52,116 bases of DNA from a virus: the IMG/VR virus record IMGVR_UViG_3300031227_004573, positions 1 through 52,116 of that record, one strand, 5' to 3'. Shown in pieces: positions 1 through 52,116 of the stretch (the stretch's first letter is position 1; every line of letters begins with the position of its first letter). Below the pieces are notes generated by a model. The model searched no databases, had not been told where the DNA came from, and worked only from the letters and a program-made list of their open reading frames with translations. The position numbers and the translations under genes are program-made.

Positions 1-51
1 ATGTGGATTAATTGTGCCAAAGCAGTATTTAAATCCCGTACCTATGAGTAA
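1..51 (+). CDS. Possible tail end of an upstream gene (partial, uncertain)
   Basis: Frame 1 is open from the first base to a TAA at 49-51 and encodes 16 residues ending in SRTYE. The window begins with ATG, so this is either the 3' end of a longer gene lying to the left or a chance open stretch. No motif is visible and no function can be given. It is listed only because the strand and the tight packing of what follows fit a gene ending here. Confidence 0.2.
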   Translation: MWINCAKAVFKSRTYE

Positions 52-67
52 TAAAGGACAATTAAAA

Positions 68-136
68 ATGGTGCTAGCATGCAATACTTGTAGGAAGGAG
101 ATGCTAGAGAGAGGAGGTAAAAATGAGCGAACTTAA
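68..136 (+). CDS. Possible 22-residue CxxC micro-ORF
   Basis: An ATG at 68 follows an AAAGGA-type ribosome site by about nine bases. It opens a 22-codon frame carrying one CNTC motif and a basic end, and it overlaps the start of the next gene by 14 bases. Single CxxC pairs recur in other very small proteins of this phage. The frame is also open upstream to the window edge, so it could be the end of a longer protein. It may also be a chance reading of the next gene's ribosome-binding region. Confidence 0.25.
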   Translation: MVLACNTCRKEMLERGGKNERT

Positions 137-455
137 TTTATCAGAAACAGAACAAAAATTATTAGACTTTATCAAAAGTAACGAAGATGTAACTATTAAA
201 TTAATTGAACTACAATTAGGAACTACTTATGTAGGAGCTTTAGGAAAATTAATGGGGTATGATTTAATTAAGAGTGAAAAAAGAAACTTAACTGAAAAAA
301 CAGAAGATAAATACCTTAATAAGTATGGTAAGAAATGGACTAAGTGCTATTTTGTTAGAGAAGATATGGATAAAGCAGTTAAAGAGGTAAACGATGAAAA
401 GACAAGACCATCAATGCAAGGCGATCCTGAAAGTATAAAACTCGGAGAGAAGTAA
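123..455 (+). CDS. Small putative winged-helix protein
   Basis: A 110-residue protein starting at an ATG six bases after GGAGG. Residues 5-50 read as three short helices (LSETEQKLLDFI, then a turn, then LGALGKLMGYDLI-like sequence), followed by a charged strand-like segment ending near YFVRED. This order resembles MarR-type or other winged-helix DNA-binding domains, but that is a judgement from pattern only. The last 25 residues are charged and probably disordered. It ends two bases before the next gene, so the two are probably co-translated. No homologue is recognised with certainty; a regulator or structural DNA-binding role is inference. Confidence 0.75.
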   Translation: MSELNLSETEQKLLDFIKSNEDVTIKLIELQLGTTYVGALGKLMGYDLIKSEKRNLTEKTEDKYLNKYGKKWTKCYFVREDMDKAVKEVNDEKTRPSMQGDPESIKLGEK

Positions 456-456
456 G

Positions 457-657
457 ATGATTAGTGATTTTCATATGCACAAACTAATAGACGACTTAAA
501 ACGAGTTGCTAGAATTGTACCTATTTTAAGACATGAAAAAGATGAAAAACAAAAAGAGAGGATAGCTCAGCTAGCTTTAGATGAACTCCAAAAAGTAACA
601 GACGACTTAGAGGAAATAAAAACAGCCAATGGAAATGGAGGTAATACTAAAAAGTGA
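457..657 (+). CDS. Small helical protein of unknown function
   Basis: A 66-residue protein that is almost wholly charged helix. Residues 8-53 alternate Lys/Arg/Glu/Asp with regularly spaced Leu, Ile and Val, as in a short coiled coil or helical hairpin; the last 12 residues are Gly/Asn-rich. The ATG is one base beyond the preceding stop and the ribosome site CTCGGAGAGAAG lies inside the previous gene. Its stop overlaps the GTG start of the next gene. I do not recognise a family. It could be a dimerising adaptor or inhibitor, but nothing visible decides this. Confidence 0.65.
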   Translation: MISDFHMHKLIDDLKRVARIVPILRHEKDEKQKERIAQLALDELQKVTDDLEEIKTANGNGGNTKK

Positions 658-830
658 GCTATAAATTCGTAGACTTTAGAGTTACATCTTTAAAAGACTG
701 GTTAATAGAGCATAGAGGCCATACTATGGACCAAGTAATAGGTACAGCAGAAGGTAAACAGTTTAGGTTTATTAAATGTGTAACATGCGAAGAAGTTTAT
801 TATAATGGGAAGACCACGAGCGAGAATTGA
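654..830 (+). CDS. 58-residue CxxC protein (GTG start)
   Basis: This reading begins at a GTG whose last two bases are shared with the preceding TGA, behind GGAGG at 637-641, and runs 58 codons to a TGA at 828-830. The product has a mixed N-terminal half (SLKDWLIEHRGH) and a CVTCEEVYYNG segment near the C-terminus that looks like half of a zinc knuckle. The 4-nt overlap is the commonest gene junction in this phage and supports translation. Function is unknown. It is followed by the only clear gap of the early region, which carries a promoter. Confidence 0.6.
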   Translation: MSYKFVDFRVTSLKDWLIEHRGHTMDQVIGTAEGKQFRFIKCVTCEEVYYNGKTTSEN

Positions 831-856
831 AGTAGGAATAAAGTTTGAAAATAATG

Positions 857-885
857 TTGACTTTTGGAAATAAATATTGTATAGT
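857..885 (+). promoter_or_regulatory. Sigma-70-type promoter
   Basis: TTGACT at 857-862 and TATAGT at 880-885 are separated by exactly 17 bases, a near-consensus bacterial vegetative promoter. It lies in the 73-base gap between two small genes and points into the replication genes starting at 904. A ribosome site (AGGAGG) follows at 892-897. It is the best promoter seen in the window and suggests that the early operon is read by unmodified host RNA polymerase. Confidence 0.65.
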
Positions 886-903
886 TAAAACAGGAGGTGT
901 AGA

Positions 904-1032
904 ATGTTAGAACTTTTTTTAAACACAATAGTAGTGACTCTGGGTGTTGGGACAGGTTTAGTCATCCTATTAGTAGTGCTAGCTCTCTTAGGAGCTATAG
1001 TTAAAGTGCGAGTTAAAAAGACTAAAAAGTGA
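904..1032 (+). CDS. 42-residue single-pass membrane protein
   Basis: ATG at 904, seven bases after AGGAGG, opens 42 codons. Residues 3-33 are hydrophobic (Leu, Val, Ile, Gly, Thr) and form one membrane helix; the tail is strongly basic (RVKKTKK). Positive charge at the C-terminal end suggests that end stays in the cytoplasm. It is the first gene after the promoter at 857-885. A role at the host membrane is inferred from topology only. Confidence 0.6.
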   Translation: MLELFLNTIVVTLGVGTGLVILLVVLALLGAIVKVRVKKTKK

Positions 1033-1042
1033 GTAGGGTGTA

Positions 1043-1771
1043 ATGAAAAACCTTATAATAGATGGTAATATCTTTTTGATGTCGAGTGTCTTTGCACAGC
1101 GTAAAAATAAAAAGATATCTATATCCTATCTTGTGCTACTCCAACTCTTTAAATACATTAGAGAGTTTAAACCTGATAAAATTTACTTAGTAGCCGACAA
1201 AGGTTCGAGTTGGAGAAAGGAAATATATCCCGCGTATAAAGCTAATCGCAAACCTTTTAGGGATAGTTTTCCAGATATAAATTGGGATAAGGTTTTCAAA
1301 GAGTATAACCAACTTTTAAGTAATATTCAATCTTTTACTCCAATCTATGTAATTCAAATTGAACATATAGAGGGAGACGACGTAGTAAGTTATTTGTGTA
1401 GATACTTGACAGGAGAAAAGATTATAGTATCTAAAGATAAGGATCTAAGTCAGCTGCTAGTACTATCTGGTGTTAAGATGGTGTATCCAGGTAAGAAAAT
1501 TGAAGTGATAGACAAGTTAGAGGAAGATGTGGTTGCAAATAAAATTAAAAAAGGTGATACATCAGATAATATTAAAAGAGCTAAGACTTTTGTAGAGGCA
1601 GTTAGAAATGAACTATTAATAGACCTACTTAATATCCCACCTTTAGTAGATAGCACTATTAGAACCTGCTTAGACTCCATAGTAAAAACGGATAACAAGG
1701 AATTATTCTGTAAGGCGTATCCTTATAAATACATTGAAAAGGTATATAGTCTAATAGGAGGTATAAAATGA
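1043..1771 (+). CDS. 5'-3' exonuclease / flap endonuclease (PIN/FEN family)
   Basis: A 242-residue protein of the FEN family, like T5 D15 exonuclease and T4 RNase H. Metal-binding acids lie in the expected order: D7 (IIDGN), D52 (LVADKG), the pair D112/D113 (EGDDVV) and D132/D134 (SKDKDLSQLL). RKEIYPAYKANRK (58-70) is the basic arch region that grips 5' ends. The helix-three-turn-helix DNA site follows at 171-177 (GDTSDNI). In the family this enzyme removes RNA primers and flaps during replication or resects ends. Length is close to phage relatives. It overlaps the next micro-gene by ATGA. Confidence 0.93.
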   Translation: MKNLIIDGNIFLMSSVFAQRKNKKISISYLVLLQLFKYIREFKPDKIYLVADKGSSWRKEIYPAYKANRKPFRDSFPDINWDKVFKEYNQLLSNIQSFTPIYVIQIEHIEGDDVVSYLCRYLTGEKIIVSKDKDLSQLLVLSGVKMVYPGKKIEVIDKLEEDVVANKIKKGDTSDNIKRAKTFVEAVRNELLIDLLNIPPLVDSTIRTCLDSIVKTDNKELFCKAYPYKYIEKVYSLIGGIK

Positions 1772-1857
1772 TTGGTTATGTAATGTTTGTAGTAATAGTC
1801 GCAGTTGTTTGTTTTATAGCTGGAGCTTTGACTCAGAAGAAAAACGAAATATTCTAA
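1768..1857 (+). CDS. 29-residue membrane peptide
   Basis: ATG at 1768 overlaps the exonuclease stop as ATGA, behind an AGGAGG ribosome site inside that gene. The 29-residue product is a single hydrophobic helix (residues 2-20) followed by a basic tail (TQKKNEIF). It has the same layout as the 42-residue membrane protein upstream. Such peptides are common in phage early regions, but none can be assigned a job from sequence alone. Confidence 0.5.
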   Translation: MIGYVMFVVIVAVVCFIAGALTQKKNEIF

Positions 1858-1894
1858 GGTAATTTAGTTTGAATAGTAGAGGAGGTAAACGGTT

Positions 1895-2290
1895 ATGAGT
1901 AAGATAGGGAAGTTAGAACAAGTCAGTGACAACACTGTATTAGTTGATGGTGTATGGTATGATGCTTCTGCAGTCTCTAAATATATTCCTAAAGATATGG
2001 GAATACAAGTTGAGTACGGTGCAGATGACAATAACGTTCTACAATTTATTAGAGCTAAGGGAACTTTTACTCCTAAAGGAACTAGTGAATTTAAGAAAAA
2101 GAGTACATATACTCCCAAGAACATTGGTGGATACACAGATAAGAGTGAGAGCATTATTAAACAGGTAATCTTTAAAGTAGCAGGAGCTATAACTAATGGA
2201 TTTACCTATGGTAGTCCAGATGAAGCCCTTGCAGCTTTAAATGATACTTATACAAAGCTAAAAGCTACATATGCAGACGAACTAAAGTAG
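1895..2290 (+). CDS. Unknown protein with OB-like N-terminal half
   Basis: A 131-residue protein with a good ribosome site (GAGGAGG). Residues 1-55 form alternating short strands (KLEQVSDNTVLVDGVWYDA, then GIQVEYGADDNNVLQFIRAKG), compatible with a small beta-barrel. A Lys/Thr/Pro-rich linker (55-80) leads to a helical C-terminal part in which ITNGFTYGSPDEALAAL is distinctive. Its place between the exonuclease and primase-helicase suggests a nucleic-acid role, for example single-strand binding, but no family is recognised and this is inference. Confidence 0.8.
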   Translation: MSKIGKLEQVSDNTVLVDGVWYDASAVSKYIPKDMGIQVEYGADDNNVLQFIRAKGTFTPKGTSEFKKKSTYTPKNIGGYTDKSESIIKQVIFKVAGAITNGFTYGSPDEALAALNDTYTKLKATYADELK

Positions 2291-2314
2291 CTTTACTTGA
2301 AGGAGGGTATGAGT

Positions 2315-2671
2315 GTGTATCTAGAAGAGTATATTGAAAAATTAAGAAAAAACGAACTTACAGGCACAGAATATAAGTCTTTAGAAATTCAGTGTTTAAG
2401 ACTAGTAAGAAAGGCCTGTAATCGCTATTGTATAAACGATATCTTATCTAATCCTTCGATAAAGCAAGACATATATGGACAGGTGTATCTCAAGTCTCTT
2501 ATGAAATCCCTAAAAGGATATGATAAAAATAAGGGAGCTTTTTCTACCTACTTTTTTTATAAAGCATGCAGCGGTGCAAGAAATGAGGTAGGTAAGTTAA
2601 AAAGACGATTTAAACTAAATAACGTGTGTAGCTTGGATGAGACTTTTTATGATGAGTCAACAAAAACTTAG
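2315..2671 (+). CDS. Sigma region 2-like protein
   Basis: About 118 residues. The start is placed at GTG 2315 because AAGGAGG at 2300-2306 is eight bases before it; the in-frame ATG at 2309 lies only two bases after that site. The centre (IKQDIYGQVYLKSLMKSL, then GYDKNKGAFSTYFF) follows the sigma-70 region 2 pattern: an acidic-Q-hydrophobic helix, then a D-x-x-K-G-x-F-S-T-Y core-binding/-10 helix. RNEVGKLKRR and SLDE follow as in sigma factors. There is no region 4 helix-turn-helix. It may bind RNA polymerase or pair with another protein. Assignment is by pattern only. Confidence 0.6.
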   Translation: MYLEEYIEKLRKNELTGTEYKSLEIQCLRLVRKACNRYCINDILSNPSIKQDIYGQVYLKSLMKSLKGYDKNKGAFSTYFFYKACSGARNEVGKLKRRFKLNNVCSLDETFYDESTKT

Positions 2672-2876
2672 TATAGGAGACTACTTAATCCCTTCGTGGG
2701 TATCTCTAAAAGAGCTCACTGTAGTGGCTGGATTGATGGTTAGAGTAATTGCAATTAAAAAAGAGTTGAAAGTGACACACTGCGCTAGTGGGGCCACTTT
2801 TAGAAGAAAAAATCGCAATACTTTAAAGTATATAAAAGTGCCTAAGCTCAAGGCGGAGTTACTACTAAAGAAGTAG
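2649..2876 (+). CDS. PKLKxxLL small protein, member 1
   Basis: About 75 residues; an upstream ATG at 2637 is also in frame, but GGATGAG at 2635-2641 suits ATG 2649 or 2652. The N-terminus has KLSIGDYLIPSWVS, which starts a small strand-rich fold, and the C-terminus ends in KVPKLKAELLLKK. This tail is shared, with small changes, by four other small proteins in the window, otherwise dissimilar. It overlaps the sigma-like gene and is followed two bases later by another family member. Function unknown. Confidence 0.65.
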   Translation: MMSQQKLSIGDYLIPSWVSLKELTVVAGLMVRVIAIKKELKVTHCASGATFRRKNRNTLKYIKVPKLKAELLLKK

Positions 2877-2878
2877 AT

Positions 2879-3187
2879 ATGAAATCTAAGAAATCTATAC
2901 GAAAGAATATAAGGATTAAACGAGGAGATGTATTTAAATGTTCTACAGCTATACGCTTAGCTTCTGTTGGAAGTGCATTTTCAGATGAAGACGAAACAAA
3001 TCGCATTCAAATACGAAACGGAGTGTTTAAAATAACATTTCTCAGTAAGGATAGAAAGTCTTATACTGTTCGGTTTTTAACAAAAACAACTTCAATAAGT
3101 ATCAGAGCTAGAATAGATAGAAAATTTATTAAATCTGATTGTGTAAAAGTTCCTAGAATAAAAGCAGAACTATTGTATAAAAATTAA
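2879..3187 (+). CDS. PKLKxxLL small protein, member 2
   Basis: A 102-residue basic protein. Residues 1-16 are Lys/Arg-rich; then IKRGDVFKCS opens a strand-rich body (GVFKITFLSKDRKSYTVRFL); the C-terminus is KVPRIKAELLYKN, matching the tail of the preceding gene. The shared plan is a G-D turn, beta strands and a conserved amphipathic tail. Strands containing R/K and aromatic residues could bind nucleic acid or protein. It precedes the primase-helicase by 11 bases. Function unknown. Confidence 0.72.
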   Translation: MKSKKSIRKNIRIKRGDVFKCSTAIRLASVGSAFSDEDETNRIQIRNGVFKITFLSKDRKSYTVRFLTKTTSISIRARIDRKFIKSDCVKVPRIKAELLYKN

Positions 3188-3198
3188 GGAGTAAAGTC

Positions 3199-5358
3199 AT
3201 GATATCTAATTTAGGGGCATTAGTAAAAGAGTGCAAGAAACATTTAAGAGAGTATTTAGAAGAAAAGAAGATCAGAACTACAGGAAAGCTCTTTCAATGT
3301 CCCAATAAGGTAGAGCATAGCAATCAAGACGCCAAACCCTCTGCAAATTTTTTCCCTGACGATAGGTCTTGGCATTGCTTTTCTTGCGAGTACAAAGCTA
3401 GATTAGGAGATATATTTGATGCAGTACATCTATTAGAACATAAGGACATAAAAGGAGAGAATTTTGTAGTAGTAATTAAGTATCTATGCGATAAATACAA
3501 GATTCCTTACAAAGAAACAACAACAGAAGAAGAACAATTTTTAAAATCTGTAAGTACTTACTTAACTGAAGTAGTTAGTAGCGCTCATATAAATCTTAAA
3601 AATAGTAAAAATCCAAATTTAAAGAAACTTCTAGAAGAAAAAAAGTGGACTGCTTCTGTAGATGCTTTTAAACTTGGATACTTTGACAAACCTTATACTA
3701 CTACTGTAGATAAAGATATTCTATCCTATCTTAATTTAAACCCTAAAGACCTAATTGACAGACTTATTATACCTATTAAAGATGCAAAGGGCAGTATAGT
3801 AGGTATAACCACTCGCTCTCTTGAAGTAGACACAAAAACTTCCACAGCTAGATACATGCATTTTATTTCTTATAGTTTAAATAAACTAATGTTCAATATA
3901 GATAAAGTAGATCCTACTAAAGAAGTAATAGTGGTAGAAGGTCCTTCATCTGTTATTACTCTTAATTCTTTTGGAATAACTAATGTAGTAGCCACATACG
4001 GTAACTATATGCACTTGAATCAGTACAGTGTAATGGTTAAAAAAGGAATTAAAAAGGTGCTGTTTTTATATGATGGGGATGTGGGAGGTAAAGAGGGACT
4101 AAGAAACTCTCTAGAGGCTCTATGTAGAGGAGATTTAAAAGCACGCGTAGGATTCTTACAGGATGATCTAGACCCTGGAGATTATGTTGTCCAAAATAAA
4201 AACTTAATAAAAGTGCCAACTTTAGACCTGTACACCTATTTAGTAGACTCCTACACTGCCAATACCGACGATAAGCCCATAGAAAAGTGTTTAATGACCT
4301 ATATTAACGCTATTAAAGACACAGTAAGACAGGAAAAGCTAGTTAATGAGCTCTCTAAAAAGCTTAAAATTAACAAAAGCACTATTCTAGATTTACTTGG
4401 AATTTATAAACAAGGCTCTAATGTGGGTATAAAAGAAGTATTAAAGGAGAGAGAGGCGCTAGTTCAGACCTTAAATGAGTTTGAAAAGTGGTCGTGGAAT
4501 AGAGGAACCCTACTAGGATTAAAGAGCTTTGAATCTTTTGATAAAAAGTTGGATGGATTACAAAATGGTTTGATACTACTTGGTGGAAAGCCTAACATTG
4601 GTAAAAGTGCTGTTTTAATTACGACAGCTACAAAAATAATTCAGCGAAATGACAATGTACATTTACTCTATTTTACTATAGATGACTCTATATTTGTGAC
4701 TCTCTCACGCTTTATTGCTAATCTATCAAAGCTTCCAATCAACATCGTAAGTAATCCTAACTATAGAATTACAAAAGCTGACATTCCAGATCATGTAAAA
4801 CAGGACTACATAGAGAGGAGAGAGAAGGCGATGGGCTTTTTAAGACAGCACTCTTCTATTTTTAGTTTAAAGGATAGTTCAGAGGGATCTACTATAGAGA
4901 TGATAAAAGAAAAAGTAAGAATGGTATCTGCACTGACTGAAGGAAAGCAACTAGTAGTATTCATAGATAATTTACATAATTTAAGAAGTAGTAAATATGT
5001 GAGCGATAGACATTTATATTCTTTAATATCTAATGAATTAAATACGATTGCTAATGTGTACAAGTGCCCAGTTATAGCTTCAACGCACATTACAAAAGAA
5101 TCTATTAAAAATAAACAGTATGATGGGAATGCAATCAAAGAAACAGTAGAGTTTTTCTATGATGCTAAATTAATATTGTTTATAGACGCAGACGATGAAG
5201 CCTTAGAGGGTACTAGAGACGATCTAGAAGTTAAAATTATCGTTTCAAAAAATAAAATGAGTGCTTATAAGGGATATATTCCAATGACGTTCTATAGAAG
5301 TCTAAGTAAGGTGGTAGAGCTAACAGGAAAAGAGACTGAGGATAATCTATTTAAGTAA
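3199..5358 (+). CDS. DNA primase-helicase (T7 gp4-like)
   Basis: A 719-residue bifunctional replication protein. The N-terminal zinc site has C34, H40, C60 and C63 (CHC2 type). The TOPRIM primase core has E247 in VVEGPSS and the D292/D294 pair in LYDGDVGG, then DLDPGDYV. The C-terminal RecA-like helicase has Walker A GGKPNIGKS at 462-470 (K469) and Walker B VVFIDN with D590. Domain order matches T7 gp4: primer synthesis and 5'-3' unwinding ahead of the phage polymerase. A ribosome site AAGGAG precedes the ATG. Its stop overlaps the next start as TAATG. Confidence 0.96.
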   Translation: MISNLGALVKECKKHLREYLEEKKIRTTGKLFQCPNKVEHSNQDAKPSANFFPDDRSWHCFSCEYKARLGDIFDAVHLLEHKDIKGENFVVVIKYLCDKYKIPYKETTTEEEQFLKSVSTYLTEVVSSAHINLKNSKNPNLKKLLEEKKWTASVDAFKLGYFDKPYTTTVDKDILSYLNLNPKDLIDRLIIPIKDAKGSIVGITTRSLEVDTKTSTARYMHFISYSLNKLMFNIDKVDPTKEVIVVEGPSSVITLNSFGITNVVATYGNYMHLNQYSVMVKKGIKKVLFLYDGDVGGKEGLRNSLEALCRGDLKARVGFLQDDLDPGDYVVQNKNLIKVPTLDLYTYLVDSYTANTDDKPIEKCLMTYINAIKDTVRQEKLVNELSKKLKINKSTILDLLGIYKQGSNVGIKEVLKEREALVQTLNEFEKWSWNRGTLLGLKSFESFDKKLDGLQNGLILLGGKPNIGKSAVLITTATKIIQRNDNVHLLYFTIDDSIFVTLSRFIANLSKLPINIVSNPNYRITKADIPDHVKQDYIERREKAMGFLRQHSSIFSLKDSSEGSTIEMIKEKVRMVSALTEGKQLVVFIDNLHNLRSSKYVSDRHLYSLISNELNTIANVYKCPVIASTHITKESIKNKQYDGNAIKETVEFFYDAKLILFIDADDEALEGTRDDLEVKIIVSKNKMSAYKGYIPMTFYRSLSKVVELTGKETEDNLFK

Positions 5359-5702
5359 TGAAAAAATTTAACGACTATCAAAAATTTACCTGTAGTACAA
5401 AGATATATCCTCCAGAACAGGGCATAGTCTATAATATATTTGGATTAGCCGGAGAGACGGGGGAGATATGTGAAAAGGTTAAAAAGTTAATTAGAGATAA
5501 GAAGAAAAAGATAACTAAAAAAGGTCTTAGTAAAGAGGATAAATTAGAGATTGTAAAAGAACTTGGAGATTTGACGTGGTATATCTCAACTTTAGCAGAT
5601 GAGTTGGGTTATACACTACAAGAAGTAATAGACATTAATGTGAAAAAATTAACTTCGAGAAAACATAGAGATAAACTAAAGGGTTCAGGGGATAATAGAT
5701 GA
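5358..5702 (+). CDS. MazG-like nucleotide pyrophosphohydrolase
   Basis: A 114-residue all-alpha NTP pyrophosphohydrolase of the MazG/dUTPase-like superfamily. E33 and E36 in GLAGETGEI, with E68 and D71 in KELGDLTWY, give the ExxE...ExxD magnesium site; INVKKLTSRKHRD is the usual closing helix. Family members hydrolyse (d)NTPs to monophosphates. Placed between primase-helicase and polymerase, and with a second such enzyme near 25.4 kb, it probably shapes the dNTP pool or removes unwanted nucleotides. Its start overlaps the preceding stop by one base. Confidence 0.9.
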   Translation: MKKFNDYQKFTCSTKIYPPEQGIVYNIFGLAGETGEICEKVKKLIRDKKKKITKKGLSKEDKLEIVKELGDLTWYISTLADELGYTLQEVIDINVKKLTSRKHRDKLKGSGDNR

Positions 5703-5917
5703 TACATCCAGAGTACACTAGATTCCCAGTCGTAACTACCTACAAAATAACTGGTAGTTATACTTTTGGATCTGTGACAATCAGCTGTAGGGATAACCAA
5801 GACTTTTATTCTCAAATAAACAGTTTACAGAAAGAGATTACAGATATAAGACTGTGTACACCTTTAAGGACTGATACTCACCAGTGGTATAAAGTAATCT
5901 ATAAGGAGATTATATGA
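5699..5917 (+). CDS. Unknown 72-residue protein
   Basis: ATG overlaps the MazG-like stop (ATGA) and the stop overlaps the polymerase start, so it is translated within this operon. The product begins with beta-strand-like sequence (FPVVTTYKITGSYTF) and has a helix near residues 38-50. Two cysteines are present without a pair motif. It does not carry the PKLKxxLL tail seen in other small genes here. No family is recognised; a polymerase accessory role is only suggested by position. Confidence 0.6.
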   Translation: MIHPEYTRFPVVTTYKITGSYTFGSVTISCRDNQDFYSQINSLQKEITDIRLCTPLRTDTHQWYKVIYKEII

Positions 5918-8199
5918 AACTAGAGTGTGATCGATGCATTTTAAAAAAGAGTGACTGCTGTTTACCTGGAGAGGGACCTAAAGACGCTGATATAATGATT
6001 ATAGGCCAATCACCAGGATTTCAAGAACAACAGAAAGAACGAGTTTTTATAGGTCCGAGCGGTCAGGAGCTAGATGAATCACTTCATCTTGCAGGATTGA
6101 AGAGAGAGGATATTTACATTACTAATGCAGTCAAAGGACTTGTACCAGTAGGTAAGACAATCTCTAAAACTTTATCGCGCATTTGTATTAAGCAGTACTT
6201 ACTACAAGAAATTGAAGAAGTTAAACCTAAAGTAATTATTGCTACAGGCGCAGTTGCTTGTAGAGTATTTGATACCAGATTCATCACTCCTAGTAATTTC
6301 TACAGTCCAGAGTTTAAATGCTACGTAGTAATTACTCATCATCCTACGCGTGTATTAAAGAGCTATAGTGACAAATTACACAATGAATTTAAAGAAGCTT
6401 TTGTGATAGCGAAAGGTTTATTGACTAAGACGCATGAGGAGTCACCTGAGTCTGCACAATTTTTTGCACATATAAGTAAAACTGAACTAGATAAGTTAGG
6501 AGACACTGCAGCACTAGATTTAGAGACTACAGGATTAAACTTTATGGTTAATAAGATTTTAACAGTAGGACTTAGCAATGGAGATTCGACTATTGGATTT
6601 CCTTTTGAAGATAATAAGAAGGTATTTAAAGAATGGGTTAAAAATAAGAAGCTCATATTACATAATGCTAAATTTGACTATAAGTTCTTAAAGAAGAGTG
6701 GTATTGATATTCAAGTAGCATTTGACACGATGCTTGCCCATTTTCTAATAGACAGAGAATCTCCGCACGCTCTAAAAGAAATATCCTTAAAGTATTTACA
6801 TACAAAATTGACTAAAGGAACAATTGATTTTGATAATCCTGAGGAACTTAAAGATTTAGAGAAATTAAGTAAGTACGCAGCTAATGATGCCTATATGTGT
6901 TTTAAACTTTATAAAATATTTAAAGAAAAAATAGATATAGACTATTCTAAAGTTTTCTACACAATTATGATGCCCACTTTAGAGTGGTTAGCTAATGCAG
7001 AGTTTCGAGGTGTTAAGATAGACAGAGAGTATGTGCAAAAATATATAAATCAACTTAAATATGATCTAAAAGCACTTGAGAGTGATATAGTCAATAACCA
7101 AGTGACTAAAGATTACTGTACTAAGTCTAATCTAGAAGAGTTAAATATTAGATCTCCTAAACAGCTAAAAGACTTTATTTATACCTATCTAAATTTAAAA
7201 CACAGATCTAACAATACTGCTGAAAAAACACTTGCAGAACTGAGTCAGAAGTATCCTAAGTACGAGTTTTTAAAGAAAATAGTAGTTTATAGAAGTACCT
7301 ATAAAATTTATAAAACATACTTAAAAAATCTGATGGAGTTTAGTCAGTATGACGAGAGAGTTCATTGCGTTTACAACCAGGCTAGAGTTCCTACTGGTAG
7401 ACTTGCATGCAGTGAACCTAATCTTCAAAACATTCCTAAGGGTGGACCATTAGCTCATATAGTGAGAAAAGCTTTTGTAGCTGCAGAAGGATACTCCTTA
7501 ATAGAAGCAGATTTTAAAGCTGCAGAGTTTCGTGCCCTAGCTAACTACAGTAAAGATGTTAATATGATAGGTTTAATCGATGCAGGTAAAGATATTCATA
7601 GACTTATAGGATCTATAACTTATCTAAAAAAAGAAGAAGAGATCACCGATGAGGAACGCACTAAAATTAAGACAGTAGTATTTGGTATAATGTATGGACG
7701 AGGATCTAGGTCCATTGCTGAAGCATTTAAAATATCTATACAGGAAGCTGATGATATTAAGAATAACTTTTTTAATACTTTTAAAGATGCTACTCGATGG
7801 ATTAAGAGTGTACAAAATTTTGCTAAAAAGAATGGGTATGTTAAAACTATTACGGGTAGAAAGATAGCTCTACCACAAGTGTATTCTAAGGATGAGGAGA
7901 TTAAAAGTCATGCTATACGATGCTCAGTTAATTATCCTATACAGGGAGTAGTAGGAGACTTTACCAATCTAGCTGGTAGCTTAGTATACAGAGAAATCCA
8001 AGAAAAGAAGTTAGATGCTTATGTTATAATGAATATACATGACTCTATAATTGTGGAATGTAAAAATGAAATAAAGGAAGAAATTAAACAGATTATGCAA
8101 GAGGCTATGACGGTTAAAATAAAAGAGCTTATGAATTTTAAAGTTAAATTAGAGATAGATATTAAAGAAGGTAAAAATTTAGCGTTCGATGATAAATAG
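5914..8199 (+). CDS. Fused uracil-DNA glycosylase / family A DNA polymerase
   Basis: 761 residues in three parts. Residues 1-165 match family 4 uracil-DNA glycosylases: N-terminal cysteines C5, C8, C14, C15 (possible Fe-S ligands), GQSPG in place of the usual GEAPG, FIGPSGQELD, ITNAVK and HHPT. Residues about 195-335 are a DEDDy 3'-5' exonuclease (D202, E204, D255, Y321, D325). Residues about 480-755 are a PolA core: motif A D533 with E538 (DFKAAEFR), motif B KTVVFGIMYG, and motif C H709-D710. It is presumably the replicative polymerase with proofreading, joined to a uracil-recognition module. It has a good AAGGAG ribosome site. Confidence 0.95.
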   Translation: MKLECDRCILKKSDCCLPGEGPKDADIMIIGQSPGFQEQQKERVFIGPSGQELDESLHLAGLKREDIYITNAVKGLVPVGKTISKTLSRICIKQYLLQEIEEVKPKVIIATGAVACRVFDTRFITPSNFYSPEFKCYVVITHHPTRVLKSYSDKLHNEFKEAFVIAKGLLTKTHEESPESAQFFAHISKTELDKLGDTAALDLETTGLNFMVNKILTVGLSNGDSTIGFPFEDNKKVFKEWVKNKKLILHNAKFDYKFLKKSGIDIQVAFDTMLAHFLIDRESPHALKEISLKYLHTKLTKGTIDFDNPEELKDLEKLSKYAANDAYMCFKLYKIFKEKIDIDYSKVFYTIMMPTLEWLANAEFRGVKIDREYVQKYINQLKYDLKALESDIVNNQVTKDYCTKSNLEELNIRSPKQLKDFIYTYLNLKHRSNNTAEKTLAELSQKYPKYEFLKKIVVYRSTYKIYKTYLKNLMEFSQYDERVHCVYNQARVPTGRLACSEPNLQNIPKGGPLAHIVRKAFVAAEGYSLIEADFKAAEFRALANYSKDVNMIGLIDAGKDIHRLIGSITYLKKEEEITDEERTKIKTVVFGIMYGRGSRSIAEAFKISIQEADDIKNNFFNTFKDATRWIKSVQNFAKKNGYVKTITGRKIALPQVYSKDEEIKSHAIRCSVNYPIQGVVGDFTNLAGSLVYREIQEKKLDAYVIMNIHDSIIVECKNEIKEEIKQIMQEAMTVKIKELMNFKVKLEIDIKEGKNLAFDDK

Positions 8200-8443
8200 A
8201 ACCTTAGACGACTACTACTATAGGGAAGCTACGGGTGGAATAGTGCATATTCACAGAGCTAGACAACCAAAAAATTACGACTCTAAGGATCCAAGGTGTT
8301 TAATTAGGTACGATTTTACAGCAAATAAACCATACACAAGGATTCGCAGAAATAGATCTATGCATCTTATTTATTCAGATGATCAATGGTTTTGGAGTAA
8401 CTATAAAAAAATAAGTAAATTAAAAGCAAAGTTATTATGGTAA
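8189..8443 (+). CDS. PKLKxxLL small protein, member 3
   Basis: An 84-residue basic, aromatic-rich protein overlapping the polymerase stop by 11 bases and the next gene by 7. Its body (LDDYYYREATGG, RIRRNRSMHLIY, DDQWFWSNY) is rich in Tyr, Trp and Arg, as in small nucleic-acid or protein-binding barrels. It ends KISKLKAKLLW, a slightly degenerate copy of the common tail. It has no strong ribosome site, so translation is probably coupled to the polymerase. Function unknown. Confidence 0.68.
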   Translation: MINRTLDDYYYREATGGIVHIHRARQPKNYDSKDPRCLIRYDFTANKPYTRIRRNRSMHLIYSDDQWFWSNYKKISKLKAKLLW

Positions 8444-8655
8444 AGAAAGTAAAGGTAGGAGATATATTTTATTGGAGAATTTTAAATCTGTACTATAAAA
8501 TATTCAAAGTGAGGAAGGGTCTAGTTTTATACTCTGTAAAACGTCCTGGACGGTCTGAGTGGACTAGTGTGTACGGCTCAAATAGACCTGTTGATTTTTT
8601 TATTAAAGAATGTAAAAAAATACCTAAGTTAAAGTCCATATTGTTGTTTGAATAG
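8437..8655 (+). CDS. PKLKxxLL small protein, member 4
   Basis: A 72-residue protein starting KKVKVGDIFYWRIL, a G-D turn like members 1 and 2, followed by strands (YYKIFKVRKGLVLYSVKR) and ending KKIPKLKSILLFE. Members 3 and 4 are adjacent, as are members 1 and 2, so the family occurs as tandem pairs plus one single gene. The pattern suggests a small SH3- or Tudor-like barrel with a conserved C-terminal peptide, but this is inferred from strand spacing. Function unknown. Confidence 0.72.
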   Translation: MVKKVKVGDIFYWRILNLYYKIFKVRKGLVLYSVKRPGRSEWTSVYGSNRPVDFFIKECKKIPKLKSILLFE

Positions 8656-8677
8656 GTATATAATATCGGGAGGAGAG

Positions 8678-9067
8678 ATGGTAGTTAAGATTATTCATAA
8701 TAGTTTTACACGAAGAGTAAAATTAAGTGGTATTAGGTTAGCTAGAACTAAGGAATTCTATATATGGAGTTTCGTAGGAGAAGATGCTAAAAAATACACA
8801 GGGTTTACACCCGTAGCAGCCTACTATGGAGGTAAATTGCATAGATGGTACTCTCTTTTTGTAGGTTATTATTTACCTGAATCCTACACAATTAACTTCG
8901 ATAATATAATTGAAAAAAAGTGTGTAGCTGTACTAGGTCCAAAGGGAGTAGTACGAAGTATCATACCCATACAAGAGCATAAAAAAGCTACGGAGCAGGA
9001 CACTAATTTTCACCAGAATCCATCTGAAAGTGAAGATTCTGACAAGAACTTATTTGGGGAGGAGTAG
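8678..9067 (+). CDS. Unknown protein with acidic C-terminal tail (SSB-like candidate)
   Basis: About 129 residues from ATG 8678, which follows GGGAGGAG; an in-frame TTG at 8648 inside the previous gene is less likely. Residues 1-98 appear strand-rich and aromatic (FYIWSFVGEDAKKY, RWYSLFVGYYL, KKCVAVLGPKG). The last 25 residues are a disordered acidic tail ending DKNLFGEE. A beta-barrel with an acidic tail is the plan of phage single-strand binding proteins, and the neighbours are polymerase and resolvase. No family motif proves it, so SSB is a hypothesis. Confidence 0.7.
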   Translation: MVVKIIHNSFTRRVKLSGIRLARTKEFYIWSFVGEDAKKYTGFTPVAAYYGGKLHRWYSLFVGYYLPESYTINFDNIIEKKCVAVLGPKGVVRSIIPIQEHKKATEQDTNFHQNPSESEDSDKNLFGEE

Positions 9068-9070
9068 AAT

Positions 9071-9655
9071 ATGCACTTATGTTTAGATTTAAGCTTTAAA
9101 TCTTCAGGATATGCGGTCTTTTCTAAAGACGGTAAACTAACAAAAAAAGGAAAAATAGTACCTGCAAAAGAGTTGGACAAAAGTCTAAAGATACACTATA
9201 TAGTGGGTAAGATAAAGAGTATGTTTAAAGGTATAGACCAAATAGTCATTGAAGATGTGTATGTAGGAAAAAATCCAGAGGCTGTTATTTGGTTAGCTAG
9301 ATTGTCGGGTGGAGTGATATCTGCTTGGGTAGGTTACAAATATACTAAACCTAAACTATATAAAGCAACTACGGCTAGAGCTTTAGCAGGTGTTAATGGC
9401 AGATCTCACAAAGCAGAAATTCAAGTATTTGTTTTAGAGAAGTACAAGTATATAAGTTCTGCTAAATTAGATGTATATAAGAATGCTATTAAAGGAATAA
9501 AAGAACTGTATAAAGAAGGACAATACTCACGAGGTAAGTATAAGTACAGACTTGAGAAGCTTAGTAAGCAGATAGAAGAAGAAACAGGAGTAGGAGAGGA
9601 TCTAGCAGACTCTATAATTCTTGGAATAGCCTATTCAAAAGATAAATCATTATGA
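9071..9655 (+). CDS. RuvC-like Holliday junction resolvase
   Basis: 194 residues with an RNase H-type nuclease fold. D6 lies in the first strand (LCLDLSFKSSGYAVF), E61 in the central strand (IVIEDVYVG), and E176/D177 with D180 in the C-terminal helix (GEDLADSIILG). These are the RuvC catalytic acids. Relatives cut four-way and branched DNA, resolving recombination or replication intermediates before packaging. The GGGGAGGAG ribosome site precedes ATG. An insertion near residues 135-165 is rich in Lys and Tyr and may widen DNA contact. Confidence 0.88.
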   Translation: MHLCLDLSFKSSGYAVFSKDGKLTKKGKIVPAKELDKSLKIHYIVGKIKSMFKGIDQIVIEDVYVGKNPEAVIWLARLSGGVISAWVGYKYTKPKLYKATTARALAGVNGRSHKAEIQVFVLEKYKYISSAKLDVYKNAIKGIKELYKEGQYSRGKYKYRLEKLSKQIEEETGVGEDLADSIILGIAYSKDKSL

Positions 9656-10134
9656 AACACAATAAAAAGCTAGTAGTTTTAGTTGGAAATATTGGAAGTG
9701 GAAAATCTACATTAGCCAGAACGTATACTGCAAAAGGTTGTGTCATTGTAGCTAGAGACGCTTTAAGATACAACATTGGAGGAGGAGAATACATATTTGA
9801 TCTTAAATTAGAACAAGCTATATGGAGTACGGAATTGGATATGGTAGAGAATTTTATGAAGACAGATGTAAATATAATTATAGATGAAGTTGGTCTAACC
9901 AGAGCTATGAGAGAGCGATATATTAATCTTGCTCATAAATACAAGTATGGCACAACTGCTTTAGTTTTGCCTGAAATATCTATGAAAGAAAGTGTTGATA
10001 GAAGAATGAAAAGTCCTCATGGACAACCTAATAGAAAATTATGGGAAGGGATTTACAAAAAGTTCGATTCCCAATACGAGTCTCCTGTTTCCGATGAGGG
10101 GTTTGACAGTATTATAAAACTAAAAAGGTGGTAG
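9652..10134 (+). CDS. Polynucleotide kinase-like P-loop protein
   Basis: A 160-residue AAA_33/T4 Pnk-type kinase. The P-loop GNIGSGKST spans 12-20; VARDALR around 33-39 matches the substrate-binding helix of T4 polynucleotide kinase, IIIDEVGL is the Walker B-like strand, and DRRMK resembles the lid arginines. T4 Pnk joins this domain to a phosphatase; here the next gene is a separate HAD phosphatase. With the RNA ligase at 24 kb this suggests RNA end repair. The start overlaps the previous stop (ATGA). Confidence 0.85.
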   Translation: MKHNKKLVVLVGNIGSGKSTLARTYTAKGCVIVARDALRYNIGGGEYIFDLKLEQAIWSTELDMVENFMKTDVNIIIDEVGLTRAMRERYINLAHKYKYGTTALVLPEISMKESVDRRMKSPHGQPNRKLWEGIYKKFDSQYESPVSDEGFDSIIKLKRW

Positions 10135-10138
10135 ACGT

Positions 10139-10540
10139 ATGGGTATTATTGCTGTAGACGTAGACGACACTATTTGCTCTTCGATTAGTACGCAGTATGC
10201 TAAGAAAGAAATTAAGTTTTGTAAACCTTATAAAAAAATGATTAAGGTGATAAACGATTTGTATGATAGAGGTAATTTTATCTATATATGGACTCATAGA
10301 AGTAAATGTTGCAAAAGACAAACTGAACTATGGTTAAAAAAGTACAAAGTAAAATATAGTGCTATTGAATTTGATAAGTTGGGAGCTAATTTATATTTAG
10401 ATAATAAGGCTTTACCTCCATTTAACTATTTAAATGCACAAATGATTGAAGACTATATGGAACAAATAAAAAAGTGGAATTTTGAAAAAGGAAGTTTTAG
10501 AAGTAAACCAAGAAAAAAGTATAAAAGGAGAAATTTATGA
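10139..10540 (+). CDS. HAD-family phosphatase (possible 3'-phosphatase partner of the kinase)
   Basis: A 133-residue HAD protein. Motif I is DVDDT with nucleophile D7 and D9; motif II is T52 in IWTHRS; motif III/IV is K80 and D88 in DKLGANLYLDN. The chain is short, without a large cap domain, as in the T4 Pnk phosphatase half, and the last 20 residues are very basic and may bind nucleic acid. Its position directly after the kinase gene supports a 3'-end phosphatase, though a nucleotidase is also possible. Confidence 0.82.
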   Translation: MGIIAVDVDDTICSSISTQYAKKEIKFCKPYKKMIKVINDLYDRGNFIYIWTHRSKCCKRQTELWLKKYKVKYSAIEFDKLGANLYLDNKALPPFNYLNAQMIEDYMEQIKKWNFEKGSFRSKPRKKYKRRNL

Positions 10541-10758
10541 AAGAAAAATATATACCTGTGTATGGAGTTGTTCCTATCAAAGATTGGGATTGGAAACAAT
10601 GTCATACAGATTTAAGAAAAATGAATAGAAAAAATCCTTTTGAAGGATACATTAAATTTGATTCAGGTAAATTAATAGGAATGTTTGAAGCTTTAGAAGA
10701 ATATAAAAAACTTAAAAAAGGAATAATAAAATACAGTAAAGTAATCGCTAGAGGTTAA
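10537..10758 (+). CDS. Unknown 73-residue protein
   Basis: Starts at an ATGA overlap behind AAAAGGAG. The product is basic with tryptophan-rich N-terminal sequence (PIKDWDWKQCHTDLRKM) and a helical end (MFEALEEYKKLKKG). No motif is recognised. It sits directly before recA, with 12 bases between them. Confidence 0.65.
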   Translation: MKEKYIPVYGVVPIKDWDWKQCHTDLRKMNRKNPFEGYIKFDSGKLIGMFEALEEYKKLKKGIIKYSKVIARG

Positions 10759-10770
10759 AAAGGAGATAAA

Positions 10771-11754
10771 ATGAGTGACGACAAATTACAAGATGCTTTA
10801 AAGAAAATTGAAAAAAAGTATGGTAAAGGATCCATCATGAAGCTAGATGGTGACTTTAAAGTAAAATTAGACGTAGTTCCTACAGGTTCGATGGAGCTAG
10901 ACAGAGCTCTAGGGGTTGGAGGGATTCCTAGAGGTCGAGTTACTGAGATCTTTGGAAAGGATGCTAGTGGTAAAACTAGTTTAACTTTAAGTTTAATTAG
11001 AGAAGCACAAGCTAAAGGAGAAGTAACAGCTTTTATTGATGCTGAGCATGCTTTTGATAGAGATTGGGCTATAAAAGTGGGAGTTAATGTAAAGGAGCTT
11101 TTATTTTCTCAACCAGACACAGGAGAGCAGGCTTTGGACATTATGCGTACTTTATTAGAATCTAAAAGTGTTAGTTTAATTGTTACAGACTCAGTCTCAG
11201 CGCTTGTACCTAAGGCAGAACTAGAGGGAGAGGTAGAGGATTCAACTATTGGATTACAGGCTAGACTTATGTCAAAAGTTTTACGTCAAATGTCTGGACT
11301 TATAGCATCCTCAAACACAGCCGTAGTATTTCTCAATCAAACAAGAATGAAAATTAATAGTTTTGGACATGGATCCCCCGAGACTACTTCAGGAGGAGTA
11401 GCTCTCAAATTTTATGCATCTGTAAGAATAAGGTTACAACGAATTAAAACACTAGTGAAACCAAATGAAGACCCTATTGGGACTATTGTTAGAGCTGATG
11501 TTAAAAAGAATAAAGTAGCACCTCCCTTTAGAAAAGCTGATTTTAAGATCATGTTTGATGAAGGACTCTCAACAACTTATGATATTCTAGACACTGCTGT
11601 TAAACATGGTATAGTAGATAAAACTGGAGCTTGGATAAATTACGGAGAAGAAAAGTGGCATGGAGATGAAAATGCTAGAAAGTTTCTTAGAGAGAATCCT
11701 AAGGTGTTAAAAGAAATCAAAGACAAGATTTTAAAACTGTTTGGAGAAAAATGA
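10771..11754 (+). CDS. recA: RecA recombinase
   Basis: A 327-residue RecA. The N-terminal helix (ALKKIEKKYGKGSIMKL) is followed by the ATPase core: Walker A GKDASGKT at 62-69, catalytic E92 in FIDAEHAFD, Walker B LIVTDSVSALVPKAELEGE, the L1 region with SKVLRQMSGL, and the FLNQTRMK sensor and L2 loop (FGHGSPETTSGG). The C-terminal domain is shorter than the bacterial protein (about 350 residues). It forms filaments on single-stranded DNA for strand exchange and replication restart. The similarity to cellular RecA is closer than that of T4 UvsX, suggesting acquisition from a host. Strong AAAGGAG ribosome site. Confidence 0.97.
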   Translation: MSDDKLQDALKKIEKKYGKGSIMKLDGDFKVKLDVVPTGSMELDRALGVGGIPRGRVTEIFGKDASGKTSLTLSLIREAQAKGEVTAFIDAEHAFDRDWAIKVGVNVKELLFSQPDTGEQALDIMRTLLESKSVSLIVTDSVSALVPKAELEGEVEDSTIGLQARLMSKVLRQMSGLIASSNTAVVFLNQTRMKINSFGHGSPETTSGGVALKFYASVRIRLQRIKTLVKPNEDPIGTIVRADVKKNKVAPPFRKADFKIMFDEGLSTTYDILDTAVKHGIVDKTGAWINYGEEKWHGDENARKFLRENPKVLKEIKDKILKLFGEK

Positions 11755-11981
11755 GTATTAGACAGTGGTATTCAAAGCATCATCTTAAAAAAGGAATGTG
11801 GCTGAGGTGTAAAATAACTCAGGAATACTTTCAAATTACCAGAGTATGGCATGATTTTATGGGCTGTTCTGAGTATCATACCTATACTCTATCTAACGGT
11901 GAGGACCTGCAGGGTTATGAATTAGATATATTCACAGTAACAAATCCACCTAAATTAAAAAGGATGTTATTAGAATCATGA
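11751..11981 (+). CDS. PKLKxxLL small protein, member 5
   Basis: A 76-residue protein overlapping the recA stop (ATGA). HHLKKGMWLRCKI at the start is the same turn-and-strand opening seen in members 1, 2 and 4 (with G-M for G-D), followed by strands (EYFQITRVW, EYHTYTL), and the C-terminus is NPPKLKRMLLES. The body has no obvious sequence identity to the other members, yet the tail is preserved, which argues that the tail is the functional element. Function unknown. Confidence 0.7.
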   Translation: MSIRQWYSKHHLKKGMWLRCKITQEYFQITRVWHDFMGCSEYHTYTLSNGEDLQGYELDIFTVTNPPKLKRMLLES

Positions 11982-12265
11982 AGAAGGGATTTCCAAACGA
12001 AATTAGAATGATAATGAGTGATGTGTTCAATGGGTATTGCTGTGTTGAGGGGTGTTTAAACTCTGTACACTCCCATCATCATAAGTTACCTCAAACAGAC
12101 TACTATATTAAAATGTTCCCCTTATTTATACATAGTGTGCTAAATGATGCTCCAGTGTGTGAGTATCATCATGTGAATCATAGAAAGTTTTCTAAGTTAA
12201 ATATTTCAGAAAAAGAAGCAAGAGCATTCGAAGACTATCTAAGAAAAATAAAAGAAGAAAAATGA
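11978..12265 (+). CDS. HNH-like zinc protein
   Basis: 95 residues. A CCVEGC knuckle (residues about 21-26), the SHHHK segment at 32-36, and VCEYHHVNHRK near 65-75 give the C-C...HH...C-HH spacing of HNH (His-Me finger) nucleases with a structural zinc. The protein is short, with no DNA-binding extension, so it could be a nicking or packaging HNH enzyme. A non-catalytic zinc protein is also possible. It overlaps member 5 and the following phosphoesterase at 4 nt each. Confidence 0.6.
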   Translation: MKKGFPNEIRMIMSDVFNGYCCVEGCLNSVHSHHHKLPQTDYYIKMFPLFIHSVLNDAPVCEYHHVNHRKFSKLNISEKEARAFEDYLRKIKEEK

Positions 12266-12816
12266 AGTATTATTTTACAAGCGATTTACACTTAGGACAT
12301 TTTAATATTATTAAGTATTGTAATAGACCTTTTAAAACTCTCGATCAGATGAACAATACTTTAATTAGAAATTGGAATTCTAGAGTTAGACCAGAAGATA
12401 TTGTATTTCATATAGGAGATTTCTGTTTTAAGAACACTTCTGGAGGTAAAAAGGGGGAAGGAGTCCCTATAAAAGCTAGAACCTGGGAAGCGCAACTAAA
12501 TGGCAGAATCATTCATATTAAAGGAAATCACGATAAAAATAATTCCACAAAAACCGTTATAGAAAGACTAGTAATAAATATGGGAGGAAGAAGAATTAAT
12601 TTAGTACATGATCCAAAGCGCGCTAATGTCAACTTCGGAATCAACTTTACAGGACATGTTCACGAAAAGTGGGCCTTTAAAAGGATACAACGAGCATATT
12701 TGTTCACAGATTGTATTAATGTGGGAGTAGATGTAAATAATTTTAGACCAGTTACTTTTAATGAAATTATGAGTAAGTATAAACACTGGTTAAGAAATGG
12801 ACAAAAAAGGAGATAA
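12262..12816 (+). CDS. Calcineurin-like metallophosphoesterase
   Basis: 184 residues with the full metallophosphoesterase signature: D8 and H10 (TSDLHLGH), GD in VFHIGDF, GNHD in IKGNHDK, a later His in LVHDP and the closing GHVH. The compact, capless form is common in phages and bacteria and includes cyclic phosphodiesterases and nucleotide phosphatases. Substrate cannot be told from sequence. It is one of three enzymes of this fold in the window, the others being SbcD-like and HTH-fused. Confidence 0.88.
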   Translation: MKYYFTSDLHLGHFNIIKYCNRPFKTLDQMNNTLIRNWNSRVRPEDIVFHIGDFCFKNTSGGKKGEGVPIKARTWEAQLNGRIIHIKGNHDKNNSTKTVIERLVINMGGRRINLVHDPKRANVNFGINFTGHVHEKWAFKRIQRAYLFTDCINVGVDVNNFRPVTFNEIMSKYKHWLRNGQKRR

Positions 12817-12818
12817 AA

Positions 12819-13247
12819 ATGGATAATACAGAACTAGACGTACATGCAAAAAACACTATAACAGAGCTTCAACCCCTATTCGTCCAGATTAAAGCTATAA
12901 GTAATGACCTAATGGTCAATTCTAATATACAGGACATAAATAGGTATTGTAGCCACCAAGACACTTTAACAGGGATATATGGAAATCTTAACATAAAGTA
13001 CAAACAAATAAGAGCCCTAAAGAAGAATAAAGAAGTTGAGTATTACTGTAATCTAAAACTAGAAACTAATGTAAATAATACTAAATTTGTTTCGGCATCC
13101 GCTGAAAAAGAAGCTAGCTACTATGTAGCTCCCCTAAGAGAAGCTAGAGACATAATCGAAGGGTACATAGAAATTATTATAACTTCTATTGCAACTTGTC
13201 GAAATCATATTTGGGAATATAAACAAGATAGGAAGAATGACGTATGA
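12819..13247 (+). CDS. Helical protein, possible recombination accessory
   Basis: 142 residues, largely helical with heptad-like stretches at 10-70 and 95-135 and few hydrophobic-core strands. The centre (FVSASAEKEASYYVAPLREA) and the closing helix (SIATCRNHIWEYKQDRK) recall the plan of small phage recombination mediators such as UvsY. I do not recognise a defined family, so this remains a weak inference from shape and from the nearby recA. Good AAAGGAGATAAAA ribosome site. Confidence 0.6.
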   Translation: MDNTELDVHAKNTITELQPLFVQIKAISNDLMVNSNIQDINRYCSHQDTLTGIYGNLNIKYKQIRALKKNKEVEYYCNLKLETNVNNTKFVSASAEKEASYYVAPLREARDIIEGYIEIIITSIATCRNHIWEYKQDRKNDV

Positions 13248-13678
13248 AGAAGCTAAAGTATACATGGGTTCAGTTTGATAAAGACATTAAAAAGATACAG
13301 AAAATAATAGACTTTTCTAAGTATAAGAGTCTAGCTCCTGTAGCTTTTGGAGGATTACCTCTAGGTACAGCTCTAAAAAATATCACCAAATTACCTACTC
13401 GCATTATTTTTGCCAGTAGCTACGAAGGATGTAAAAGAAATGCTCTAAAAGTTAAAACAGGAGATTTAGATAAGTTGCAATCACCAGTATTACTAGTAGA
13501 GGATCTTACAGATAGTGGAGCTACTTTAACTTTTATTTCTAATTATTTAACTAGAGCTCATATAAAGCACGATACTTTAGTCTTATTTTACAAAAAAGGA
13601 TCTATGTTTAAACCTACTTATTTTTTACATACAGTTGAGAAGAAAATTTGGCTAATAATGCCTTGGGAGAACAAATGA
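13244..13678 (+). CDS. Phosphoribosyltransferase
   Basis: 144 residues of the type I PRTase fold. The PRPP-binding loop is VLLVEDLTDSGATL (around 86-99), preceded by the FGGLPLGTAL strand-loop and ending with the MPWE motif typical of xanthine/guanine phosphoribosyltransferases. The expected reaction is base + PRPP to nucleoside monophosphate + PPi. Located just before the deazapurine genes, it may salvage guanine-like bases; that substrate is inference. Start overlaps the preceding stop. Confidence 0.85.
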   Translation: MKKLKYTWVQFDKDIKKIQKIIDFSKYKSLAPVAFGGLPLGTALKNITKLPTRIIFASSYEGCKRNALKVKTGDLDKLQSPVLLVEDLTDSGATLTFISNYLTRAHIKHDTLVLFYKKGSMFKPTYFLHTVEKKIWLIMPWENK

Positions 13679-13917
13679 ATCCTACTACAATCGTAATACT
13701 GGATTTTATTTCTATGGCAGGAACAATTCTGTGTTTAAACTTGTCATCTAAAACGTATAAGGCTTGGGCTTGGTATCTAATTCCTACTACTGCTTTTATG
13801 ATACTAATGATAAATGCCCAACTGCCTTTTCAGATCTTGATGGGAATATCTTTATTTATAACTGGAATTAGAAACTTCAAAATAGGAAGGAGGAAGGCAT
13901 GCGCAGAAAGAAAATAG
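13675..13917 (+). CDS. Small multi-pass membrane protein
   Basis: About 80 residues from ATG 13675, which overlaps the PRTase stop and has GGGAG six bases upstream; an earlier in-frame ATG inside the PRTase is less likely. Three hydrophobic segments are visible at about 5-23, 31-48 and 50-67, followed by a basic tail (RRKACAERK). The W-Y-L-I-P and N-A-Q-L-P-F turns recall single repeats of small transporters, but the protein is too short for a recognised family. Membrane location is well supported; function is not. Confidence 0.68.
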   Translation: MNPTTIVILDFISMAGTILCLNLSSKTYKAWAWYLIPTTAFMILMINAQLPFQILMGISLFITGIRNFKIGRRKACAERK

Positions 13918-14750
13918 AATTAGCTGACGTGCAAAAGACTAAAGTTAGAGGGATGAAACTCAACAGGGTAGGAATATCTAATCTAGACTTTCCTATATAT
14001 ATAAAGACAAAAAAAGGAGACAAGAAGCTGTGCTATGCTAATGTTAATATTTTTGTGTCTCTAAAGCGCAATATTAAAGGTATTAATATGTCTAGGATAC
14101 CTAGAGCTCTTATGAAGTATAGGTATACCAGTTTTAGTAGATGGGTGCTATGGAAATTTCTATATGGACTTAAAAAATTTAGTCAAACAAGTGATGTCTA
14201 CGCAGAAGTTAACTTTAAGTACTTTATAGACAAAGAGGCGCCAGTAACAAAAGAAAAATCTGTAATGGCATTTGACTGCTGCTTTATAGGTCGAATAGAT
14301 AATAAAAATAGATATACTTTTCAATTAAAAGCTAAAGTACTTGGAACTTCTAATTGTCCATGCTCTAAGGAGATATCAGAGGGGCAAGGAGCTCACGGAC
14401 AGCGGAGTGAAGTAACTGTAACAGTTGAGACTAAACGAAAAAAAACAATATATCTAGAAGACTTAATTAAACTGGTAGAAGGATGTATGAGCTGTGAAAT
14501 ATATCCAGTGCTTAAAAGACCAGATGAAAAGTATGTTACAATTAAAGCATATAATAATCCTAAATTTGTAGAGGATGAAGCAAGAGAAGTGGGATTGGCT
14601 CTACAAAAGTCTGGAACAATAAAGTGGTATAAGGTAAAAGTTGTAAATAAAGAATCAATTCATATGCACGACGCTGTATCTTATATCAGCAGAAAGTTAA
14701 AAGGGAAGAGATGGAGAGATGCAGACAAGTCTCTTAGGAGAGTCGAATGA
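13899..14750 (+). CDS. folE2: GTP cyclohydrolase IB (FolE2)
   Basis: 283 residues, the usual length for FolE2. Diagnostic motifs are KGINMSRI (family KGxHMSR), TSNCPCSKEIS with the metal-binding cysteine, GAHGQRS and the C-terminal EGCMSCEIYPVLKRPDE segment. The enzyme opens GTP to 7,8-dihydroneopterin triphosphate, the first step to folate or to the 7-deazaguanine precursor preQ0. In phages it is found with queD and transglycosylase genes for DNA modification, as here. Strong ribosome site; overlaps the membrane gene by 19 bases. Confidence 0.93.
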   Translation: MRRKKIELADVQKTKVRGMKLNRVGISNLDFPIYIKTKKGDKKLCYANVNIFVSLKRNIKGINMSRIPRALMKYRYTSFSRWVLWKFLYGLKKFSQTSDVYAEVNFKYFIDKEAPVTKEKSVMAFDCCFIGRIDNKNRYTFQLKAKVLGTSNCPCSKEISEGQGAHGQRSEVTVTVETKRKKTIYLEDLIKLVEGCMSCEIYPVLKRPDEKYVTIKAYNNPKFVEDEAREVGLALQKSGTIKWYKVKVVNKESIHMHDAVSYISRKLKGKRWRDADKSLRRVE

Positions 14751-15100
14751 ACAAGCTAATGTTTATTAAAGTTAAGACCCAATTTGAAGCAGTGCATTGT
14801 TATCCTACAGCTCCTATAGCAGTTAAACATCTAAGAAGCAAGCATAGACACACTTTTTTTGTTAGTGTTTCTATAGAGGTTACAGATGAGAATAGACAAT
14901 TAGAATTCTACTTAGTTAAAGACTACATAGACACCGTTATTACTCATAAAGATTTGAATAGCCTATCTTGTGAGATGATTTGTGATGCGTATTATGGAGC
15001 TATACAAGAAAAGTACGGTAAAAGGAAAGTAATAGTGGAAGTAAGTGAAGATAACCAAAGAAGTGCTGTAACTTCTTATAATTTTAAAAAAGAGGAGTAA
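14747..15100 (+). CDS. PTPS/QueD-fold protein, divergent
   Basis: 117 residues with the tetrahydropterin-synthase zinc triad H17 (FEAVHC) and H33/H35 (KHRHTF), and E75 and E99 at the places of the catalytic glutamates. The cysteine that precedes LHGH in true QueD enzymes is absent: the segment is HLRSKHRHTF with no Cys. It therefore probably does not do normal QueD chemistry alone. It lies directly after folE2, and a canonical QueD is encoded 8 kb downstream. It may take a different pterin or be a partner subunit. Confidence 0.72.
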   Translation: MNKLMFIKVKTQFEAVHCYPTAPIAVKHLRSKHRHTFFVSVSIEVTDENRQLEFYLVKDYIDTVITHKDLNSLSCEMICDAYYGAIQEKYGKRKVIVEVSEDNQRSAVTSYNFKKEE

Positions 15101-15106
15101 GTAAAA

Positions 15107-15325
15107 GTGTTGTTTGGATACTTGTACAGGAAAGGACTAATAAAAAACGGAAGTAAACTATTTAACCTATGGTGTTGGTTGGCTTACCAAAGATGGTATC
15201 AAATGATGTTGATACCGATGCATGTAGTAAAAGGGTATTATTATGGATATTCAACAAAGCAGATTTATTATTTTTGTAAAGGGATTTTAAAGAATAAATT
15301 ATATAAGGAGAGATTAAAAATATGA
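15107..15325 (+). CDS. Unknown aromatic basic protein (GTG start)
   Basis: 72 residues from GTG 15107, nine bases after AGGAG. Very rich in Tyr, Trp, Phe and Lys (LWCWLAYQRWYQMML, GYYYGYSTKQIYYF). The segment around 22-38 could lie in or on a membrane, but spaced charges make a soluble aromatic helix equally possible. It is placed between the PTPS-like and DpdA-like genes and overlaps the latter by ATGA, so it may serve the modification pathway. No family recognised. Confidence 0.6.
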   Translation: MLFGYLYRKGLIKNGSKLFNLWCWLAYQRWYQMMLIPMHVVKGYYYGYSTKQIYYFCKGILKNKLYKERLKI

Positions 15326-16101
15326 AAATTTTTGTAATTCCGCCATTAAGACATCTAGATCTCGCACATATGGGAGATAAAGTATACTACGCACTGGCCC
15401 ACCTATACTATCAACATAAGCACTACAGGCAATTCTTTAAAGCTGCAGTTAAAAGGGGAGATTTTGTAACTTTAGACAACTCTGCTGCTGAGAAATCCTT
15501 AGTAACTGAAGATATTCTAATTGAAATTGTAAAAGACTTAAAACCTAGTGAAGTAATAGCTCCTGATATTCTTTTTGATAAAAATAAAACATTAAAAGCT
15601 TTAATTAGATTTATTAAAAGATTAAAAAAAGAGAATTTAAATAAGGTAGATGTGTTTGCTGTACCACAAGGAAAAACTAGAAAAGAGTGGTTAGAATGTT
15701 ACAAAGAAATGTTAAACAATCCTTATGTACAAGTCATAGGATTAAGTAAAATATCTACCTCTTGCTTCGTTAGAGGAGCAAAACCAGACCAGAGTATTAA
15801 GGAAGCTAGAAATAACTGTGTTAGGTACTTAAAAAAGCATAAGATGCTTACAAAACCCGTGCATTGTCTAGGTCAAGGAGATCCAACTGAGTTTCTGGCT
15901 TATAAGGGAATGAAAATGCTTAGAAGCACCGACTCTTGTAATCCTATATGGTCTGCTGTGAACGACATAGAGTTTGGAAAAGGAAAATTCAAACGAGTTC
16001 CAACTAATAACATGTATTTCTATAAAGAGTTGACTCAACCACAGTTGGAATTAGCTAAAAAAAATATTAAGTATTTAAAAGAGATAGTGAAGCAGGTATG
16101 A
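15322..16101 (+). CDS. dpdA: DpdA-like 7-deazaguanine DNA transglycosylase
   Basis: 259 residues related to tRNA-guanine transglycosylases of the phage DpdA type. Visible landmarks are TLDNSAAEK (near 51-59), EVIAPDILFD, FAVPQGKTRKEW, VIGLSKIS, then HCLGQGDPTEF and the closing RSTDSCNPIWSA. The TIM-barrel order D-N-S, A-P-D, PQG and G-L is that of this family. In known systems it exchanges guanine in DNA for preQ0 or a derivative. Next to folE2 and two PTPS genes, the context supports DNA modification. The zinc cysteine cluster of tRNA enzymes is not obvious. Confidence 0.8.
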   Translation: MKIFVIPPLRHLDLAHMGDKVYYALAHLYYQHKHYRQFFKAAVKRGDFVTLDNSAAEKSLVTEDILIEIVKDLKPSEVIAPDILFDKNKTLKALIRFIKRLKKENLNKVDVFAVPQGKTRKEWLECYKEMLNNPYVQVIGLSKISTSCFVRGAKPDQSIKEARNNCVRYLKKHKMLTKPVHCLGQGDPTEFLAYKGMKMLRSTDSCNPIWSAVNDIEFGKGKFKRVPTNNMYFYKELTQPQLELAKKNIKYLKEIVKQV

Positions 16102-16142
16102 GTATAGTTAAGAAAACTTTACGTCTAAAGGAAGATAGGTAA
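16098..16142 (+). CDS. Possible 14-residue micro-ORF
   Basis: ATG overlaps the dpdA-like stop as ATGA and a TAA follows 14 codons later, one base before the next gene. The peptide is basic (SIVKKTLRLKEDR). It may only keep ribosomes moving to the next start, which otherwise has a modest ribosome site. No function can be given. Confidence 0.25.
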   Translation: MSIVKKTLRLKEDR

Positions 16143-16143
16143 A

Positions 16144-16347
16144 ATGACAGGTATAATTATTGCAATTATTATAGCTATAAGTTTAAGTATTTGGTTATAC
16201 TTTGATAGTAAAAATATGACTGTTAGATGTTACCACTGTGGAAAAGAAATTTTAGTAAGAGAGGCAAAAAAAGAGTATTATACTGCAGATTGGGAAGCGT
16301 CTTACTATCATCTTATTTGTGACTATTGTTATAAGGAGGCAAAATGA
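16144..16347 (+). CDS. Membrane-anchored zinc-ribbon protein
   Basis: 67 residues: a membrane helix at 3-20 (GIIIAIIIAISLSIWLYF) and a small zinc-binding domain with CYHC near 29-32 and CDYC near 59-62. Such N-anchored treble-clef or ribbon domains lie on the cytoplasmic face of the membrane. The partner is unknown. Overlaps the next gene as ATGA. Confidence 0.72.
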   Translation: MTGIIIAIIIAISLSIWLYFDSKNMTVRCYHCGKEILVREAKKEYYTADWEASYYHLICDYCYKEAK

Positions 16348-16664
16348 AGTTAAATACGAAAGAGAGACTAATGTTTTCAAGATTACTTCCTATGAAAGGA
16401 AATTTACTAGAACTTCTTATGGCACGAAATATAGCTAAAAGGATGGAGGTAACTAAGGAAGAAAAGTCTAAAATAAAAATGGTAAGAACTCCTAAAGGAT
16501 GGCAATGGGATTCTGAAAAAGAGGTTCAAAAAGATTTTGCTTTCTCTAAAGAAGAACTAAAATTATTAAAAGTGCAGGTAGCTAGGATAGATGGACGAAA
16601 AGAAGTAACTCCTGATTTACTAGATCTGTGCATTAAGATTAGAGACTACGAACAAAAGAAGTAA
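16344..16664 (+). CDS. Small phage protein of unknown function
   Basis: 106 residues, good ribosome site (AAGGAGG). The N-terminal part (KLNTKERLMFSRLLPMKGNLLELL) and central GWQWDSEKEVQKDFAF give a mixed helix/strand fold. I believe similar small proteins with an N-terminal RLxxxxLLPxxGN motif occur in other phages without known function; this was not checked. Nothing shows catalysis. It lies among the metabolism genes. Confidence 0.7.
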   Translation: MKLNTKERLMFSRLLPMKGNLLELLMARNIAKRMEVTKEEKSKIKMVRTPKGWQWDSEKEVQKDFAFSKEELKLLKVQVARIDGRKEVTPDLLDLCIKIRDYEQKK

Positions 16665-16673
16665 TAGACTAAA

Positions 16674-17234
16674 ATGGATACGAAAAGTCAAATAGTTGAA
16701 GGTTTTAATAAGAGACTAGAAGAGGATCTAAAGGATGCACACTCTCTAGTTCAGGTACCTCTAGAGCTCCATACTCTGCAACACAATGCTCTATACTTTT
16801 ACACAGCTCCTCTTCCCCCAAGTTTTATTCGGACCCCATCAACAGATCTCTTAGGTACACTAGAACCCAGTATTAAAATATCCATGGTTCCAGTTAACTG
16901 GCAAGTTTCGGAAGAGTACCTAGAACAATGTAAAAGTCCTGAGGTAGCAGCTTTGCTGGGACGACAATTTGCAAGTATAAACTCCAAAGTTCCTATTCAA
17001 TTTATAGATAGCCCTTCTTCTGTCCTAGTCTTTGGACAGTTTCAATGGTATAAAGACTACATGAGTTACTCTTGGAAATTAACTGGAAAGGTAGGTATAG
17101 GTATATCCTTACAGTTTAAAGAAAAGATGCAGGAGCACTGCAGACACACTTGTAATAAATTTATAAAGTGTCTTCTTAAACCAGAAGAGTGTTACTTATC
17201 ATTCATAATGAAAGCAGTAGGGAGGAATGTATGA
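16674..17234 (+). CDS. Unknown 186-residue protein
   Basis: A globular protein with several Pro/Tyr-rich loops (YFYTAPLPPSFIRTP), a likely beta core (SSVLVFGQFQWY) and a cysteine cluster near the C-terminus (CRHTCNKFIKCLLKPEEC, about 156-173). That cluster could bind zinc or a cofactor. Its place between small unknown genes and a cupin does not reveal a role. The ribosome site is weak. No family recognised. Confidence 0.7.
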   Translation: MDTKSQIVEGFNKRLEEDLKDAHSLVQVPLELHTLQHNALYFYTAPLPPSFIRTPSTDLLGTLEPSIKISMVPVNWQVSEEYLEQCKSPEVAALLGRQFASINSKVPIQFIDSPSSVLVFGQFQWYKDYMSYSWKLTGKVGIGISLQFKEKMQEHCRHTCNKFIKCLLKPEECYLSFIMKAVGRNV

Positions 17235-17365
17235 AGCAAAAAGAAGATACTATGGTATGTAGGTGCTGTAAACGAGTATTACCTAATAAAAATTGGAAGA
17301 CAGCTAATGGAAAAAAGTGTCTTTGGTGTGATGGGGATCACTATAGAAATAAAAAAGGAGTATAG
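17231..17365 (+). CDS. 44-residue zinc-finger protein
   Basis: ATG at 17231 overlaps the preceding stop and follows GGGAGGAATGT. The 44-residue product has CRCC near 10-13 and CLWC near 30-33, separated by the basic turn PNKNWKTANGKK, which is a compact zinc ribbon similar to those in HNH-associated and phage small proteins. Its stop is one base before the next start. Likely nucleic-acid or protein binding. Confidence 0.65.
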   Translation: MKQKEDTMVCRCCKRVLPNKNWKTANGKKCLWCDGDHYRNKKGV

Positions 17366-17366
17366 A

Positions 17367-17777
17367 ATGAGTGGAAATATACATAAAGTTTGGGGAGAAA
17401 GAAGAAGGATACTACTAACAGATACCATTGAGTTAGATTTACTTTATTTAAAACCTAATACTTTTTGCTCTACTCACTCTCATACAGACAAGATTAATTT
17501 ATTCACAGTAATAAAAGGTAAGGTAAGAATAGAGACAGAATTTGGTAAAATTACTTTGAAGAAAAACGAGAGTTTTCAGGTGGATGCTCCATTAAAACAT
17601 AGGTTTGTTGCTCTAGCTAAGTCAATAATGATAGAAGTCGCATTTGTTTCTACCGGAAAAATAGATGCTGATGACATAAAAAGAGAAGTACAGGGTGGAA
17701 AAATAATAAAAAATAAAGAGTATAGTATTCCAGAATTAAAAAAGGCTGGTTATTTAGAGTTAGAAAACACAGAGTAA
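17367..17777 (+). CDS. Cupin-domain protein
   Basis: About 136 residues from ATG 17367, preceded by AAAGGAG; a longer frame starting at 17307 would overlap the zinc-finger gene and is rejected. The single cupin barrel has motif 1 STHSHTDKINLFTVIKG (metal-binding His pair and later Glu/Lys) and motif 2 near the HRF strand. WGERRR at the start recalls sugar-isomerase or epimerase-type cupins. A sugar or nucleotide ligand is plausible but unproven. Confidence 0.78.
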   Translation: MSGNIHKVWGERRRILLTDTIELDLLYLKPNTFCSTHSHTDKINLFTVIKGKVRIETEFGKITLKKNESFQVDAPLKHRFVALAKSIMIEVAFVSTGKIDADDIKREVQGGKIIKNKEYSIPELKKAGYLELENTE

Positions 17778-17780
17778 AAT

Positions 17781-18728
17781 ATGAAGTATCTTGTTTCAGG
17801 GGATTTCCACATTAAACGAGAAAGACTTAAAGAGTGTAAAGACATTCTAGATCAAATACTAAAACTCTCTAAAGGTTGCAAGGGTCTAATCATTTTAGGA
17901 GATGTGTTTGATACTGATAATCCTAAACCCGATGAGATCGATTTTTTTATAAAGTTCTTAAAACAAATACCTCTTACCGTAGCTGTTTACATAATAGGTG
18001 GGAATCATGGACGATTAAAATCAGATATTAATGCGACTATGTGGAGTCCTAAGATTCATCCTAATATAATATACGGTATGGATAGACTACTAGTTGATTT
18101 AGAAGGTAGAAATATAAGGATGCAGCATATTAATTGTGCAGAAAGTAAATTTGGTGCAAACAATTTTCAAAAAGAGGGACCTTCTTTTAAAGACTTTAAA
18201 GAGGACATAGTCCTACTTGGTCATATCCATAAATACCAAATACTATCAGAAAAACCTAGACTAGTCCTTCATCCAGGTGCACCCTACTATATTCATTTTG
18301 GAGAACACTCAGATAAAAAAGGTATAATATTTTTAGACATAGATAAGGAGATAACTTACAAATTCATTCCTTTGAAAGTAATACCTATGCATCAAATTAT
18401 TGTGAAGGACGATGAACTAGGTGAGATATACAATATTTTAGAAAAAGTTCCTGCTCTATCTAAACTAAAAATAATATTTGAAGTAAGCAATACTACTATT
18501 GATACGTCTAATAACATTAATAGAATAGTAGAAGAATGTCGAAAAAAGTACCACATATTTAAATGGACAATTAAAGTACAGAGTAGCGTTGCCCAGATTA
18601 AAGAGAGCATATCTCAAAAGAATACAGCAGAATTATTAAAGGATTTTTGTAAAGAAAAAAAAATAGGCTCTGAGATTAGAAAGTTACTACAAGGTCTATT
18701 AGAAGTTGAAAAAGAAACTAAAATATGA
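17781..18728 (+). CDS. SbcD/Mre11-like nuclease subunit (T4 gp47-like)
   Basis: 315 residues with the Mre11-type phosphoesterase site: D8/H10 (SGDFH), D41 (LGDVFD), GGNHG, a His in MQHINCAE and GHIH near the middle. The C-terminal third (from about 210) is a capping/ATPase-binding domain with no catalytic motifs. It overlaps the next gene, an SbcC-like ATPase, so the two form the usual Mre11-Rad50 complex that trims DNA ends in recombination and, in T4, in host DNA breakdown. Confidence 0.92.
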   Translation: MKYLVSGDFHIKRERLKECKDILDQILKLSKGCKGLIILGDVFDTDNPKPDEIDFFIKFLKQIPLTVAVYIIGGNHGRLKSDINATMWSPKIHPNIIYGMDRLLVDLEGRNIRMQHINCAESKFGANNFQKEGPSFKDFKEDIVLLGHIHKYQILSEKPRLVLHPGAPYYIHFGEHSDKKGIIFLDIDKEITYKFIPLKVIPMHQIIVKDDELGEIYNILEKVPALSKLKIIFEVSNTTIDTSNNINRIVEECRKKYHIFKWTIKVQSSVAQIKESISQKNTAELLKDFCKEKKIGSEIRKLLQGLLEVEKETKI

Positions 18729-20275
18729 AACTAATAAAGTTACAACTCCAAAATTTTATGTGCTTTAAGGATACCACTATAGACTTTCCTGACTCTAAGC
18801 TAACAAATATCTATGGACTAGATGTGGATAGAAAAACAGCAAATGGAGTTGGAAAGTCGGCTATTAAGGAGGCCATCCTATTTGCTTTTTACGGTAGAAC
18901 AAAAGTCAGTTTATCAGACCTAATTAAAAAAGGTGCTAAAGAGTGTAAAGTAATTCTAACATTTAAAGCTGCCAACAAGCAAGTAGTCATTATTAGGTCC
19001 TATAAGGGTATGACTAAACTAGTAATTAAGATAAATGGTAACGAAGTAGACTTTAGTAAACTCAAGGATAAGAGGGGATATATAGAAGGGTTAGTAGGTA
19101 TGGATTATACTACGTGCATCAACTTCTGTATCTTTGATGCCGTTAGATTTGAAGATTTGACTAGTCTTAGTTCTAGTGAGATAAAAAGGCTCATGCAACT
19201 GCTTTTTAACTACGAGAAATTCACTAAAATCTACGATAAATTGAAAGAGAACATACGGAGTAATGGTATACTATTAGAACAGTTACAAACTCGTAATATT
19301 CACTATTTTTCAAAAAAAAGACAGACTATTTTAAGTGATGCTTGTAAGACCCTTACAGAGCAGATTAATAGTATCAGGTCTAAAGTGACCCTGCTAAATG
19401 ACTTAAAGTATAAACTAGGAGGAACAATTGCAACTTGTAATACTATTATAAGTAGAAATCGAAATAAGATTAGTTGGATATCTAATCAAACACAGTGTCC
19501 TACTTGCAAGCAACCTTTAACGAATAAAGTAGAGATCCTCAATGAGTATCAAACTGAAATTAATAAAAATATGATTATACTAAAGAATACCCAGGCTAGA
19601 GTCCAGAAGATTGAGGGAGCTGTTAGAGAGCACAGGACTACTAGAGATGATAGAGTGTCTCCAAAGCAGACGCGAGTTCACAATTTGATACAAAAGTTAG
19701 AGCAATCTCAAAAAAATACAGTAGATACGCAAAAAATTAAAGAGACTATAAATAGCCACAAAGTAGTATTTGATGTTTTAAAGAAGTTTGAGTCTTATGT
19801 CATGGGGCACTACGTAGGATATCTGGAACAGATCCTTAATGAATACTTATTTAGACTTATAGACATTAAATGTAACATATCTTTTACAAAACAAGGCTCT
19901 ATTCTTACTAGAAGTATTGATAAGTTCAGTATGAAGTTAACTAGAAACGGAGAGGAGTACTCTTACATGTCTTTATCGTCGGGTGAAAGAATGTTAGTAG
20001 CTTATGCTTTTAAATTAGCTATAAACACTCTTAGCTTTAAAGATACTTTTCTATTTATTGATGAAGGTTTTAATAGACTAGATAAAACGAATAAAACTAA
20101 GCTACTTGAAATGCTCCAAAGTTCTCCTTTTAATCAAATATTTCTTATAAGTCACGACGATGCATTTACTAATTTACCTTTAATCTTTTTAGAAAAGAGT
20201 AACAATGAAAGCAGCGTCTTAGAGAATATTAATAGTGAGAGTAGTGTTAAAGAGTACATTAAAAATAATGTGTAA
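18725..20275 (+). CDS. SbcC/Rad50-like ATPase (T4 gp46-like)
   Basis: 516 residues. Walker A lies at 40-45 (NGVGKS), preceded by an extra loop after IYGLD as in T4 gp46. A CPTC zinc hook is at 258-261 between two short coiled coils. LSSGERMLVAYAF is the signature motif, and Walker B is LFIDEGFNRLD followed by the ISHDD switch. The coils are far shorter than in bacterial SbcC (about 1,000 residues), typical of phage forms. It works with the overlapping SbcD-like subunit in DNA end processing. Confidence 0.93.
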   Translation: MKLIKLQLQNFMCFKDTTIDFPDSKLTNIYGLDVDRKTANGVGKSAIKEAILFAFYGRTKVSLSDLIKKGAKECKVILTFKAANKQVVIIRSYKGMTKLVIKINGNEVDFSKLKDKRGYIEGLVGMDYTTCINFCIFDAVRFEDLTSLSSSEIKRLMQLLFNYEKFTKIYDKLKENIRSNGILLEQLQTRNIHYFSKKRQTILSDACKTLTEQINSIRSKVTLLNDLKYKLGGTIATCNTIISRNRNKISWISNQTQCPTCKQPLTNKVEILNEYQTEINKNMIILKNTQARVQKIEGAVREHRTTRDDRVSPKQTRVHNLIQKLEQSQKNTVDTQKIKETINSHKVVFDVLKKFESYVMGHYVGYLEQILNEYLFRLIDIKCNISFTKQGSILTRSIDKFSMKLTRNGEEYSYMSLSSGERMLVAYAFKLAINTLSFKDTFLFIDEGFNRLDKTNKTKLLEMLQSSPFNQIFLISHDDAFTNLPLIFLEKSNNESSVLENINSESSVKEYIKNNV

Positions 20276-20290
20276 AAGTATAACGATGTA

Positions 20291-20319
20291 TGTACTTTAT
20301 CTTAAAATAGATATATAAT
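20291..20319 (+). promoter_or_regulatory. Candidate promoter (-10 element TATAAT)
   Basis: The 64-base gap before the HTH-phosphoesterase gene contains TATAAT at 20314-20319. The hexamer 17 bases upstream is TGTACT, a poor -35. A strong purine ribosome site (AAAGGGGG) follows. The perfect -10 in one of the few real gaps on this strand makes a promoter likely, possibly needing an activator or a phage sigma factor. Confidence 0.35.
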
Positions 20320-20339
20320 ATTAGGAAAGGGGGTTTATC

Positions 20340-21446
20340 ATGTCGAAAATATGGACCGATGAAAAAATAAAGCAATTAAGCTCTTTAGTTAGTAAGAACT
20401 ACAGTAAGAAAGAAATATCTAAATTTTTTAATGTGACAGTGCCAGCAGTAGAGCATGCTACCAGTAGGTATGTGGATATTAAAAGGGAAGATAAAAGGCA
20501 TCAGAATAAAGCGATATTAGAAGAAACTAAAAAGTATGTAGAGTACATAAAAGAAACTACAAAAAACTATAACGATCCATATAAGAATGTAAAGTTTACA
20601 GGAGTCTGGAAAGGAGACAAACAGGTAGAAGATCAAGTACTTCTATTATCAGACATGCATACGGGAATGATAAATAAGGCTCCTCATACAGGAGAAATTA
20701 CTTATAATCGAGAAATTCAAGAGAAGGAGCTCTCAGAACTCATGAAAGGAGTTGGACGATTCTATCAACTCTACAAACCTTCCTACAGTATTGAAACCTT
20801 CTATATTTTTGGACTTGGAGACTTAATAACTAATGACAGAATCTTCGAGGGTCAGAAGGCAGAAATCACTTGTGGAGTAGGTAAACAAATTCAGTTAGCT
20901 TTTCAGTATGTAAGCGATGCTATTAAAAAACTTCTTGAGGTCTACCCTAGAGTCGTGTATATAGGGGTAGTAGGGAATCATGGAAGAACAACTTCAAAGT
21001 ATATGTCCGAAGATGCTACTGATAATTTTGAGTATTTACTTGGAACCCTCATAAGGGAGAGATTCGCAGGAAATAAAAGAGTTGAAATTATTCTACCTAC
21101 AGACTACTCTTATTCGCTCACTATAAGAGGTCATAGGTATCTATTAACTCATGGTAATAGTATTAGAGGCTGTTCTTTAAATACTATTGAAAAGGCAGCA
21201 AAAGAAATAGCTTTATTAGTAGAAAACGATTGTTATGATGTAATTACCATAGGACATTTTCATAGCGTCTATGAATTTCCTATTTCACCTTCTACAACCT
21301 TACTTGTTAATGGCTGCTTCATACAGAAGGATAGTTATGCTTATGATAAACTAAGAAAATTCTCAACAGCTAAACAATTATTGTTTAATGTATCTAAGAA
21401 GTCAGCTTTACACAATCTACAAAAAATAGATTTATGTTGGAGATAA
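20340..21446 (+). CDS. HTH-fused metallophosphoesterase
   Basis: 368 residues. Residues 1-55 are a helix-turn-helix (DEKIKQLSSLVSKNYSKKEISKFFNVTVPAVEHAT). From about 98 onward lies a metallophosphoesterase: D/H in LLSDMHTG, GD in FGLGDLI, GNHG, a His in LTHGN and the closing GHFH. The core is larger than the capless enzyme at 12.3 kb, with inserted helices between GD and GNHG. A DNA-binding domain in front suggests action on DNA ends or near promoters. Similar fusions occur in phages, but the substrate is not known. Confidence 0.85.
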   Translation: MSKIWTDEKIKQLSSLVSKNYSKKEISKFFNVTVPAVEHATSRYVDIKREDKRHQNKAILEETKKYVEYIKETTKNYNDPYKNVKFTGVWKGDKQVEDQVLLLSDMHTGMINKAPHTGEITYNREIQEKELSELMKGVGRFYQLYKPSYSIETFYIFGLGDLITNDRIFEGQKAEITCGVGKQIQLAFQYVSDAIKKLLEVYPRVVYIGVVGNHGRTTSKYMSEDATDNFEYLLGTLIRERFAGNKRVEIILPTDYSYSLTIRGHRYLLTHGNSIRGCSLNTIEKAAKEIALLVENDCYDVITIGHFHSVYEFPISPSTTLLVNGCFIQKDSYAYDKLRKFSTAKQLLFNVSKKSALHNLQKIDLCWR

Positions 21447-21677
21447 ATGAGACACGATAGAGAAAAAAGAGAGAGAAAAGTACAACCTAAGTGTGACATT
21501 TGTGGTGAAGTCTCTTCAAAATTGTTTTGCATGATGTGTGCACGTCGATACAATATTAGAGATAAAAAGTGCAGTCAATGTAGATTTTATAAAGAAGGTG
21601 TGTGCGAAATTACTAAAAAAGAAGTAAGAGAGAACTATTATTGTTTTTTCTTTTACACTGGGAGGAAGGATGTTTAG
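21447..21677 (+). CDS. Double zinc-ribbon protein
   Basis: 76 residues with at least four cysteine pairs: CDIC (16-19), CMMC (28-31), CSQC (42-45) and later single cysteines near 52 and 65. The first two pairs and the later cysteines can form two small zinc sites. The chain is highly basic. The start follows the previous stop without a gap and has GGAG upstream. A nucleic-acid- or RNA polymerase-binding function is plausible but unproven. Confidence 0.7.
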   Translation: MRHDREKRERKVQPKCDICGEVSSKLFCMMCARRYNIRDKKCSQCRFYKEGVCEITKKEVRENYYCFFFYTGRKDV

Positions 21678-22359
21678 TAAGAAACCAATAAATGAGTACG
21701 TTGAGTACACTAATCTGAATCCTAAAATGGAATTAAAAGATCTAAAAAACTTAGTGAGAGTCGCTAAAGAGAGAAAGTACAGATCTATAGTTATTCCTTA
21801 CTTTTTTTGTGGTACTGCTAAAACTTTAGTAAAGGGCTCAGACATAAAAGTAGTTACAGTGTTTGGATTTCCTTTTGATATGTACACCCAGACAATCCTT
21901 ACAACTCACAAAGATGATTACGATGAGCTAGACATAGTTATTCCTATTAATCTTTATTATTACAATTATCCTCCAAAAATGAATGGAATAAAAGCCTTTT
22001 TTATGCAGATTAAAAAATTAATACCTGATAAGAAATTAAAATTGATTATTGAAACAGCTATGATGAGGGATAAACCAAAACAGATAAAAGAGCTATGTAT
22101 TGCCTCAAGAGACTATATAGATGTTATTAAAACAAATACAGGTCTTATTAAAAGAAAAAGTATAAACGATCTTTACGAAGATGTAAAACTGATTAAGAAG
22201 CACTGGAAAAAGGAAGTTAAAGCAGCTGGAGGAATTAAAACACTAGAACAAGTTAAAGAACTAATTAAACTAGGAGTTGACTATGTAGGCACTAGTGCCG
22301 ACATTCTAATAGGTCCTAGTACTGAGATTTTAAAAGAAGATACTAAAAAGGAAGAATAA
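21670..22359 (+). CDS. deoC: Deoxyribose-phosphate aldolase
   Basis: 229 residues with the DeoC TIM barrel. The Schiff-base lysine is K154 in VIKTNTGL (family KTSTGF), the second active-site lysine is K184 in VKAAGGI, D88 in ELDIVI fits the proton-relay acid, and GVDYVGTS closes the phosphate site. It splits 2-deoxyribose-5-phosphate into glyceraldehyde-3-phosphate and acetaldehyde. Next to two deoxyribosyltransferase-like genes, it could consume deoxyribose phosphate freed during base exchange or host DNA breakdown. GGGAGGAAGG ribosome site. Confidence 0.9.
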   Translation: MFSKKPINEYVEYTNLNPKMELKDLKNLVRVAKERKYRSIVIPYFFCGTAKTLVKGSDIKVVTVFGFPFDMYTQTILTTHKDDYDELDIVIPINLYYYNYPPKMNGIKAFFMQIKKLIPDKKLKLIIETAMMRDKPKQIKELCIASRDYIDVIKTNTGLIKRKSINDLYEDVKLIKKHWKKEVKAAGGIKTLEQVKELIKLGVDYVGTSADILIGPSTEILKEDTKKEE

Positions 22360-22360
22360 A

Positions 22361-22987
22361 ATGTACACAACCTATTTGGCAGGATTTATCGAACATAAAG
22401 TAAGTGGTGCTAAGTCGTGGCGAGAAGATGTACTATCCAGTTTAAAATCTCCCGATATGCTTATATACTGTCCTATTAAATATGAGGCAGAAAAGACAGG
22501 AAAGCCAGCAGGAGAGCACGTCAAGTACACTATGGGACTAAAACAAGGTGGACACTGGAACCAATTCATAGAAGAAATGAAGAAAATATGGTGGGGAATC
22601 GTGCGTCCTGGAAAAAACAGATTTGAAGTTATTAAGCAGTTTCAGTATAGAAAGGTTATAGACGGAAATAAAGAAACAGATTTACCTATATGGGGGGACT
22701 TCGAGGCAGTATCTAGAAGTGACTTTATTATCGTGTACTACAAACGCGATGTTCCTAGTTGGGGTACTCCAGCTGAAGCAGTTACAGCTTTCTTCTTGAA
22801 CATTCCTATTTATGTAATAAGCGATGTGCCTAAAACTAAGATGAATTCATCTCTACTGTGGTGGGTACAGGAAACTGAGGGAGACGTGTTCTACAGTTTA
22901 AATGATTGTGTTAAATACATTAAAGATACTTACAAATTAGCTGAACCTAAGGTAGTACCAGAAGAAGCTATAAATGATGAAAACTAA
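22361..22987 (+). CDS. Nucleoside 2-deoxyribosyltransferase-like protein
   Basis: 208 residues. YLAGFIE and SWREDV at the N-terminus, then DFEAVSRSDFIIVYY and SWGTPAEAVTAFFLNIP, follow the NDT pattern, where the Glu of the TPAE segment is the candidate nucleophile and the D-x-x-x-x-S-D strand binds ribose. An insertion at about 45-95 (rich in Trp, Lys) is larger than in bacterial enzymes. Expected chemistry is transfer or hydrolysis of deoxyribose on nucleosides or nucleotides. It may feed the 7-deazaguanine or nucleotide pathway. Confidence 0.75.
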   Translation: MYTTYLAGFIEHKVSGAKSWREDVLSSLKSPDMLIYCPIKYEAEKTGKPAGEHVKYTMGLKQGGHWNQFIEEMKKIWWGIVRPGKNRFEVIKQFQYRKVIDGNKETDLPIWGDFEAVSRSDFIIVYYKRDVPSWGTPAEAVTAFFLNIPIYVISDVPKTKMNSSLLWWVQETEGDVFYSLNDCVKYIKDTYKLAEPKVVPEEAINDEN

Positions 22988-23171
22988 TATAATACTCCAC
23001 GAACAAACCAACTACGATGGCTATTGTGAAATAGACGTACCTAGTCCATCTATACGAGAGCTACTTATAGAGCTAGTAAATACTCCAGTAATCAAAATAC
23101 CTTTTTGGATATTACAACACAAACAGCAATTAAAGAGTGTAGGAGTAGAATTAAAGGAGGAATCAAAATGA
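22974..23171 (+). CDS. Unknown 65-residue protein
   Basis: Starts at tandem ATGs overlapping the previous gene by 14 bases and ends just after the start of queD. Short strands (NYDGYCEIDVPSPS) lead to a helical C-terminal half (IRELLIELVNT, ILQHKQQLKSVGVEL). The ribosome site is weak. The 3' end contains the strong AGGAGG site that serves queD, so part of its sequence is constrained by that. Function unknown. Confidence 0.55.
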   Translation: MMKTNIILHEQTNYDGYCEIDVPSPSIRELLIELVNTPVIKIPFWILQHKQQLKSVGVELKEESK

Positions 23172-23533
23172 TAGGACAAATGAGATTAAGTTTAGAAAGA
23201 ACCTTTGAAGCAGCTCACTTTATACCTAAACATAAAGGTGCATGTAAAAATCTGCATGGACACTCGTACAGAGTAGGAGTAACTATAAATGGATTACACA
23301 ACTCTATAGATGGCATTTTTATAGATTTTGGAGACATCAAACATTTGATAGATGAGTTTGACCACTCTTTTTTAAATGATCGTTTTAAAATTCCTTCTGC
23401 AGAAAATCTTTCAAGATACTTTGGTTTAAAAATTCTTAGATTAAATAGAAATATACTTGAAGTAACAGTATCAGTGTACGAGACTGAAAACTGCGTAGCT
23501 AGTTCAACAGTATCTAGCTCCGCTACAAGTTAG
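23168..23533 (+). CDS. queD: 6-carboxytetrahydropterin synthase (QueD)
   Basis: 121 residues from ATG 23168, chosen because AAAGGAGG lies directly upstream; the frame opens earlier but without such a site. It has the QueD zinc histidines H17, H30 and H32, catalytic C26 (ACKNLHGHSY), the FDHSFLN segment with D65/H66, E79 in PSAENL and E105 in VYETENC. It converts dihydroneopterin triphosphate to 6-carboxytetrahydropterin, the second step toward preQ0. The Ser/Thr-rich tail is unusual but short. It complements FolE2 at 13.9 kb. Confidence 0.92.
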   Translation: MIGQMRLSLERTFEAAHFIPKHKGACKNLHGHSYRVGVTINGLHNSIDGIFIDFGDIKHLIDEFDHSFLNDRFKIPSAENLSRYFGLKILRLNRNILEVTVSVYETENCVASSTVSSSATS

Positions 23534-23541
23534 GAGTAAGG

Positions 23542-24006
23542 ATGAAATTATATTTTGCTCACAATTTTAATGATCGTAAAGAATTTAGAAAAATAGAACT
23601 TCAGTTAGAAAAAGAGTTAAGCATTGAACTAATGAATCCTTTTTATGATGTTCCAGAAAGAAAAGAAGAAATGCAAGAATTAGATGCAAGAAACGTCAAT
23701 TCAAAAACTAGAATTAAAAGTTTTAAGAACTCTTTTAATAGAGACCAGGAAAGTGCTGAGCTAATAGTCAAAAGAGACTTAGTACAGCTTGCAGGATGCG
23801 ATGGGTTACTTACTATAGTGGATAAGCCAAGCTTTGGTACGACTATAGAGCTATGTAATGCAGTTCTTATGAGAAAACCTGTGTACTTTATAAGTAATCT
23901 ATACTCTAGTCATCCTTGGATTAAAATATATGCTACCAAAACTTTTAAAAATATAGAAGAGTTTAAACAGTACATAAAATACTATAAATCGATACCTTAT
24001 GAGTAA
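23542..24006 (+). CDS. Second nucleoside deoxyribosyltransferase-like protein
   Basis: 154 residues: YFAHNFNDRKEF and IELMNPFYD open the fold, and IVKRDLVQLAGCDGLLTIVD with SFGTTIELCNAV provides the NDT-type ribose site and candidate catalytic Glu. PVYFISNLYSSHPWI follows. It is distinct from the larger homologue at 22.4 kb, so the phage carries two diverged members separated by queD. Substrate unknown; base exchange or hydrolysis of modified deoxynucleotides is likely. Ends inside the RNA ligase start. Confidence 0.75.
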   Translation: MKLYFAHNFNDRKEFRKIELQLEKELSIELMNPFYDVPERKEEMQELDARNVNSKTRIKSFKNSFNRDQESAELIVKRDLVQLAGCDGLLTIVDKPSFGTTIELCNAVLMRKPVYFISNLYSSHPWIKIYATKTFKNIEEFKQYIKYYKSIPYE

Positions 24007-25066
24007 ATTAATAGTAGAAGTCTGCAAAGTAGAAAAGATTGAAAAGCATCCTAATGCGGATAGACTCTCTATAGTTACTGTTAAAGGCTGGAACTGCGTC
24101 GTTAGTTTAGACCAATATAAGGAAGGGGACTTAGTTGTATACTGTCCACCTGACAGCCTAATTCCTGAAGACATAATCGAAAAATATAATCTAGAATTTC
24201 TAAAAAAGAATGGAAGGGTTGGAACCATTAAATTAAGAAAGTGCATATCTCAAGGTCTTATTTTAAGTATTCCAGAAGGAAAAACTTGGAAGAAAGGTAA
24301 AGACGTAGCTAAAGAATTGGGAATTGTTAAATACGAAGTTCCTGAGCCTAAGTTTCAACAATTTAAAGGTAATCGTCCTACTAAAAAGAAGAAAAATCCT
24401 CTATTTGACAAGTATACGGATATAAATAATATTAAAAATTATAACAACGTGTTTAAAGAAGGAGATTTAGTAGTAATAACAGAAAAAATTCACGGTACTA
24501 ACTTTAGAGCTGGTAGACTACCAAGATACACAGATAGTTTGTGGGGTAAAATAAAATCCCTTTTATTTGGCAAATATGAGTTCATATATGGGAGTCATCG
24601 TGTTCAAATAACTCATCACAATAATAGGCATTGTTTTTATGGAGAAGACGTATATGGTAAGATTGCTAAAAAATATAAATTAGCTGAAATTATCCCTGAA
24701 GATTATACTATATATGGAGAAATTTACGGTAAAGGAATTCAAGATTTAGAATATGGAAAAGAGGATACTGATATAATGTTTTTCGACGTGAAATACAAAG
24801 GAAACTACTTAGACTTTAATGATGCTAGAAAATTTATTGCTTCTTTGGGTTTACGCTATGTTCCTATACTCAGTTACGGAAAATATACACTAGAATCAGT
24901 AAAAGAGTACACAAATGGAACATCCATATTAGATCTAAAAACAATAAGAGAAGGATGCGTAATTAAACCCGTGAAAGAAGAAAATGATGTTAGAATAGGA
25001 AGAAAAATACTAAAAAGTGTTGGTGAAGAGTACCTATTAAGAAAAGGAGCAACAGAATACAAATGA
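23999..25066 (+). CDS. RNA ligase with N-terminal OB domain
   Basis: 355 residues. Residues 1-115 are an OB-type domain similar to the front domain of DraRnl-type ligases (VEKIEKHPNADRLSIVTVKG). The nucleotidyltransferase core follows: motif I KIHGTN with AMP-accepting K163, RVQITHHNN, YTIYGEIYGKG (E241 region) and motif V CVIKPVKE. The N-terminal OB placement is characteristic of nick-sealing RNA ligases that join 3'-OH to 5'-phosphate ends. With the kinase and phosphatase at 9.7-10.5 kb it completes an RNA repair set. It overlaps the preceding gene by 8 bases. Confidence 0.88.
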   Translation: MSKLIVEVCKVEKIEKHPNADRLSIVTVKGWNCVVSLDQYKEGDLVVYCPPDSLIPEDIIEKYNLEFLKKNGRVGTIKLRKCISQGLILSIPEGKTWKKGKDVAKELGIVKYEVPEPKFQQFKGNRPTKKKKNPLFDKYTDINNIKNYNNVFKEGDLVVITEKIHGTNFRAGRLPRYTDSLWGKIKSLLFGKYEFIYGSHRVQITHHNNRHCFYGEDVYGKIAKKYKLAEIIPEDYTIYGEIYGKGIQDLEYGKEDTDIMFFDVKYKGNYLDFNDARKFIASLGLRYVPILSYGKYTLESVKEYTNGTSILDLKTIREGCVIKPVKEENDVRIGRKILKSVGEEYLLRKGATEYK

Positions 25067-25203
25067 GTAAAGAAGATACCTATACTTTTGGAATGTGTAA
25101 GATTTGCAAGGAGAATAAGCCTTTAAAGAATGGTACTTGTCCAAAATGTGAAGAAAAATTGCCAGATTGTTTTAAAGAGATATTTGGAGAAAAACTAGAA
25201 TGA
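25063..25203 (+). CDS. 46-residue zinc-ribbon protein
   Basis: ATG overlaps the ligase stop (ATGA) and the reading frame ends in a TGA shared with the next start. The product has CKIC (12-15) and CPKC (26-29) spaced like a zinc ribbon, with a further Cys at 36 and an acidic end. Both 4-nt overlaps support real translation. It is the first of two consecutive zinc-ribbon genes. Confidence 0.62.
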   Translation: MSKEDTYTFGMCKICKENKPLKNGTCPKCEEKLPDCFKEIFGEKLE

Positions 25204-25382
25204 AATGTCGATGCGGAAGTAGAGATTTTATTGCTATTGAATATGGGTACACCCATCCTGAGAGATACGATGGAATTAGTGAAGAAAGATGTACAATGTG
25301 CGGAACAAGATATGGAAGATGGAGTGGTAAAATATTAAAAGACGGAGAATGTGAAAAAAGATTTGGAGGAAGGCATGGCTAA
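25200..25382 (+). CDS. 60-residue zinc-ribbon protein
   Basis: Residues 3-5 (CRC) and 31-34 (CTMC) provide a four-cysteine ribbon with a strand-turn body (DFIAIEYGYTHPERYDG). The C-terminus overlaps the ribosome site and start of the next gene. It resembles the single ribbon domains of transcription or rubredoxin-like proteins, but nothing more precise can be said. Confidence 0.65.
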   Translation: MKCRCGSRDFIAIEYGYTHPERYDGISEERCTMCGTRYGRWSGKILKDGECEKRFGGRHG

Positions 25383-25752
25383 GAAATACACAAAGGTAAA
25401 GGACTCAGGTAAGAGACAGAAGTTCGAATCTGGAGCAGTAAGAGATATCCAAGAGGGAAAAGGGAGATTTGATTTAATACCTCCTATGGCTATGGAAAGA
25501 CTAGCTAGGCACTACGAAAACGGTGCCAGAAAGTACGGTGAATCCAATTGGCAAAAAGGAATGCCTTTATCGAGGTATTTAGACTCTTTAATCAGGCATG
25601 CCTATAAACTTTTAGCTGGAATGGACGATGAGGATCATGCAGCAGCTATTGCTTGGAACTCTTTTGCCTTTATATACACTAAAGATAAAATAGAACAAGG
25701 AAAATTACCTAAAGATCTAGACAATATTCAAAAAGATACGCAGAAGGAGTAG
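25375..25752 (+). CDS. DUF5664-type dATP/dGTP diphosphohydrolase-like protein
   Basis: About 125 residues from ATG 25375, which follows GGAGGAAGGC. The pattern GRFDLIPPMAMERLARHYENGARKYG, NWQKGMPLSRYLDSLIRHAYKLLAG, DEDHAAAIAWNSFAF is that of the phage DUF5664 family, related to MazG/HD-type dNTP hydrolases. Members probably cleave purine deoxynucleoside triphosphates. In a phage with a 7-deazaguanine pathway it could lower unmodified dGTP; that is inference. Confidence 0.85.
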   Translation: MAKKYTKVKDSGKRQKFESGAVRDIQEGKGRFDLIPPMAMERLARHYENGARKYGESNWQKGMPLSRYLDSLIRHAYKLLAGMDDEDHAAAIAWNSFAFIYTKDKIEQGKLPKDLDNIQKDTQKE

Positions 25753-25761
25753 TGATCTACT

Positions 25762-26118
25762 ATGAATAAAATTCCTAAAAAGTACGAGGCTGAATGGAAA
25801 GAAACTTATCAAAAAATACAAGAAGTAATTTCGTATCTATCTCAATCATTTTCCAGTAAAGTCTTAGAGAAAAGTGACATAGGACAAGATTTATGGGTTC
25901 TGTTTCTTGAAATGACCAATAGGGATAAAAAGTACTATAGAAGAAAACCAGGTTGGTACTTTCTTAGATTTAAATGGTTCTTACTCACTAAGTACCAAAA
26001 GGAAGTAACTAGAATAAAGAGGGAGTGGGAGTACAAACTAAGAAACAATCCCAATAAAGGAAAGATTCAATCTCGTATAGGATACTTAAACGATAAGAAG
26101 GATGATGAAAGAATTTAG
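25762..26118 (+). CDS. Sigma region 2-like half of a split sigma factor
   Basis: 118 residues, basic. DIGQDLWVLFLEMTNRD and YYRRKPGWYFLRFKWFLL match the region 2 core of sigma-70 factors: an acidic-Q helix that docks on the RNA polymerase clamp, then an aromatic helix that opens the -10 region. KEVTRIKREWEYK continues as a basic helix. No region 4 is present; the next gene supplies one. The arrangement is like the Bacillus SigO-RsoA pair. It precedes terminase and portal, so a late-gene role is likely. Confidence 0.65.
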   Translation: MNKIPKKYEAEWKETYQKIQEVISYLSQSFSSKVLEKSDIGQDLWVLFLEMTNRDKKYYRRKPGWYFLRFKWFLLTKYQKEVTRIKREWEYKLRNNPNKGKIQSRIGYLNDKKDDERI

Positions 26119-26329
26119 TGCTGATCTGAGCTTAATGCTATACTCTGTAGAAGAGCAAGCAGGAAAAGAGTGTAGGGATATCGTGAGTAAGTATCTCAGT
26201 AACTATAAAATATCTGAGATATGTAAAGAGCTAAAACTCAGTAGATTTAAAGTTCAAAGACGATTAAATAAAGGATTGGAGATTTTGAAGCAAATAGTAG
26301 AAAAGGAGAGAAGTTATGGGAAGAACTAG
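26105..26329 (+). CDS. Sigma region 4-like half of a split sigma factor
   Basis: About 74 residues from the second of two tandem ATGs (26102/26105), behind AAGAAGG. LSNYKISEICKELKLSRFKVQRRLNKGLEILK is a region 4-type helix-turn-helix with the usual LSRxxVxxRLxxGL spacing, which reads the -35 element. It overlaps the region 2-like gene by 14-17 bases, a sign of coupled synthesis in equal amounts. Together they make a complete sigma-like set in two chains. The stop overlaps the terminase small subunit. Confidence 0.65.
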   Translation: MKEFSADLSLMLYSVEEQAGKECRDIVSKYLSNYKISEICKELKLSRFKVQRRLNKGLEILKQIVEKERSYGKN

Positions 26330-26876
26330 AAAGACTGAAGTTTTAAAAAGAAGAACTGCAGTTAGAAAGTTGTATCTTAAAGGTATTACGAGAGTCGAAG
26401 ACCTATTAGCTCATTCCGACTTACAGACATTCGGACCCGTAAGTGAGAGTACTATTAGAAAAGATTTAGCTGCAATAAATAGGTGGTACGTGGCAGCTGT
26501 AGAAAAGAATCCTCAAATACTAGATAAACAGGCTGAGTACATTCTTAAACATTTAGATCAACTTAATATGATAAAAGCAAGACTTAATGAAATTGCTGAA
26601 AGAGCTAAAGAATCGGGAAGCTTAAAGAGTGAGATAAGTGCTCTAAAAGCTATCTTAGATGAATTAAATCATGAAGCTAAAGTCTTAAAGCTAATTGATG
26701 TGTCTAAGACTATTAATCAATACATTAAGATTGATAAAATAGAAATGATATTTACTAAAGTTATAGATGTTATTAAAGAATTTGTACCCGTAGATCAACA
26801 AAAGTATGCTTTAGAGCGTCTAAAACAAGTAGGAACTCAAATAACAGATGTGAAATCCAATGATGGACAAAAATAA
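26316..26876 (+). CDS. terS: Terminase small subunit
   Basis: 186 residues directly before and overlapping the large subunit. The N-terminal helix-turn-helix region (TRVEDLLAHSDL, VSESTIRKDLAAINRWY) would bind the packaging site. A long helical middle (QAEYILKHLDQLNMIKARLNEIAERAK) forms the oligomerising coiled coil, and a short C-terminal domain contacts TerL. This domain order and position are those of phage TerS. Sequence divergence in this family is high, so context carries much of the weight. Confidence 0.8.
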   Translation: MGRTRKTEVLKRRTAVRKLYLKGITRVEDLLAHSDLQTFGPVSESTIRKDLAAINRWYVAAVEKNPQILDKQAEYILKHLDQLNMIKARLNEIAERAKESGSLKSEISALKAILDELNHEAKVLKLIDVSKTINQYIKIDKIEMIFTKVIDVIKEFVPVDQQKYALERLKQVGTQITDVKSNDGQK

Positions 26877-28677
26877 AAAACTTCAAAGTATCTTCGATAA
26901 GTCTGTAGATAGGGCTCTAGAAGATGTAAAGTTAGGTGAAAGTCAATTCGAGATTACTCCTGTACCACCCAAAGAGTTTTTCGAAGTGTGGTTAAAACAA
27001 CCTCTTTTTCCAGAACAATACAGAATTATTAATCAGATATTTACTGCAGATTATAAGAATTGGAGAAAAGACATCAAAGAGATTCTGTTATTGTGGGGAG
27101 AAGGAGCTTCAAAGGACTATACCATTGTTCGTACACTAGTATATTGCTGCTATTTTCTCTGTTGTCTTCGAAATCCTCAAGAGTACTTTAACATAGGAGC
27201 TAGTACTCCTATAGTCGTAGCGTGTATGAGTGTAAATGAAGAGCATGCTAAGGATGTATTTTTTAAGCAATTTACTACTGTTATCAAAAAAATAAGAAAC
27301 CCTGCAACTGGTAGAAACTTTTTTGCTGATTTGGGAGTAGATCTGAGAGATGGTAAAGATATTCAAACTCGAAAAGTGTTATTTCCAAATCACGTAGAAG
27401 CGATGGCAGCTGATGCCTCTAGATATGGAGTAGAGGGTAAAAATGTTCTAATGTGCATATTTGATGAAATTGCTGAAGTTAGGTATGATAGAGCTAAAGA
27501 AAGATACGATAATGCTAGAAATACAGCTTTTTCGAGATTTCCTGATCACTATAAGCTAGTTATGATCTCTTATCCTAGAGATGAGTTTGATTATATGATG
27601 ACTCACTATGCTGAAGTAGATGAATGGCCTGAGGACGACAAGAAACAGGTATTTAAAAGTCGAAAGTCTCCTTGGGAAGTCAGAAGTAAAGAGGGAGCTC
27701 ATCCTGATTTAATAAATAAACGTTTATATAAACTAAAAGAAGACTATGTTCCCATATATAGAAAAGATCCCGAAGATGCTAAAAGAAGATACGAGTGTCT
27801 TTTTACTAAGTCTTCTGGTGCAAGATTTCTTAAAAAGTACGAGCTTATACTAGAAAGGTGTATTAATTTTGATAGACCTTCTCCGATTATATGGGACGAT
27901 GTCGGAAGAGAGGGTGAAGTATTTGTAACAGAAAAAGAATTGTTAACCTTAAACTGGCAACCTTGGTTTAGACCTGGATACAGCTATGAGGCATACTTAC
28001 TAGAGCAAAAATTATTAAAAAATCCTGAAAATGATAAATTGAGAGATCTACTGAATAAAGAACTAGTGAGACATGAGAATGCTCAATACTTTGTGCACAT
28101 AGATTTATCTCAAGGAATAAAAGATTGCGCAGGATTAGTTATTATCCACTCTTATGCAATCACTCCAACACAAATGGGGTACTACGTAGACTTAGCAATT
28201 CAGATAAGACCTGAAGATGCAGAAATTGACTTTGAGACTATTAGAAAATTTATATATAAACTTAGTGATAAAAATTTCGATATAATTACTACATCATTGG
28301 ATGGATTCCAAAGTGTAGATTTTAGACAAATGTTAGAAAAGAGAGGGATTCAGAGTGATCTCGTATCTGTAGATAGAACAAGAAAACCATACGATACTTT
28401 AAAGGGTCTTCTGTATCAGGGTAAAGTTAGTATGTATAATTATTTAGTAATACTACGAGAATTAAAAGAACTTCAAAAAACAAATAGAGATAAGGTAGAT
28501 CACCCTCAAAAGAGCCCTCAGAGGCTGAAAGAGGAGGGATTACAGTATGGGTCTAAAGATGTGGCTGATGCCCTAGCAGGAGCTGTTTATTCAGCAGTAC
28601 TTCAAGAGTTGGATATAGGACCCTCGTTAGTAGATTCATCTGATACAGAGTTACCTGATGTGGAGGATATATTATAA
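26860..28677 (+). CDS. terL: Terminase large subunit
   Basis: 605 residues. The ATPase has a deviant P-loop GEGASKDY at 80-87 and Walker B CIFDE with D202/E203. The RNase H-like nuclease has D415 (VHIDLSQG), D481 (SLDGFQS) and D567/D570 (KDVADALAG). TerL pumps DNA into the capsid and cuts it. The P-loop has Lys-Asp where Lys-Ser/Thr is usual; similar variants are known in other phage terminases. It begins at tandem ATGs without a strong ribosome site, so it is coupled to TerS. Confidence 0.95.
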   Translation: MMDKNKKLQSIFDKSVDRALEDVKLGESQFEITPVPPKEFFEVWLKQPLFPEQYRIINQIFTADYKNWRKDIKEILLLWGEGASKDYTIVRTLVYCCYFLCCLRNPQEYFNIGASTPIVVACMSVNEEHAKDVFFKQFTTVIKKIRNPATGRNFFADLGVDLRDGKDIQTRKVLFPNHVEAMAADASRYGVEGKNVLMCIFDEIAEVRYDRAKERYDNARNTAFSRFPDHYKLVMISYPRDEFDYMMTHYAEVDEWPEDDKKQVFKSRKSPWEVRSKEGAHPDLINKRLYKLKEDYVPIYRKDPEDAKRRYECLFTKSSGARFLKKYELILERCINFDRPSPIIWDDVGREGEVFVTEKELLTLNWQPWFRPGYSYEAYLLEQKLLKNPENDKLRDLLNKELVRHENAQYFVHIDLSQGIKDCAGLVIIHSYAITPTQMGYYVDLAIQIRPEDAEIDFETIRKFIYKLSDKNFDIITTSLDGFQSVDFRQMLEKRGIQSDLVSVDRTRKPYDTLKGLLYQGKVSMYNYLVILRELKELQKTNRDKVDHPQKSPQRLKEEGLQYGSKDVADALAGAVYSAVLQELDIGPSLVDSSDTELPDVEDIL

Positions 28678-28702
28678 AAACTTAGAGTATAATAAGTTGA
28701 GT

Positions 28703-28721
28703 AGGGTTTTCAAATAGGAGG
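28703..28721 (+). promoter_or_regulatory. AGGGTTTTCAAATA leader motif before portal
   Basis: The 51-base gap before the portal gene contains AGGGTTTTCAAATA directly joined to the GGAGG ribosome site. Nearly the same string (AGGTTTTCAATTA) occurs on the opposite strand ahead of the shortened nucleotidyltransferase gene and ahead of the tail-tube gene. It may be a late-gene regulatory or RNA element. A TATAAT also occurs upstream at 28688-28693 without a good -35. Confidence 0.35.
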
Positions 28722-28728
28722 ATAAGAC

Positions 28729-29991
28729 ATGAACATATTTTCTAAAATATTCAAGAAAAAGCAGATAATTTCCAATACTAAGGGTAAAACTGAGGAAAAA
28801 GAGTCTCAGTCTAAGGAGCAACCTGGTGTAGCAGATGCTGGGGATTTCGTATCTCCTCAGTATGAGACGGTTTCTTATGAAAACGTCCAAACTATGTACG
28901 ATAATTCGCCTTTATTAAAAAAATACATCAACGCTATTTTGAACGAAGCTTTAAGATACCAATTTATTGCTCGAGCAAAAAAAGGATATGAGGATAAGGC
29001 TAAGACTAAGGGTAGGGTTATATATCTCAATCAACTAATGGCTAAATGTAATTCTGTAGAAACTTTTAGTGAAGTAAGAGAGAAATATATTAAAGATCTG
29101 TATTTATATGGTAGAGCAGGTATTGAGTTAGAACCCACTACTGCAAGTGAGGCAAAGGCCCTATACGCTGTTCCTGGTTATTGTATTAGACTTGATGTAG
29201 ATGACACTGGAGCTAATTTTCAAAATCCTAAAAAAGCATATAGATTAATGCATCCAGAAGAGACAGATCGAGAAGTAGCAGTTTTTCCAGAGGATTCTTT
29301 TATATATCTCGTACTAGACAAGATGAGCGATAGAATATATGGATCTGATCCTATAACCTCCATATATACTGAGCTACAAACAGATATGGCTGCTTCTAAT
29401 AACCTTAAAGCAGGATCTCATTCTATGAAATCTGGAGTTTTGTGTTTACCTAAAGCTCCTAGAAAGATACTAACAGACATCGTAAATAGAATCATGCAAC
29501 TGTGTAAGAAAAACTCAAGAGTTAAAATAGTTGCTTCAAATGTAGAAGGTAAATTTATAGATTTATCTAATCTTAATCCAGAAGATAACATAAAACTTCA
29601 AGCGTGGTTAATTAAAAAGGCAAATATATGGAATATCCCACCTTTTAAGTTAGGTTTAGCTGGAGAAGCTGGTTCATTAAACGCTAGAGAGCAGCGAGAC
29701 GATTTTAGAGTTTTGATTGAAAGATTAGTTAAGTATGAACTTGCAAAATTAAATGCAATACTCATAACTACTAAACTAAAATTTGAAGATGTAGAGCTAT
29801 ACTGTCCTGATTTAGCTACAAAGTTATCATACGAAAGGGCTAGGATAGCTGTAAGACTAGTAAATGGTAGGATAGTAACTCCTAATGAAGCTAGAGTTAA
29901 ATATTTAGGATTAAATAAACTAGAAGATCCTAGAGCAGATGAATTGCAAATTCCAGACCAAGAAAAGACTAATTCTACTGATAACAAATAA
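28729..29991 (+). CDS. Portal protein
   Basis: 420 residues, a usual length for HK97/SPP1-type portals. The N-terminal part carries YDNSPLLKKYINAILNEAL; the clip/wing region follows (GRAGIELEP, VPGYCIRLDVDDTG); the stem and channel region has WNIPPFKLGLAGEAGSLNAREQRD, which is typical of portals. It forms the ring through which TerL packages DNA. It lies directly after terL, but the capsid gene it joins is 22 kb away on the other strand. Good AGGAGG site. Confidence 0.9.
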   Translation: MNIFSKIFKKKQIISNTKGKTEEKESQSKEQPGVADAGDFVSPQYETVSYENVQTMYDNSPLLKKYINAILNEALRYQFIARAKKGYEDKAKTKGRVIYLNQLMAKCNSVETFSEVREKYIKDLYLYGRAGIELEPTTASEAKALYAVPGYCIRLDVDDTGANFQNPKKAYRLMHPEETDREVAVFPEDSFIYLVLDKMSDRIYGSDPITSIYTELQTDMAASNNLKAGSHSMKSGVLCLPKAPRKILTDIVNRIMQLCKKNSRVKIVASNVEGKFIDLSNLNPEDNIKLQAWLIKKANIWNIPPFKLGLAGEAGSLNAREQRDDFRVLIERLVKYELAKLNAILITTKLKFEDVELYCPDLATKLSYERARIAVRLVNGRIVTPNEARVKYLGLNKLEDPRADELQIPDQEKTNSTDNK

Positions 29992-29996
29992 AGTAT

Positions 29997-30042
29997 AAGC
30001 CGTTCGGATCTAATTAGATTAGAGTACTGAACGGCTTTTTTT
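29997..30042 (+). terminator. Rho-independent terminator after portal
   Basis: Nine perfect base pairs, AAGCCGTTC at 29997-30005 with GAACGGCTT at 30029-30037, followed by a run of seven T at 30036-30042. The loop holds a smaller palindrome TCTAATTAGA. The T run faces right, so it ends transcription of the whole + strand half. On the other strand the tract after the stem is mixed, so it would stop the convergent operon less well. Confidence 0.85.
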
Positions 30043-30044
30043 AT

Positions 30045-32525
30045 TTACTTCAGTTTATCTACTTGAAAAGCTTTAAAAGTGGGAATTGTTCTAGTTCCAG
30101 GAATTGGAAGACCCATTCCAGCTATAATTCGATATTTAATGTATACGTAACTTCCTCGTGTTAAGTTACTCCAGTTACAGTTATAAAAAACACAGCTACC
30201 CGCTACAACTAACCTTCGTCCACCACCGTTTATAGTTTCATCGTTAATAACTATAGCACGATGCCAACTAAGTCCAGTAGCAGTTAATAATTGTGTAACT
30301 TTACCCATAGCTACAAAAAAGTTTCCATCTTTAAACTTATTCTTTTCCGCTTCTCTTAATAGAGCGTCTATCCTATTCTCTAAAAAAAGAAAATAGTTTG
30401 TTAAGTCAGTTCCAAACCAGTAGTTATTAGATAGAGATAATTCAGTAGACTTATCGCTTAAATTGTATCGAACACTGTATATAATAAGATCTTGATTATT
30501 TAGATAGCTCATATTTGTATTATTTATATTTACTGCTTTACCTAGAGCTAGATTTAGATTTACTGTATCTAGGGTACAAGTTCCTCCTATGAACGCATCC
30601 TTAAAAGGTTTTAGGTACAAGTTAGCATATTGCTGCATATCGTTGTAGTCGTTCCTAACTCCCTCAATATACTTAAACTTATCTTCAATTATTGTTTTTA
30701 CTCTTTGAACATTAAAACGAGTATAAGCAGTTCCTTGCCATCCTGTATCATAGAGTAAATACGTAGGCTTATCATCCTCATCATAAATAATATTGTTGTT
30801 ATTGTCTCTCTTAAAATCTCCTCGAATAATTAACCTAGTAATTCTATCTGACAGATCGTAATTAACATTTAACTCAGTAACATTATGATTGCCTATAGCT
30901 ACTCCCTCTTGTCCTACATATATATCTTCTGTAGGTAGACTCTCTAAATTATATATACTGAATTTTTTATTAGGTCCTAAATACCAGGCATATTTACCCA
31001 CACTACTAAATATAAAGTTTAAACCGCCTCCAATAGTCTCATTCTTAAAATCGACTTCAGGAATGTTCTGAGTAGGAATATTTCCGTCTTTTCCTCGATA
31101 GTACAAACTAGGAGCTGCACCTAAAATAGTGTCTAGTACAGAGCTAGCAGATAAATTGTAATCAGTATAGTTAAATACCCAAGGGGCGTTTTCAAAGTTC
31201 TTTCTAAATCCCACGCAAGTGTACACTATTAATTGCTCGCTGTCCTTTAAAGAATACGTGATATTCGTGACGTGACCTCCAAATTTAACTGTGCCTTCGA
31301 TCACTCCATATACTAAATCTCCTTCTGTGAATATAGGACTAGCATCAAACTTAGCATATTGAGTAAATTCCATCGTATCTGGTTCTAATAGACTATTTGT
31401 TATGGAAGTCATGCGCACTGTGGGATAATAAAATACCCCATCAACCCCTACGACTAATCCATCAAAATCTCCATAGGGTAAGTCGCCTATATAGGTTCCA
31501 TTAGCATCGTATTGGGCCAAGTTAGAAGGAATGTAGAGAATATCAACCTCATCTTCTCCTAATCTAGAACTAATAGAGTTTACTCCACTCCCCCATCCAC
31601 TTGTTGGAACCTCTCCTGAGCTATCCTCACTAATAGGTATATCGTCTTTAGCTATAGTTTCTTGTTCTTCTCCACCAACATTTCCAGTGTAACAAGCATC
31701 TCCTAACCATCCATCAGGAGCATAAAGTGCAAACATCCCAGTAGGAACTGTTGAAGTATACACTGATCTTGTAAATTTGTAATCCCAGATTTGATACTCA
31801 GTAGTCTCTACGTCCGGATTAGCTGTTTGAAGCATATCTGGATCAACGCTCAAAGTAATTGGGGATTCATCTCCACTCTCATACATAGAATTTATAATTG
31901 GATCAGGATTTTCTGAATTTACAATTAATACATCACTTCCTGATCCTTGAATTAAATTAGGAGTACTATGGGTTATATCATTAAAATTAGATATAGCTCC
32001 TGTAGCCGCCTTAGTGTACTGACTTATACTTGCAGCTACACCTCCCTGAGTAAAGGAGAAACCTATAAAGTGGTAATTTGCTGGAGCAGCAGCTGCTATA
32101 GCGGCTTTTGCACCTGCCTTCATTCTTATTTGAACTATTATAAAGGTATCGTACAGTTCTCCAAAATGCCTAGAGTATATATTGTAGTGGTAGTAAGGAA
32201 TAGTTGGATCTCCATATGGATAAGTGGTATCATAGAGCTCTAACTTTTGCTGTTTACCTGCAGGCACATATGGAATATCATTTTTAACGTAGCGAGAAGC
32301 TTGTATTCCTGGTGCCCAACCACCGAAAATACTTGTGGTTTCTCCACAATTAGAAAAAGTTTGATCAGATAGAGGGTAATGGTCTGGACCATTAGTAGTA
32401 TGAAGTCTGGCAATGTCGGATTGGTCACTCCATCCACTATTAAAAGTTGCAGCTTTTTTGCTACCACCATCCGATCTACTTTCAAAGATCGCATTTACGC
32501 TTAAAGGTACTGATACTATACTCAT
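30045..32525 (-). CDS. Tail tip / baseplate hub-like protein
   Basis: 826 residues, last gene of the late operon. The central part (about 370-720) has GDLVYGVIEGTVKFGGHVTNITY, the F-G-G-x-[IV] segment and strand pattern of siphovirus tail-hub (Tal/gp27-like) proteins, then repeated OB-like and helical parts ending ENRIDALLREAEKNK. The N-terminal 250 residues are a different beta-rich domain and the C-terminal 90 residues (VVAGSCVFYNCNWSNL) look like a small binding module. It probably closes the tail tip and contacts the host surface. It overlaps the upstream fibre gene as ATGA. Confidence 0.75.
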   Translation of the reverse strand: MSIVSVPLSVNAIFESRSDGGSKKAATFNSGWSDQSDIARLHTTNGPDHYPLSDQTFSNCGETTSIFGGWAPGIQASRYVKNDIPYVPAGKQQKLELYDTTYPYGDPTIPYYHYNIYSRHFGELYDTFIIVQIRMKAGAKAAIAAAAPANYHFIGFSFTQGGVAASISQYTKAATGAISNFNDITHSTPNLIQGSGSDVLIVNSENPDPIINSMYESGDESPITLSVDPDMLQTANPDVETTEYQIWDYKFTRSVYTSTVPTGMFALYAPDGWLGDACYTGNVGGEEQETIAKDDIPISEDSSGEVPTSGWGSGVNSISSRLGEDEVDILYIPSNLAQYDANGTYIGDLPYGDFDGLVVGVDGVFYYPTVRMTSITNSLLEPDTMEFTQYAKFDASPIFTEGDLVYGVIEGTVKFGGHVTNITYSLKDSEQLIVYTCVGFRKNFENAPWVFNYTDYNLSASSVLDTILGAAPSLYYRGKDGNIPTQNIPEVDFKNETIGGGLNFIFSSVGKYAWYLGPNKKFSIYNLESLPTEDIYVGQEGVAIGNHNVTELNVNYDLSDRITRLIIRGDFKRDNNNNIIYDEDDKPTYLLYDTGWQGTAYTRFNVQRVKTIIEDKFKYIEGVRNDYNDMQQYANLYLKPFKDAFIGGTCTLDTVNLNLALGKAVNINNTNMSYLNNQDLIIYSVRYNLSDKSTELSLSNNYWFGTDLTNYFLFLENRIDALLREAEKNKFKDGNFFVAMGKVTQLLTATGLSWHRAIVINDETINGGGRRLVVAGSCVFYNCNWSNLTRGSYVYIKYRIIAGMGLPIPGTRTIPTFKAFQVDKLK

Positions 32526-35017
32526 AGGTATTCTCCTCTTACATAATAGTAATCAGGTGGAGTATTAACTATAGTTGCATTCTCAATCTCTTGAGAAACT
32601 CTATCTTCTTCTGGAGACTTATAAGCATATACTCTTAGGCTCATTTCATTATTTTTAATTAGATCAGTCATATCATTGGTATAGGTGCGTCCTGCCCAGT
32701 CCAATAGTTTAACAGATAAGTCTAAGGAAGTTGAACTAGTTTGAACTACGATAGAAGTATAATTATGAACAAGATTATAAACAGTACTTGAAGGAATAAC
32801 CTCCCCTCTACTTATTTGAAATCCATAAAGAACAATATAGTCTTCTTGACGACTTACAGCTTCTTGTATAAAATCTTCATAGGTTATAGCAGGATGATTC
32901 TGATCATCTACTAGTGAAGTAGATAAGTTAGCAGATTTAACGAGCTCACATACCATTGTACTAGTATTTTGCTCTATCATAATTAAATAAAGTTCTACAG
33001 AGGATGTAGGTCTATCCACATAAAAAATATTAGCAGGAGTACTGTATATATCTTCACCCGTAGTTCCAGTAGTGTATCCAGCGTCTACTTCTATTTTATA
33101 CCTATCAGGAGTGGGAATCTGTTCTAAAGTAGTAGTAATATCAAAGTCAGACAAAGGGATACTCTCAAAAGTGATTGACTTTAGTAAAGTAGATCCGTTA
33201 TATACCTCTATTCCTTTAGGGGGAACAGTAGTAGACGAAGCTGGTAGGCTATACTTAATAATGTACGTATTTGCGTCATACGCATAGTACAGAGCGTCTA
33301 AGGATATGGCAGCATAGTAATATCCTACAGATAGAGTAGCAGTTAAGTACCCCTCTCCCTCTTCATTTTTAAATCGAATATATATGATTTTTGTCTCCTC
33401 AGAGTTACTGCCTCCTACACTGGCATTTGTAACATCCACTTCAAAAGGATTAGATAAATTTACATCAGTAGTCCAGTCAGTACCATTTAAAGAATAAGAA
33501 TACTGAGAAAGACTATCTTTAAACATCTCTAAATTTTCAAAAGATACAGATAAAGTAGAAGTACTTACAAATTTAGTATACTGTAAAAGTATGGATATGC
33601 TACTGTCGCTGAAATCGTATTTCTTTTCAAAAGGATCTTGAAGAGCTCCAGTATAAGATGTAGCATTTTTGATGATTAAACTGTACATACCTACATATTC
33701 GCTCACATCTAAAGATTTTGTTATAATACAATCGTTAGGCATAGTTGTACTTGTTATAGAGTCTACTTCTAAATTAGTAGTTACTCCGTCACCATCTACT
33801 ACAGTCACTTGAGGCACTAACAATACAGAAGTTGAATAATAAATTTTAAAAGATAAAGAACTATCATTGAATACTTCATTTCCTGTGTATACAAATCCAT
33901 CCTCAGTTATAGCTTCTATTTTACGTACATTGATAGGAATTGCAGTTTGAGACACAGCAACATTAACAGTAAGTCCTGTAGCTCCAGTAGCCACACTCTC
34001 AATATCTACTGTTATCACATCTGTTTTACCTATTAATTTTAAGTAAGGCTCTTCACTAGAGCTGTAGTTATTAGAATCATTAAAAGCTAATGACGGTTTT
34101 TCTGAGTCATGATAGAAGATGCTATCGTTATTCAATTTAACATCTATCTTAGTCTGACCTGCACTTCCTTTATCCTTACAATGAACTATAACACGGTCAA
34201 TAGAACCCACATAGTGTGGAGCTAGTACTCTATTAACAGAGTCTCCAACTACGGGATTTTCGATATACCAAGTTTCATAGTGATAAGGAGGATTTAAATC
34301 ATGATGGTTATAAGACTGTAAAAAGTCTCTGTAGTGGACTATACTATCCTCAAAAGAGAGTTGAGGTATTAGTGACTCCTCCAATCCAAGATCTTCTAAA
34401 AAACTAAGACTTATTGCTGGAGCAACTTCTGCAATTTGAATACCCTCAGATACATCTAAATGCTTAATCTTAGTAAATTGATTAGATTCAGAAAGAACTA
34501 GAGTTTCATTTATGTTTTCCCATACTGGAAGTGGAACTACATATGTTTCAAAATAGGCATCTAGAGTAGTGGTAAACTGAAGCCAAGAAGATACATAGTA
34601 CTTATTAATTCCATTAGCATAATACTCTATAAAATAACTTCCATACATTAAGTAGACATTATTAGAATCTCCACCATCAGATTTTTGTTTTATTACAATA
34701 GCGTATGAAGTACCTGCTGTTACTTCGGCAGGAGAAGAAAAATCTATAGTAAGTTCCGCTCCATCACTAACATTACTAACGTCTGTAGATACCACTTCTT
34801 CTGAAGCTAATATTACGGCGGTAGGGTCTCCAGCTGATACAGTTCTAATTTCTACGACAAGATCTGCGGGAGACTGCCATCTCCTCATCCACAATTTAAC
34901 AGTAGAAATCTGTCCAGATAGTCCAGCTTGAAATATCTGAGCTAATCTTCTACTTCCATACAGACTAAGCGCCATGGAGTCTACATGAGACGTAGTTTGA
35001 TATTGGTCTAAAGCCAT
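32522..35017 (-). CDS. Tail fibre / receptor-binding candidate
   Basis: 831 residues, nearly all beta sandwich. Residues 1-160 (SRRLAQIFQAG, VKLWMRRWQSPADL, TAGTSYAIVIKQ) match a carbohydrate-binding-type N-terminal domain found in surface proteins. Two or more Ig-like repeats follow (SYSLNGTDW, TKIIYIRFKNEEGEG), then further beta domains. It is rich in Ser, Thr and Tyr, with very few Cys. Such modular proteins are displayed at the tail tip and bind glycans. The exact receptor is unknown. Strong GAGGGAG ribosome site. Confidence 0.7.
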   Translation of the reverse strand: MALDQYQTTSHVDSMALSLYGSRRLAQIFQAGLSGQISTVKLWMRRWQSPADLVVEIRTVSAGDPTAVILASEEVVSTDVSNVSDGAELTIDFSSPAEVTAGTSYAIVIKQKSDGGDSNNVYLMYGSYFIEYYANGINKYYVSSWLQFTTTLDAYFETYVVPLPVWENINETLVLSESNQFTKIKHLDVSEGIQIAEVAPAISLSFLEDLGLEESLIPQLSFEDSIVHYRDFLQSYNHHDLNPPYHYETWYIENPVVGDSVNRVLAPHYVGSIDRVIVHCKDKGSAGQTKIDVKLNNDSIFYHDSEKPSLAFNDSNNYSSSEEPYLKLIGKTDVITVDIESVATGATGLTVNVAVSQTAIPINVRKIEAITEDGFVYTGNEVFNDSSLSFKIYYSTSVLLVPQVTVVDGDGVTTNLEVDSITSTTMPNDCIITKSLDVSEYVGMYSLIIKNATSYTGALQDPFEKKYDFSDSSISILLQYTKFVSTSTLSVSFENLEMFKDSLSQYSYSLNGTDWTTDVNLSNPFEVDVTNASVGGSNSEETKIIYIRFKNEEGEGYLTATLSVGYYYAAISLDALYYAYDANTYIIKYSLPASSTTVPPKGIEVYNGSTLLKSITFESIPLSDFDITTTLEQIPTPDRYKIEVDAGYTTGTTGEDIYSTPANIFYVDRPTSSVELYLIMIEQNTSTMVCELVKSANLSTSLVDDQNHPAITYEDFIQEAVSRQEDYIVLYGFQISRGEVIPSSTVYNLVHNYTSIVVQTSSTSLDLSVKLLDWAGRTYTNDMTDLIKNNEMSLRVYAYKSPEEDRVSQEIENATIVNTPPDYYYVRGEYL

Positions 35018-35033
35018 TTACTCCCTCTCTCTA

Positions 35034-35474
35034 TTATGAGCGTGAAAGCTCTATAGTCCAGACTACTCCTAAAGACTCGCCAATCTCAAAAGACTTATCG
35101 GCAAAAGTAACTCTAGAAAGCAAATGTCCTACAGAAGCAGCATCAAGTATACCTGCTTCTTTAATAGTAGCAGGAGCTATAAAGCTAAAAGTTACAGTTA
35201 ACTTTGCCTTAAAATCTGCTTCATAAACTGCTGAAGCTAGCTCTCTGTCTACTTCAGTGTTTAGGGTAGTATCTGCAATAACAGCTGCAGTACTATCACT
35301 GCCTATAGCTATGTACTTAAAAGCATCTGTTGAAACTCCATTCAATAATTTAGAAGTGTACTCTAATCCTTTATCAACTATTAAGTTATCGAATCGCGAT
35401 TCCTCAATACACTTTCCAGTCTTATCAAATTTTAATAAGGTTAAATACCCCTTAAGTTTGAACTGATCTAACAT
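35034..35474 (-). CDS. Small tail-fibre-associated protein
   Basis: 146 residues. FDNLIVDKGLEYTSKLL, YIAIGSDSTAA, LNTEVDREL and TIKEAGILDA, then GVVWTIELSRS, follow a pattern familiar from small phage tail-fibre or baseplate attachment proteins (N-x-I-V-x-x-G-L ... A-I-G ... E-x-x-R ... E-A-G-[IL]). They probably join fibre to tail tip. Position before the fibre gene and after the tape-measure block agrees. AGGAGG ribosome site upstream. Confidence 0.75.
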   Translation of the reverse strand: MLDQFKLKGYLTLLKFDKTGKCIEESRFDNLIVDKGLEYTSKLLNGVSTDAFKYIAIGSDSTAAVIADTTLNTEVDRELASAVYEADFKAKLTVTFSFIAPATIKEAGILDAASVGHLLSRVTFADKSFEIGESLGVVWTIELSRS

Positions 35475-35515
35475 TTTTTAACCTCCTTTCTTTATTTTCT
35501 TAATTAATAAACTTT

Positions 35516-35899
35516 TTATAAAGATTTCAAAAACTCAATAGTAAAACTATTCCATTTATTGCTACTCTCTCCTGGACTAATGCTGACTATAGAACAATTG
35601 GTTAATGTTAAAGTGGCGTCTATAGTGAGAGTGCCTTTTTTATTTGCAATACTAGTTATGAGATTATATAAATACTGTTCTATTGCCAATCTAGTACCTA
35701 AAATCTTAAAAGCATATATTTTTAGTCGTACAAGCCCTCCACCCATCTCTTCTCCTGAATATATTTGAACTCCTTTAGCTCTTGGAATAATTCTGGATAA
35801 AGCATTACCCTCATAGGAGGGAATAAACCAAGACATTTGACCTAAGTCGTAGTCAGTTACACCAATAGTAAATTTTATTCGTGGATTGTATGTACTCAT
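35516..35899 (-). CDS. Tail protein following tape measure (distal-tail candidate)
   Basis: 127 residues, mainly beta (RIKFTIGVTDYDLGQMSW, LVRLKIYAFKI, TLTIDATLTLTNCSI). Its start overlaps the tape-measure stop (TAATG), so it is made in step with it. In siphovirus order the gene after tape measure encodes the distal tail protein, which caps the tube. This one is shorter than typical Dit proteins (about 250), so it may be only the ring domain. No firm family match. Confidence 0.6.
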   Translation of the reverse strand: MSTYNPRIKFTIGVTDYDLGQMSWFIPSYEGNALSRIIPRAKGVQIYSGEEMGGGLVRLKIYAFKILGTRLAIEQYLYNLITSIANKKGTLTIDATLTLTNCSIVSISPGESSNKWNSFTIEFLKSL

Positions 35900-38295
35900 T
35901 ATTTTTTAATATTCCTTGATTTTAATACACCATATAGGGTAGCATAGCGCGCACTTAATTCATGATACTCATTTATTAAAGACTTTATTAATTTTTCTTG
36001 AACATTATTACTTGTATGCATGGCACCAGTTAAATCCTCTTTTAAACTAATTATTCTACCACCCAGAGCTTCAGCTAGTTCCTTTGCGGTAGTCTCTCCA
36101 AGAGGTCCATGTATTGCCCCTCCTTGCTCTACTAATGCAAAAGACTTGCTTATCTTACTCTCAAGGTTAGTAAACTCTTTAGTTATTCTTTCAGAACTAT
36201 CTCGGTTCATCTGCCCTACTATACCAGCAACCTTAGTAGAAATTAACGTAGCGGTGTCTAGAGATTCAAAAGTTCCTGGTCTTCCTCCTGGTTTTCGTCC
36301 CATAAGTTTCATTTGAGTGGCGTACTGGACTGCTTGCTGTCTAAACTCTGCGGGAATTTCTGCAGATTTTCCTGCTGCTGCTGACTTAACATGACCCCAA
36401 GATTTAGCTGGATCATCATCTTTTATAAGAGACTTTATAAAAGTTCTATTAAAAGATTTTCTAAGTTCATCTTCTTCAAAAGCTTTTACTGTCAGTTGAT
36501 TGAGAAGAGGGATTTTTGACATAATACCTTCAAGCACCCCATCGATAAGAGCGGAGCCTAAAGTTCGTCCAATAGCTTTTAATCCCACTCCAATTAATGC
36601 TGCAACTTTTCCAAATTGAGCTAAAACTACTTTAGATAAATTACTAATTCTAGTCTTATAGACTGCTGTACCTCTCTCGAATCCAAATTTTTCAGGAAAA
36701 AAAGTAGTCATCATGAGTTCTCCAATAGTCTTAGTAAAAGGCTCAAAAGCTTTACTAACTACGGCTATTAAATCCTCACTCATAACTCTCCAAGTTTGAC
36801 TATCTGTTAAAGTCTTAGATATAGGTTGTATAATATTACGCTTAACGCTGTTCATGATAGGACCTACAATCCCCGCTCCTAAAATCATTCCCACAGTAGT
36901 TTTTAATTTATCAAAAGCTATTGTAGCCATTTTATGCATGCCTCCAAAGGACTTCTCTAACTGCTCTAGCTGTTTTGCTCCTAATCCTATGCTATTGGCT
37001 ACCTTCTCACCGATTTCTTCCATCCTTCCCATCGCAACTACGAAGGACTCTATAGATCTTTTTCCACGCATTCCAAATATTTTTCTTAAAATTCCAGCTA
37101 ACTCTGTAGAAGTGATCTTGCCTGCATCTACAGCATCTCTAAATTGTTTTACCATCTCTATGACAGGTTTAACTTTTCCACCTGCTTCTACAAATTCTTC
37201 AAAGTATCTCTCAGAAGCTTGTACTTCTGCATTAATTTTACTTTGAATAGCAGCTATTTTTTCTCTTGTTTTAGCTACTTTTTCTTCATTTCTTCCTCCA
37301 GCAGCTAACCTTCTCTCTGTAGCTACTAATCTCTCTAAATCAGCATCTAGTCTTGAGACAGCTCTGTGCTGAGACTTTAAAGCGGATGAAAATACTCCAG
37401 AGTATGCAGAATTTTTATATAATTCAAATCCATATTTAGTCATCATTCTAATAGTTTGGGAAGTAGGAGCCATAAGCTCAGACATCATCCTACTCATAGC
37501 TGTACCAGCTCGAGATCCTCTATTACCCATTTCAACCATAGTAGCTACGGCTGTAACAAATTGCTTAACTGACTCAGTACCTTTACCATAAGCTAATATC
37601 ATAGTAGGACCTACATTTTTAACAGCTTCTAAAAAGTCTTTAATTGTTGCAGTAGCACTAGTAGCTCCAGATAATAATATATCACCGAACTCTTCAAATT
37701 TATCAGAAGTTATTCCAAAAACACGAGCCATTTTTAAAAATTGTAAAGACATTCCTTCAGATTTTTCGCCCGTTACTCCTAAAATAGTATTTAAAGTTTT
37801 CATAGCTGTATCAAATTCTTGAGCACTCAAACCACCTTTTGCCAATGCTAAACCCATACCTGTTACATCTGTAGTGGCTAACATAGTATATTTGTCTACC
37901 CTAAGAAGAGAATTAGTAAGTGTATTGTATACTCCAGTAGTCTCTCTTCCTCCTCGAGCCATTATAGTAGCGGCCCTAGCCATAGCTAAACTAGCTTCTG
38001 CTGCACCTGTTATGGACTCTCGTATCCGGCGCATACCACTTCTTGCCATGTTAATCACGCCATATGATAGAGTTCTTAAAATAGCAGACCCCATAGTTTG
38101 AGCAAATCTCTTAGCAGAGTATATTAAACTACCAAAAGCTAATGCCCCAGCCTTTTTAACACCTAAAAAGGCTCTTTGAGCTACAGGTCGAAGTTTTCTA
38201 ATGTCTCCTTCTACTTGTTTAAGCTTTTTTCGAGCGTCCTGATATCCAAGTGTCTTAAGGACGAGTTCAACTTCTGCTCGCGAATACCGTGCCAT
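35899..38295 (-). CDS. Tape measure protein
   Basis: 798 residues. The TP901-type core is visible in residues 100-320 (TTDVTGMGLALAKGGLSAQEFDTAMKTL and ATIKDFLEAVKNVGP, FVTAVATMVEMGNRGSRAGTAMSRMM). Long basic helices lie at the N-terminus, a coiled coil at about 320-370, and hydrophobic segments around 465-500 and 550-600. At about 0.15 nm per residue the tail would be near 120 nm, a rule of thumb for the family. It follows the two chaperone-like genes, as expected. Confidence 0.93.
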   Translation of the reverse strand: MARYSRAEVELVLKTLGYQDARKKLKQVEGDIRKLRPVAQRAFLGVKKAGALAFGSLIYSAKRFAQTMGSAILRTLSYGVINMARSGMRRIRESITGAAEASLAMARAATIMARGGRETTGVYNTLTNSLLRVDKYTMLATTDVTGMGLALAKGGLSAQEFDTAMKTLNTILGVTGEKSEGMSLQFLKMARVFGITSDKFEEFGDILLSGATSATATIKDFLEAVKNVGPTMILAYGKGTESVKQFVTAVATMVEMGNRGSRAGTAMSRMMSELMAPTSQTIRMMTKYGFELYKNSAYSGVFSSALKSQHRAVSRLDADLERLVATERRLAAGGRNEEKVAKTREKIAAIQSKINAEVQASERYFEEFVEAGGKVKPVIEMVKQFRDAVDAGKITSTELAGILRKIFGMRGKRSIESFVVAMGRMEEIGEKVANSIGLGAKQLEQLEKSFGGMHKMATIAFDKLKTTVGMILGAGIVGPIMNSVKRNIIQPISKTLTDSQTWRVMSEDLIAVVSKAFEPFTKTIGELMMTTFFPEKFGFERGTAVYKTRISNLSKVVLAQFGKVAALIGVGLKAIGRTLGSALIDGVLEGIMSKIPLLNQLTVKAFEEDELRKSFNRTFIKSLIKDDDPAKSWGHVKSAAAGKSAEIPAEFRQQAVQYATQMKLMGRKPGGRPGTFESLDTATLISTKVAGIVGQMNRDSSERITKEFTNLESKISKSFALVEQGGAIHGPLGETTAKELAEALGGRIISLKEDLTGAMHTSNNVQEKLIKSLINEYHELSARYATLYGVLKSRNIKK

Positions 38296-38296
38296 A

Positions 38297-38638
38297 TTAT
38301 TTCTTTACCTTCTTTGTCTTTTCTTTAAGCATCTTAGCTAGTCGTTCTAATTGCTTAGTCTCATCTATATGCTCTTCTTTATTTTTAACTAAGTTAGACG
38401 ATATCTTTCCCGCCATGCCTTTATTAACATTAATTTGAGTTACTTGATCTTGATTATCATTTCTACTTCTAATAGCTTTTAGTAATCTCAAAACTTCAAA
38501 CATTGTTAAGTTCTGAATGTATTCAATAGTCCAACCATATTCAGAAGACAGAGTATCTACGATGTAAAGATAGAGTTTTTCTTCTGTCTTTCTTAAGTGC
38601 TTAAAAAATAGTAAAATTTGTACTTGAGTTTTAAGCAT
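38297..38638 (-). CDS. Tail assembly chaperone, second ORF (T-like)
   Basis: 113 residues. YGWTIEYIQNLTMFEVLRLLKAI is the typical helix pair of the second tail-chaperone ORF in siphoviruses; the C-terminal half is a charged, coil-forming tail (EHIDETKQLERLAKMLKEKTKK). It begins with ATG only one codon after the UAA of the preceding ORF, in the same frame and without a visible ribosome site. That is unlike the usual frameshift arrangement. It would recruit tape measure during tail building. Confidence 0.75.
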   Translation of the reverse strand: MLKTQVQILLFFKHLRKTEEKLYLYIVDTLSSEYGWTIEYIQNLTMFEVLRLLKAIRSRNDNQDQVTQINVNKGMAGKISSNLVKNKEEHIDETKQLERLAKMLKEKTKKVKK

Positions 38639-38641
38639 GTA

Positions 38642-38968
38642 TTACCACTGCAATAGTTCTTGAAGTGGATCTTTTAGAGTAGCTAGTACAATCTGCTCGA
38701 TAATACTTGTATCTAATTTAGTCTCTACGTCTTCTATCTTAAAATCAGGACTAGACCGAGTAATTAGAAAATGTACAAGATCTCTTTGGACATCTATATA
38801 CTTTTCTGCAAACTGTTCGTCTTTGATTTTACTAAGATCTGTTAGCTGACCTGGTACCTTTTTGATGCACTCTCTTCGTTCAGCTAAAGTAAGAGGACGG
38901 ATATCTAACGTAGATCCGTCTAAAAGTTTCACTTTAATGCGTCGAGTTTCTATAATCCTCTCGGACAT
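38642..38968 (-). CDS. Tail assembly chaperone, first ORF (G-like)
   Basis: 108 residues. ETRRIKVKLLDGSTLDIRPLTLAERREC is the usual front of the first tail chaperone in siphoviruses, followed by helices ending LKDPLQELLQW. It lies directly between tail tube and the second chaperone-like ORF. The stop is UAA followed by UAC and then AUG of the next ORF, all in one frame; no slippery heptamer leading into that frame is seen. Strong AGAAGGAGG site. Confidence 0.75.
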   Translation of the reverse strand: MSERIIETRRIKVKLLDGSTLDIRPLTLAERRECIKKVPGQLTDLSKIKDEQFAEKYIDVQRDLVHFLITRSSPDFKIEDVETKLDTSIIEQIVLATLKDPLQELLQW

Positions 38969-39007
38969 AATTTACCTCCTTCTACAATTATTCTAGTTCA
39001 AATAGCC

Positions 39008-39379
39008 TCAGCTATGAGTCTTTCTTAGCTCTAACCTATAAGTTACAAAACCGTCTTGAGTAGATGCTATCTCCCAAGATACTGCTTTGCATCTAGTTAA
39101 AGTAAAGCTGCTAATGCCTCGATTCTCATCTGATGCTGATGCTAACAATACTACGTCTACATAAGTATTAGGTAGTACTGTGTCAGGGTCTAGATCGCCT
39201 GCGTACTCAGCGTAGTCTACAGAAATAGTAATAGCTCTATTGCCTACTTCTATTTCTAAAGGGTCTACATAACCTCCACCATAAAAATCTACGGGATTTC
39301 CATCAATTCTTACGGATATACCAGTACACTTCGCGATAGTATCTTCGCCTACTGTAATTCTTCCTACTGAAAATTTCAC
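39008..39379 (-). CDS. Tail tube protein
   Basis: 123 residues from GTG at 39379, seven bases after GGAGGG. Almost entirely beta (RITVGEDTIAKCTGISVRIDG, AITISVDYAEY, FVTYRLELRKT), with GGGYVDPLEIEVG in the middle. Gene order (tail terminator, this, chaperone pair, tape measure) marks it as the tube subunit. It is short for a major tail protein and lacks an added Ig domain. The leader has a hairpin and a motif repeated elsewhere. Confidence 0.78.
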   Translation of the reverse strand: MKFSVGRITVGEDTIAKCTGISVRIDGNPVDFYGGGYVDPLEIEVGNRAITISVDYAEYAGDLDPDTVLPNTYVDVVLLASASDENRGISSFTLTRCKAVSWEIASTQDGFVTYRLELRKTHS

Positions 39380-39417
39380 TCTTTATCCCTCCTTCTTAGT
39401 TCTTTATATGTGTAACT

Positions 39418-39435
39418 ATAGAGAAATATCTCTAT
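39418..39435 (-). promoter_or_regulatory. Leader hairpin upstream of tail tube gene
   Basis: A perfect 7-base inverted repeat, ATAGAGA and TCTCTAT around an AATA loop, lies 39 bases before the GTG of the tail-tube gene in a 94-base gap. It has no T run, so it is not a classic terminator. It might protect or process the mRNA of this highly expressed gene. Confidence 0.4.
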
Positions 39436-39470
39436 TAACCTTCTATAATTGAAAACCTTAATACTCGCAC
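39435..39470 (-). other. 11-codon leader ORF with repeated motif
   Basis: After the tail-terminator stop, a GTG at 39470 opens 11 codons ending LRFSIIEG. The DNA AGGTTTTCAATTA at 39446-39458 recurs in the 23-codon ORF before the shortened nucleotidyltransferase gene (there reading FRFSIKEG) and, with two changes, before portal. A GAGG at a suitable distance makes translation possible. It may be a regulatory leader rather than a protein gene. Confidence 0.3.
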
Positions 39471-39473
39471 AAA

Positions 39474-39896
39474 TTAAGCCTCTGTTAAAACAAACCTAAA
39501 TGATATCTCTATCTCAAAAAAATGAATATTATCGTAGTGATTAATGTCAGAATCTGTCTTTTGAACCCAGTATATAGTGTCTGTATCATCCAAAGTACTA
39601 CCCTTTAAGTCTAAAAGAGCTAGAACTCTAGCAGCAATCGTATGGGCAGTCTTTATGGGTTCACTCGTAGTGTCTTTTACAAGGACATATACTCTAAAAA
39701 TTCCATCATGAGTTTTAGCATCTTGATCCACAGGAAGTGTCTCACCCATATCATAGGACACATTTATTTGCTTATCTGCGGTATCTTGGAATCCATGAGT
39801 AGTAAATACGGGACAACTAGCAGCACTTGCAGCTCCTAGTAAGGTTTGTAGGGTACTATCTTCTCTTAATACCTCTATTATAGTCTCTGTAATCAA
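39474..39896 (-). CDS. Tail terminator / completion protein
   Basis: 140 residues from TTG at 39896, eight bases after AAAGGAG; no ATG fits better. A helix (ETIIEVLREDSTLQTLL) is followed by strands and a helix (HTIAARVLALLDL), and two long strands end the chain (NIHFFEIEISFRFVL). This is the gpU/tail-completion fold pattern. It sits between a gp10-type neck protein and tail tube, the usual place. Confidence 0.75.
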   Translation of the reverse strand: MITETIIEVLREDSTLQTLLGAASAASCPVFTTHGFQDTADKQINVSYDMGETLPVDQDAKTHDGIFRVYVLVKDTTSEPIKTAHTIAARVLALLDLKGSTLDDTDTIYWVQKTDSDINHYDNIHFFEIEISFRFVLTEA

Positions 39897-39911
39897 AATT
39901 TATCTCCTTTA

Positions 39912-40379
39912 TTATTTTAAATATCTTTTTAAAGTGGGATCTATGTATCTGAAAGCACGAAGAGCTAACCAAGCCTCCGTTTTATCTACAAATCCGGTAC
40001 CCTTTAGTCTAAAACCTTTAGCTGACCTAGTAAATACTTGCTGTCCACCTACGTTAAATGCCATTGCTTTTTTATTTCTAGCACGTCTAGCAGGTATGTC
40101 GGCTCCAATGTCTACGAAAGGAGCGTAGGGAAACTGAGTTAAATCTGTGAATATCCTCAACTGAAGACCAAGACCTGGGATCGTTCTAGTGGTAATCCTG
40201 AAAGAATCCCTTAAATGGGGTTTACCTAAACTTGATATTGGAATATATGTTTTCATGTACTTGTATCCAGCAGTACCTAGCCTTCTTACGTCGTGCCTTA
40301 TTTTACTTAGGACATGGGTAAGTCGTTGGTGAAACTTATCTAAATCTTGAGTTTTAATTTTTACGTCTATACCTATCAT
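39912..40379 (-). CDS. HK97 gp10-like neck protein
   Basis: 155 residues. The N-terminal helix bundle (DLDKFHQRLTHVLSKIRHDVRRL) and PHLRDSFRITTRT, YAPFVDIGADIPARRARNKKAM follow the HK97-gp10 family, in which H-L-R-D-S and Y-A-x-[FY]-V-x-x-G are conserved. Such proteins sit at the head-tail junction. It overlaps the HNH gene stop (ATGA), so that element is inserted cleanly in the operon. Confidence 0.82.
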   Translation of the reverse strand: MIGIDVKIKTQDLDKFHQRLTHVLSKIRHDVRRLGTAGYKYMKTYIPISSLGKPHLRDSFRITTRTIPGLGLQLRIFTDLTQFPYAPFVDIGADIPARRARNKKAMAFNVGGQQVFTRSAKGFRLKGTGFVDKTEAWLALRAFRYIDPTLKRYLK

Positions 40380-40984
40380 TTGGTTACCTTTGCACCTTTC
40401 TTTATATTCTCATTAGCCCATAGGGGCTGTAAATTCTTCCAATTAAAACATTTTCTTTGATTCTTTGGTTTTGCTAGATCAAAAGAAGCACAAGGTCTTT
40501 TGTGGTCTACATGCCACTCTCCATAATTATCCCAAAACATACCTTTTTTGAATTGTTTTTCTAGATGTTCTTTTAGAAAATCTACAGAACAACCAATTAG
40601 TTTTATAGTGCGTTGAGACTTTACTCTTCCCTTGAGAGCAATCCATATTCGAGTTCTTAAATAGCAGAGCATCCTAAAGCTTGTATCTTGCCCTTTTCTT
40701 TTTTTTCCATACCCCCTATTGTACTCTCTCATACGTTTCCTAATTTCTTCCCTATGAGACTCTCTATACACTTTATCTCGTTTCTTAATTTCTTCTTTAT
40801 GAGTCTCACGATACTTTCTAGAAGAGGCGTTAAGAGCTTCCTTATGAGCCTCTCTGTACAGTTCTCTACGCTTTCTAGTATCTTCTCTGTGAGATGTGCG
40901 ATACTTTATACTTGCTTTTCTGACAGTGCTTCTATGAGTAGTACTATACTCTTTATCATACTCTTTTCTATTAAACTTTCTCAT
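40376..40984 (-). CDS. HNH homing-type endonuclease with N-terminal repeats
   Basis: 202 residues. Residues 1-95 hold about six imperfect 13- to 15-residue repeats of the form YRxSHREEIRKR, very basic and helical, likely DNA-binding. Residues 100-200 are a His-Me finger nuclease: WHVDHKRPCASFDL, then KCFNWKNLQPLWANENIKKGAK. Free-standing HNH genes of this kind are mobile in phages. It lies between two structural genes that normally touch and lacks a ribosome site, signs of an invader. It keeps an ATGA link to the next gene. Confidence 0.85.
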   Translation of the reverse strand: MRKFNRKEYDKEYSTTHRSTVRKASIKYRTSHREDTRKRRELYREAHKEALNASSRKYRETHKEEIKKRDKVYRESHREEIRKRMREYNRGYGKKRKGQDTSFRMLCYLRTRIWIALKGRVKSQRTIKLIGCSVDFLKEHLEKQFKKGMFWDNYGEWHVDHKRPCASFDLAKPKNQRKCFNWKNLQPLWANENIKKGAKVTK

Positions 40985-40985
40985 A

Positions 40986-41309
40986 TTATTTAGTTACAAA
41001 TAGCTTTAAGTGACTGTCTTTTCCAGCCTCGTTTTCTATAGATACTATTAAGTACTTATCGCTACTAATTTCTATGTAGTCTCCAGGAACAATATCTGTT
41101 CTATAATTTATATAAACTGCATTCCTACAAGCATAGGTATGACCGTGTAAGGTAAAAGCTATTTCCTCTTTAGAGGGTTGTAAGGACACCTTAACACCCT
41201 CAGCTAGAGAGCTCCAAGAGAAGGCAGCTTCACCAAATTCATTAACAGTTCCAGCTGCTTTAGTATATAATATAGCTGTTTTATTTAAAAGTCTATCAGG
41301 AATTGCCAT
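40986..41309 (-). CDS. Head closure protein
   Basis: 107 residues, a beta barrel with motifs LLNKTAILYTKAAGTVNEFGE and VYINYRTDIVPGDYIEISSDKYLIVSI. This is the pattern of SPP1 gp16-like head-closure/joining proteins, in which P-G-D-Y and D-K-Y-L-I-V-S form the ring. It lies between the gp6-like connector and the neck gene. AAAGGAG ribosome site. Confidence 0.8.
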   Translation of the reverse strand: MAIPDRLLNKTAILYTKAAGTVNEFGEAAFSWSSLAEGVKVSLQPSKEEIAFTLHGHTYACRNAVYINYRTDIVPGDYIEISSDKYLIVSIENEAGKDSHLKLFVTK

Positions 41310-41321
41310 TTTTAAACTCCT

Positions 41322-41918
41322 TTATACAGAGCGTACCTCTGGGTCAGTGCCACCTTTTCTGACTAAGACAGCTAAGTATTGTGCCCAATCGTCTAAAGAT
41401 TTAAACTCACCTTTAGCCATATTAGCGTACTTAACTGCATAATCTCCTATCTTCTCACTTACTACTGCTTGAGAGTGCTGAGTTAAATCAGGATTTAAAG
41501 AATAATATTGATTAACAGTAAGTATTACTAAAAGCATTTTTAATAGAGCAGTAACAGTAGTTCTATCCCAACCCACATCATAAGTTACTACAACTTTAGT
41601 TCCTTCAGATATCTGTGCATCGTATATAATTAGTCCTTGATCTTCAATAGTTCTATACTCATCGGTTTCAGAAGTCTCTACATCACTACCTGCAGATACC
41701 TGCTGAGTAATAGAAGTAACACTATTAATAGGATACGAGTCTAATTGAAGAATATCTGTTGCATCATAAATATAAAACTTTTGAGTTTTAGCTCCCTTAT
41801 GCAGAAAACCGATCATAGCTTCAGCTTGTGCTTCAGCATACGCAATTAGGGGATCCAGTGTACTACCACTCAATCCGGTAATAGTAAATATATCTGTCAA
41901 AGTTATTAAATGATTCAT
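41322..41918 (-). CDS. Head-tail connector (gp6-like adaptor)
   Basis: 198 residues. The fold starts with helices (LDPLIAYAEAQAEAMIGFL), then a strand block (ILQLDSYPINSVTSITQ, YRTIEDQGLIIY, TKVVVTYDVGW) and helices ending SLDDWAQYLAVLVR. This is the pattern of HK97 gp6/SPP1 gp15 adaptors that bind portal. It is preceded by GAGGAGG; its start overlaps the upstream stop as TAATG. Confidence 0.82.
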   Translation of the reverse strand: MNHLITLTDIFTITGLSGSTLDPLIAYAEAQAEAMIGFLHKGAKTQKFYIYDATDILQLDSYPINSVTSITQQVSAGSDVETSETDEYRTIEDQGLIIYDAQISEGTKVVVTYDVGWDRTTVTALLKMLLVILTVNQYYSLNPDLTQHSQAVVSEKIGDYAVKYANMAKGEFKSLDDWAQYLAVLVRKGGTDPEVRSV

Positions 41919-42445
41919 TATTTTGTATTCCTCCTCGTATTAGTTCTGTTCGTTGGAGACGTGAGTAACCAATAGTCTACAAATTTATAGTCTAATTTTC
42001 CTTCTTTAATCAACTCATGTAAAAAATAATTAAAATTAGTACTCTTAATAGTTTGTATATCCTCTGCTTTTAGTATAAATAATCCAGTATCTGCAATTCT
42101 ATAGTTATCAAACTTTAGAGTATGGTTGTCCACAGACCAAGTCTTTGAACCTTTAAGTTTTTTTAAAAATACCAAGCTCTTCTGCGTCTGGTTGTACTCT
42201 TTAATTAAGTCCTTGTATGCTGAAGGAGGAAAGAGTCTTAAACCAAAACTGATAATTATTTTATCAAATACCTGAGCGTACTCTTGGATCTTACTTAGAG
42301 TATCTCTTATCTCACACGTTTCGTACTTAGGGTCATTATATCTAGTATAAATCTTAACATAGTCCCCCTTTAAGTAATCTGGCATTTGAGGTCCTAACAT
42401 GTAGGACTGTTTATCGAACTTATTAAGAAAAATTAGTAGAATCAT
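41918..42445 (-). CDS. Shortened sugar-nucleotidyltransferase-like protein
   Basis: 175 residues. The middle and end (FDKIIISFGLRLFPPSAYKDL, then YRIADTGLFILKAEDI and FNYFLHELIKEGKLDY) resemble the second half of GT-A-fold sugar nucleotidyltransferases: the metal strand and D-T-G-x-F sugar-binding turn. The N-terminal NTP-binding loop (GGxGTR) is missing, so it is probably truncated or catalytically changed. It is the last gene of the decoration cassette, next to the connectors. AAGGAGGG ribosome site. Confidence 0.5.
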   Translation of the reverse strand: MILLIFLNKFDKQSYMLGPQMPDYLKGDYVKIYTRYNDPKYETCEIRDTLSKIQEYAQVFDKIIISFGLRLFPPSAYKDLIKEYNQTQKSLVFLKKLKGSKTWSVDNHTLKFDNYRIADTGLFILKAEDIQTIKSTNFNYFLHELIKEGKLDYKFVDYWLLTSPTNRTNTRRNTK

Positions 42446-42513
42446 AGAGAACCCTCCTTAATTGAAAACCTAAAACATAGAAACCTTTGCTGAGCTACTT
42501 TAAACTTGTTCAT
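42442..42513 (-). CDS. 23-residue micro-ORF linking LicD-like and nucleotidyltransferase-like genes
   Basis: ATG overlaps the upstream LicD-like stop (ATGA) and the TGA overlaps the downstream start (ATGA), so both ends are coupled. The peptide ends QRFLCFRFSIKEGSL. Its DNA contains AGGTTTTCAATTA at 42459-42471, shared with the tail-tube leader and nearly with the portal leader, followed at once by the next gene's AAGGAGGG site. It may be translated, or may exist to couple genes. Confidence 0.45.
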   Translation of the reverse strand: MNKFKVAQQRFLCFRFSIKEGSL

Positions 42514-43130
42514 ACTTCTAAAATCTCCTGTAAATACTTCTTTTCATTAAACTTTCCTTTTAAAAAATCTCTATAACGCGCTTTGTAAATAGGTTCTAAC
42601 TCTATAGAGCTCATGACCTTAGGAGTTTTCCAGTCTCTTCCATAGTACAAAGCTAGATGATCCTCAGTATGTGAGGGTACACTAAAAGTGTGCCCTTTAA
42701 AGGTGAGAGTGCTTAAATTATTTGTATACTTAGCGGGTTCTGCATAATATATATATTTATTTTTTCCAGTACACCATCTGTGTAAGGTCCAATCACCGCT
42801 TGGATAATAAATAAATATATCTGTATGTATTGGCCCTTTATCTAGACGCATTTGAGACACGGACTGAATCATTTTATTAGGGACCATACGTGTATAAAAT
42901 CCAGCCTTCTCTGCTTTTGCTATAATTTTATGTCTGGTAGGTATATCCCAATTGGCATAAAATATACATATGTCTACGTCTTTTAGATCCCAGGGAATAA
43001 ACTGACCTCTATATAGAGCTAATAGAGTTCCTCCTACTAAAAAATAAGGAATATCTAACTCCTTAAAAATCTTAGTAGCCTCCAGCAAATGGTTTAAATA
43101 ATCCTGCTCTTTAGTATTTAATAATTTCAT
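42510..43130 (-). CDS. LicD-like nucleotidyltransferase-fold transferase (1)
   Basis: 206 residues. FKELDIPYFLVGGTLLALYRGQFIPWDLKDVDICI shows the LicD core G-G-T-L-L-A-x-R-x-x-x-[FI]-[IP]-W-D-x-D-x-D, with the acidic metal pair at the end. LicD proteins transfer phosphocholine or similar groups from CDP carriers onto glycans. The shorter C-terminal domain differs from the second copy at 45.4 kb. It overlaps the aminotransferase gene. Substrate unknown. Confidence 0.75.
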   Translation of the reverse strand: MKLLNTKEQDYLNHLLEATKIFKELDIPYFLVGGTLLALYRGQFIPWDLKDVDICIFYANWDIPTRHKIIAKAEKAGFYTRMVPNKMIQSVSQMRLDKGPIHTDIFIYYPSGDWTLHRWCTGKNKYIYYAEPAKYTNNLSTLTFKGHTFSVPSHTEDHLALYYGRDWKTPKVMSSIELEPIYKARYRDFLKGKFNEKKYLQEILEV

Positions 43131-44335
43131 ATCTTTCTCTTATAGTACGCTGTGTAGAGCTCTTTTAAAGTGTGCTCTAAAATTTTAAAACTGCAATCAA
43201 TCTGCTTATAGCTTATAGTTAAAGCAGGTTTATATTTTAAAGTATAACCTAATCCAGAACATTTGTCCAAATTCATAATCACTCTATGTTCCAACATCTT
43301 CTGTACAATAAATTCTGCTAACTGCACACTAGGAGTACCCTTTAAATCTACTATTTCAACTCCTAACATGAGCCCTACTCCCTTTATACTACCAATAATT
43401 TTGTACTGTTTTTGAAGCTCCTTAAATTTATTCTTGATGTACTCACCTTTATCTAAAACTTTATTTAGTAAGTTGGGGGTTAACTGCTTTAAGTAAGCTA
43501 AAGAAGCAGCCATTGCAGGAGGAAAATGAGCAAAAGTAAAAGAGTGATCATCAGTTTCATACTTATACTTAGATTTACTTATAGTTCCAAAAAGAGGCAT
43601 GCCTCCTCCCATAGCTTTTCCAAAAGTAATAATATCTGGAATAACTTTATAGTCATTTGATAAAAAAATACAACCACATCTACCAAAAGCAGTTTGGATT
43701 TCATCTACAATCATAGTAACATGAAATTTGTTGCACAATTCTCGAATACCCCTCACTAATTTAATAGGAAGAGGATGCATCCCTCCGTTGCCCTGTATAA
43801 GCTCTATTATAATAGCGCTTGGATTATACTTTTTAATTTTTAGTTCTATATCTCTAATACTCTTCTTACACTCTATGGCTTTACCATAAAAAGACTTAAA
43901 TTTTTTATTCTGATGTTTCCAAGTTATAGACATAGTTCCAAAGGTTCTTCCATGAAACCCATCTTCTAAGTACAAAATAGTACCACTTCCTACTTTGTAG
44001 TTTAAAGACAGCTTCATAGCTCCCTCGTTGGCCGCAGAACCGTGTAAACAAAAGTCGATCTTACCATTTTTTATGGGAGATATTTTACTAAGTTTTTTAG
44101 CTAAGTTTAATTTAGGAACAGTATAGTAGTGAGTTCTACAATGGGGTAACTTTTTAACTTGCTCTAAAATAGCTTTGTTTATTTTTTTATTTCCATATCC
44201 TAAATTCATCGTCCAAGCAGTTGCTGTTAAGTCTAGGTACCTACGTCCTTTATTATCGTAAAGATAAACTCCTTCACCTCTATCCATAATGATATCTTTC
44301 GATTTCTTTAATAAATACTTTTTAGATCTAATCAC
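43127..44335 (-). CDS. Class III PLP-dependent aminotransferase
   Basis: 402 residues from GTG at 44335, eight bases after GGAG. All class III landmarks are present: LHGSAANEGAMKLS, GFHGRTFGTMS, D211 in IVDEIQTAFGR, and the PLP lysine K240 in ITFGKAMGGGMP. Family members move amino groups onto ketoacids, semialdehydes or keto-sugars such as ornithine-type substrates. In this surface-chemistry cassette it may make an amino side group later acetylated or methylated. This cargo is inferred. Confidence 0.9.
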   Translation of the reverse strand: MIRSKKYLLKKSKDIIMDRGEGVYLYDNKGRRYLDLTATAWTMNLGYGNKKINKAILEQVKKLPHCRTHYYTVPKLNLAKKLSKISPIKNGKIDFCLHGSAANEGAMKLSLNYKVGSGTILYLEDGFHGRTFGTMSITWKHQNKKFKSFYGKAIECKKSIRDIELKIKKYNPSAIIIELIQGNGGMHPLPIKLVRGIRELCNKFHVTMIVDEIQTAFGRCGCIFLSNDYKVIPDIITFGKAMGGGMPLFGTISKSKYKYETDDHSFTFAHFPPAMAASLAYLKQLTPNLLNKVLDKGEYIKNKFKELQKQYKIIGSIKGVGLMLGVEIVDLKGTPSVQLAEFIVQKMLEHRVIMNLDKCSGLGYTLKYKPALTISYKQIDCSFKILEHTLKELYTAYYKRKI

Positions 44336-45398
44336 TTCGAATCTCCATTACTTCGGCTCTAGCCTTGTTAAATCCAAATGTAGAATAAAAAGACTCTTTA
44401 CCTTTTGCAGAAAATAAAAAAATCTTAATAAAAGTTCCTTGCTTAATCCATTTTACTACCTTGTCCATTAATAAAAAACCAAGACCTAACTTCTGATATT
44501 TAGGATGTACCATAACATCCCATACACTCCAATAAAAAGTATTATCACCAAATACACGAGCATATCCTATTAATTTTTTATGATATCTAATACTGAAAGA
44601 AGTTACATTTTTTAGAGCTTTATCCTCTAGCTTTAAACTTCTTTTACTTAAATGAAATCCTTTAAACTGCATCTCCCCCATTAGCTCTAGTAACTCTTCT
44701 GCTTTAACCTTGGGATCTATTTCTATTTTAGCCTCAAATAGTACTCGAGCCTTTGCGTAGTCCTCTAAAGTATCTACTTCGTACCACTTACTGTCTTTAG
44801 GAATTAGAATAGTCTTAAAGTGATGTCTAATAAAGTAAAATCCACATGATTTAGTTCCGTCTAGCTCCCTCCATAAAAAAGGAAGAGTTTCCTTACTAAT
44901 GTGTATTAGTCCGGTATCTCCATAGGAGCTATCTACACTAAATCCTACTAGCTCATCTTTATGAGTAGTTACTCCTAAGTCAGAAGAATTAATTTTATGA
45001 GTAGACATTAAATAGCTGGACTTTCTACTGTCTACAGCCTTCTTTAGTACATCCTTATCCCAAATAGTATCTCCCATCATTAAAATAATGTCTCTCTGAA
45101 AACCTATAGTTTTAATTCCTATCTTTAAGCTTAAACTATTTTCTTTCTTAAATTCAGGATTAAAAGCAAAGGTAACACCTTTTATTCTCTTTTTTAATTC
45201 TGCATCAAATTTACCTGTAACTACACATATCTTTTTAATTCCTAGAGATTTGAGTAATCGAATTTGTCTATGTAGTAACGTTTCATTCTGGATTTTTAAA
45301 AAACCTTTAACGATACCTCCACACCTACGGCCCAGACCACCGGCTAGTATTATTGCTACTTTATTACAGTTCTTGCTCATTTTAAAAACTCGTTCCAT
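44328..45398 (-). CDS. Nucleotidyltransferase-GNAT fusion
   Basis: 356 residues. The N-terminal nucleotidyltransferase has ILAGGLGRR (18-25), NPEFKKENSLSLKIGI and MMGDTIWD, closest in layout to LicC/PntC-like cytidylyltransferases, ending in YEVDTLEDYAKA. The C-terminal GNAT has VHPKYQKLGLGFLLMDKVV (acetyl-CoA loop). It would activate a phospho- or sugar compound with CTP or another NTP and acetylate an amine. ATG 45398 has GGAG upstream; ATG 45380 overlaps the previous stop and is an alternative start. Confidence 0.82.
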   Translation of the reverse strand: MERVFKMSKNCNKVAIILAGGLGRRCGGIVKGFLKIQNETLLHRQIRLLKSLGIKKICVVTGKFDAELKKRIKGVTFAFNPEFKKENSLSLKIGIKTIGFQRDIILMMGDTIWDKDVLKKAVDSRKSSYLMSTHKINSSDLGVTTHKDELVGFSVDSSYGDTGLIHISKETLPFLWRELDGTKSCGFYFIRHHFKTILIPKDSKWYEVDTLEDYAKARVLFEAKIEIDPKVKAEELLELMGEMQFKGFHLSKRSLKLEDKALKNVTSFSIRYHKKLIGYARVFGDNTFYWSVWDVMVHPKYQKLGLGFLLMDKVVKWIKQGTFIKIFLFSAKGKESFYSTFGFNKARAEVMEIRSD

Positions 45399-46006
45399 TT
45401 CAGTTTTCTCCAGTCATTAATTAAAGGAGTTTTCCAATCTACATAAATATAATCTAAAAAATACTCAGCATCGCTAGGTATCCAAAATTTTCTTTGTCTA
45501 AACTTCAACACTTTGAGAGGCATTACTTTATCTTTGTGAAAATCTCCCCGTATAGCCGGAATTAAATGATATTTATTTTTTATAGCATAAGAAGTCCAAA
45601 TATCAATAGTAAAATTACTGTTAGGAGCCCTACCGTGTAAGTGACCAGGACAAAATTTAGCTTTAAGTAGATTTAGCTTAGACAATACATCAGTAATCCT
45701 ATAAAACTCAGCTTTTACTTCCTTACTAGTTGTTTTAGAGCTAAAATAAGCCATATCTACGTCGTAATCGTGAGGAATAAAATCCTTCTCTCTTAGAGCT
45801 CCTATTAGAGTTCCTGCAGTTAAATATAGGTTATACCCAAACTGCTCTCTAAAAAGATCCTCCATTTGCTTCATACCTTGGATTAGCTCCTGTTTAACTT
45901 TCTCAGTTCGTTTGTAAAAAAAGAGTTTATCTCTAACTTTTCCCTCTTTAACTAACTGTTTTACCTTTTCTACATTAGTTAAGTTACTAAATTTATCGTT
46001 CTTCAT
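45377..46006 (-). CDS. LicD-like nucleotidyltransferase-fold transferase (2)
   Basis: 209 residues. YLTAGTLIGALREKDFIPHDYDVDMAYF is the LicD core with its D-x-D pair; CPGHLHGRAPNSNFTIDIW and the closing IYVDWKTPLINDW follow the same family. It is more complete than the copy at 42.5 kb. Proposed role is phospho-group transfer from a nucleotide-activated donor, which the neighbouring fusion enzyme could provide. Weak ribosome site, likely coupled. Confidence 0.78.
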   Translation of the reverse strand: MKNDKFSNLTNVEKVKQLVKEGKVRDKLFFYKRTEKVKQELIQGMKQMEDLFREQFGYNLYLTAGTLIGALREKDFIPHDYDVDMAYFSSKTTSKEVKAEFYRITDVLSKLNLLKAKFCPGHLHGRAPNSNFTIDIWTSYAIKNKYHLIPAIRGDFHKDKVMPLKVLKFRQRKFWIPSDAEYFLDYIYVDWKTPLINDWRKLKWNEFLK

Positions 46007-46007
46007 A

Positions 46008-46556
46008 TTATTTCTTCTGAATTAACCAATCTTTATTCCAATCCTTTACGTTGTCCTCTCCAGGGGAGCACCAAGCTACTACTTTAAGATTATACTTTTT
46101 AGCAAAATCTTGAACAGCTCGAAATGTATCATAAGTTCCGTAGTCGTGTCCTGCTAAAAAAGTACCTTTTTTAACTTTAGGATACCACGCTTCCATATCC
46201 GCTAATACAGGCTCGTAACTATGGTCTCCGTCTATGTACACGTAATCAAAATAATTATCAGGAAAAATAGTAGACGCTTTAATAGATTGTTGAATGATCA
46301 TAGTGACTTTATCCGTATAAGGTATCATCCTATTGCGACATTCTAATAGAGCTTCATTTAAATCTTCTTGATTATACCCAGTGACTTGACGCTCATATTG
46401 CCAGTACTCCTTATAAGAATCAATCAAGAAAAGTTTATATACATTCATTTTAACTAGACGCAGAGCATTACCTCCTTTAAAATTGCCTATTTCCGCTACT
46501 GTAAGCGGGTGTTTAATCCTCTGTGAAACGTATAGTGCTGATTTTCTTTCATACAT
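46008..46556 (-). CDS. Class I SAM methyltransferase, copy 1
   Basis: 182 residues from ATG 46556, which has AAAGGAG eight bases upstream; an earlier TTG is rejected. VAEIGNFKGGNALRL is the SAM loop, LFLIDSYK the acidic ribose strand, and FDYVYIDGDHSYEPVLADMEAWYPKVKKG the catalytic core of TylF/Methyltransf_24-type sugar O-methyltransferases. It is a tandem paralogue of the next gene upstream, sharing whole blocks of protein and DNA. Substrate probably a sugar of the decoration. Confidence 0.83.
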   Translation of the reverse strand: MYERKSALYVSQRIKHPLTVAEIGNFKGGNALRLVKMNVYKLFLIDSYKEYWQYERQVTGYNQEDLNEALLECRNRMIPYTDKVTMIIQQSIKASTIFPDNYFDYVYIDGDHSYEPVLADMEAWYPKVKKGTFLAGHDYGTYDTFRAVQDFAKKYNLKVVAWCSPGEDNVKDWNKDWLIQKK

Positions 46557-46821
46557 ACTTTTTACTCCTTTATAACTAACCAATCTTTTGTTTCATCAGG
46601 AACCCTAGGAGTTCTTATAGGACACCACGATATAACTTTTAATCCTTTTAATTTCGCAAATTGATTTATTGCTTTTTCAGGTCCTACTGAATTATAATCG
46701 TGTCCTGCTAAAAATCCTCCCTTTCTTACTTTAGGATACCAAACTTCAACATCTTTTTTAACTTCACTGTATTTGTGAGCACCGTCTATGTACACGTAAT
46801 CAAAATAATTATCAGGAAAAA
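46228..46821 (-). repeat. 40-bp perfect direct repeat in tandem methyltransferase genes
   Basis: Positions 46228-46267 and 46782-46821 are identical over 40 bases, 554 bases apart. Both encode the FPDNYFDYVYIDG segment of the two methyltransferases, in the same frame. Identity even at third codon positions is more than protein conservation needs, while flanking parts have diverged. This suggests gene conversion between the copies. Shorter shared blocks (TCGTGTCCTGCTAAAAA) occur nearby. Confidence 0.85.
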
Positions 46822-47128
46822 GAAGAACTGCTTCTGTCGACTTTTGAATAATTATAGTAACCTTATCCATAAACTTTAAAGTTATATTGTGCGCCTCTAT
46901 TAGAGCCTTATCTAATATCTGCTGATTGTACCAATCTTTTTGTTGATTAAAATCTTTGTATCCAATATATGGATCTATTAAATAGAGCTCACTGAGGTCT
47001 AGATGAGCTAATCTAAAGGCATTACCCCCTCTAAAAGTTCCTACTTCCGCAATCCTATATGGAGGTTTCATGTGCTCTACTAAGTATATAGTAGATTTTC
47101 TATAATTAAAATTTTTAGGATTATCCAT
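46562..47128 (-). CDS. Class I SAM methyltransferase, copy 2
   Basis: 188 residues, preceded by AGAGGAGG. IAEVGTFRGGNAFRL (SAM loop), LYLIDPYIGY, FDYVYIDGAHKYSEVKKDVEVWYPKVRKG and FLAGHDYN match copy 1 block for block. The copies differ most in the first 20 and last 40 residues and in the loop after the ribose strand (ID-P-Y-I-G-Y against ID-S-Y-K-E-Y), so they may methylate different positions of one product. Confidence 0.83.
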   Translation of the reverse strand: MDNPKNFNYRKSTIYLVEHMKPPYRIAEVGTFRGGNAFRLAHLDLSELYLIDPYIGYKDFNQQKDWYNQQILDKALIEAHNITLKFMDKVTIIIQKSTEAVLLFPDNYFDYVYIDGAHKYSEVKKDVEVWYPKVRKGGFLAGHDYNSVGPEKAINQFAKLKGLKVISWCPIRTPRVPDETKDWLVIKE

Positions 47129-47149
47129 AATAAATATACCTCCTCTTAC

Positions 47150-47914
47150 TCATACGTCTAGAGTAGACCTTCTATCTACTCTAACTTTATCAAAGTAAGT
47201 ACTCTCAACTATCTGAAGAGACTCGCACTCACTAAATCTCTTGTAAAATTCATCCTTCTTAATACAAGCACAAAAAGTTAATCTTCCTTTATTTACTAAT
47301 ACTTTTTTTTGAACAAAAATATACTTAAAACCAGCATCTTTAAGCCAATGTATAACGCAGCTTTTATTAGGACCACACCAATCAGTATTAGCTTCTCCAT
47401 AGAATAAAGATAGAGGAATCTCTCCTCCGTAATTAACTATGTGACTTCTTAGTATTAGTGTTGAGGTGCACACTTTTCTAATAGTATCTATTGCAAGTAG
47501 TGGATGTCTTAAGTGGTACAAAAGTCCATACATAAATACTAGATCAAATGTTCCATGAGTCTTAGCCTTAATATCATACACACCAGCACATTCTCTATTA
47601 ACTTTTGAATTTAATATTTTTTTAATTTTATAAAAATTAGTATTTTTACTCATTCTTCCTATATACTTTTTAGGTATTCCATCAAATCCCCAGTCATACT
47701 TTTCGTAGGTATCTACATCCGTAGATAGAACATTTTGAGAACCCCTCTTTTCTGCCCAGAAACTCCAAAATCCATCATTAGCAGCAATATCTAAAACTGA
47801 CTTACCTGATAAGGCTATATCTTCTATGTTTAATCTCTTAGGTTCTCTACGATAGTCTATATGACCCTCAGTAGCTTCTCCATTAGGTAAATCAATAACC
47901 ATATAAGTTTTCAT
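47150..47914 (-). CDS. SAM methyltransferase, CmoB/DUF1698-like
   Basis: 254 residues. VLDIAANDGFWSFWAEKRGS is the SAM-binding loop and FDLVFMYGLLYHLRHPLLAIDTIRK the following catalytic strand-helix, in the pattern of CmoB/DUF1698-like enzymes. NYGGEIPLSLFYGEANTDWCGP gives a substrate-binding region. It differs from the tandem pair next to it, so the cassette carries two types of methylation. AAAAAGGAG ribosome site before the ATG. Confidence 0.8.
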   Translation of the reverse strand: MKTYMVIDLPNGEATEGHIDYRREPKRLNIEDIALSGKSVLDIAANDGFWSFWAEKRGSQNVLSTDVDTYEKYDWGFDGIPKKYIGRMSKNTNFYKIKKILNSKVNRECAGVYDIKAKTHGTFDLVFMYGLLYHLRHPLLAIDTIRKVCTSTLILRSHIVNYGGEIPLSLFYGEANTDWCGPNKSCVIHWLKDAGFKYIFVQKKVLVNKGRLTFCACIKKDEFYKRFSECESLQIVESTYFDKVRVDRRSTLDV

Positions 47915-50900
47915 TTAGTACTCCTTTTTAAAATATTCTTCTGAACTTAGCTCTAATCTATCTACTAGTTGATCGCTATCACAAAAAATAGAGTAATAAT
48001 TACAAATAAAATAAATAAATTTATCTTTTACTTTTTGATCAATCTTGAACTTATCAAGTTTTTTGTATAAATCCTTAAAATCTTCTAGAGTTCTCATTTG
48101 AAACACCAACTTATCATTATCACAAAAGTGGTAGCCCACTGTTGCAAACTTTTTATTTTGAATTAGTCCTTCAAACGTAGTTGTCGAGCTATAGGTAGTA
48201 AAGTTATCAAAGATACTAAAAAGAGAATTTATATTCTCATCTATCTTTACTATATTCTTATAGTTGTATATGTAGTCCATTAGTTGAGCATCTCGTTTTT
48301 TTATTGTATTGTACACTGGATGAGCTTTAAATAAGAAGGTGGTATCTAGGTTATTTGTTACTAAGTGATGTATGTAATCTTTATAGTCTTTAATTTCTGT
48401 ATTTTTACTATGAATAATACTTTTGTCGCAGACCTCTTGACCCAATAATACTATATACTTGGATCTATACGAAAGACCATACTTCTTAAAGAGTTCCTTT
48501 TTAGTAATGTTCTGAGGTTGTCGTACCTTTGTCCAACTAGGAATATTTGGTTTTTTATTAATTTTTATAGAGTCAATATACTTTTTAATATCATTACTTG
48601 GATCGAAGTGCGCTCCTGTTCTATCAAATACATTTTTAACACCTAAAAAGGCTTCATTAAATAACCAATTTATGTCTCTTTGTTGACATATCTTTTTAAG
48701 TGTCTCAGGAGGATAGTCTACGCTCACAACGCTATCTGGCTCTATCTTGTCTATATACTCCTCTAAATTTGCTACAGGATCTTTTTGAAAAATTAATTGA
48801 TACTTTTCGTTTAGTTTGCTATTATCTCTAAAATATCGATGGTATTTTGCCCCCACTCTATATATCAAAAGTTTTTTCTTTTTTGCAACCCTATTTTTAA
48901 GTTCTTCAAAATTATTTATTATTTTATCTTCAGGGATCTCTTTGTTGCATTTATGATCAGGACGAAAACAATTACAAAAAGGTTCTGGAGTTACTTGTCC
49001 ATACTTACTTAAATCCATTCCCTTTTCTAAGTATAACTCAGGTTTTTGACATCCTCCATATAGACCAAAAGTCCTAGTTCCTGTAGCTAGAGCCATAGGT
49101 AACAAATAGCAATTAGGAGATATAACCATATCAGCTAGTTTAACTAATCCAAATAAGTCCTCCAAAGAGAGTTCTCCTCTGTGGAAAGCATAGTCTATAT
49201 TTTTTGGTTTTTTAGTAAAATACTCAAATTCTAAATCTGCTATAGATATAAAAAAATACTCTTTCTTATACTTATCTATTAGTAATTGCATGTACCCAGG
49301 TTTGGGATCTCTTGCAGGGCACCGCCACTCTCGTCTTTGAGTTGGAAAATGAACTATACAAAGCTTTCTATGACCTATATATATCTTCTTACAAATGGTT
49401 TTTGCTCTGTCTATCCACTCTTGTTTAGGAGTAAAAGAAAAGTCGTATGTAGTAATAGGTAGTACTTTTTGAAATTGTTGTCCTATACTCAGTCCTTTTT
49501 TAAACCCCTTCCAGTATTCGGGTTTAATTACTTTTTTGTAATTAGAGGGCATAGGATAGAATAAATCTTTAGACATTTTATCAGCTAACTTATTATGATG
49601 TTTAAACCCTTTATGAGGAGTTCTAACAGGTTTAAGATTAGGAATATCCCAGTATACTTGAGGAGTAAAAGTCATTAAATAAAGCTCTTTATCTTTACAA
49701 AAATCTTTTATAAAAGGTCTTTGCCAGAAATTATCTCCTATACCTGCATACCCCTCCATAAAAAAAGGCGCTTCTTTGCTCTCTTTCGCGAGGATTAGTG
49801 GTTTATTAGACTTACTAATTTCTTTAAATTTATCTAGAATTACATCAGGAGTGATAGTTCTTAGGCAATAGCCCTCTTCCTTTTGAGTACACATTCTATC
49901 CTCAGGAGCCACCCATTGCCTATCACTGCAAGGATAACATGGTACTTTAGTTTTATCGGGTACTAAAGGATAACAATTTTTATAAGTTGAGCACCTCCAC
50001 TCCGCTGGAATATGCCCCATTATAGCTATAGTAGGTTTATCTAGAGCCCCTGCTACATGTAATACACCAGTATCTGCAGTAATTACACAGTCTAATTGAT
50101 TTATAAGAGCAAATAACTGCCTCATACTTGTTTTTCCTACTAAGTCTATACAATCCTCAAATTTGAATTTCTGAGTTCCCAGCATAATAGGAGTATATCC
50201 TAAAGACGTTAATTTAGTGCATAACTTTTGAGTATAGTCTCTAAAGTAGGACCTATGACTGCTATAAGAATACCAACATACTCCTACTGTTTTTTTGTAC
50301 TTTTTTAAGAGCTCTGTAGCATATTCCTTTTCTTCTTTACTTAATACTATAGTAGGTTTTAATGTTACTAAATCTTGATTTCTTAATCCACATAAATAAG
50401 CAGTTGAATAGACTCTGTGCTGTTTATTAAAATCTAGACTGTATTCACTTAATCTTCCACTAAGAGACACATAAGATTTAACAAGATGTAAAGGAATTTG
50501 AGTGCTAGAAGTATATACTTTATCTACAAAATCTAAATTATCTAAAATAGAAGCATTACCAGGTTCTACGGAATACTGAACTTTCCAACCTAAAGAATGT
50601 AAGGTTTTTGCAGTGGGTAGAGACATTAATACATCTCCCATACCATCATAAGTCTCAATTACAAATGTTTTGTCTTGCTGTAACTTTTTAGATATTTGTT
50701 TTAAAATAGGTAAGTCTTTAGAATCAGTGATAACTGGAAGTTCTGCTCCATACTGACTAGCAAATAATTTAGCTTTAACTTTTGCACTAGTTACGTTATT
50801 ATGGAATACTGCCTTTATTCCTTGAGGATTTTTAAATAATAGATGAGAGAACCACCTCTGTTTAGTCTCTACATACACTATACGGTCGTGCTTAATAGCA

Positions 50901-51139
50901 TTAACGGGCATTTGAGTGCATACATATACAATATTTATATTCTTAGTTAATAATTGCTCGATAAAAGCAACGTCCAAAGGGGTGTTATCGTCGTGATATC
51001 CATATCCTAGAACAGTGTATTCAGTATCTATGGCGGTAAATACAGCTATTCCCTGACTAGTATAAAAACTATCTGATTGTTTCGATTTGTAATATATTAA
51101 AGTTTGACGTAGGTGGGGATTTGAATTTAAATATAACAT
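47915..51139 (-). CDS. Three-domain glycosyltransferase (GT9-GT9-capsule type)
   Basis: 1,074 residues, the largest protein here. After an N-terminal segment (1-155), residues about 159-445 form a GT9 heptosyltransferase-like domain (TYDGMGDVLMSLPTAKTL, VITADTGVLHVAGALDKPTIAIMG). Residues 457-745 are a second, diverged GT9 (GYAGIGDNFW, MVISPNCYLLPMALATGT). Residues about 755-1074 resemble capsule polysaccharide GT-B enzymes (FLFKAHPVYN, SLFSIFDNFTTYSSTTTFEGL). It could add two or three sugars in series. Acceptor unknown, perhaps capsid. The AAGGAG site is only two bases from the ATG. Confidence 0.82.
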   Translation of the reverse strand: MLYLNSNPHLRQTLIYYKSKQSDSFYTSQGIAVFTAIDTEYTVLGYGYHDDNTPLDVAFIEQLLTKNINIVYVCTQMPVNAIKHDRIVYVETKQRWFSHLLFKNPQGIKAVFHNNVTSAKVKAKLFASQYGAELPVITDSKDLPILKQISKKLQQDKTFVIETYDGMGDVLMSLPTAKTLHSLGWKVQYSVEPGNASILDNLDFVDKVYTSSTQIPLHLVKSYVSLSGRLSEYSLDFNKQHRVYSTAYLCGLRNQDLVTLKPTIVLSKEEKEYATELLKKYKKTVGVCWYSYSSHRSYFRDYTQKLCTKLTSLGYTPIMLGTQKFKFEDCIDLVGKTSMRQLFALINQLDCVITADTGVLHVAGALDKPTIAIMGHIPAEWRCSTYKNCYPLVPDKTKVPCYPCSDRQWVAPEDRMCTQKEEGYCLRTITPDVILDKFKEISKSNKPLILAKESKEAPFFMEGYAGIGDNFWQRPFIKDFCKDKELYLMTFTPQVYWDIPNLKPVRTPHKGFKHHNKLADKMSKDLFYPMPSNYKKVIKPEYWKGFKKGLSIGQQFQKVLPITTYDFSFTPKQEWIDRAKTICKKIYIGHRKLCIVHFPTQRREWRCPARDPKPGYMQLLIDKYKKEYFFISIADLEFEYFTKKPKNIDYAFHRGELSLEDLFGLVKLADMVISPNCYLLPMALATGTRTFGLYGGCQKPELYLEKGMDLSKYGQVTPEPFCNCFRPDHKCNKEIPEDKIINNFEELKNRVAKKKKLLIYRVGAKYHRYFRDNSKLNEKYQLIFQKDPVANLEEYIDKIEPDSVVSVDYPPETLKKICQQRDINWLFNEAFLGVKNVFDRTGAHFDPSNDIKKYIDSIKINKKPNIPSWTKVRQPQNITKKELFKKYGLSYRSKYIVLLGQEVCDKSIIHSKNTEIKDYKDYIHHLVTNNLDTTFLFKAHPVYNTIKKRDAQLMDYIYNYKNIVKIDENINSLFSIFDNFTTYSSTTTFEGLIQNKKFATVGYHFCDNDKLVFQMRTLEDFKDLYKKLDKFKIDQKVKDKFIYFICNYYSIFCDSDQLVDRLELSSEEYFKKEY

Positions 51140-51165
51140 AACTCCTTCTACTCGTCTAAATTAAA

Positions 51166-51191
51166 CTAGTAGGGGTTTGACCCCCTACTAG
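51166..51191 (-). terminator. Terminator hairpin after capsid gene
   Basis: A perfect 10-base stem, CTAGTAGGGG at 51166-51175 with CCCCTACTAG at 51182-51191 and a six-base loop, lies 16 bases after the capsid stop. Read on the - strand it is followed by TTTAATTTAG, a broken T run. It probably ends most capsid transcripts and lets a fraction pass into the decoration and tail genes, giving high capsid and lower enzyme levels. Confidence 0.75.
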
Positions 51192-51206
51192 ATTATTAGC
51201 TACTTA

Positions 51207-52116
51207 TCAGCTTCCAGAAGCATAAAGCTCAACTACGCCTTCGTAGTTTCCACTACTATTCTTTAGTTGTGCCTTAAAATCTATCTCTTCAGCGATAATT
51301 ATTCTCTTAGAGAACGTATCTACTAAATCCTTAGTTCTGAAAAATACATTCTTCCTAATACCTGAAACAAAAGCATCCTTTCTTACTAGGATAGCGATAC
51401 CGTTGCCACTATTAAGTGCGTCAAGATGTGTGGTCTCTATGACTTTAACACCCAAAATAGGAGGAATATTTCCAGTCTTAAGCAAATCAGAATCTACGCG
51501 GTAAGATTGATTGTAAACTCTGTCTTCTTTTCTCAATTTGAGAGCAGCAGCAGAATCAGCAAACAACATTAACTTACTAGGATCAGATCCATAAATCCCT
51601 AGAGCGCTTCTAGCTTGTGCTATCTTATCTGTCAAAGCATCTGCGGCGTCGTAGGAAATTTTTGTGGTTGCACCAACAAAAGTTCCATCAGCGTGAGCTA
51701 CTTTATAGATACCATCACACAGCTTGTCGTAAGTTTGCGTACCAGCAGCATAAACTCCTTTCAACATCGCGAGTTCTTCTGCTTCGGCTAACTTAGTAAC
51801 AAGAGTCTGACGAATCCACTTAGCAAGATCAATACTTGCAGTTTCCAGATCGTCTTCTATGATGTCAACGTAAGCTACTAAAAGTCTAGGAATAAGAATG
51901 ACTGAACCAGTGTTAACAGACTGCTCTGTGTTACCAGTTACATCTGTACCATAACCTATAACTCTTACAGTATTAGCACCATAAGTAACAACCGGAATAG
52001 TTAAATTCCGAGCGTTCTTAGGAACTGTAATAGAAGCAAAAAACCTGCGAAGGTAATTTAGCTCTTGCAGCTCTGCTACAACTTTAGAAGTTACGGGTCG
52101 AGGCATGTCATCACCG
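51207..52116 (-). CDS. Major capsid protein (HK97-fold), open at window edge
   Basis: At least 299 residues from ATG 52106; the frame stays open for the remaining 10 bases of the window and no ribosome site is visible there, so the start is probably outside. The sequence has the HK97 pattern: N-arm, E-loop/P-domain stretch (VPVVTYGANTVRVIGYG-type), a spine helix (SIDLAKWIRQTLVTKLAEAEELAML), A-domain (PSKLMLFADSAAALKL, PPILGVKVIET) and a closing strand (RIIIAEEIDFKAQL). A cleavable N-terminal scaffold or protease gene may lie beyond the edge. Confidence 0.88.
   Translation of the reverse strand, partial: GDDMPRPVTSKVVAELQELNYLRRFFASITVPKNARNLTIPVVTYGANTVRVIGYGTDVTGNTEQSVNTGSVILIPRLLVAYVDIIEDDLETASIDLAKWIRQTLVTKLAEAEELAMLKGVYAAGTQTYDKLCDGIYKVAHADGTFVGATTKISYDAADALTDKIAQARSALGIYGSDPSKLMLFADSAAALKLRKEDRVYNQSYRVDSDLLKTGNIPPILGVKVIETTHLDALNSGNGIAILVRKDAFVSGIRKNVFFRTKDLVDTFSKRIIIAEEIDFKAQLKNSSGNYEGVVELYASGS

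Follow-up and report, generated by a model that had tools for sequence, protein, structure and literature searches.

A variable block of glycan-enzyme genes beside the major capsid gene of an uncultured phage, a candidate virion-decoration locus

Results

Eight enzyme genes flanked by capsid and head-tail connector genes

We analysed the 52,116-bp IMG/VR virus record IMGVR_UViG_3300031227_004573 (the window), a metagenomic contig from an uncultured phage. Eight open-reading frames, all on the minus strand, separate the major capsid gene from a 175-aa gene with head-tail adaptors after it, and encode a multi-domain glycosyltransferase (GT), three methyltransferases, two LicD-type proteins, a cytidylyltransferase-like/GNAT fusion and a class III aminotransferase. 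The original prediction had described eight co-directional enzyme genes between the capsid gene and the connectors; the open-reading frames were found where it placed them, and Pfam and NCBIfam agreed on the enzyme types. From the capsid gene onwards, the features of the region are:

51207..52106, minus strand: major capsid protein (MCP), HK97 fold family (Phage_capsid 4e-12)
51166..51191, minus strand: RNA hairpin directly 3' of the capsid stop codon (strong fold, z -2.7 to -3.8)
47915..51139, minus strand: 1074-aa glycosyltransferase with Glyco_transf_9, phrog_6804 and Capsule_synth regions
47150..47914, minus strand: SAM-dependent methyltransferase, CmoB/TIGR04290-like (PF08003 1e-8, TIGR04290 3e-20)
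46562..47128, minus strand: Methyltransf_24 protein, TylF-like sugar O-methyltransferase type (Pfam and motifs)
46008..46583, minus strand: Methyltransf_24 protein, tandem paralogue of the preceding gene (Pfam and motifs)
45377..46006, minus strand: LicD-family phosphotransferase-like protein 1, LicD1 (Pfam LicD; canonical GTLIGALR...PHDYDVD)
44328..45398, minus strand: LicC/PntC/inositol-phosphate-cytidylyltransferase-like domain (residues 13-221) fused to a GNAT domain (~250-350) (NTP_transf_3 4e-14, GNAT 2e-11)
43127..44335, minus strand: class III PLP aminotransferase (Aminotran_3, PF00202, 1.1e-72)
42510..43130, minus strand: LicD-family protein 2, LicD2 (Pfam LicD; GTLLALYR34...WDLKDVD47)
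41918..42445, minus strand: 175-aa core protein ending the slot, conserved in three relatives, GT-A/nucleotidyltransferase-like predicted fold
41322..41918, minus strand: head-tail adaptor, the conserved right flank of the slot (phrog_442 5e-10)
40376-40984: endonuclease VII-like gene, inserted near the slot
39008..39379, minus strand: tail-tube-like protein, candidate glycan acceptor (weak tail-protein match, identity mainly from gene position)

The block looks like one transcription unit, because its intergenic gaps run from -22 to +21 bp whilst the spacers that bound it measure 67 bp on the capsid side and 64 bp on the side of the 175-aa gene. The capsid frame has probably lost its N-terminus, as it reaches the end of the contig and its relatives are ~26 residues longer.

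Predicted enzymes with intact motifs

The glycosyltransferase had been described as a three-domain enzyme, and three GT regions are indeed recognisable: a GT9 domain up to residue ~445 (PF01075, 1.8e-15), a middle GT domain at residues 460-738 (phrog_6804, 1.5e-31) and a Capsule_synth domain at 852-1014 (2e-7; Pfam/NCBIfam). The protein also possesses an extra N-terminal stretch (~1-155) that had no match, which the AF2 model (pLDDT 58) was too weak to place. The GT9 domain matches structure 1psw and exhibits both loops typical of the family, DGxGD (DGMGD165) and DTGxxHxA (DTGVLHVAG356), and the Capsule_synth domain carries KAHP938 and SSTTTFE984.

SAM motifs are present in the methyltransferases of the block. 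The CmoB-like protein, for which the phage collection held no relative, has a DIAANDG motif at residue 42, whilst the two Methyltransf_24 proteins (Pfam, 4e-14 and 6e-15) share 49% identity with each other. Both LicD proteins exceed the Pfam cut-off (2e-8 and 5e-7), with matches confined to the motif region, and both possess the catalytic motif pair GTLxGxxR...PxDxDxD, in LicD1 as GTLIGALR65 and PHDYDVD78 and in LicD2 as the variant GTLLALYR/WDLKDVD. LicD2 also weakly matched the diacylglycerol cholinephosphotransferase Mf1 (NF045866, 5e-16, below the cut-off of that model), LicD1 had no relative in the phage collection, and no choline kinase was found among the cassette genes.

In the fusion protein, the nucleotidyltransferase domain carries the LAGGxGxR signature of MobA/LicC-like enzymes (LAGGLGRR18) and the metal-site Asp (GD, in MGDT108), together with WYEVDT205; QKLGLG302 marks the GNAT domain. 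Its PDB matches were 2xme, 6pd1 and 1jyk, and it groups among cytidylyltransferases of the LicC, PntC and inositol-phosphate types, with sequence identities of 25-30%, a level that does not decide CTP specificity or a phosphocholine or 2-aminoethylphosphonate substrate. The fusion had no relatives in an IMG/VR single-protein scan or in the phage collection. The aminotransferase, likewise without relatives in the IMG/VR scan, retains the PLP-binding Asp (DEIQ211) and Schiff-base Lys (FGKAMGGG238).

Catalytic motifs are intact in all eight proteins by sequence motif check, which speaks against passing cargo with decayed active sites, the outcome that had been named as fatal to a decoration role. 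A membrane-type hydrophobic segment was found in none of the cassette proteins (highest 19-residue mean 1.61).

The 175-aa gene

The block was said to be followed by a shortened nucleotidyltransferase-like gene, a description that our comparisons overturn. The 175-aa protein shares 70%, 54% and 60% identity with full-length counterparts in three other phages, one of them cassette-free, and by this conservation it is a full-length core gene, neither a decayed nor a shortened cassette enzyme. The suggested kinship may nevertheless be right at fold level: an AF2 model from four sequences (pLDDT 69) retrieved RmlA, KdsB and FKRP in Foldseek, all GT-A/nucleotidyltransferase folds (best E 1.4e-5, TM ~0.5), with similar viral matches. 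Read from the sequence, the protein has no LAGGxGxR signature and shows FGLRLFP where an active enzyme has GD. In GTDB genomes, a protein scan and a DNA pattern search returned no match to it. A decayed nucleotidyltransferase was considered for this gene and ruled out by its full length and its conservation in the three relatives.

A variable slot in related phages

Relatives of the capsid and 175-aa genes are rare, with three records (L002, L009 and L007) among 2.9 million viral contigs. Their MCPs share 49-53% identity with that of the window, and what lies between the two genes differs in each. L002 (67 kb) encodes MCP, a 443-aa GT9, a polysaccharide pyruvyl transferase (PS_pyruv_trans), a second, 298-aa GT9, the 175-aa homologue and a connector. 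L009 (66.9 kb), the genes of which we identified by aligning them with the L002 genes, encodes MCP, a 445-aa GT9, PS_pyruv_trans and a 169-aa homologue of the 175-aa protein. L007 (7.6 kb) has an empty slot, its 175-aa homologue coming immediately after the capsid gene. The slot between the capsid gene and the 175-aa gene is variable. In part this answers the suggested database search for the same block beside capsid genes: the full block was found in none of the three relatives, yet GT9 and other glycan enzymes occupy the same slot in L002 and L009. Searches of the three records, which may be incomplete, for LicD, Aminotran_3 and Methyltransf_24 genes were negative, and the seven genes downstream of the GT were found in one phage only, that of the window.

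In the three occupied slots of the four phages the genes are exclusively glycan enzymes, with a GT9 gene first in each. The GT9 proteins of L002 and L009 share 46-47% identity with residues 1-445 of the 1074-aa protein, and GT9 identities overall (46-50%) compare with capsid identities of 49-64% among the four phages. The first GT9 domain thus shows roughly the conservation of the capsid, with GT9 identity tracking capsid identity, so that the two genes have most likely been inherited together and their link is probably old.

Such variability could also mark an accessory-gene hot spot that gathers unrelated cargo, in which case the cassette would have no dedicated virion role. Slot content differs in every relative, L007 has none, and the endonuclease VII-like gene has been inserted nearby (40376-40984). 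We nevertheless consider a hot spot quite improbable, given that all three occupied slots contain glycan enzymes only, begin with the same GT9 gene, and in the window retain every cassette motif intact.

The hairpin after the capsid gene occupies the same position in all four phages, differs in sequence in each and folds strongly (z -2.7 to -3.8). Behind it, in the window and L002, come the ribosome-binding sequence AGTAGAAGGAG and the GT start; the same motif also precedes other genes in the four phages. L007 keeps it as AGTAGAAGGGG at 2719, followed by a mini-ORF of only ~10 codons (read from the sequence). This seemingly leftover motif, seen in one phage only, fits a deletion of the slot's first gene.

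A candidate acceptor among the tail proteins

We compared single-phage differences in nine core proteins across the four phages. In the tail-tube-like protein, 23 of 39 such differences were specific to L007, against 78 of 354 (22%) in the other eight proteins (Fisher p 3e-6; the outlier was picked by looking across all nine, and there is one slot loss). This is not simple distance, as the core tree pairs L007 with L002. On an exploratory reading, the divergence would fit relaxed constraint on a glycan acceptor after the slot was emptied, and one candidate acceptor would then be the tail-tube-like protein, not the capsid. Recombination of the tail-tube gene could explain the signal as well.

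Discussion

The prediction that the block encodes a system for glycan or phospho-group decoration has good support, because the motifs are intact and the other two occupied slots contain only glycan enzymes. To this extent the original prediction of a virion or host-surface decoration system holds, in enzyme types, in motifs and in the glycan-only slots of relatives, whilst the 175-aa gene drops out of it, not being a cassette enzyme. Between the two possible targets we favour the virion over the host surface as the acceptor, because GT9 appears co-inherited with the capsid gene, the block sits within the late structural genes and it encodes no membrane protein. We therefore lean, with somewhat better than even confidence, towards a swappable virion-decoration locus between the capsid gene and the 175-aa/connector genes, made together with the late structural proteins.

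Arguments against this reading are that the slot is dispensable (L007 is empty), that a single phage has yielded the seven genes behind the GT, that the tail-tube signal comes from a single empty-slot phage and could reflect recombination, and that bacterial GT9, LicD and Capsule_synth enzymes usually build cell-surface glycans. The last of these leads to the alternative that the cassette alters a glycan of the infected cell (LPS core, capsule or a teichoic-like polymer) and so blocks superinfection or helps release; the GT9 (heptosyltransferase), Capsule_synth, LicD and LicC-like families all work on bacterial cell-surface glycans (PMC6697681 for PntC/LicC/LicD). We judge host-surface modification unlikely, as the genes lie within the late structural block, the GT9 anchor appears to be inherited with the capsid gene, and neither a flippase nor any membrane protein is encoded, although soluble enzymes could act at the inner face of the membrane.

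To our knowledge, no DNA glycosyltransferases fall in the GT9, Capsule_synth or LicD families, and modification of the phage's own DNA by the cassette GTs seems very improbable. The window phage does encode FolE2 and two QueD-like genes, which would suit such a role, but these lie on an opposite-strand block, and in the relatives GT9 stays next to the capsid gene. DNA-modifying GTs of phages have nonetheless been described (Pyle et al. 2024, as cited in PMC12619734).

If the locus decorates the virion, the GT9 anchor enzyme and the further GT domains would assemble, in the cytoplasm, a short chain of sugars attached to a virion protein. A small phosphorylated or sugar-like compound would receive an amine from the aminotransferase and an N-acetyl group from the GNAT domain, and the LicC/PntC-like domain would activate the product with CTP; an activated compound with an N-acetylated amine is suggested by the GNAT fusion and the neighbouring class III aminotransferase. 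The phospho-group would next pass to the sugar chain through the two LicD proteins, with the three methyltransferases capping hydroxyls or amines. Both the sequence of steps and the end product are guessed from enzyme families. The resulting coat would vary among related phages like a serotype, altering adsorption, stability or recognition. A bolder version, which we offer tentatively and hold to be rather doubtful, is that this lineage of tailed phages has a serotype-like glycan slot at a set place, with the capsid gene on one side and a core GT-A-like protein on the other, and that here LicD caps a virion glycan with a CDP-activated, aminated, N-acetylated phospho-group to give a phosphodiester-decorated particle, with the 175-aa protein possibly belonging to the system as a priming or docking factor.

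Were the virion-decoration reading true, phage particles would possess a variable surface chemistry that matches bacterial serotypes in complexity and is encoded at a fixed, capsid-adjacent site. This would provide a simple rule for spotting virion-glycan loci in uncultured phages, and control of adsorption, stability or recognition by particle glycans would become testable.

Comparison with known systems

Parts of this arrangement recur elsewhere. The phrog_6804 GT domain has relatives at ~29% identity in 28 phage records, and in the three neighbourhoods inspected (D3, orf12-13; Synechococcus phage BUCT-ZZ01; Klebsiella phage Eowyn) a homologue of this middle domain is followed by a Methyltransf_23 gene near virion structural genes, the neighbour of the pair in Eowyn being annotated as 'structural protein'. 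Unrelated phages thus repeatedly pair a GT gene with a methyltransferase gene close to structural genes. These pairs consist of two genes only, the likeness is ~29% identity over 26% of the query, and no LicD, nucleotidyltransferase or aminotransferase gene lies beside them in the stretches read.

In bacteria, LicC/LicD and PntC/LicD systems tailor surface glycans with phosphocholine and phosphonates respectively, the LicD proteins moving such phospho-groups onto the glycans (PMC6697681). The cassette resembles them in combining a LicC/PntC-like cytidylyltransferase domain with LicD proteins, and PntC can itself be fused to an aminotransferase, in Treponema denticola as an AEPT fusion (PMC6697681). 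In the cassette, by contrast, GNAT is the fused domain and a class III aminotransferase is encoded by its own gene. The block differs from gtr-type serotype-conversion clusters in having no membrane flippase or membrane-bound transferase.

As in a virion glycosylation system, a phage-encoded GT is linked here to structural genes. Mycobacteriophages, which also encode their own GTs, carry glycans on virion proteins, at the C-termini of the capsid and tail tube (Freeman et al. 2023, as cited in PMC12619734; also PMC10955285), in contrast to which the candidate system described here comprises eight genes, adding LicD proteins, a cytidylyltransferase-GNAT fusion, an aminotransferase and three methyltransferases. 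In full-text searches of one literature library, judged on titles and abstracts, we found no description of a capsid-adjacent block that combines LicD, cytidylyltransferase and aminotransferase genes. Phage enzymes are already known to glycosylate virions, and the LicD/CDP-type eight-gene extension beside the capsid gene would be a variation on this.

Each of the four phages has a strong hairpin immediately 3' of its capsid stop codon, at 51166-51191 in the window and at the equivalent place in the relatives L002, L009 and L007 (the last with an empty slot, its capsid gene being followed directly by the 175-aa homologue). The four hairpins are unrelated to one another in sequence, and possibly act as attenuators or mRNA-stabilising elements.

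Additional genes in the window and related phages
Window 10771-11754: phage-encoded, bacterial-type RecA (match 1e-105)
Window 13899-14750: FolE2-type GTP cyclohydrolase
Window 14747-15100 and 23105-23533: two 6-pyruvoyl-tetrahydropterin synthases (QueD-like)
Window 23999-25066: OB-fold-containing RNA ligase
Window 40376-40984: endonuclease VII-like (HNH-type) gene
L007 5213-5473: 86-aa gene
L002 3874-8757 and L009 4982-8854: metallo-beta-lactamase/DNA-ligase fusion, upstream of the prohead protease

The endonuclease VII-like gene sits as an insertion between two head-tail joint genes, with none at the equivalent position in the three relatives. The 86-aa gene immediately precedes the tail-tube-like gene of L007, is not found at that position in the window, L002 or L009, and its product returned no match in the family search. 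The fusion gene is split by a LAGLIDADG intein in L002, which the L009 copy appears to lack.

Together, the FolE2-type and two QueD-like genes suggest a 7-deazaguanine (queuosine-type) pathway in the window phage. Close to them, a phrog_20335 member (15322-16101) may encode a transglycosylase-like enzyme.
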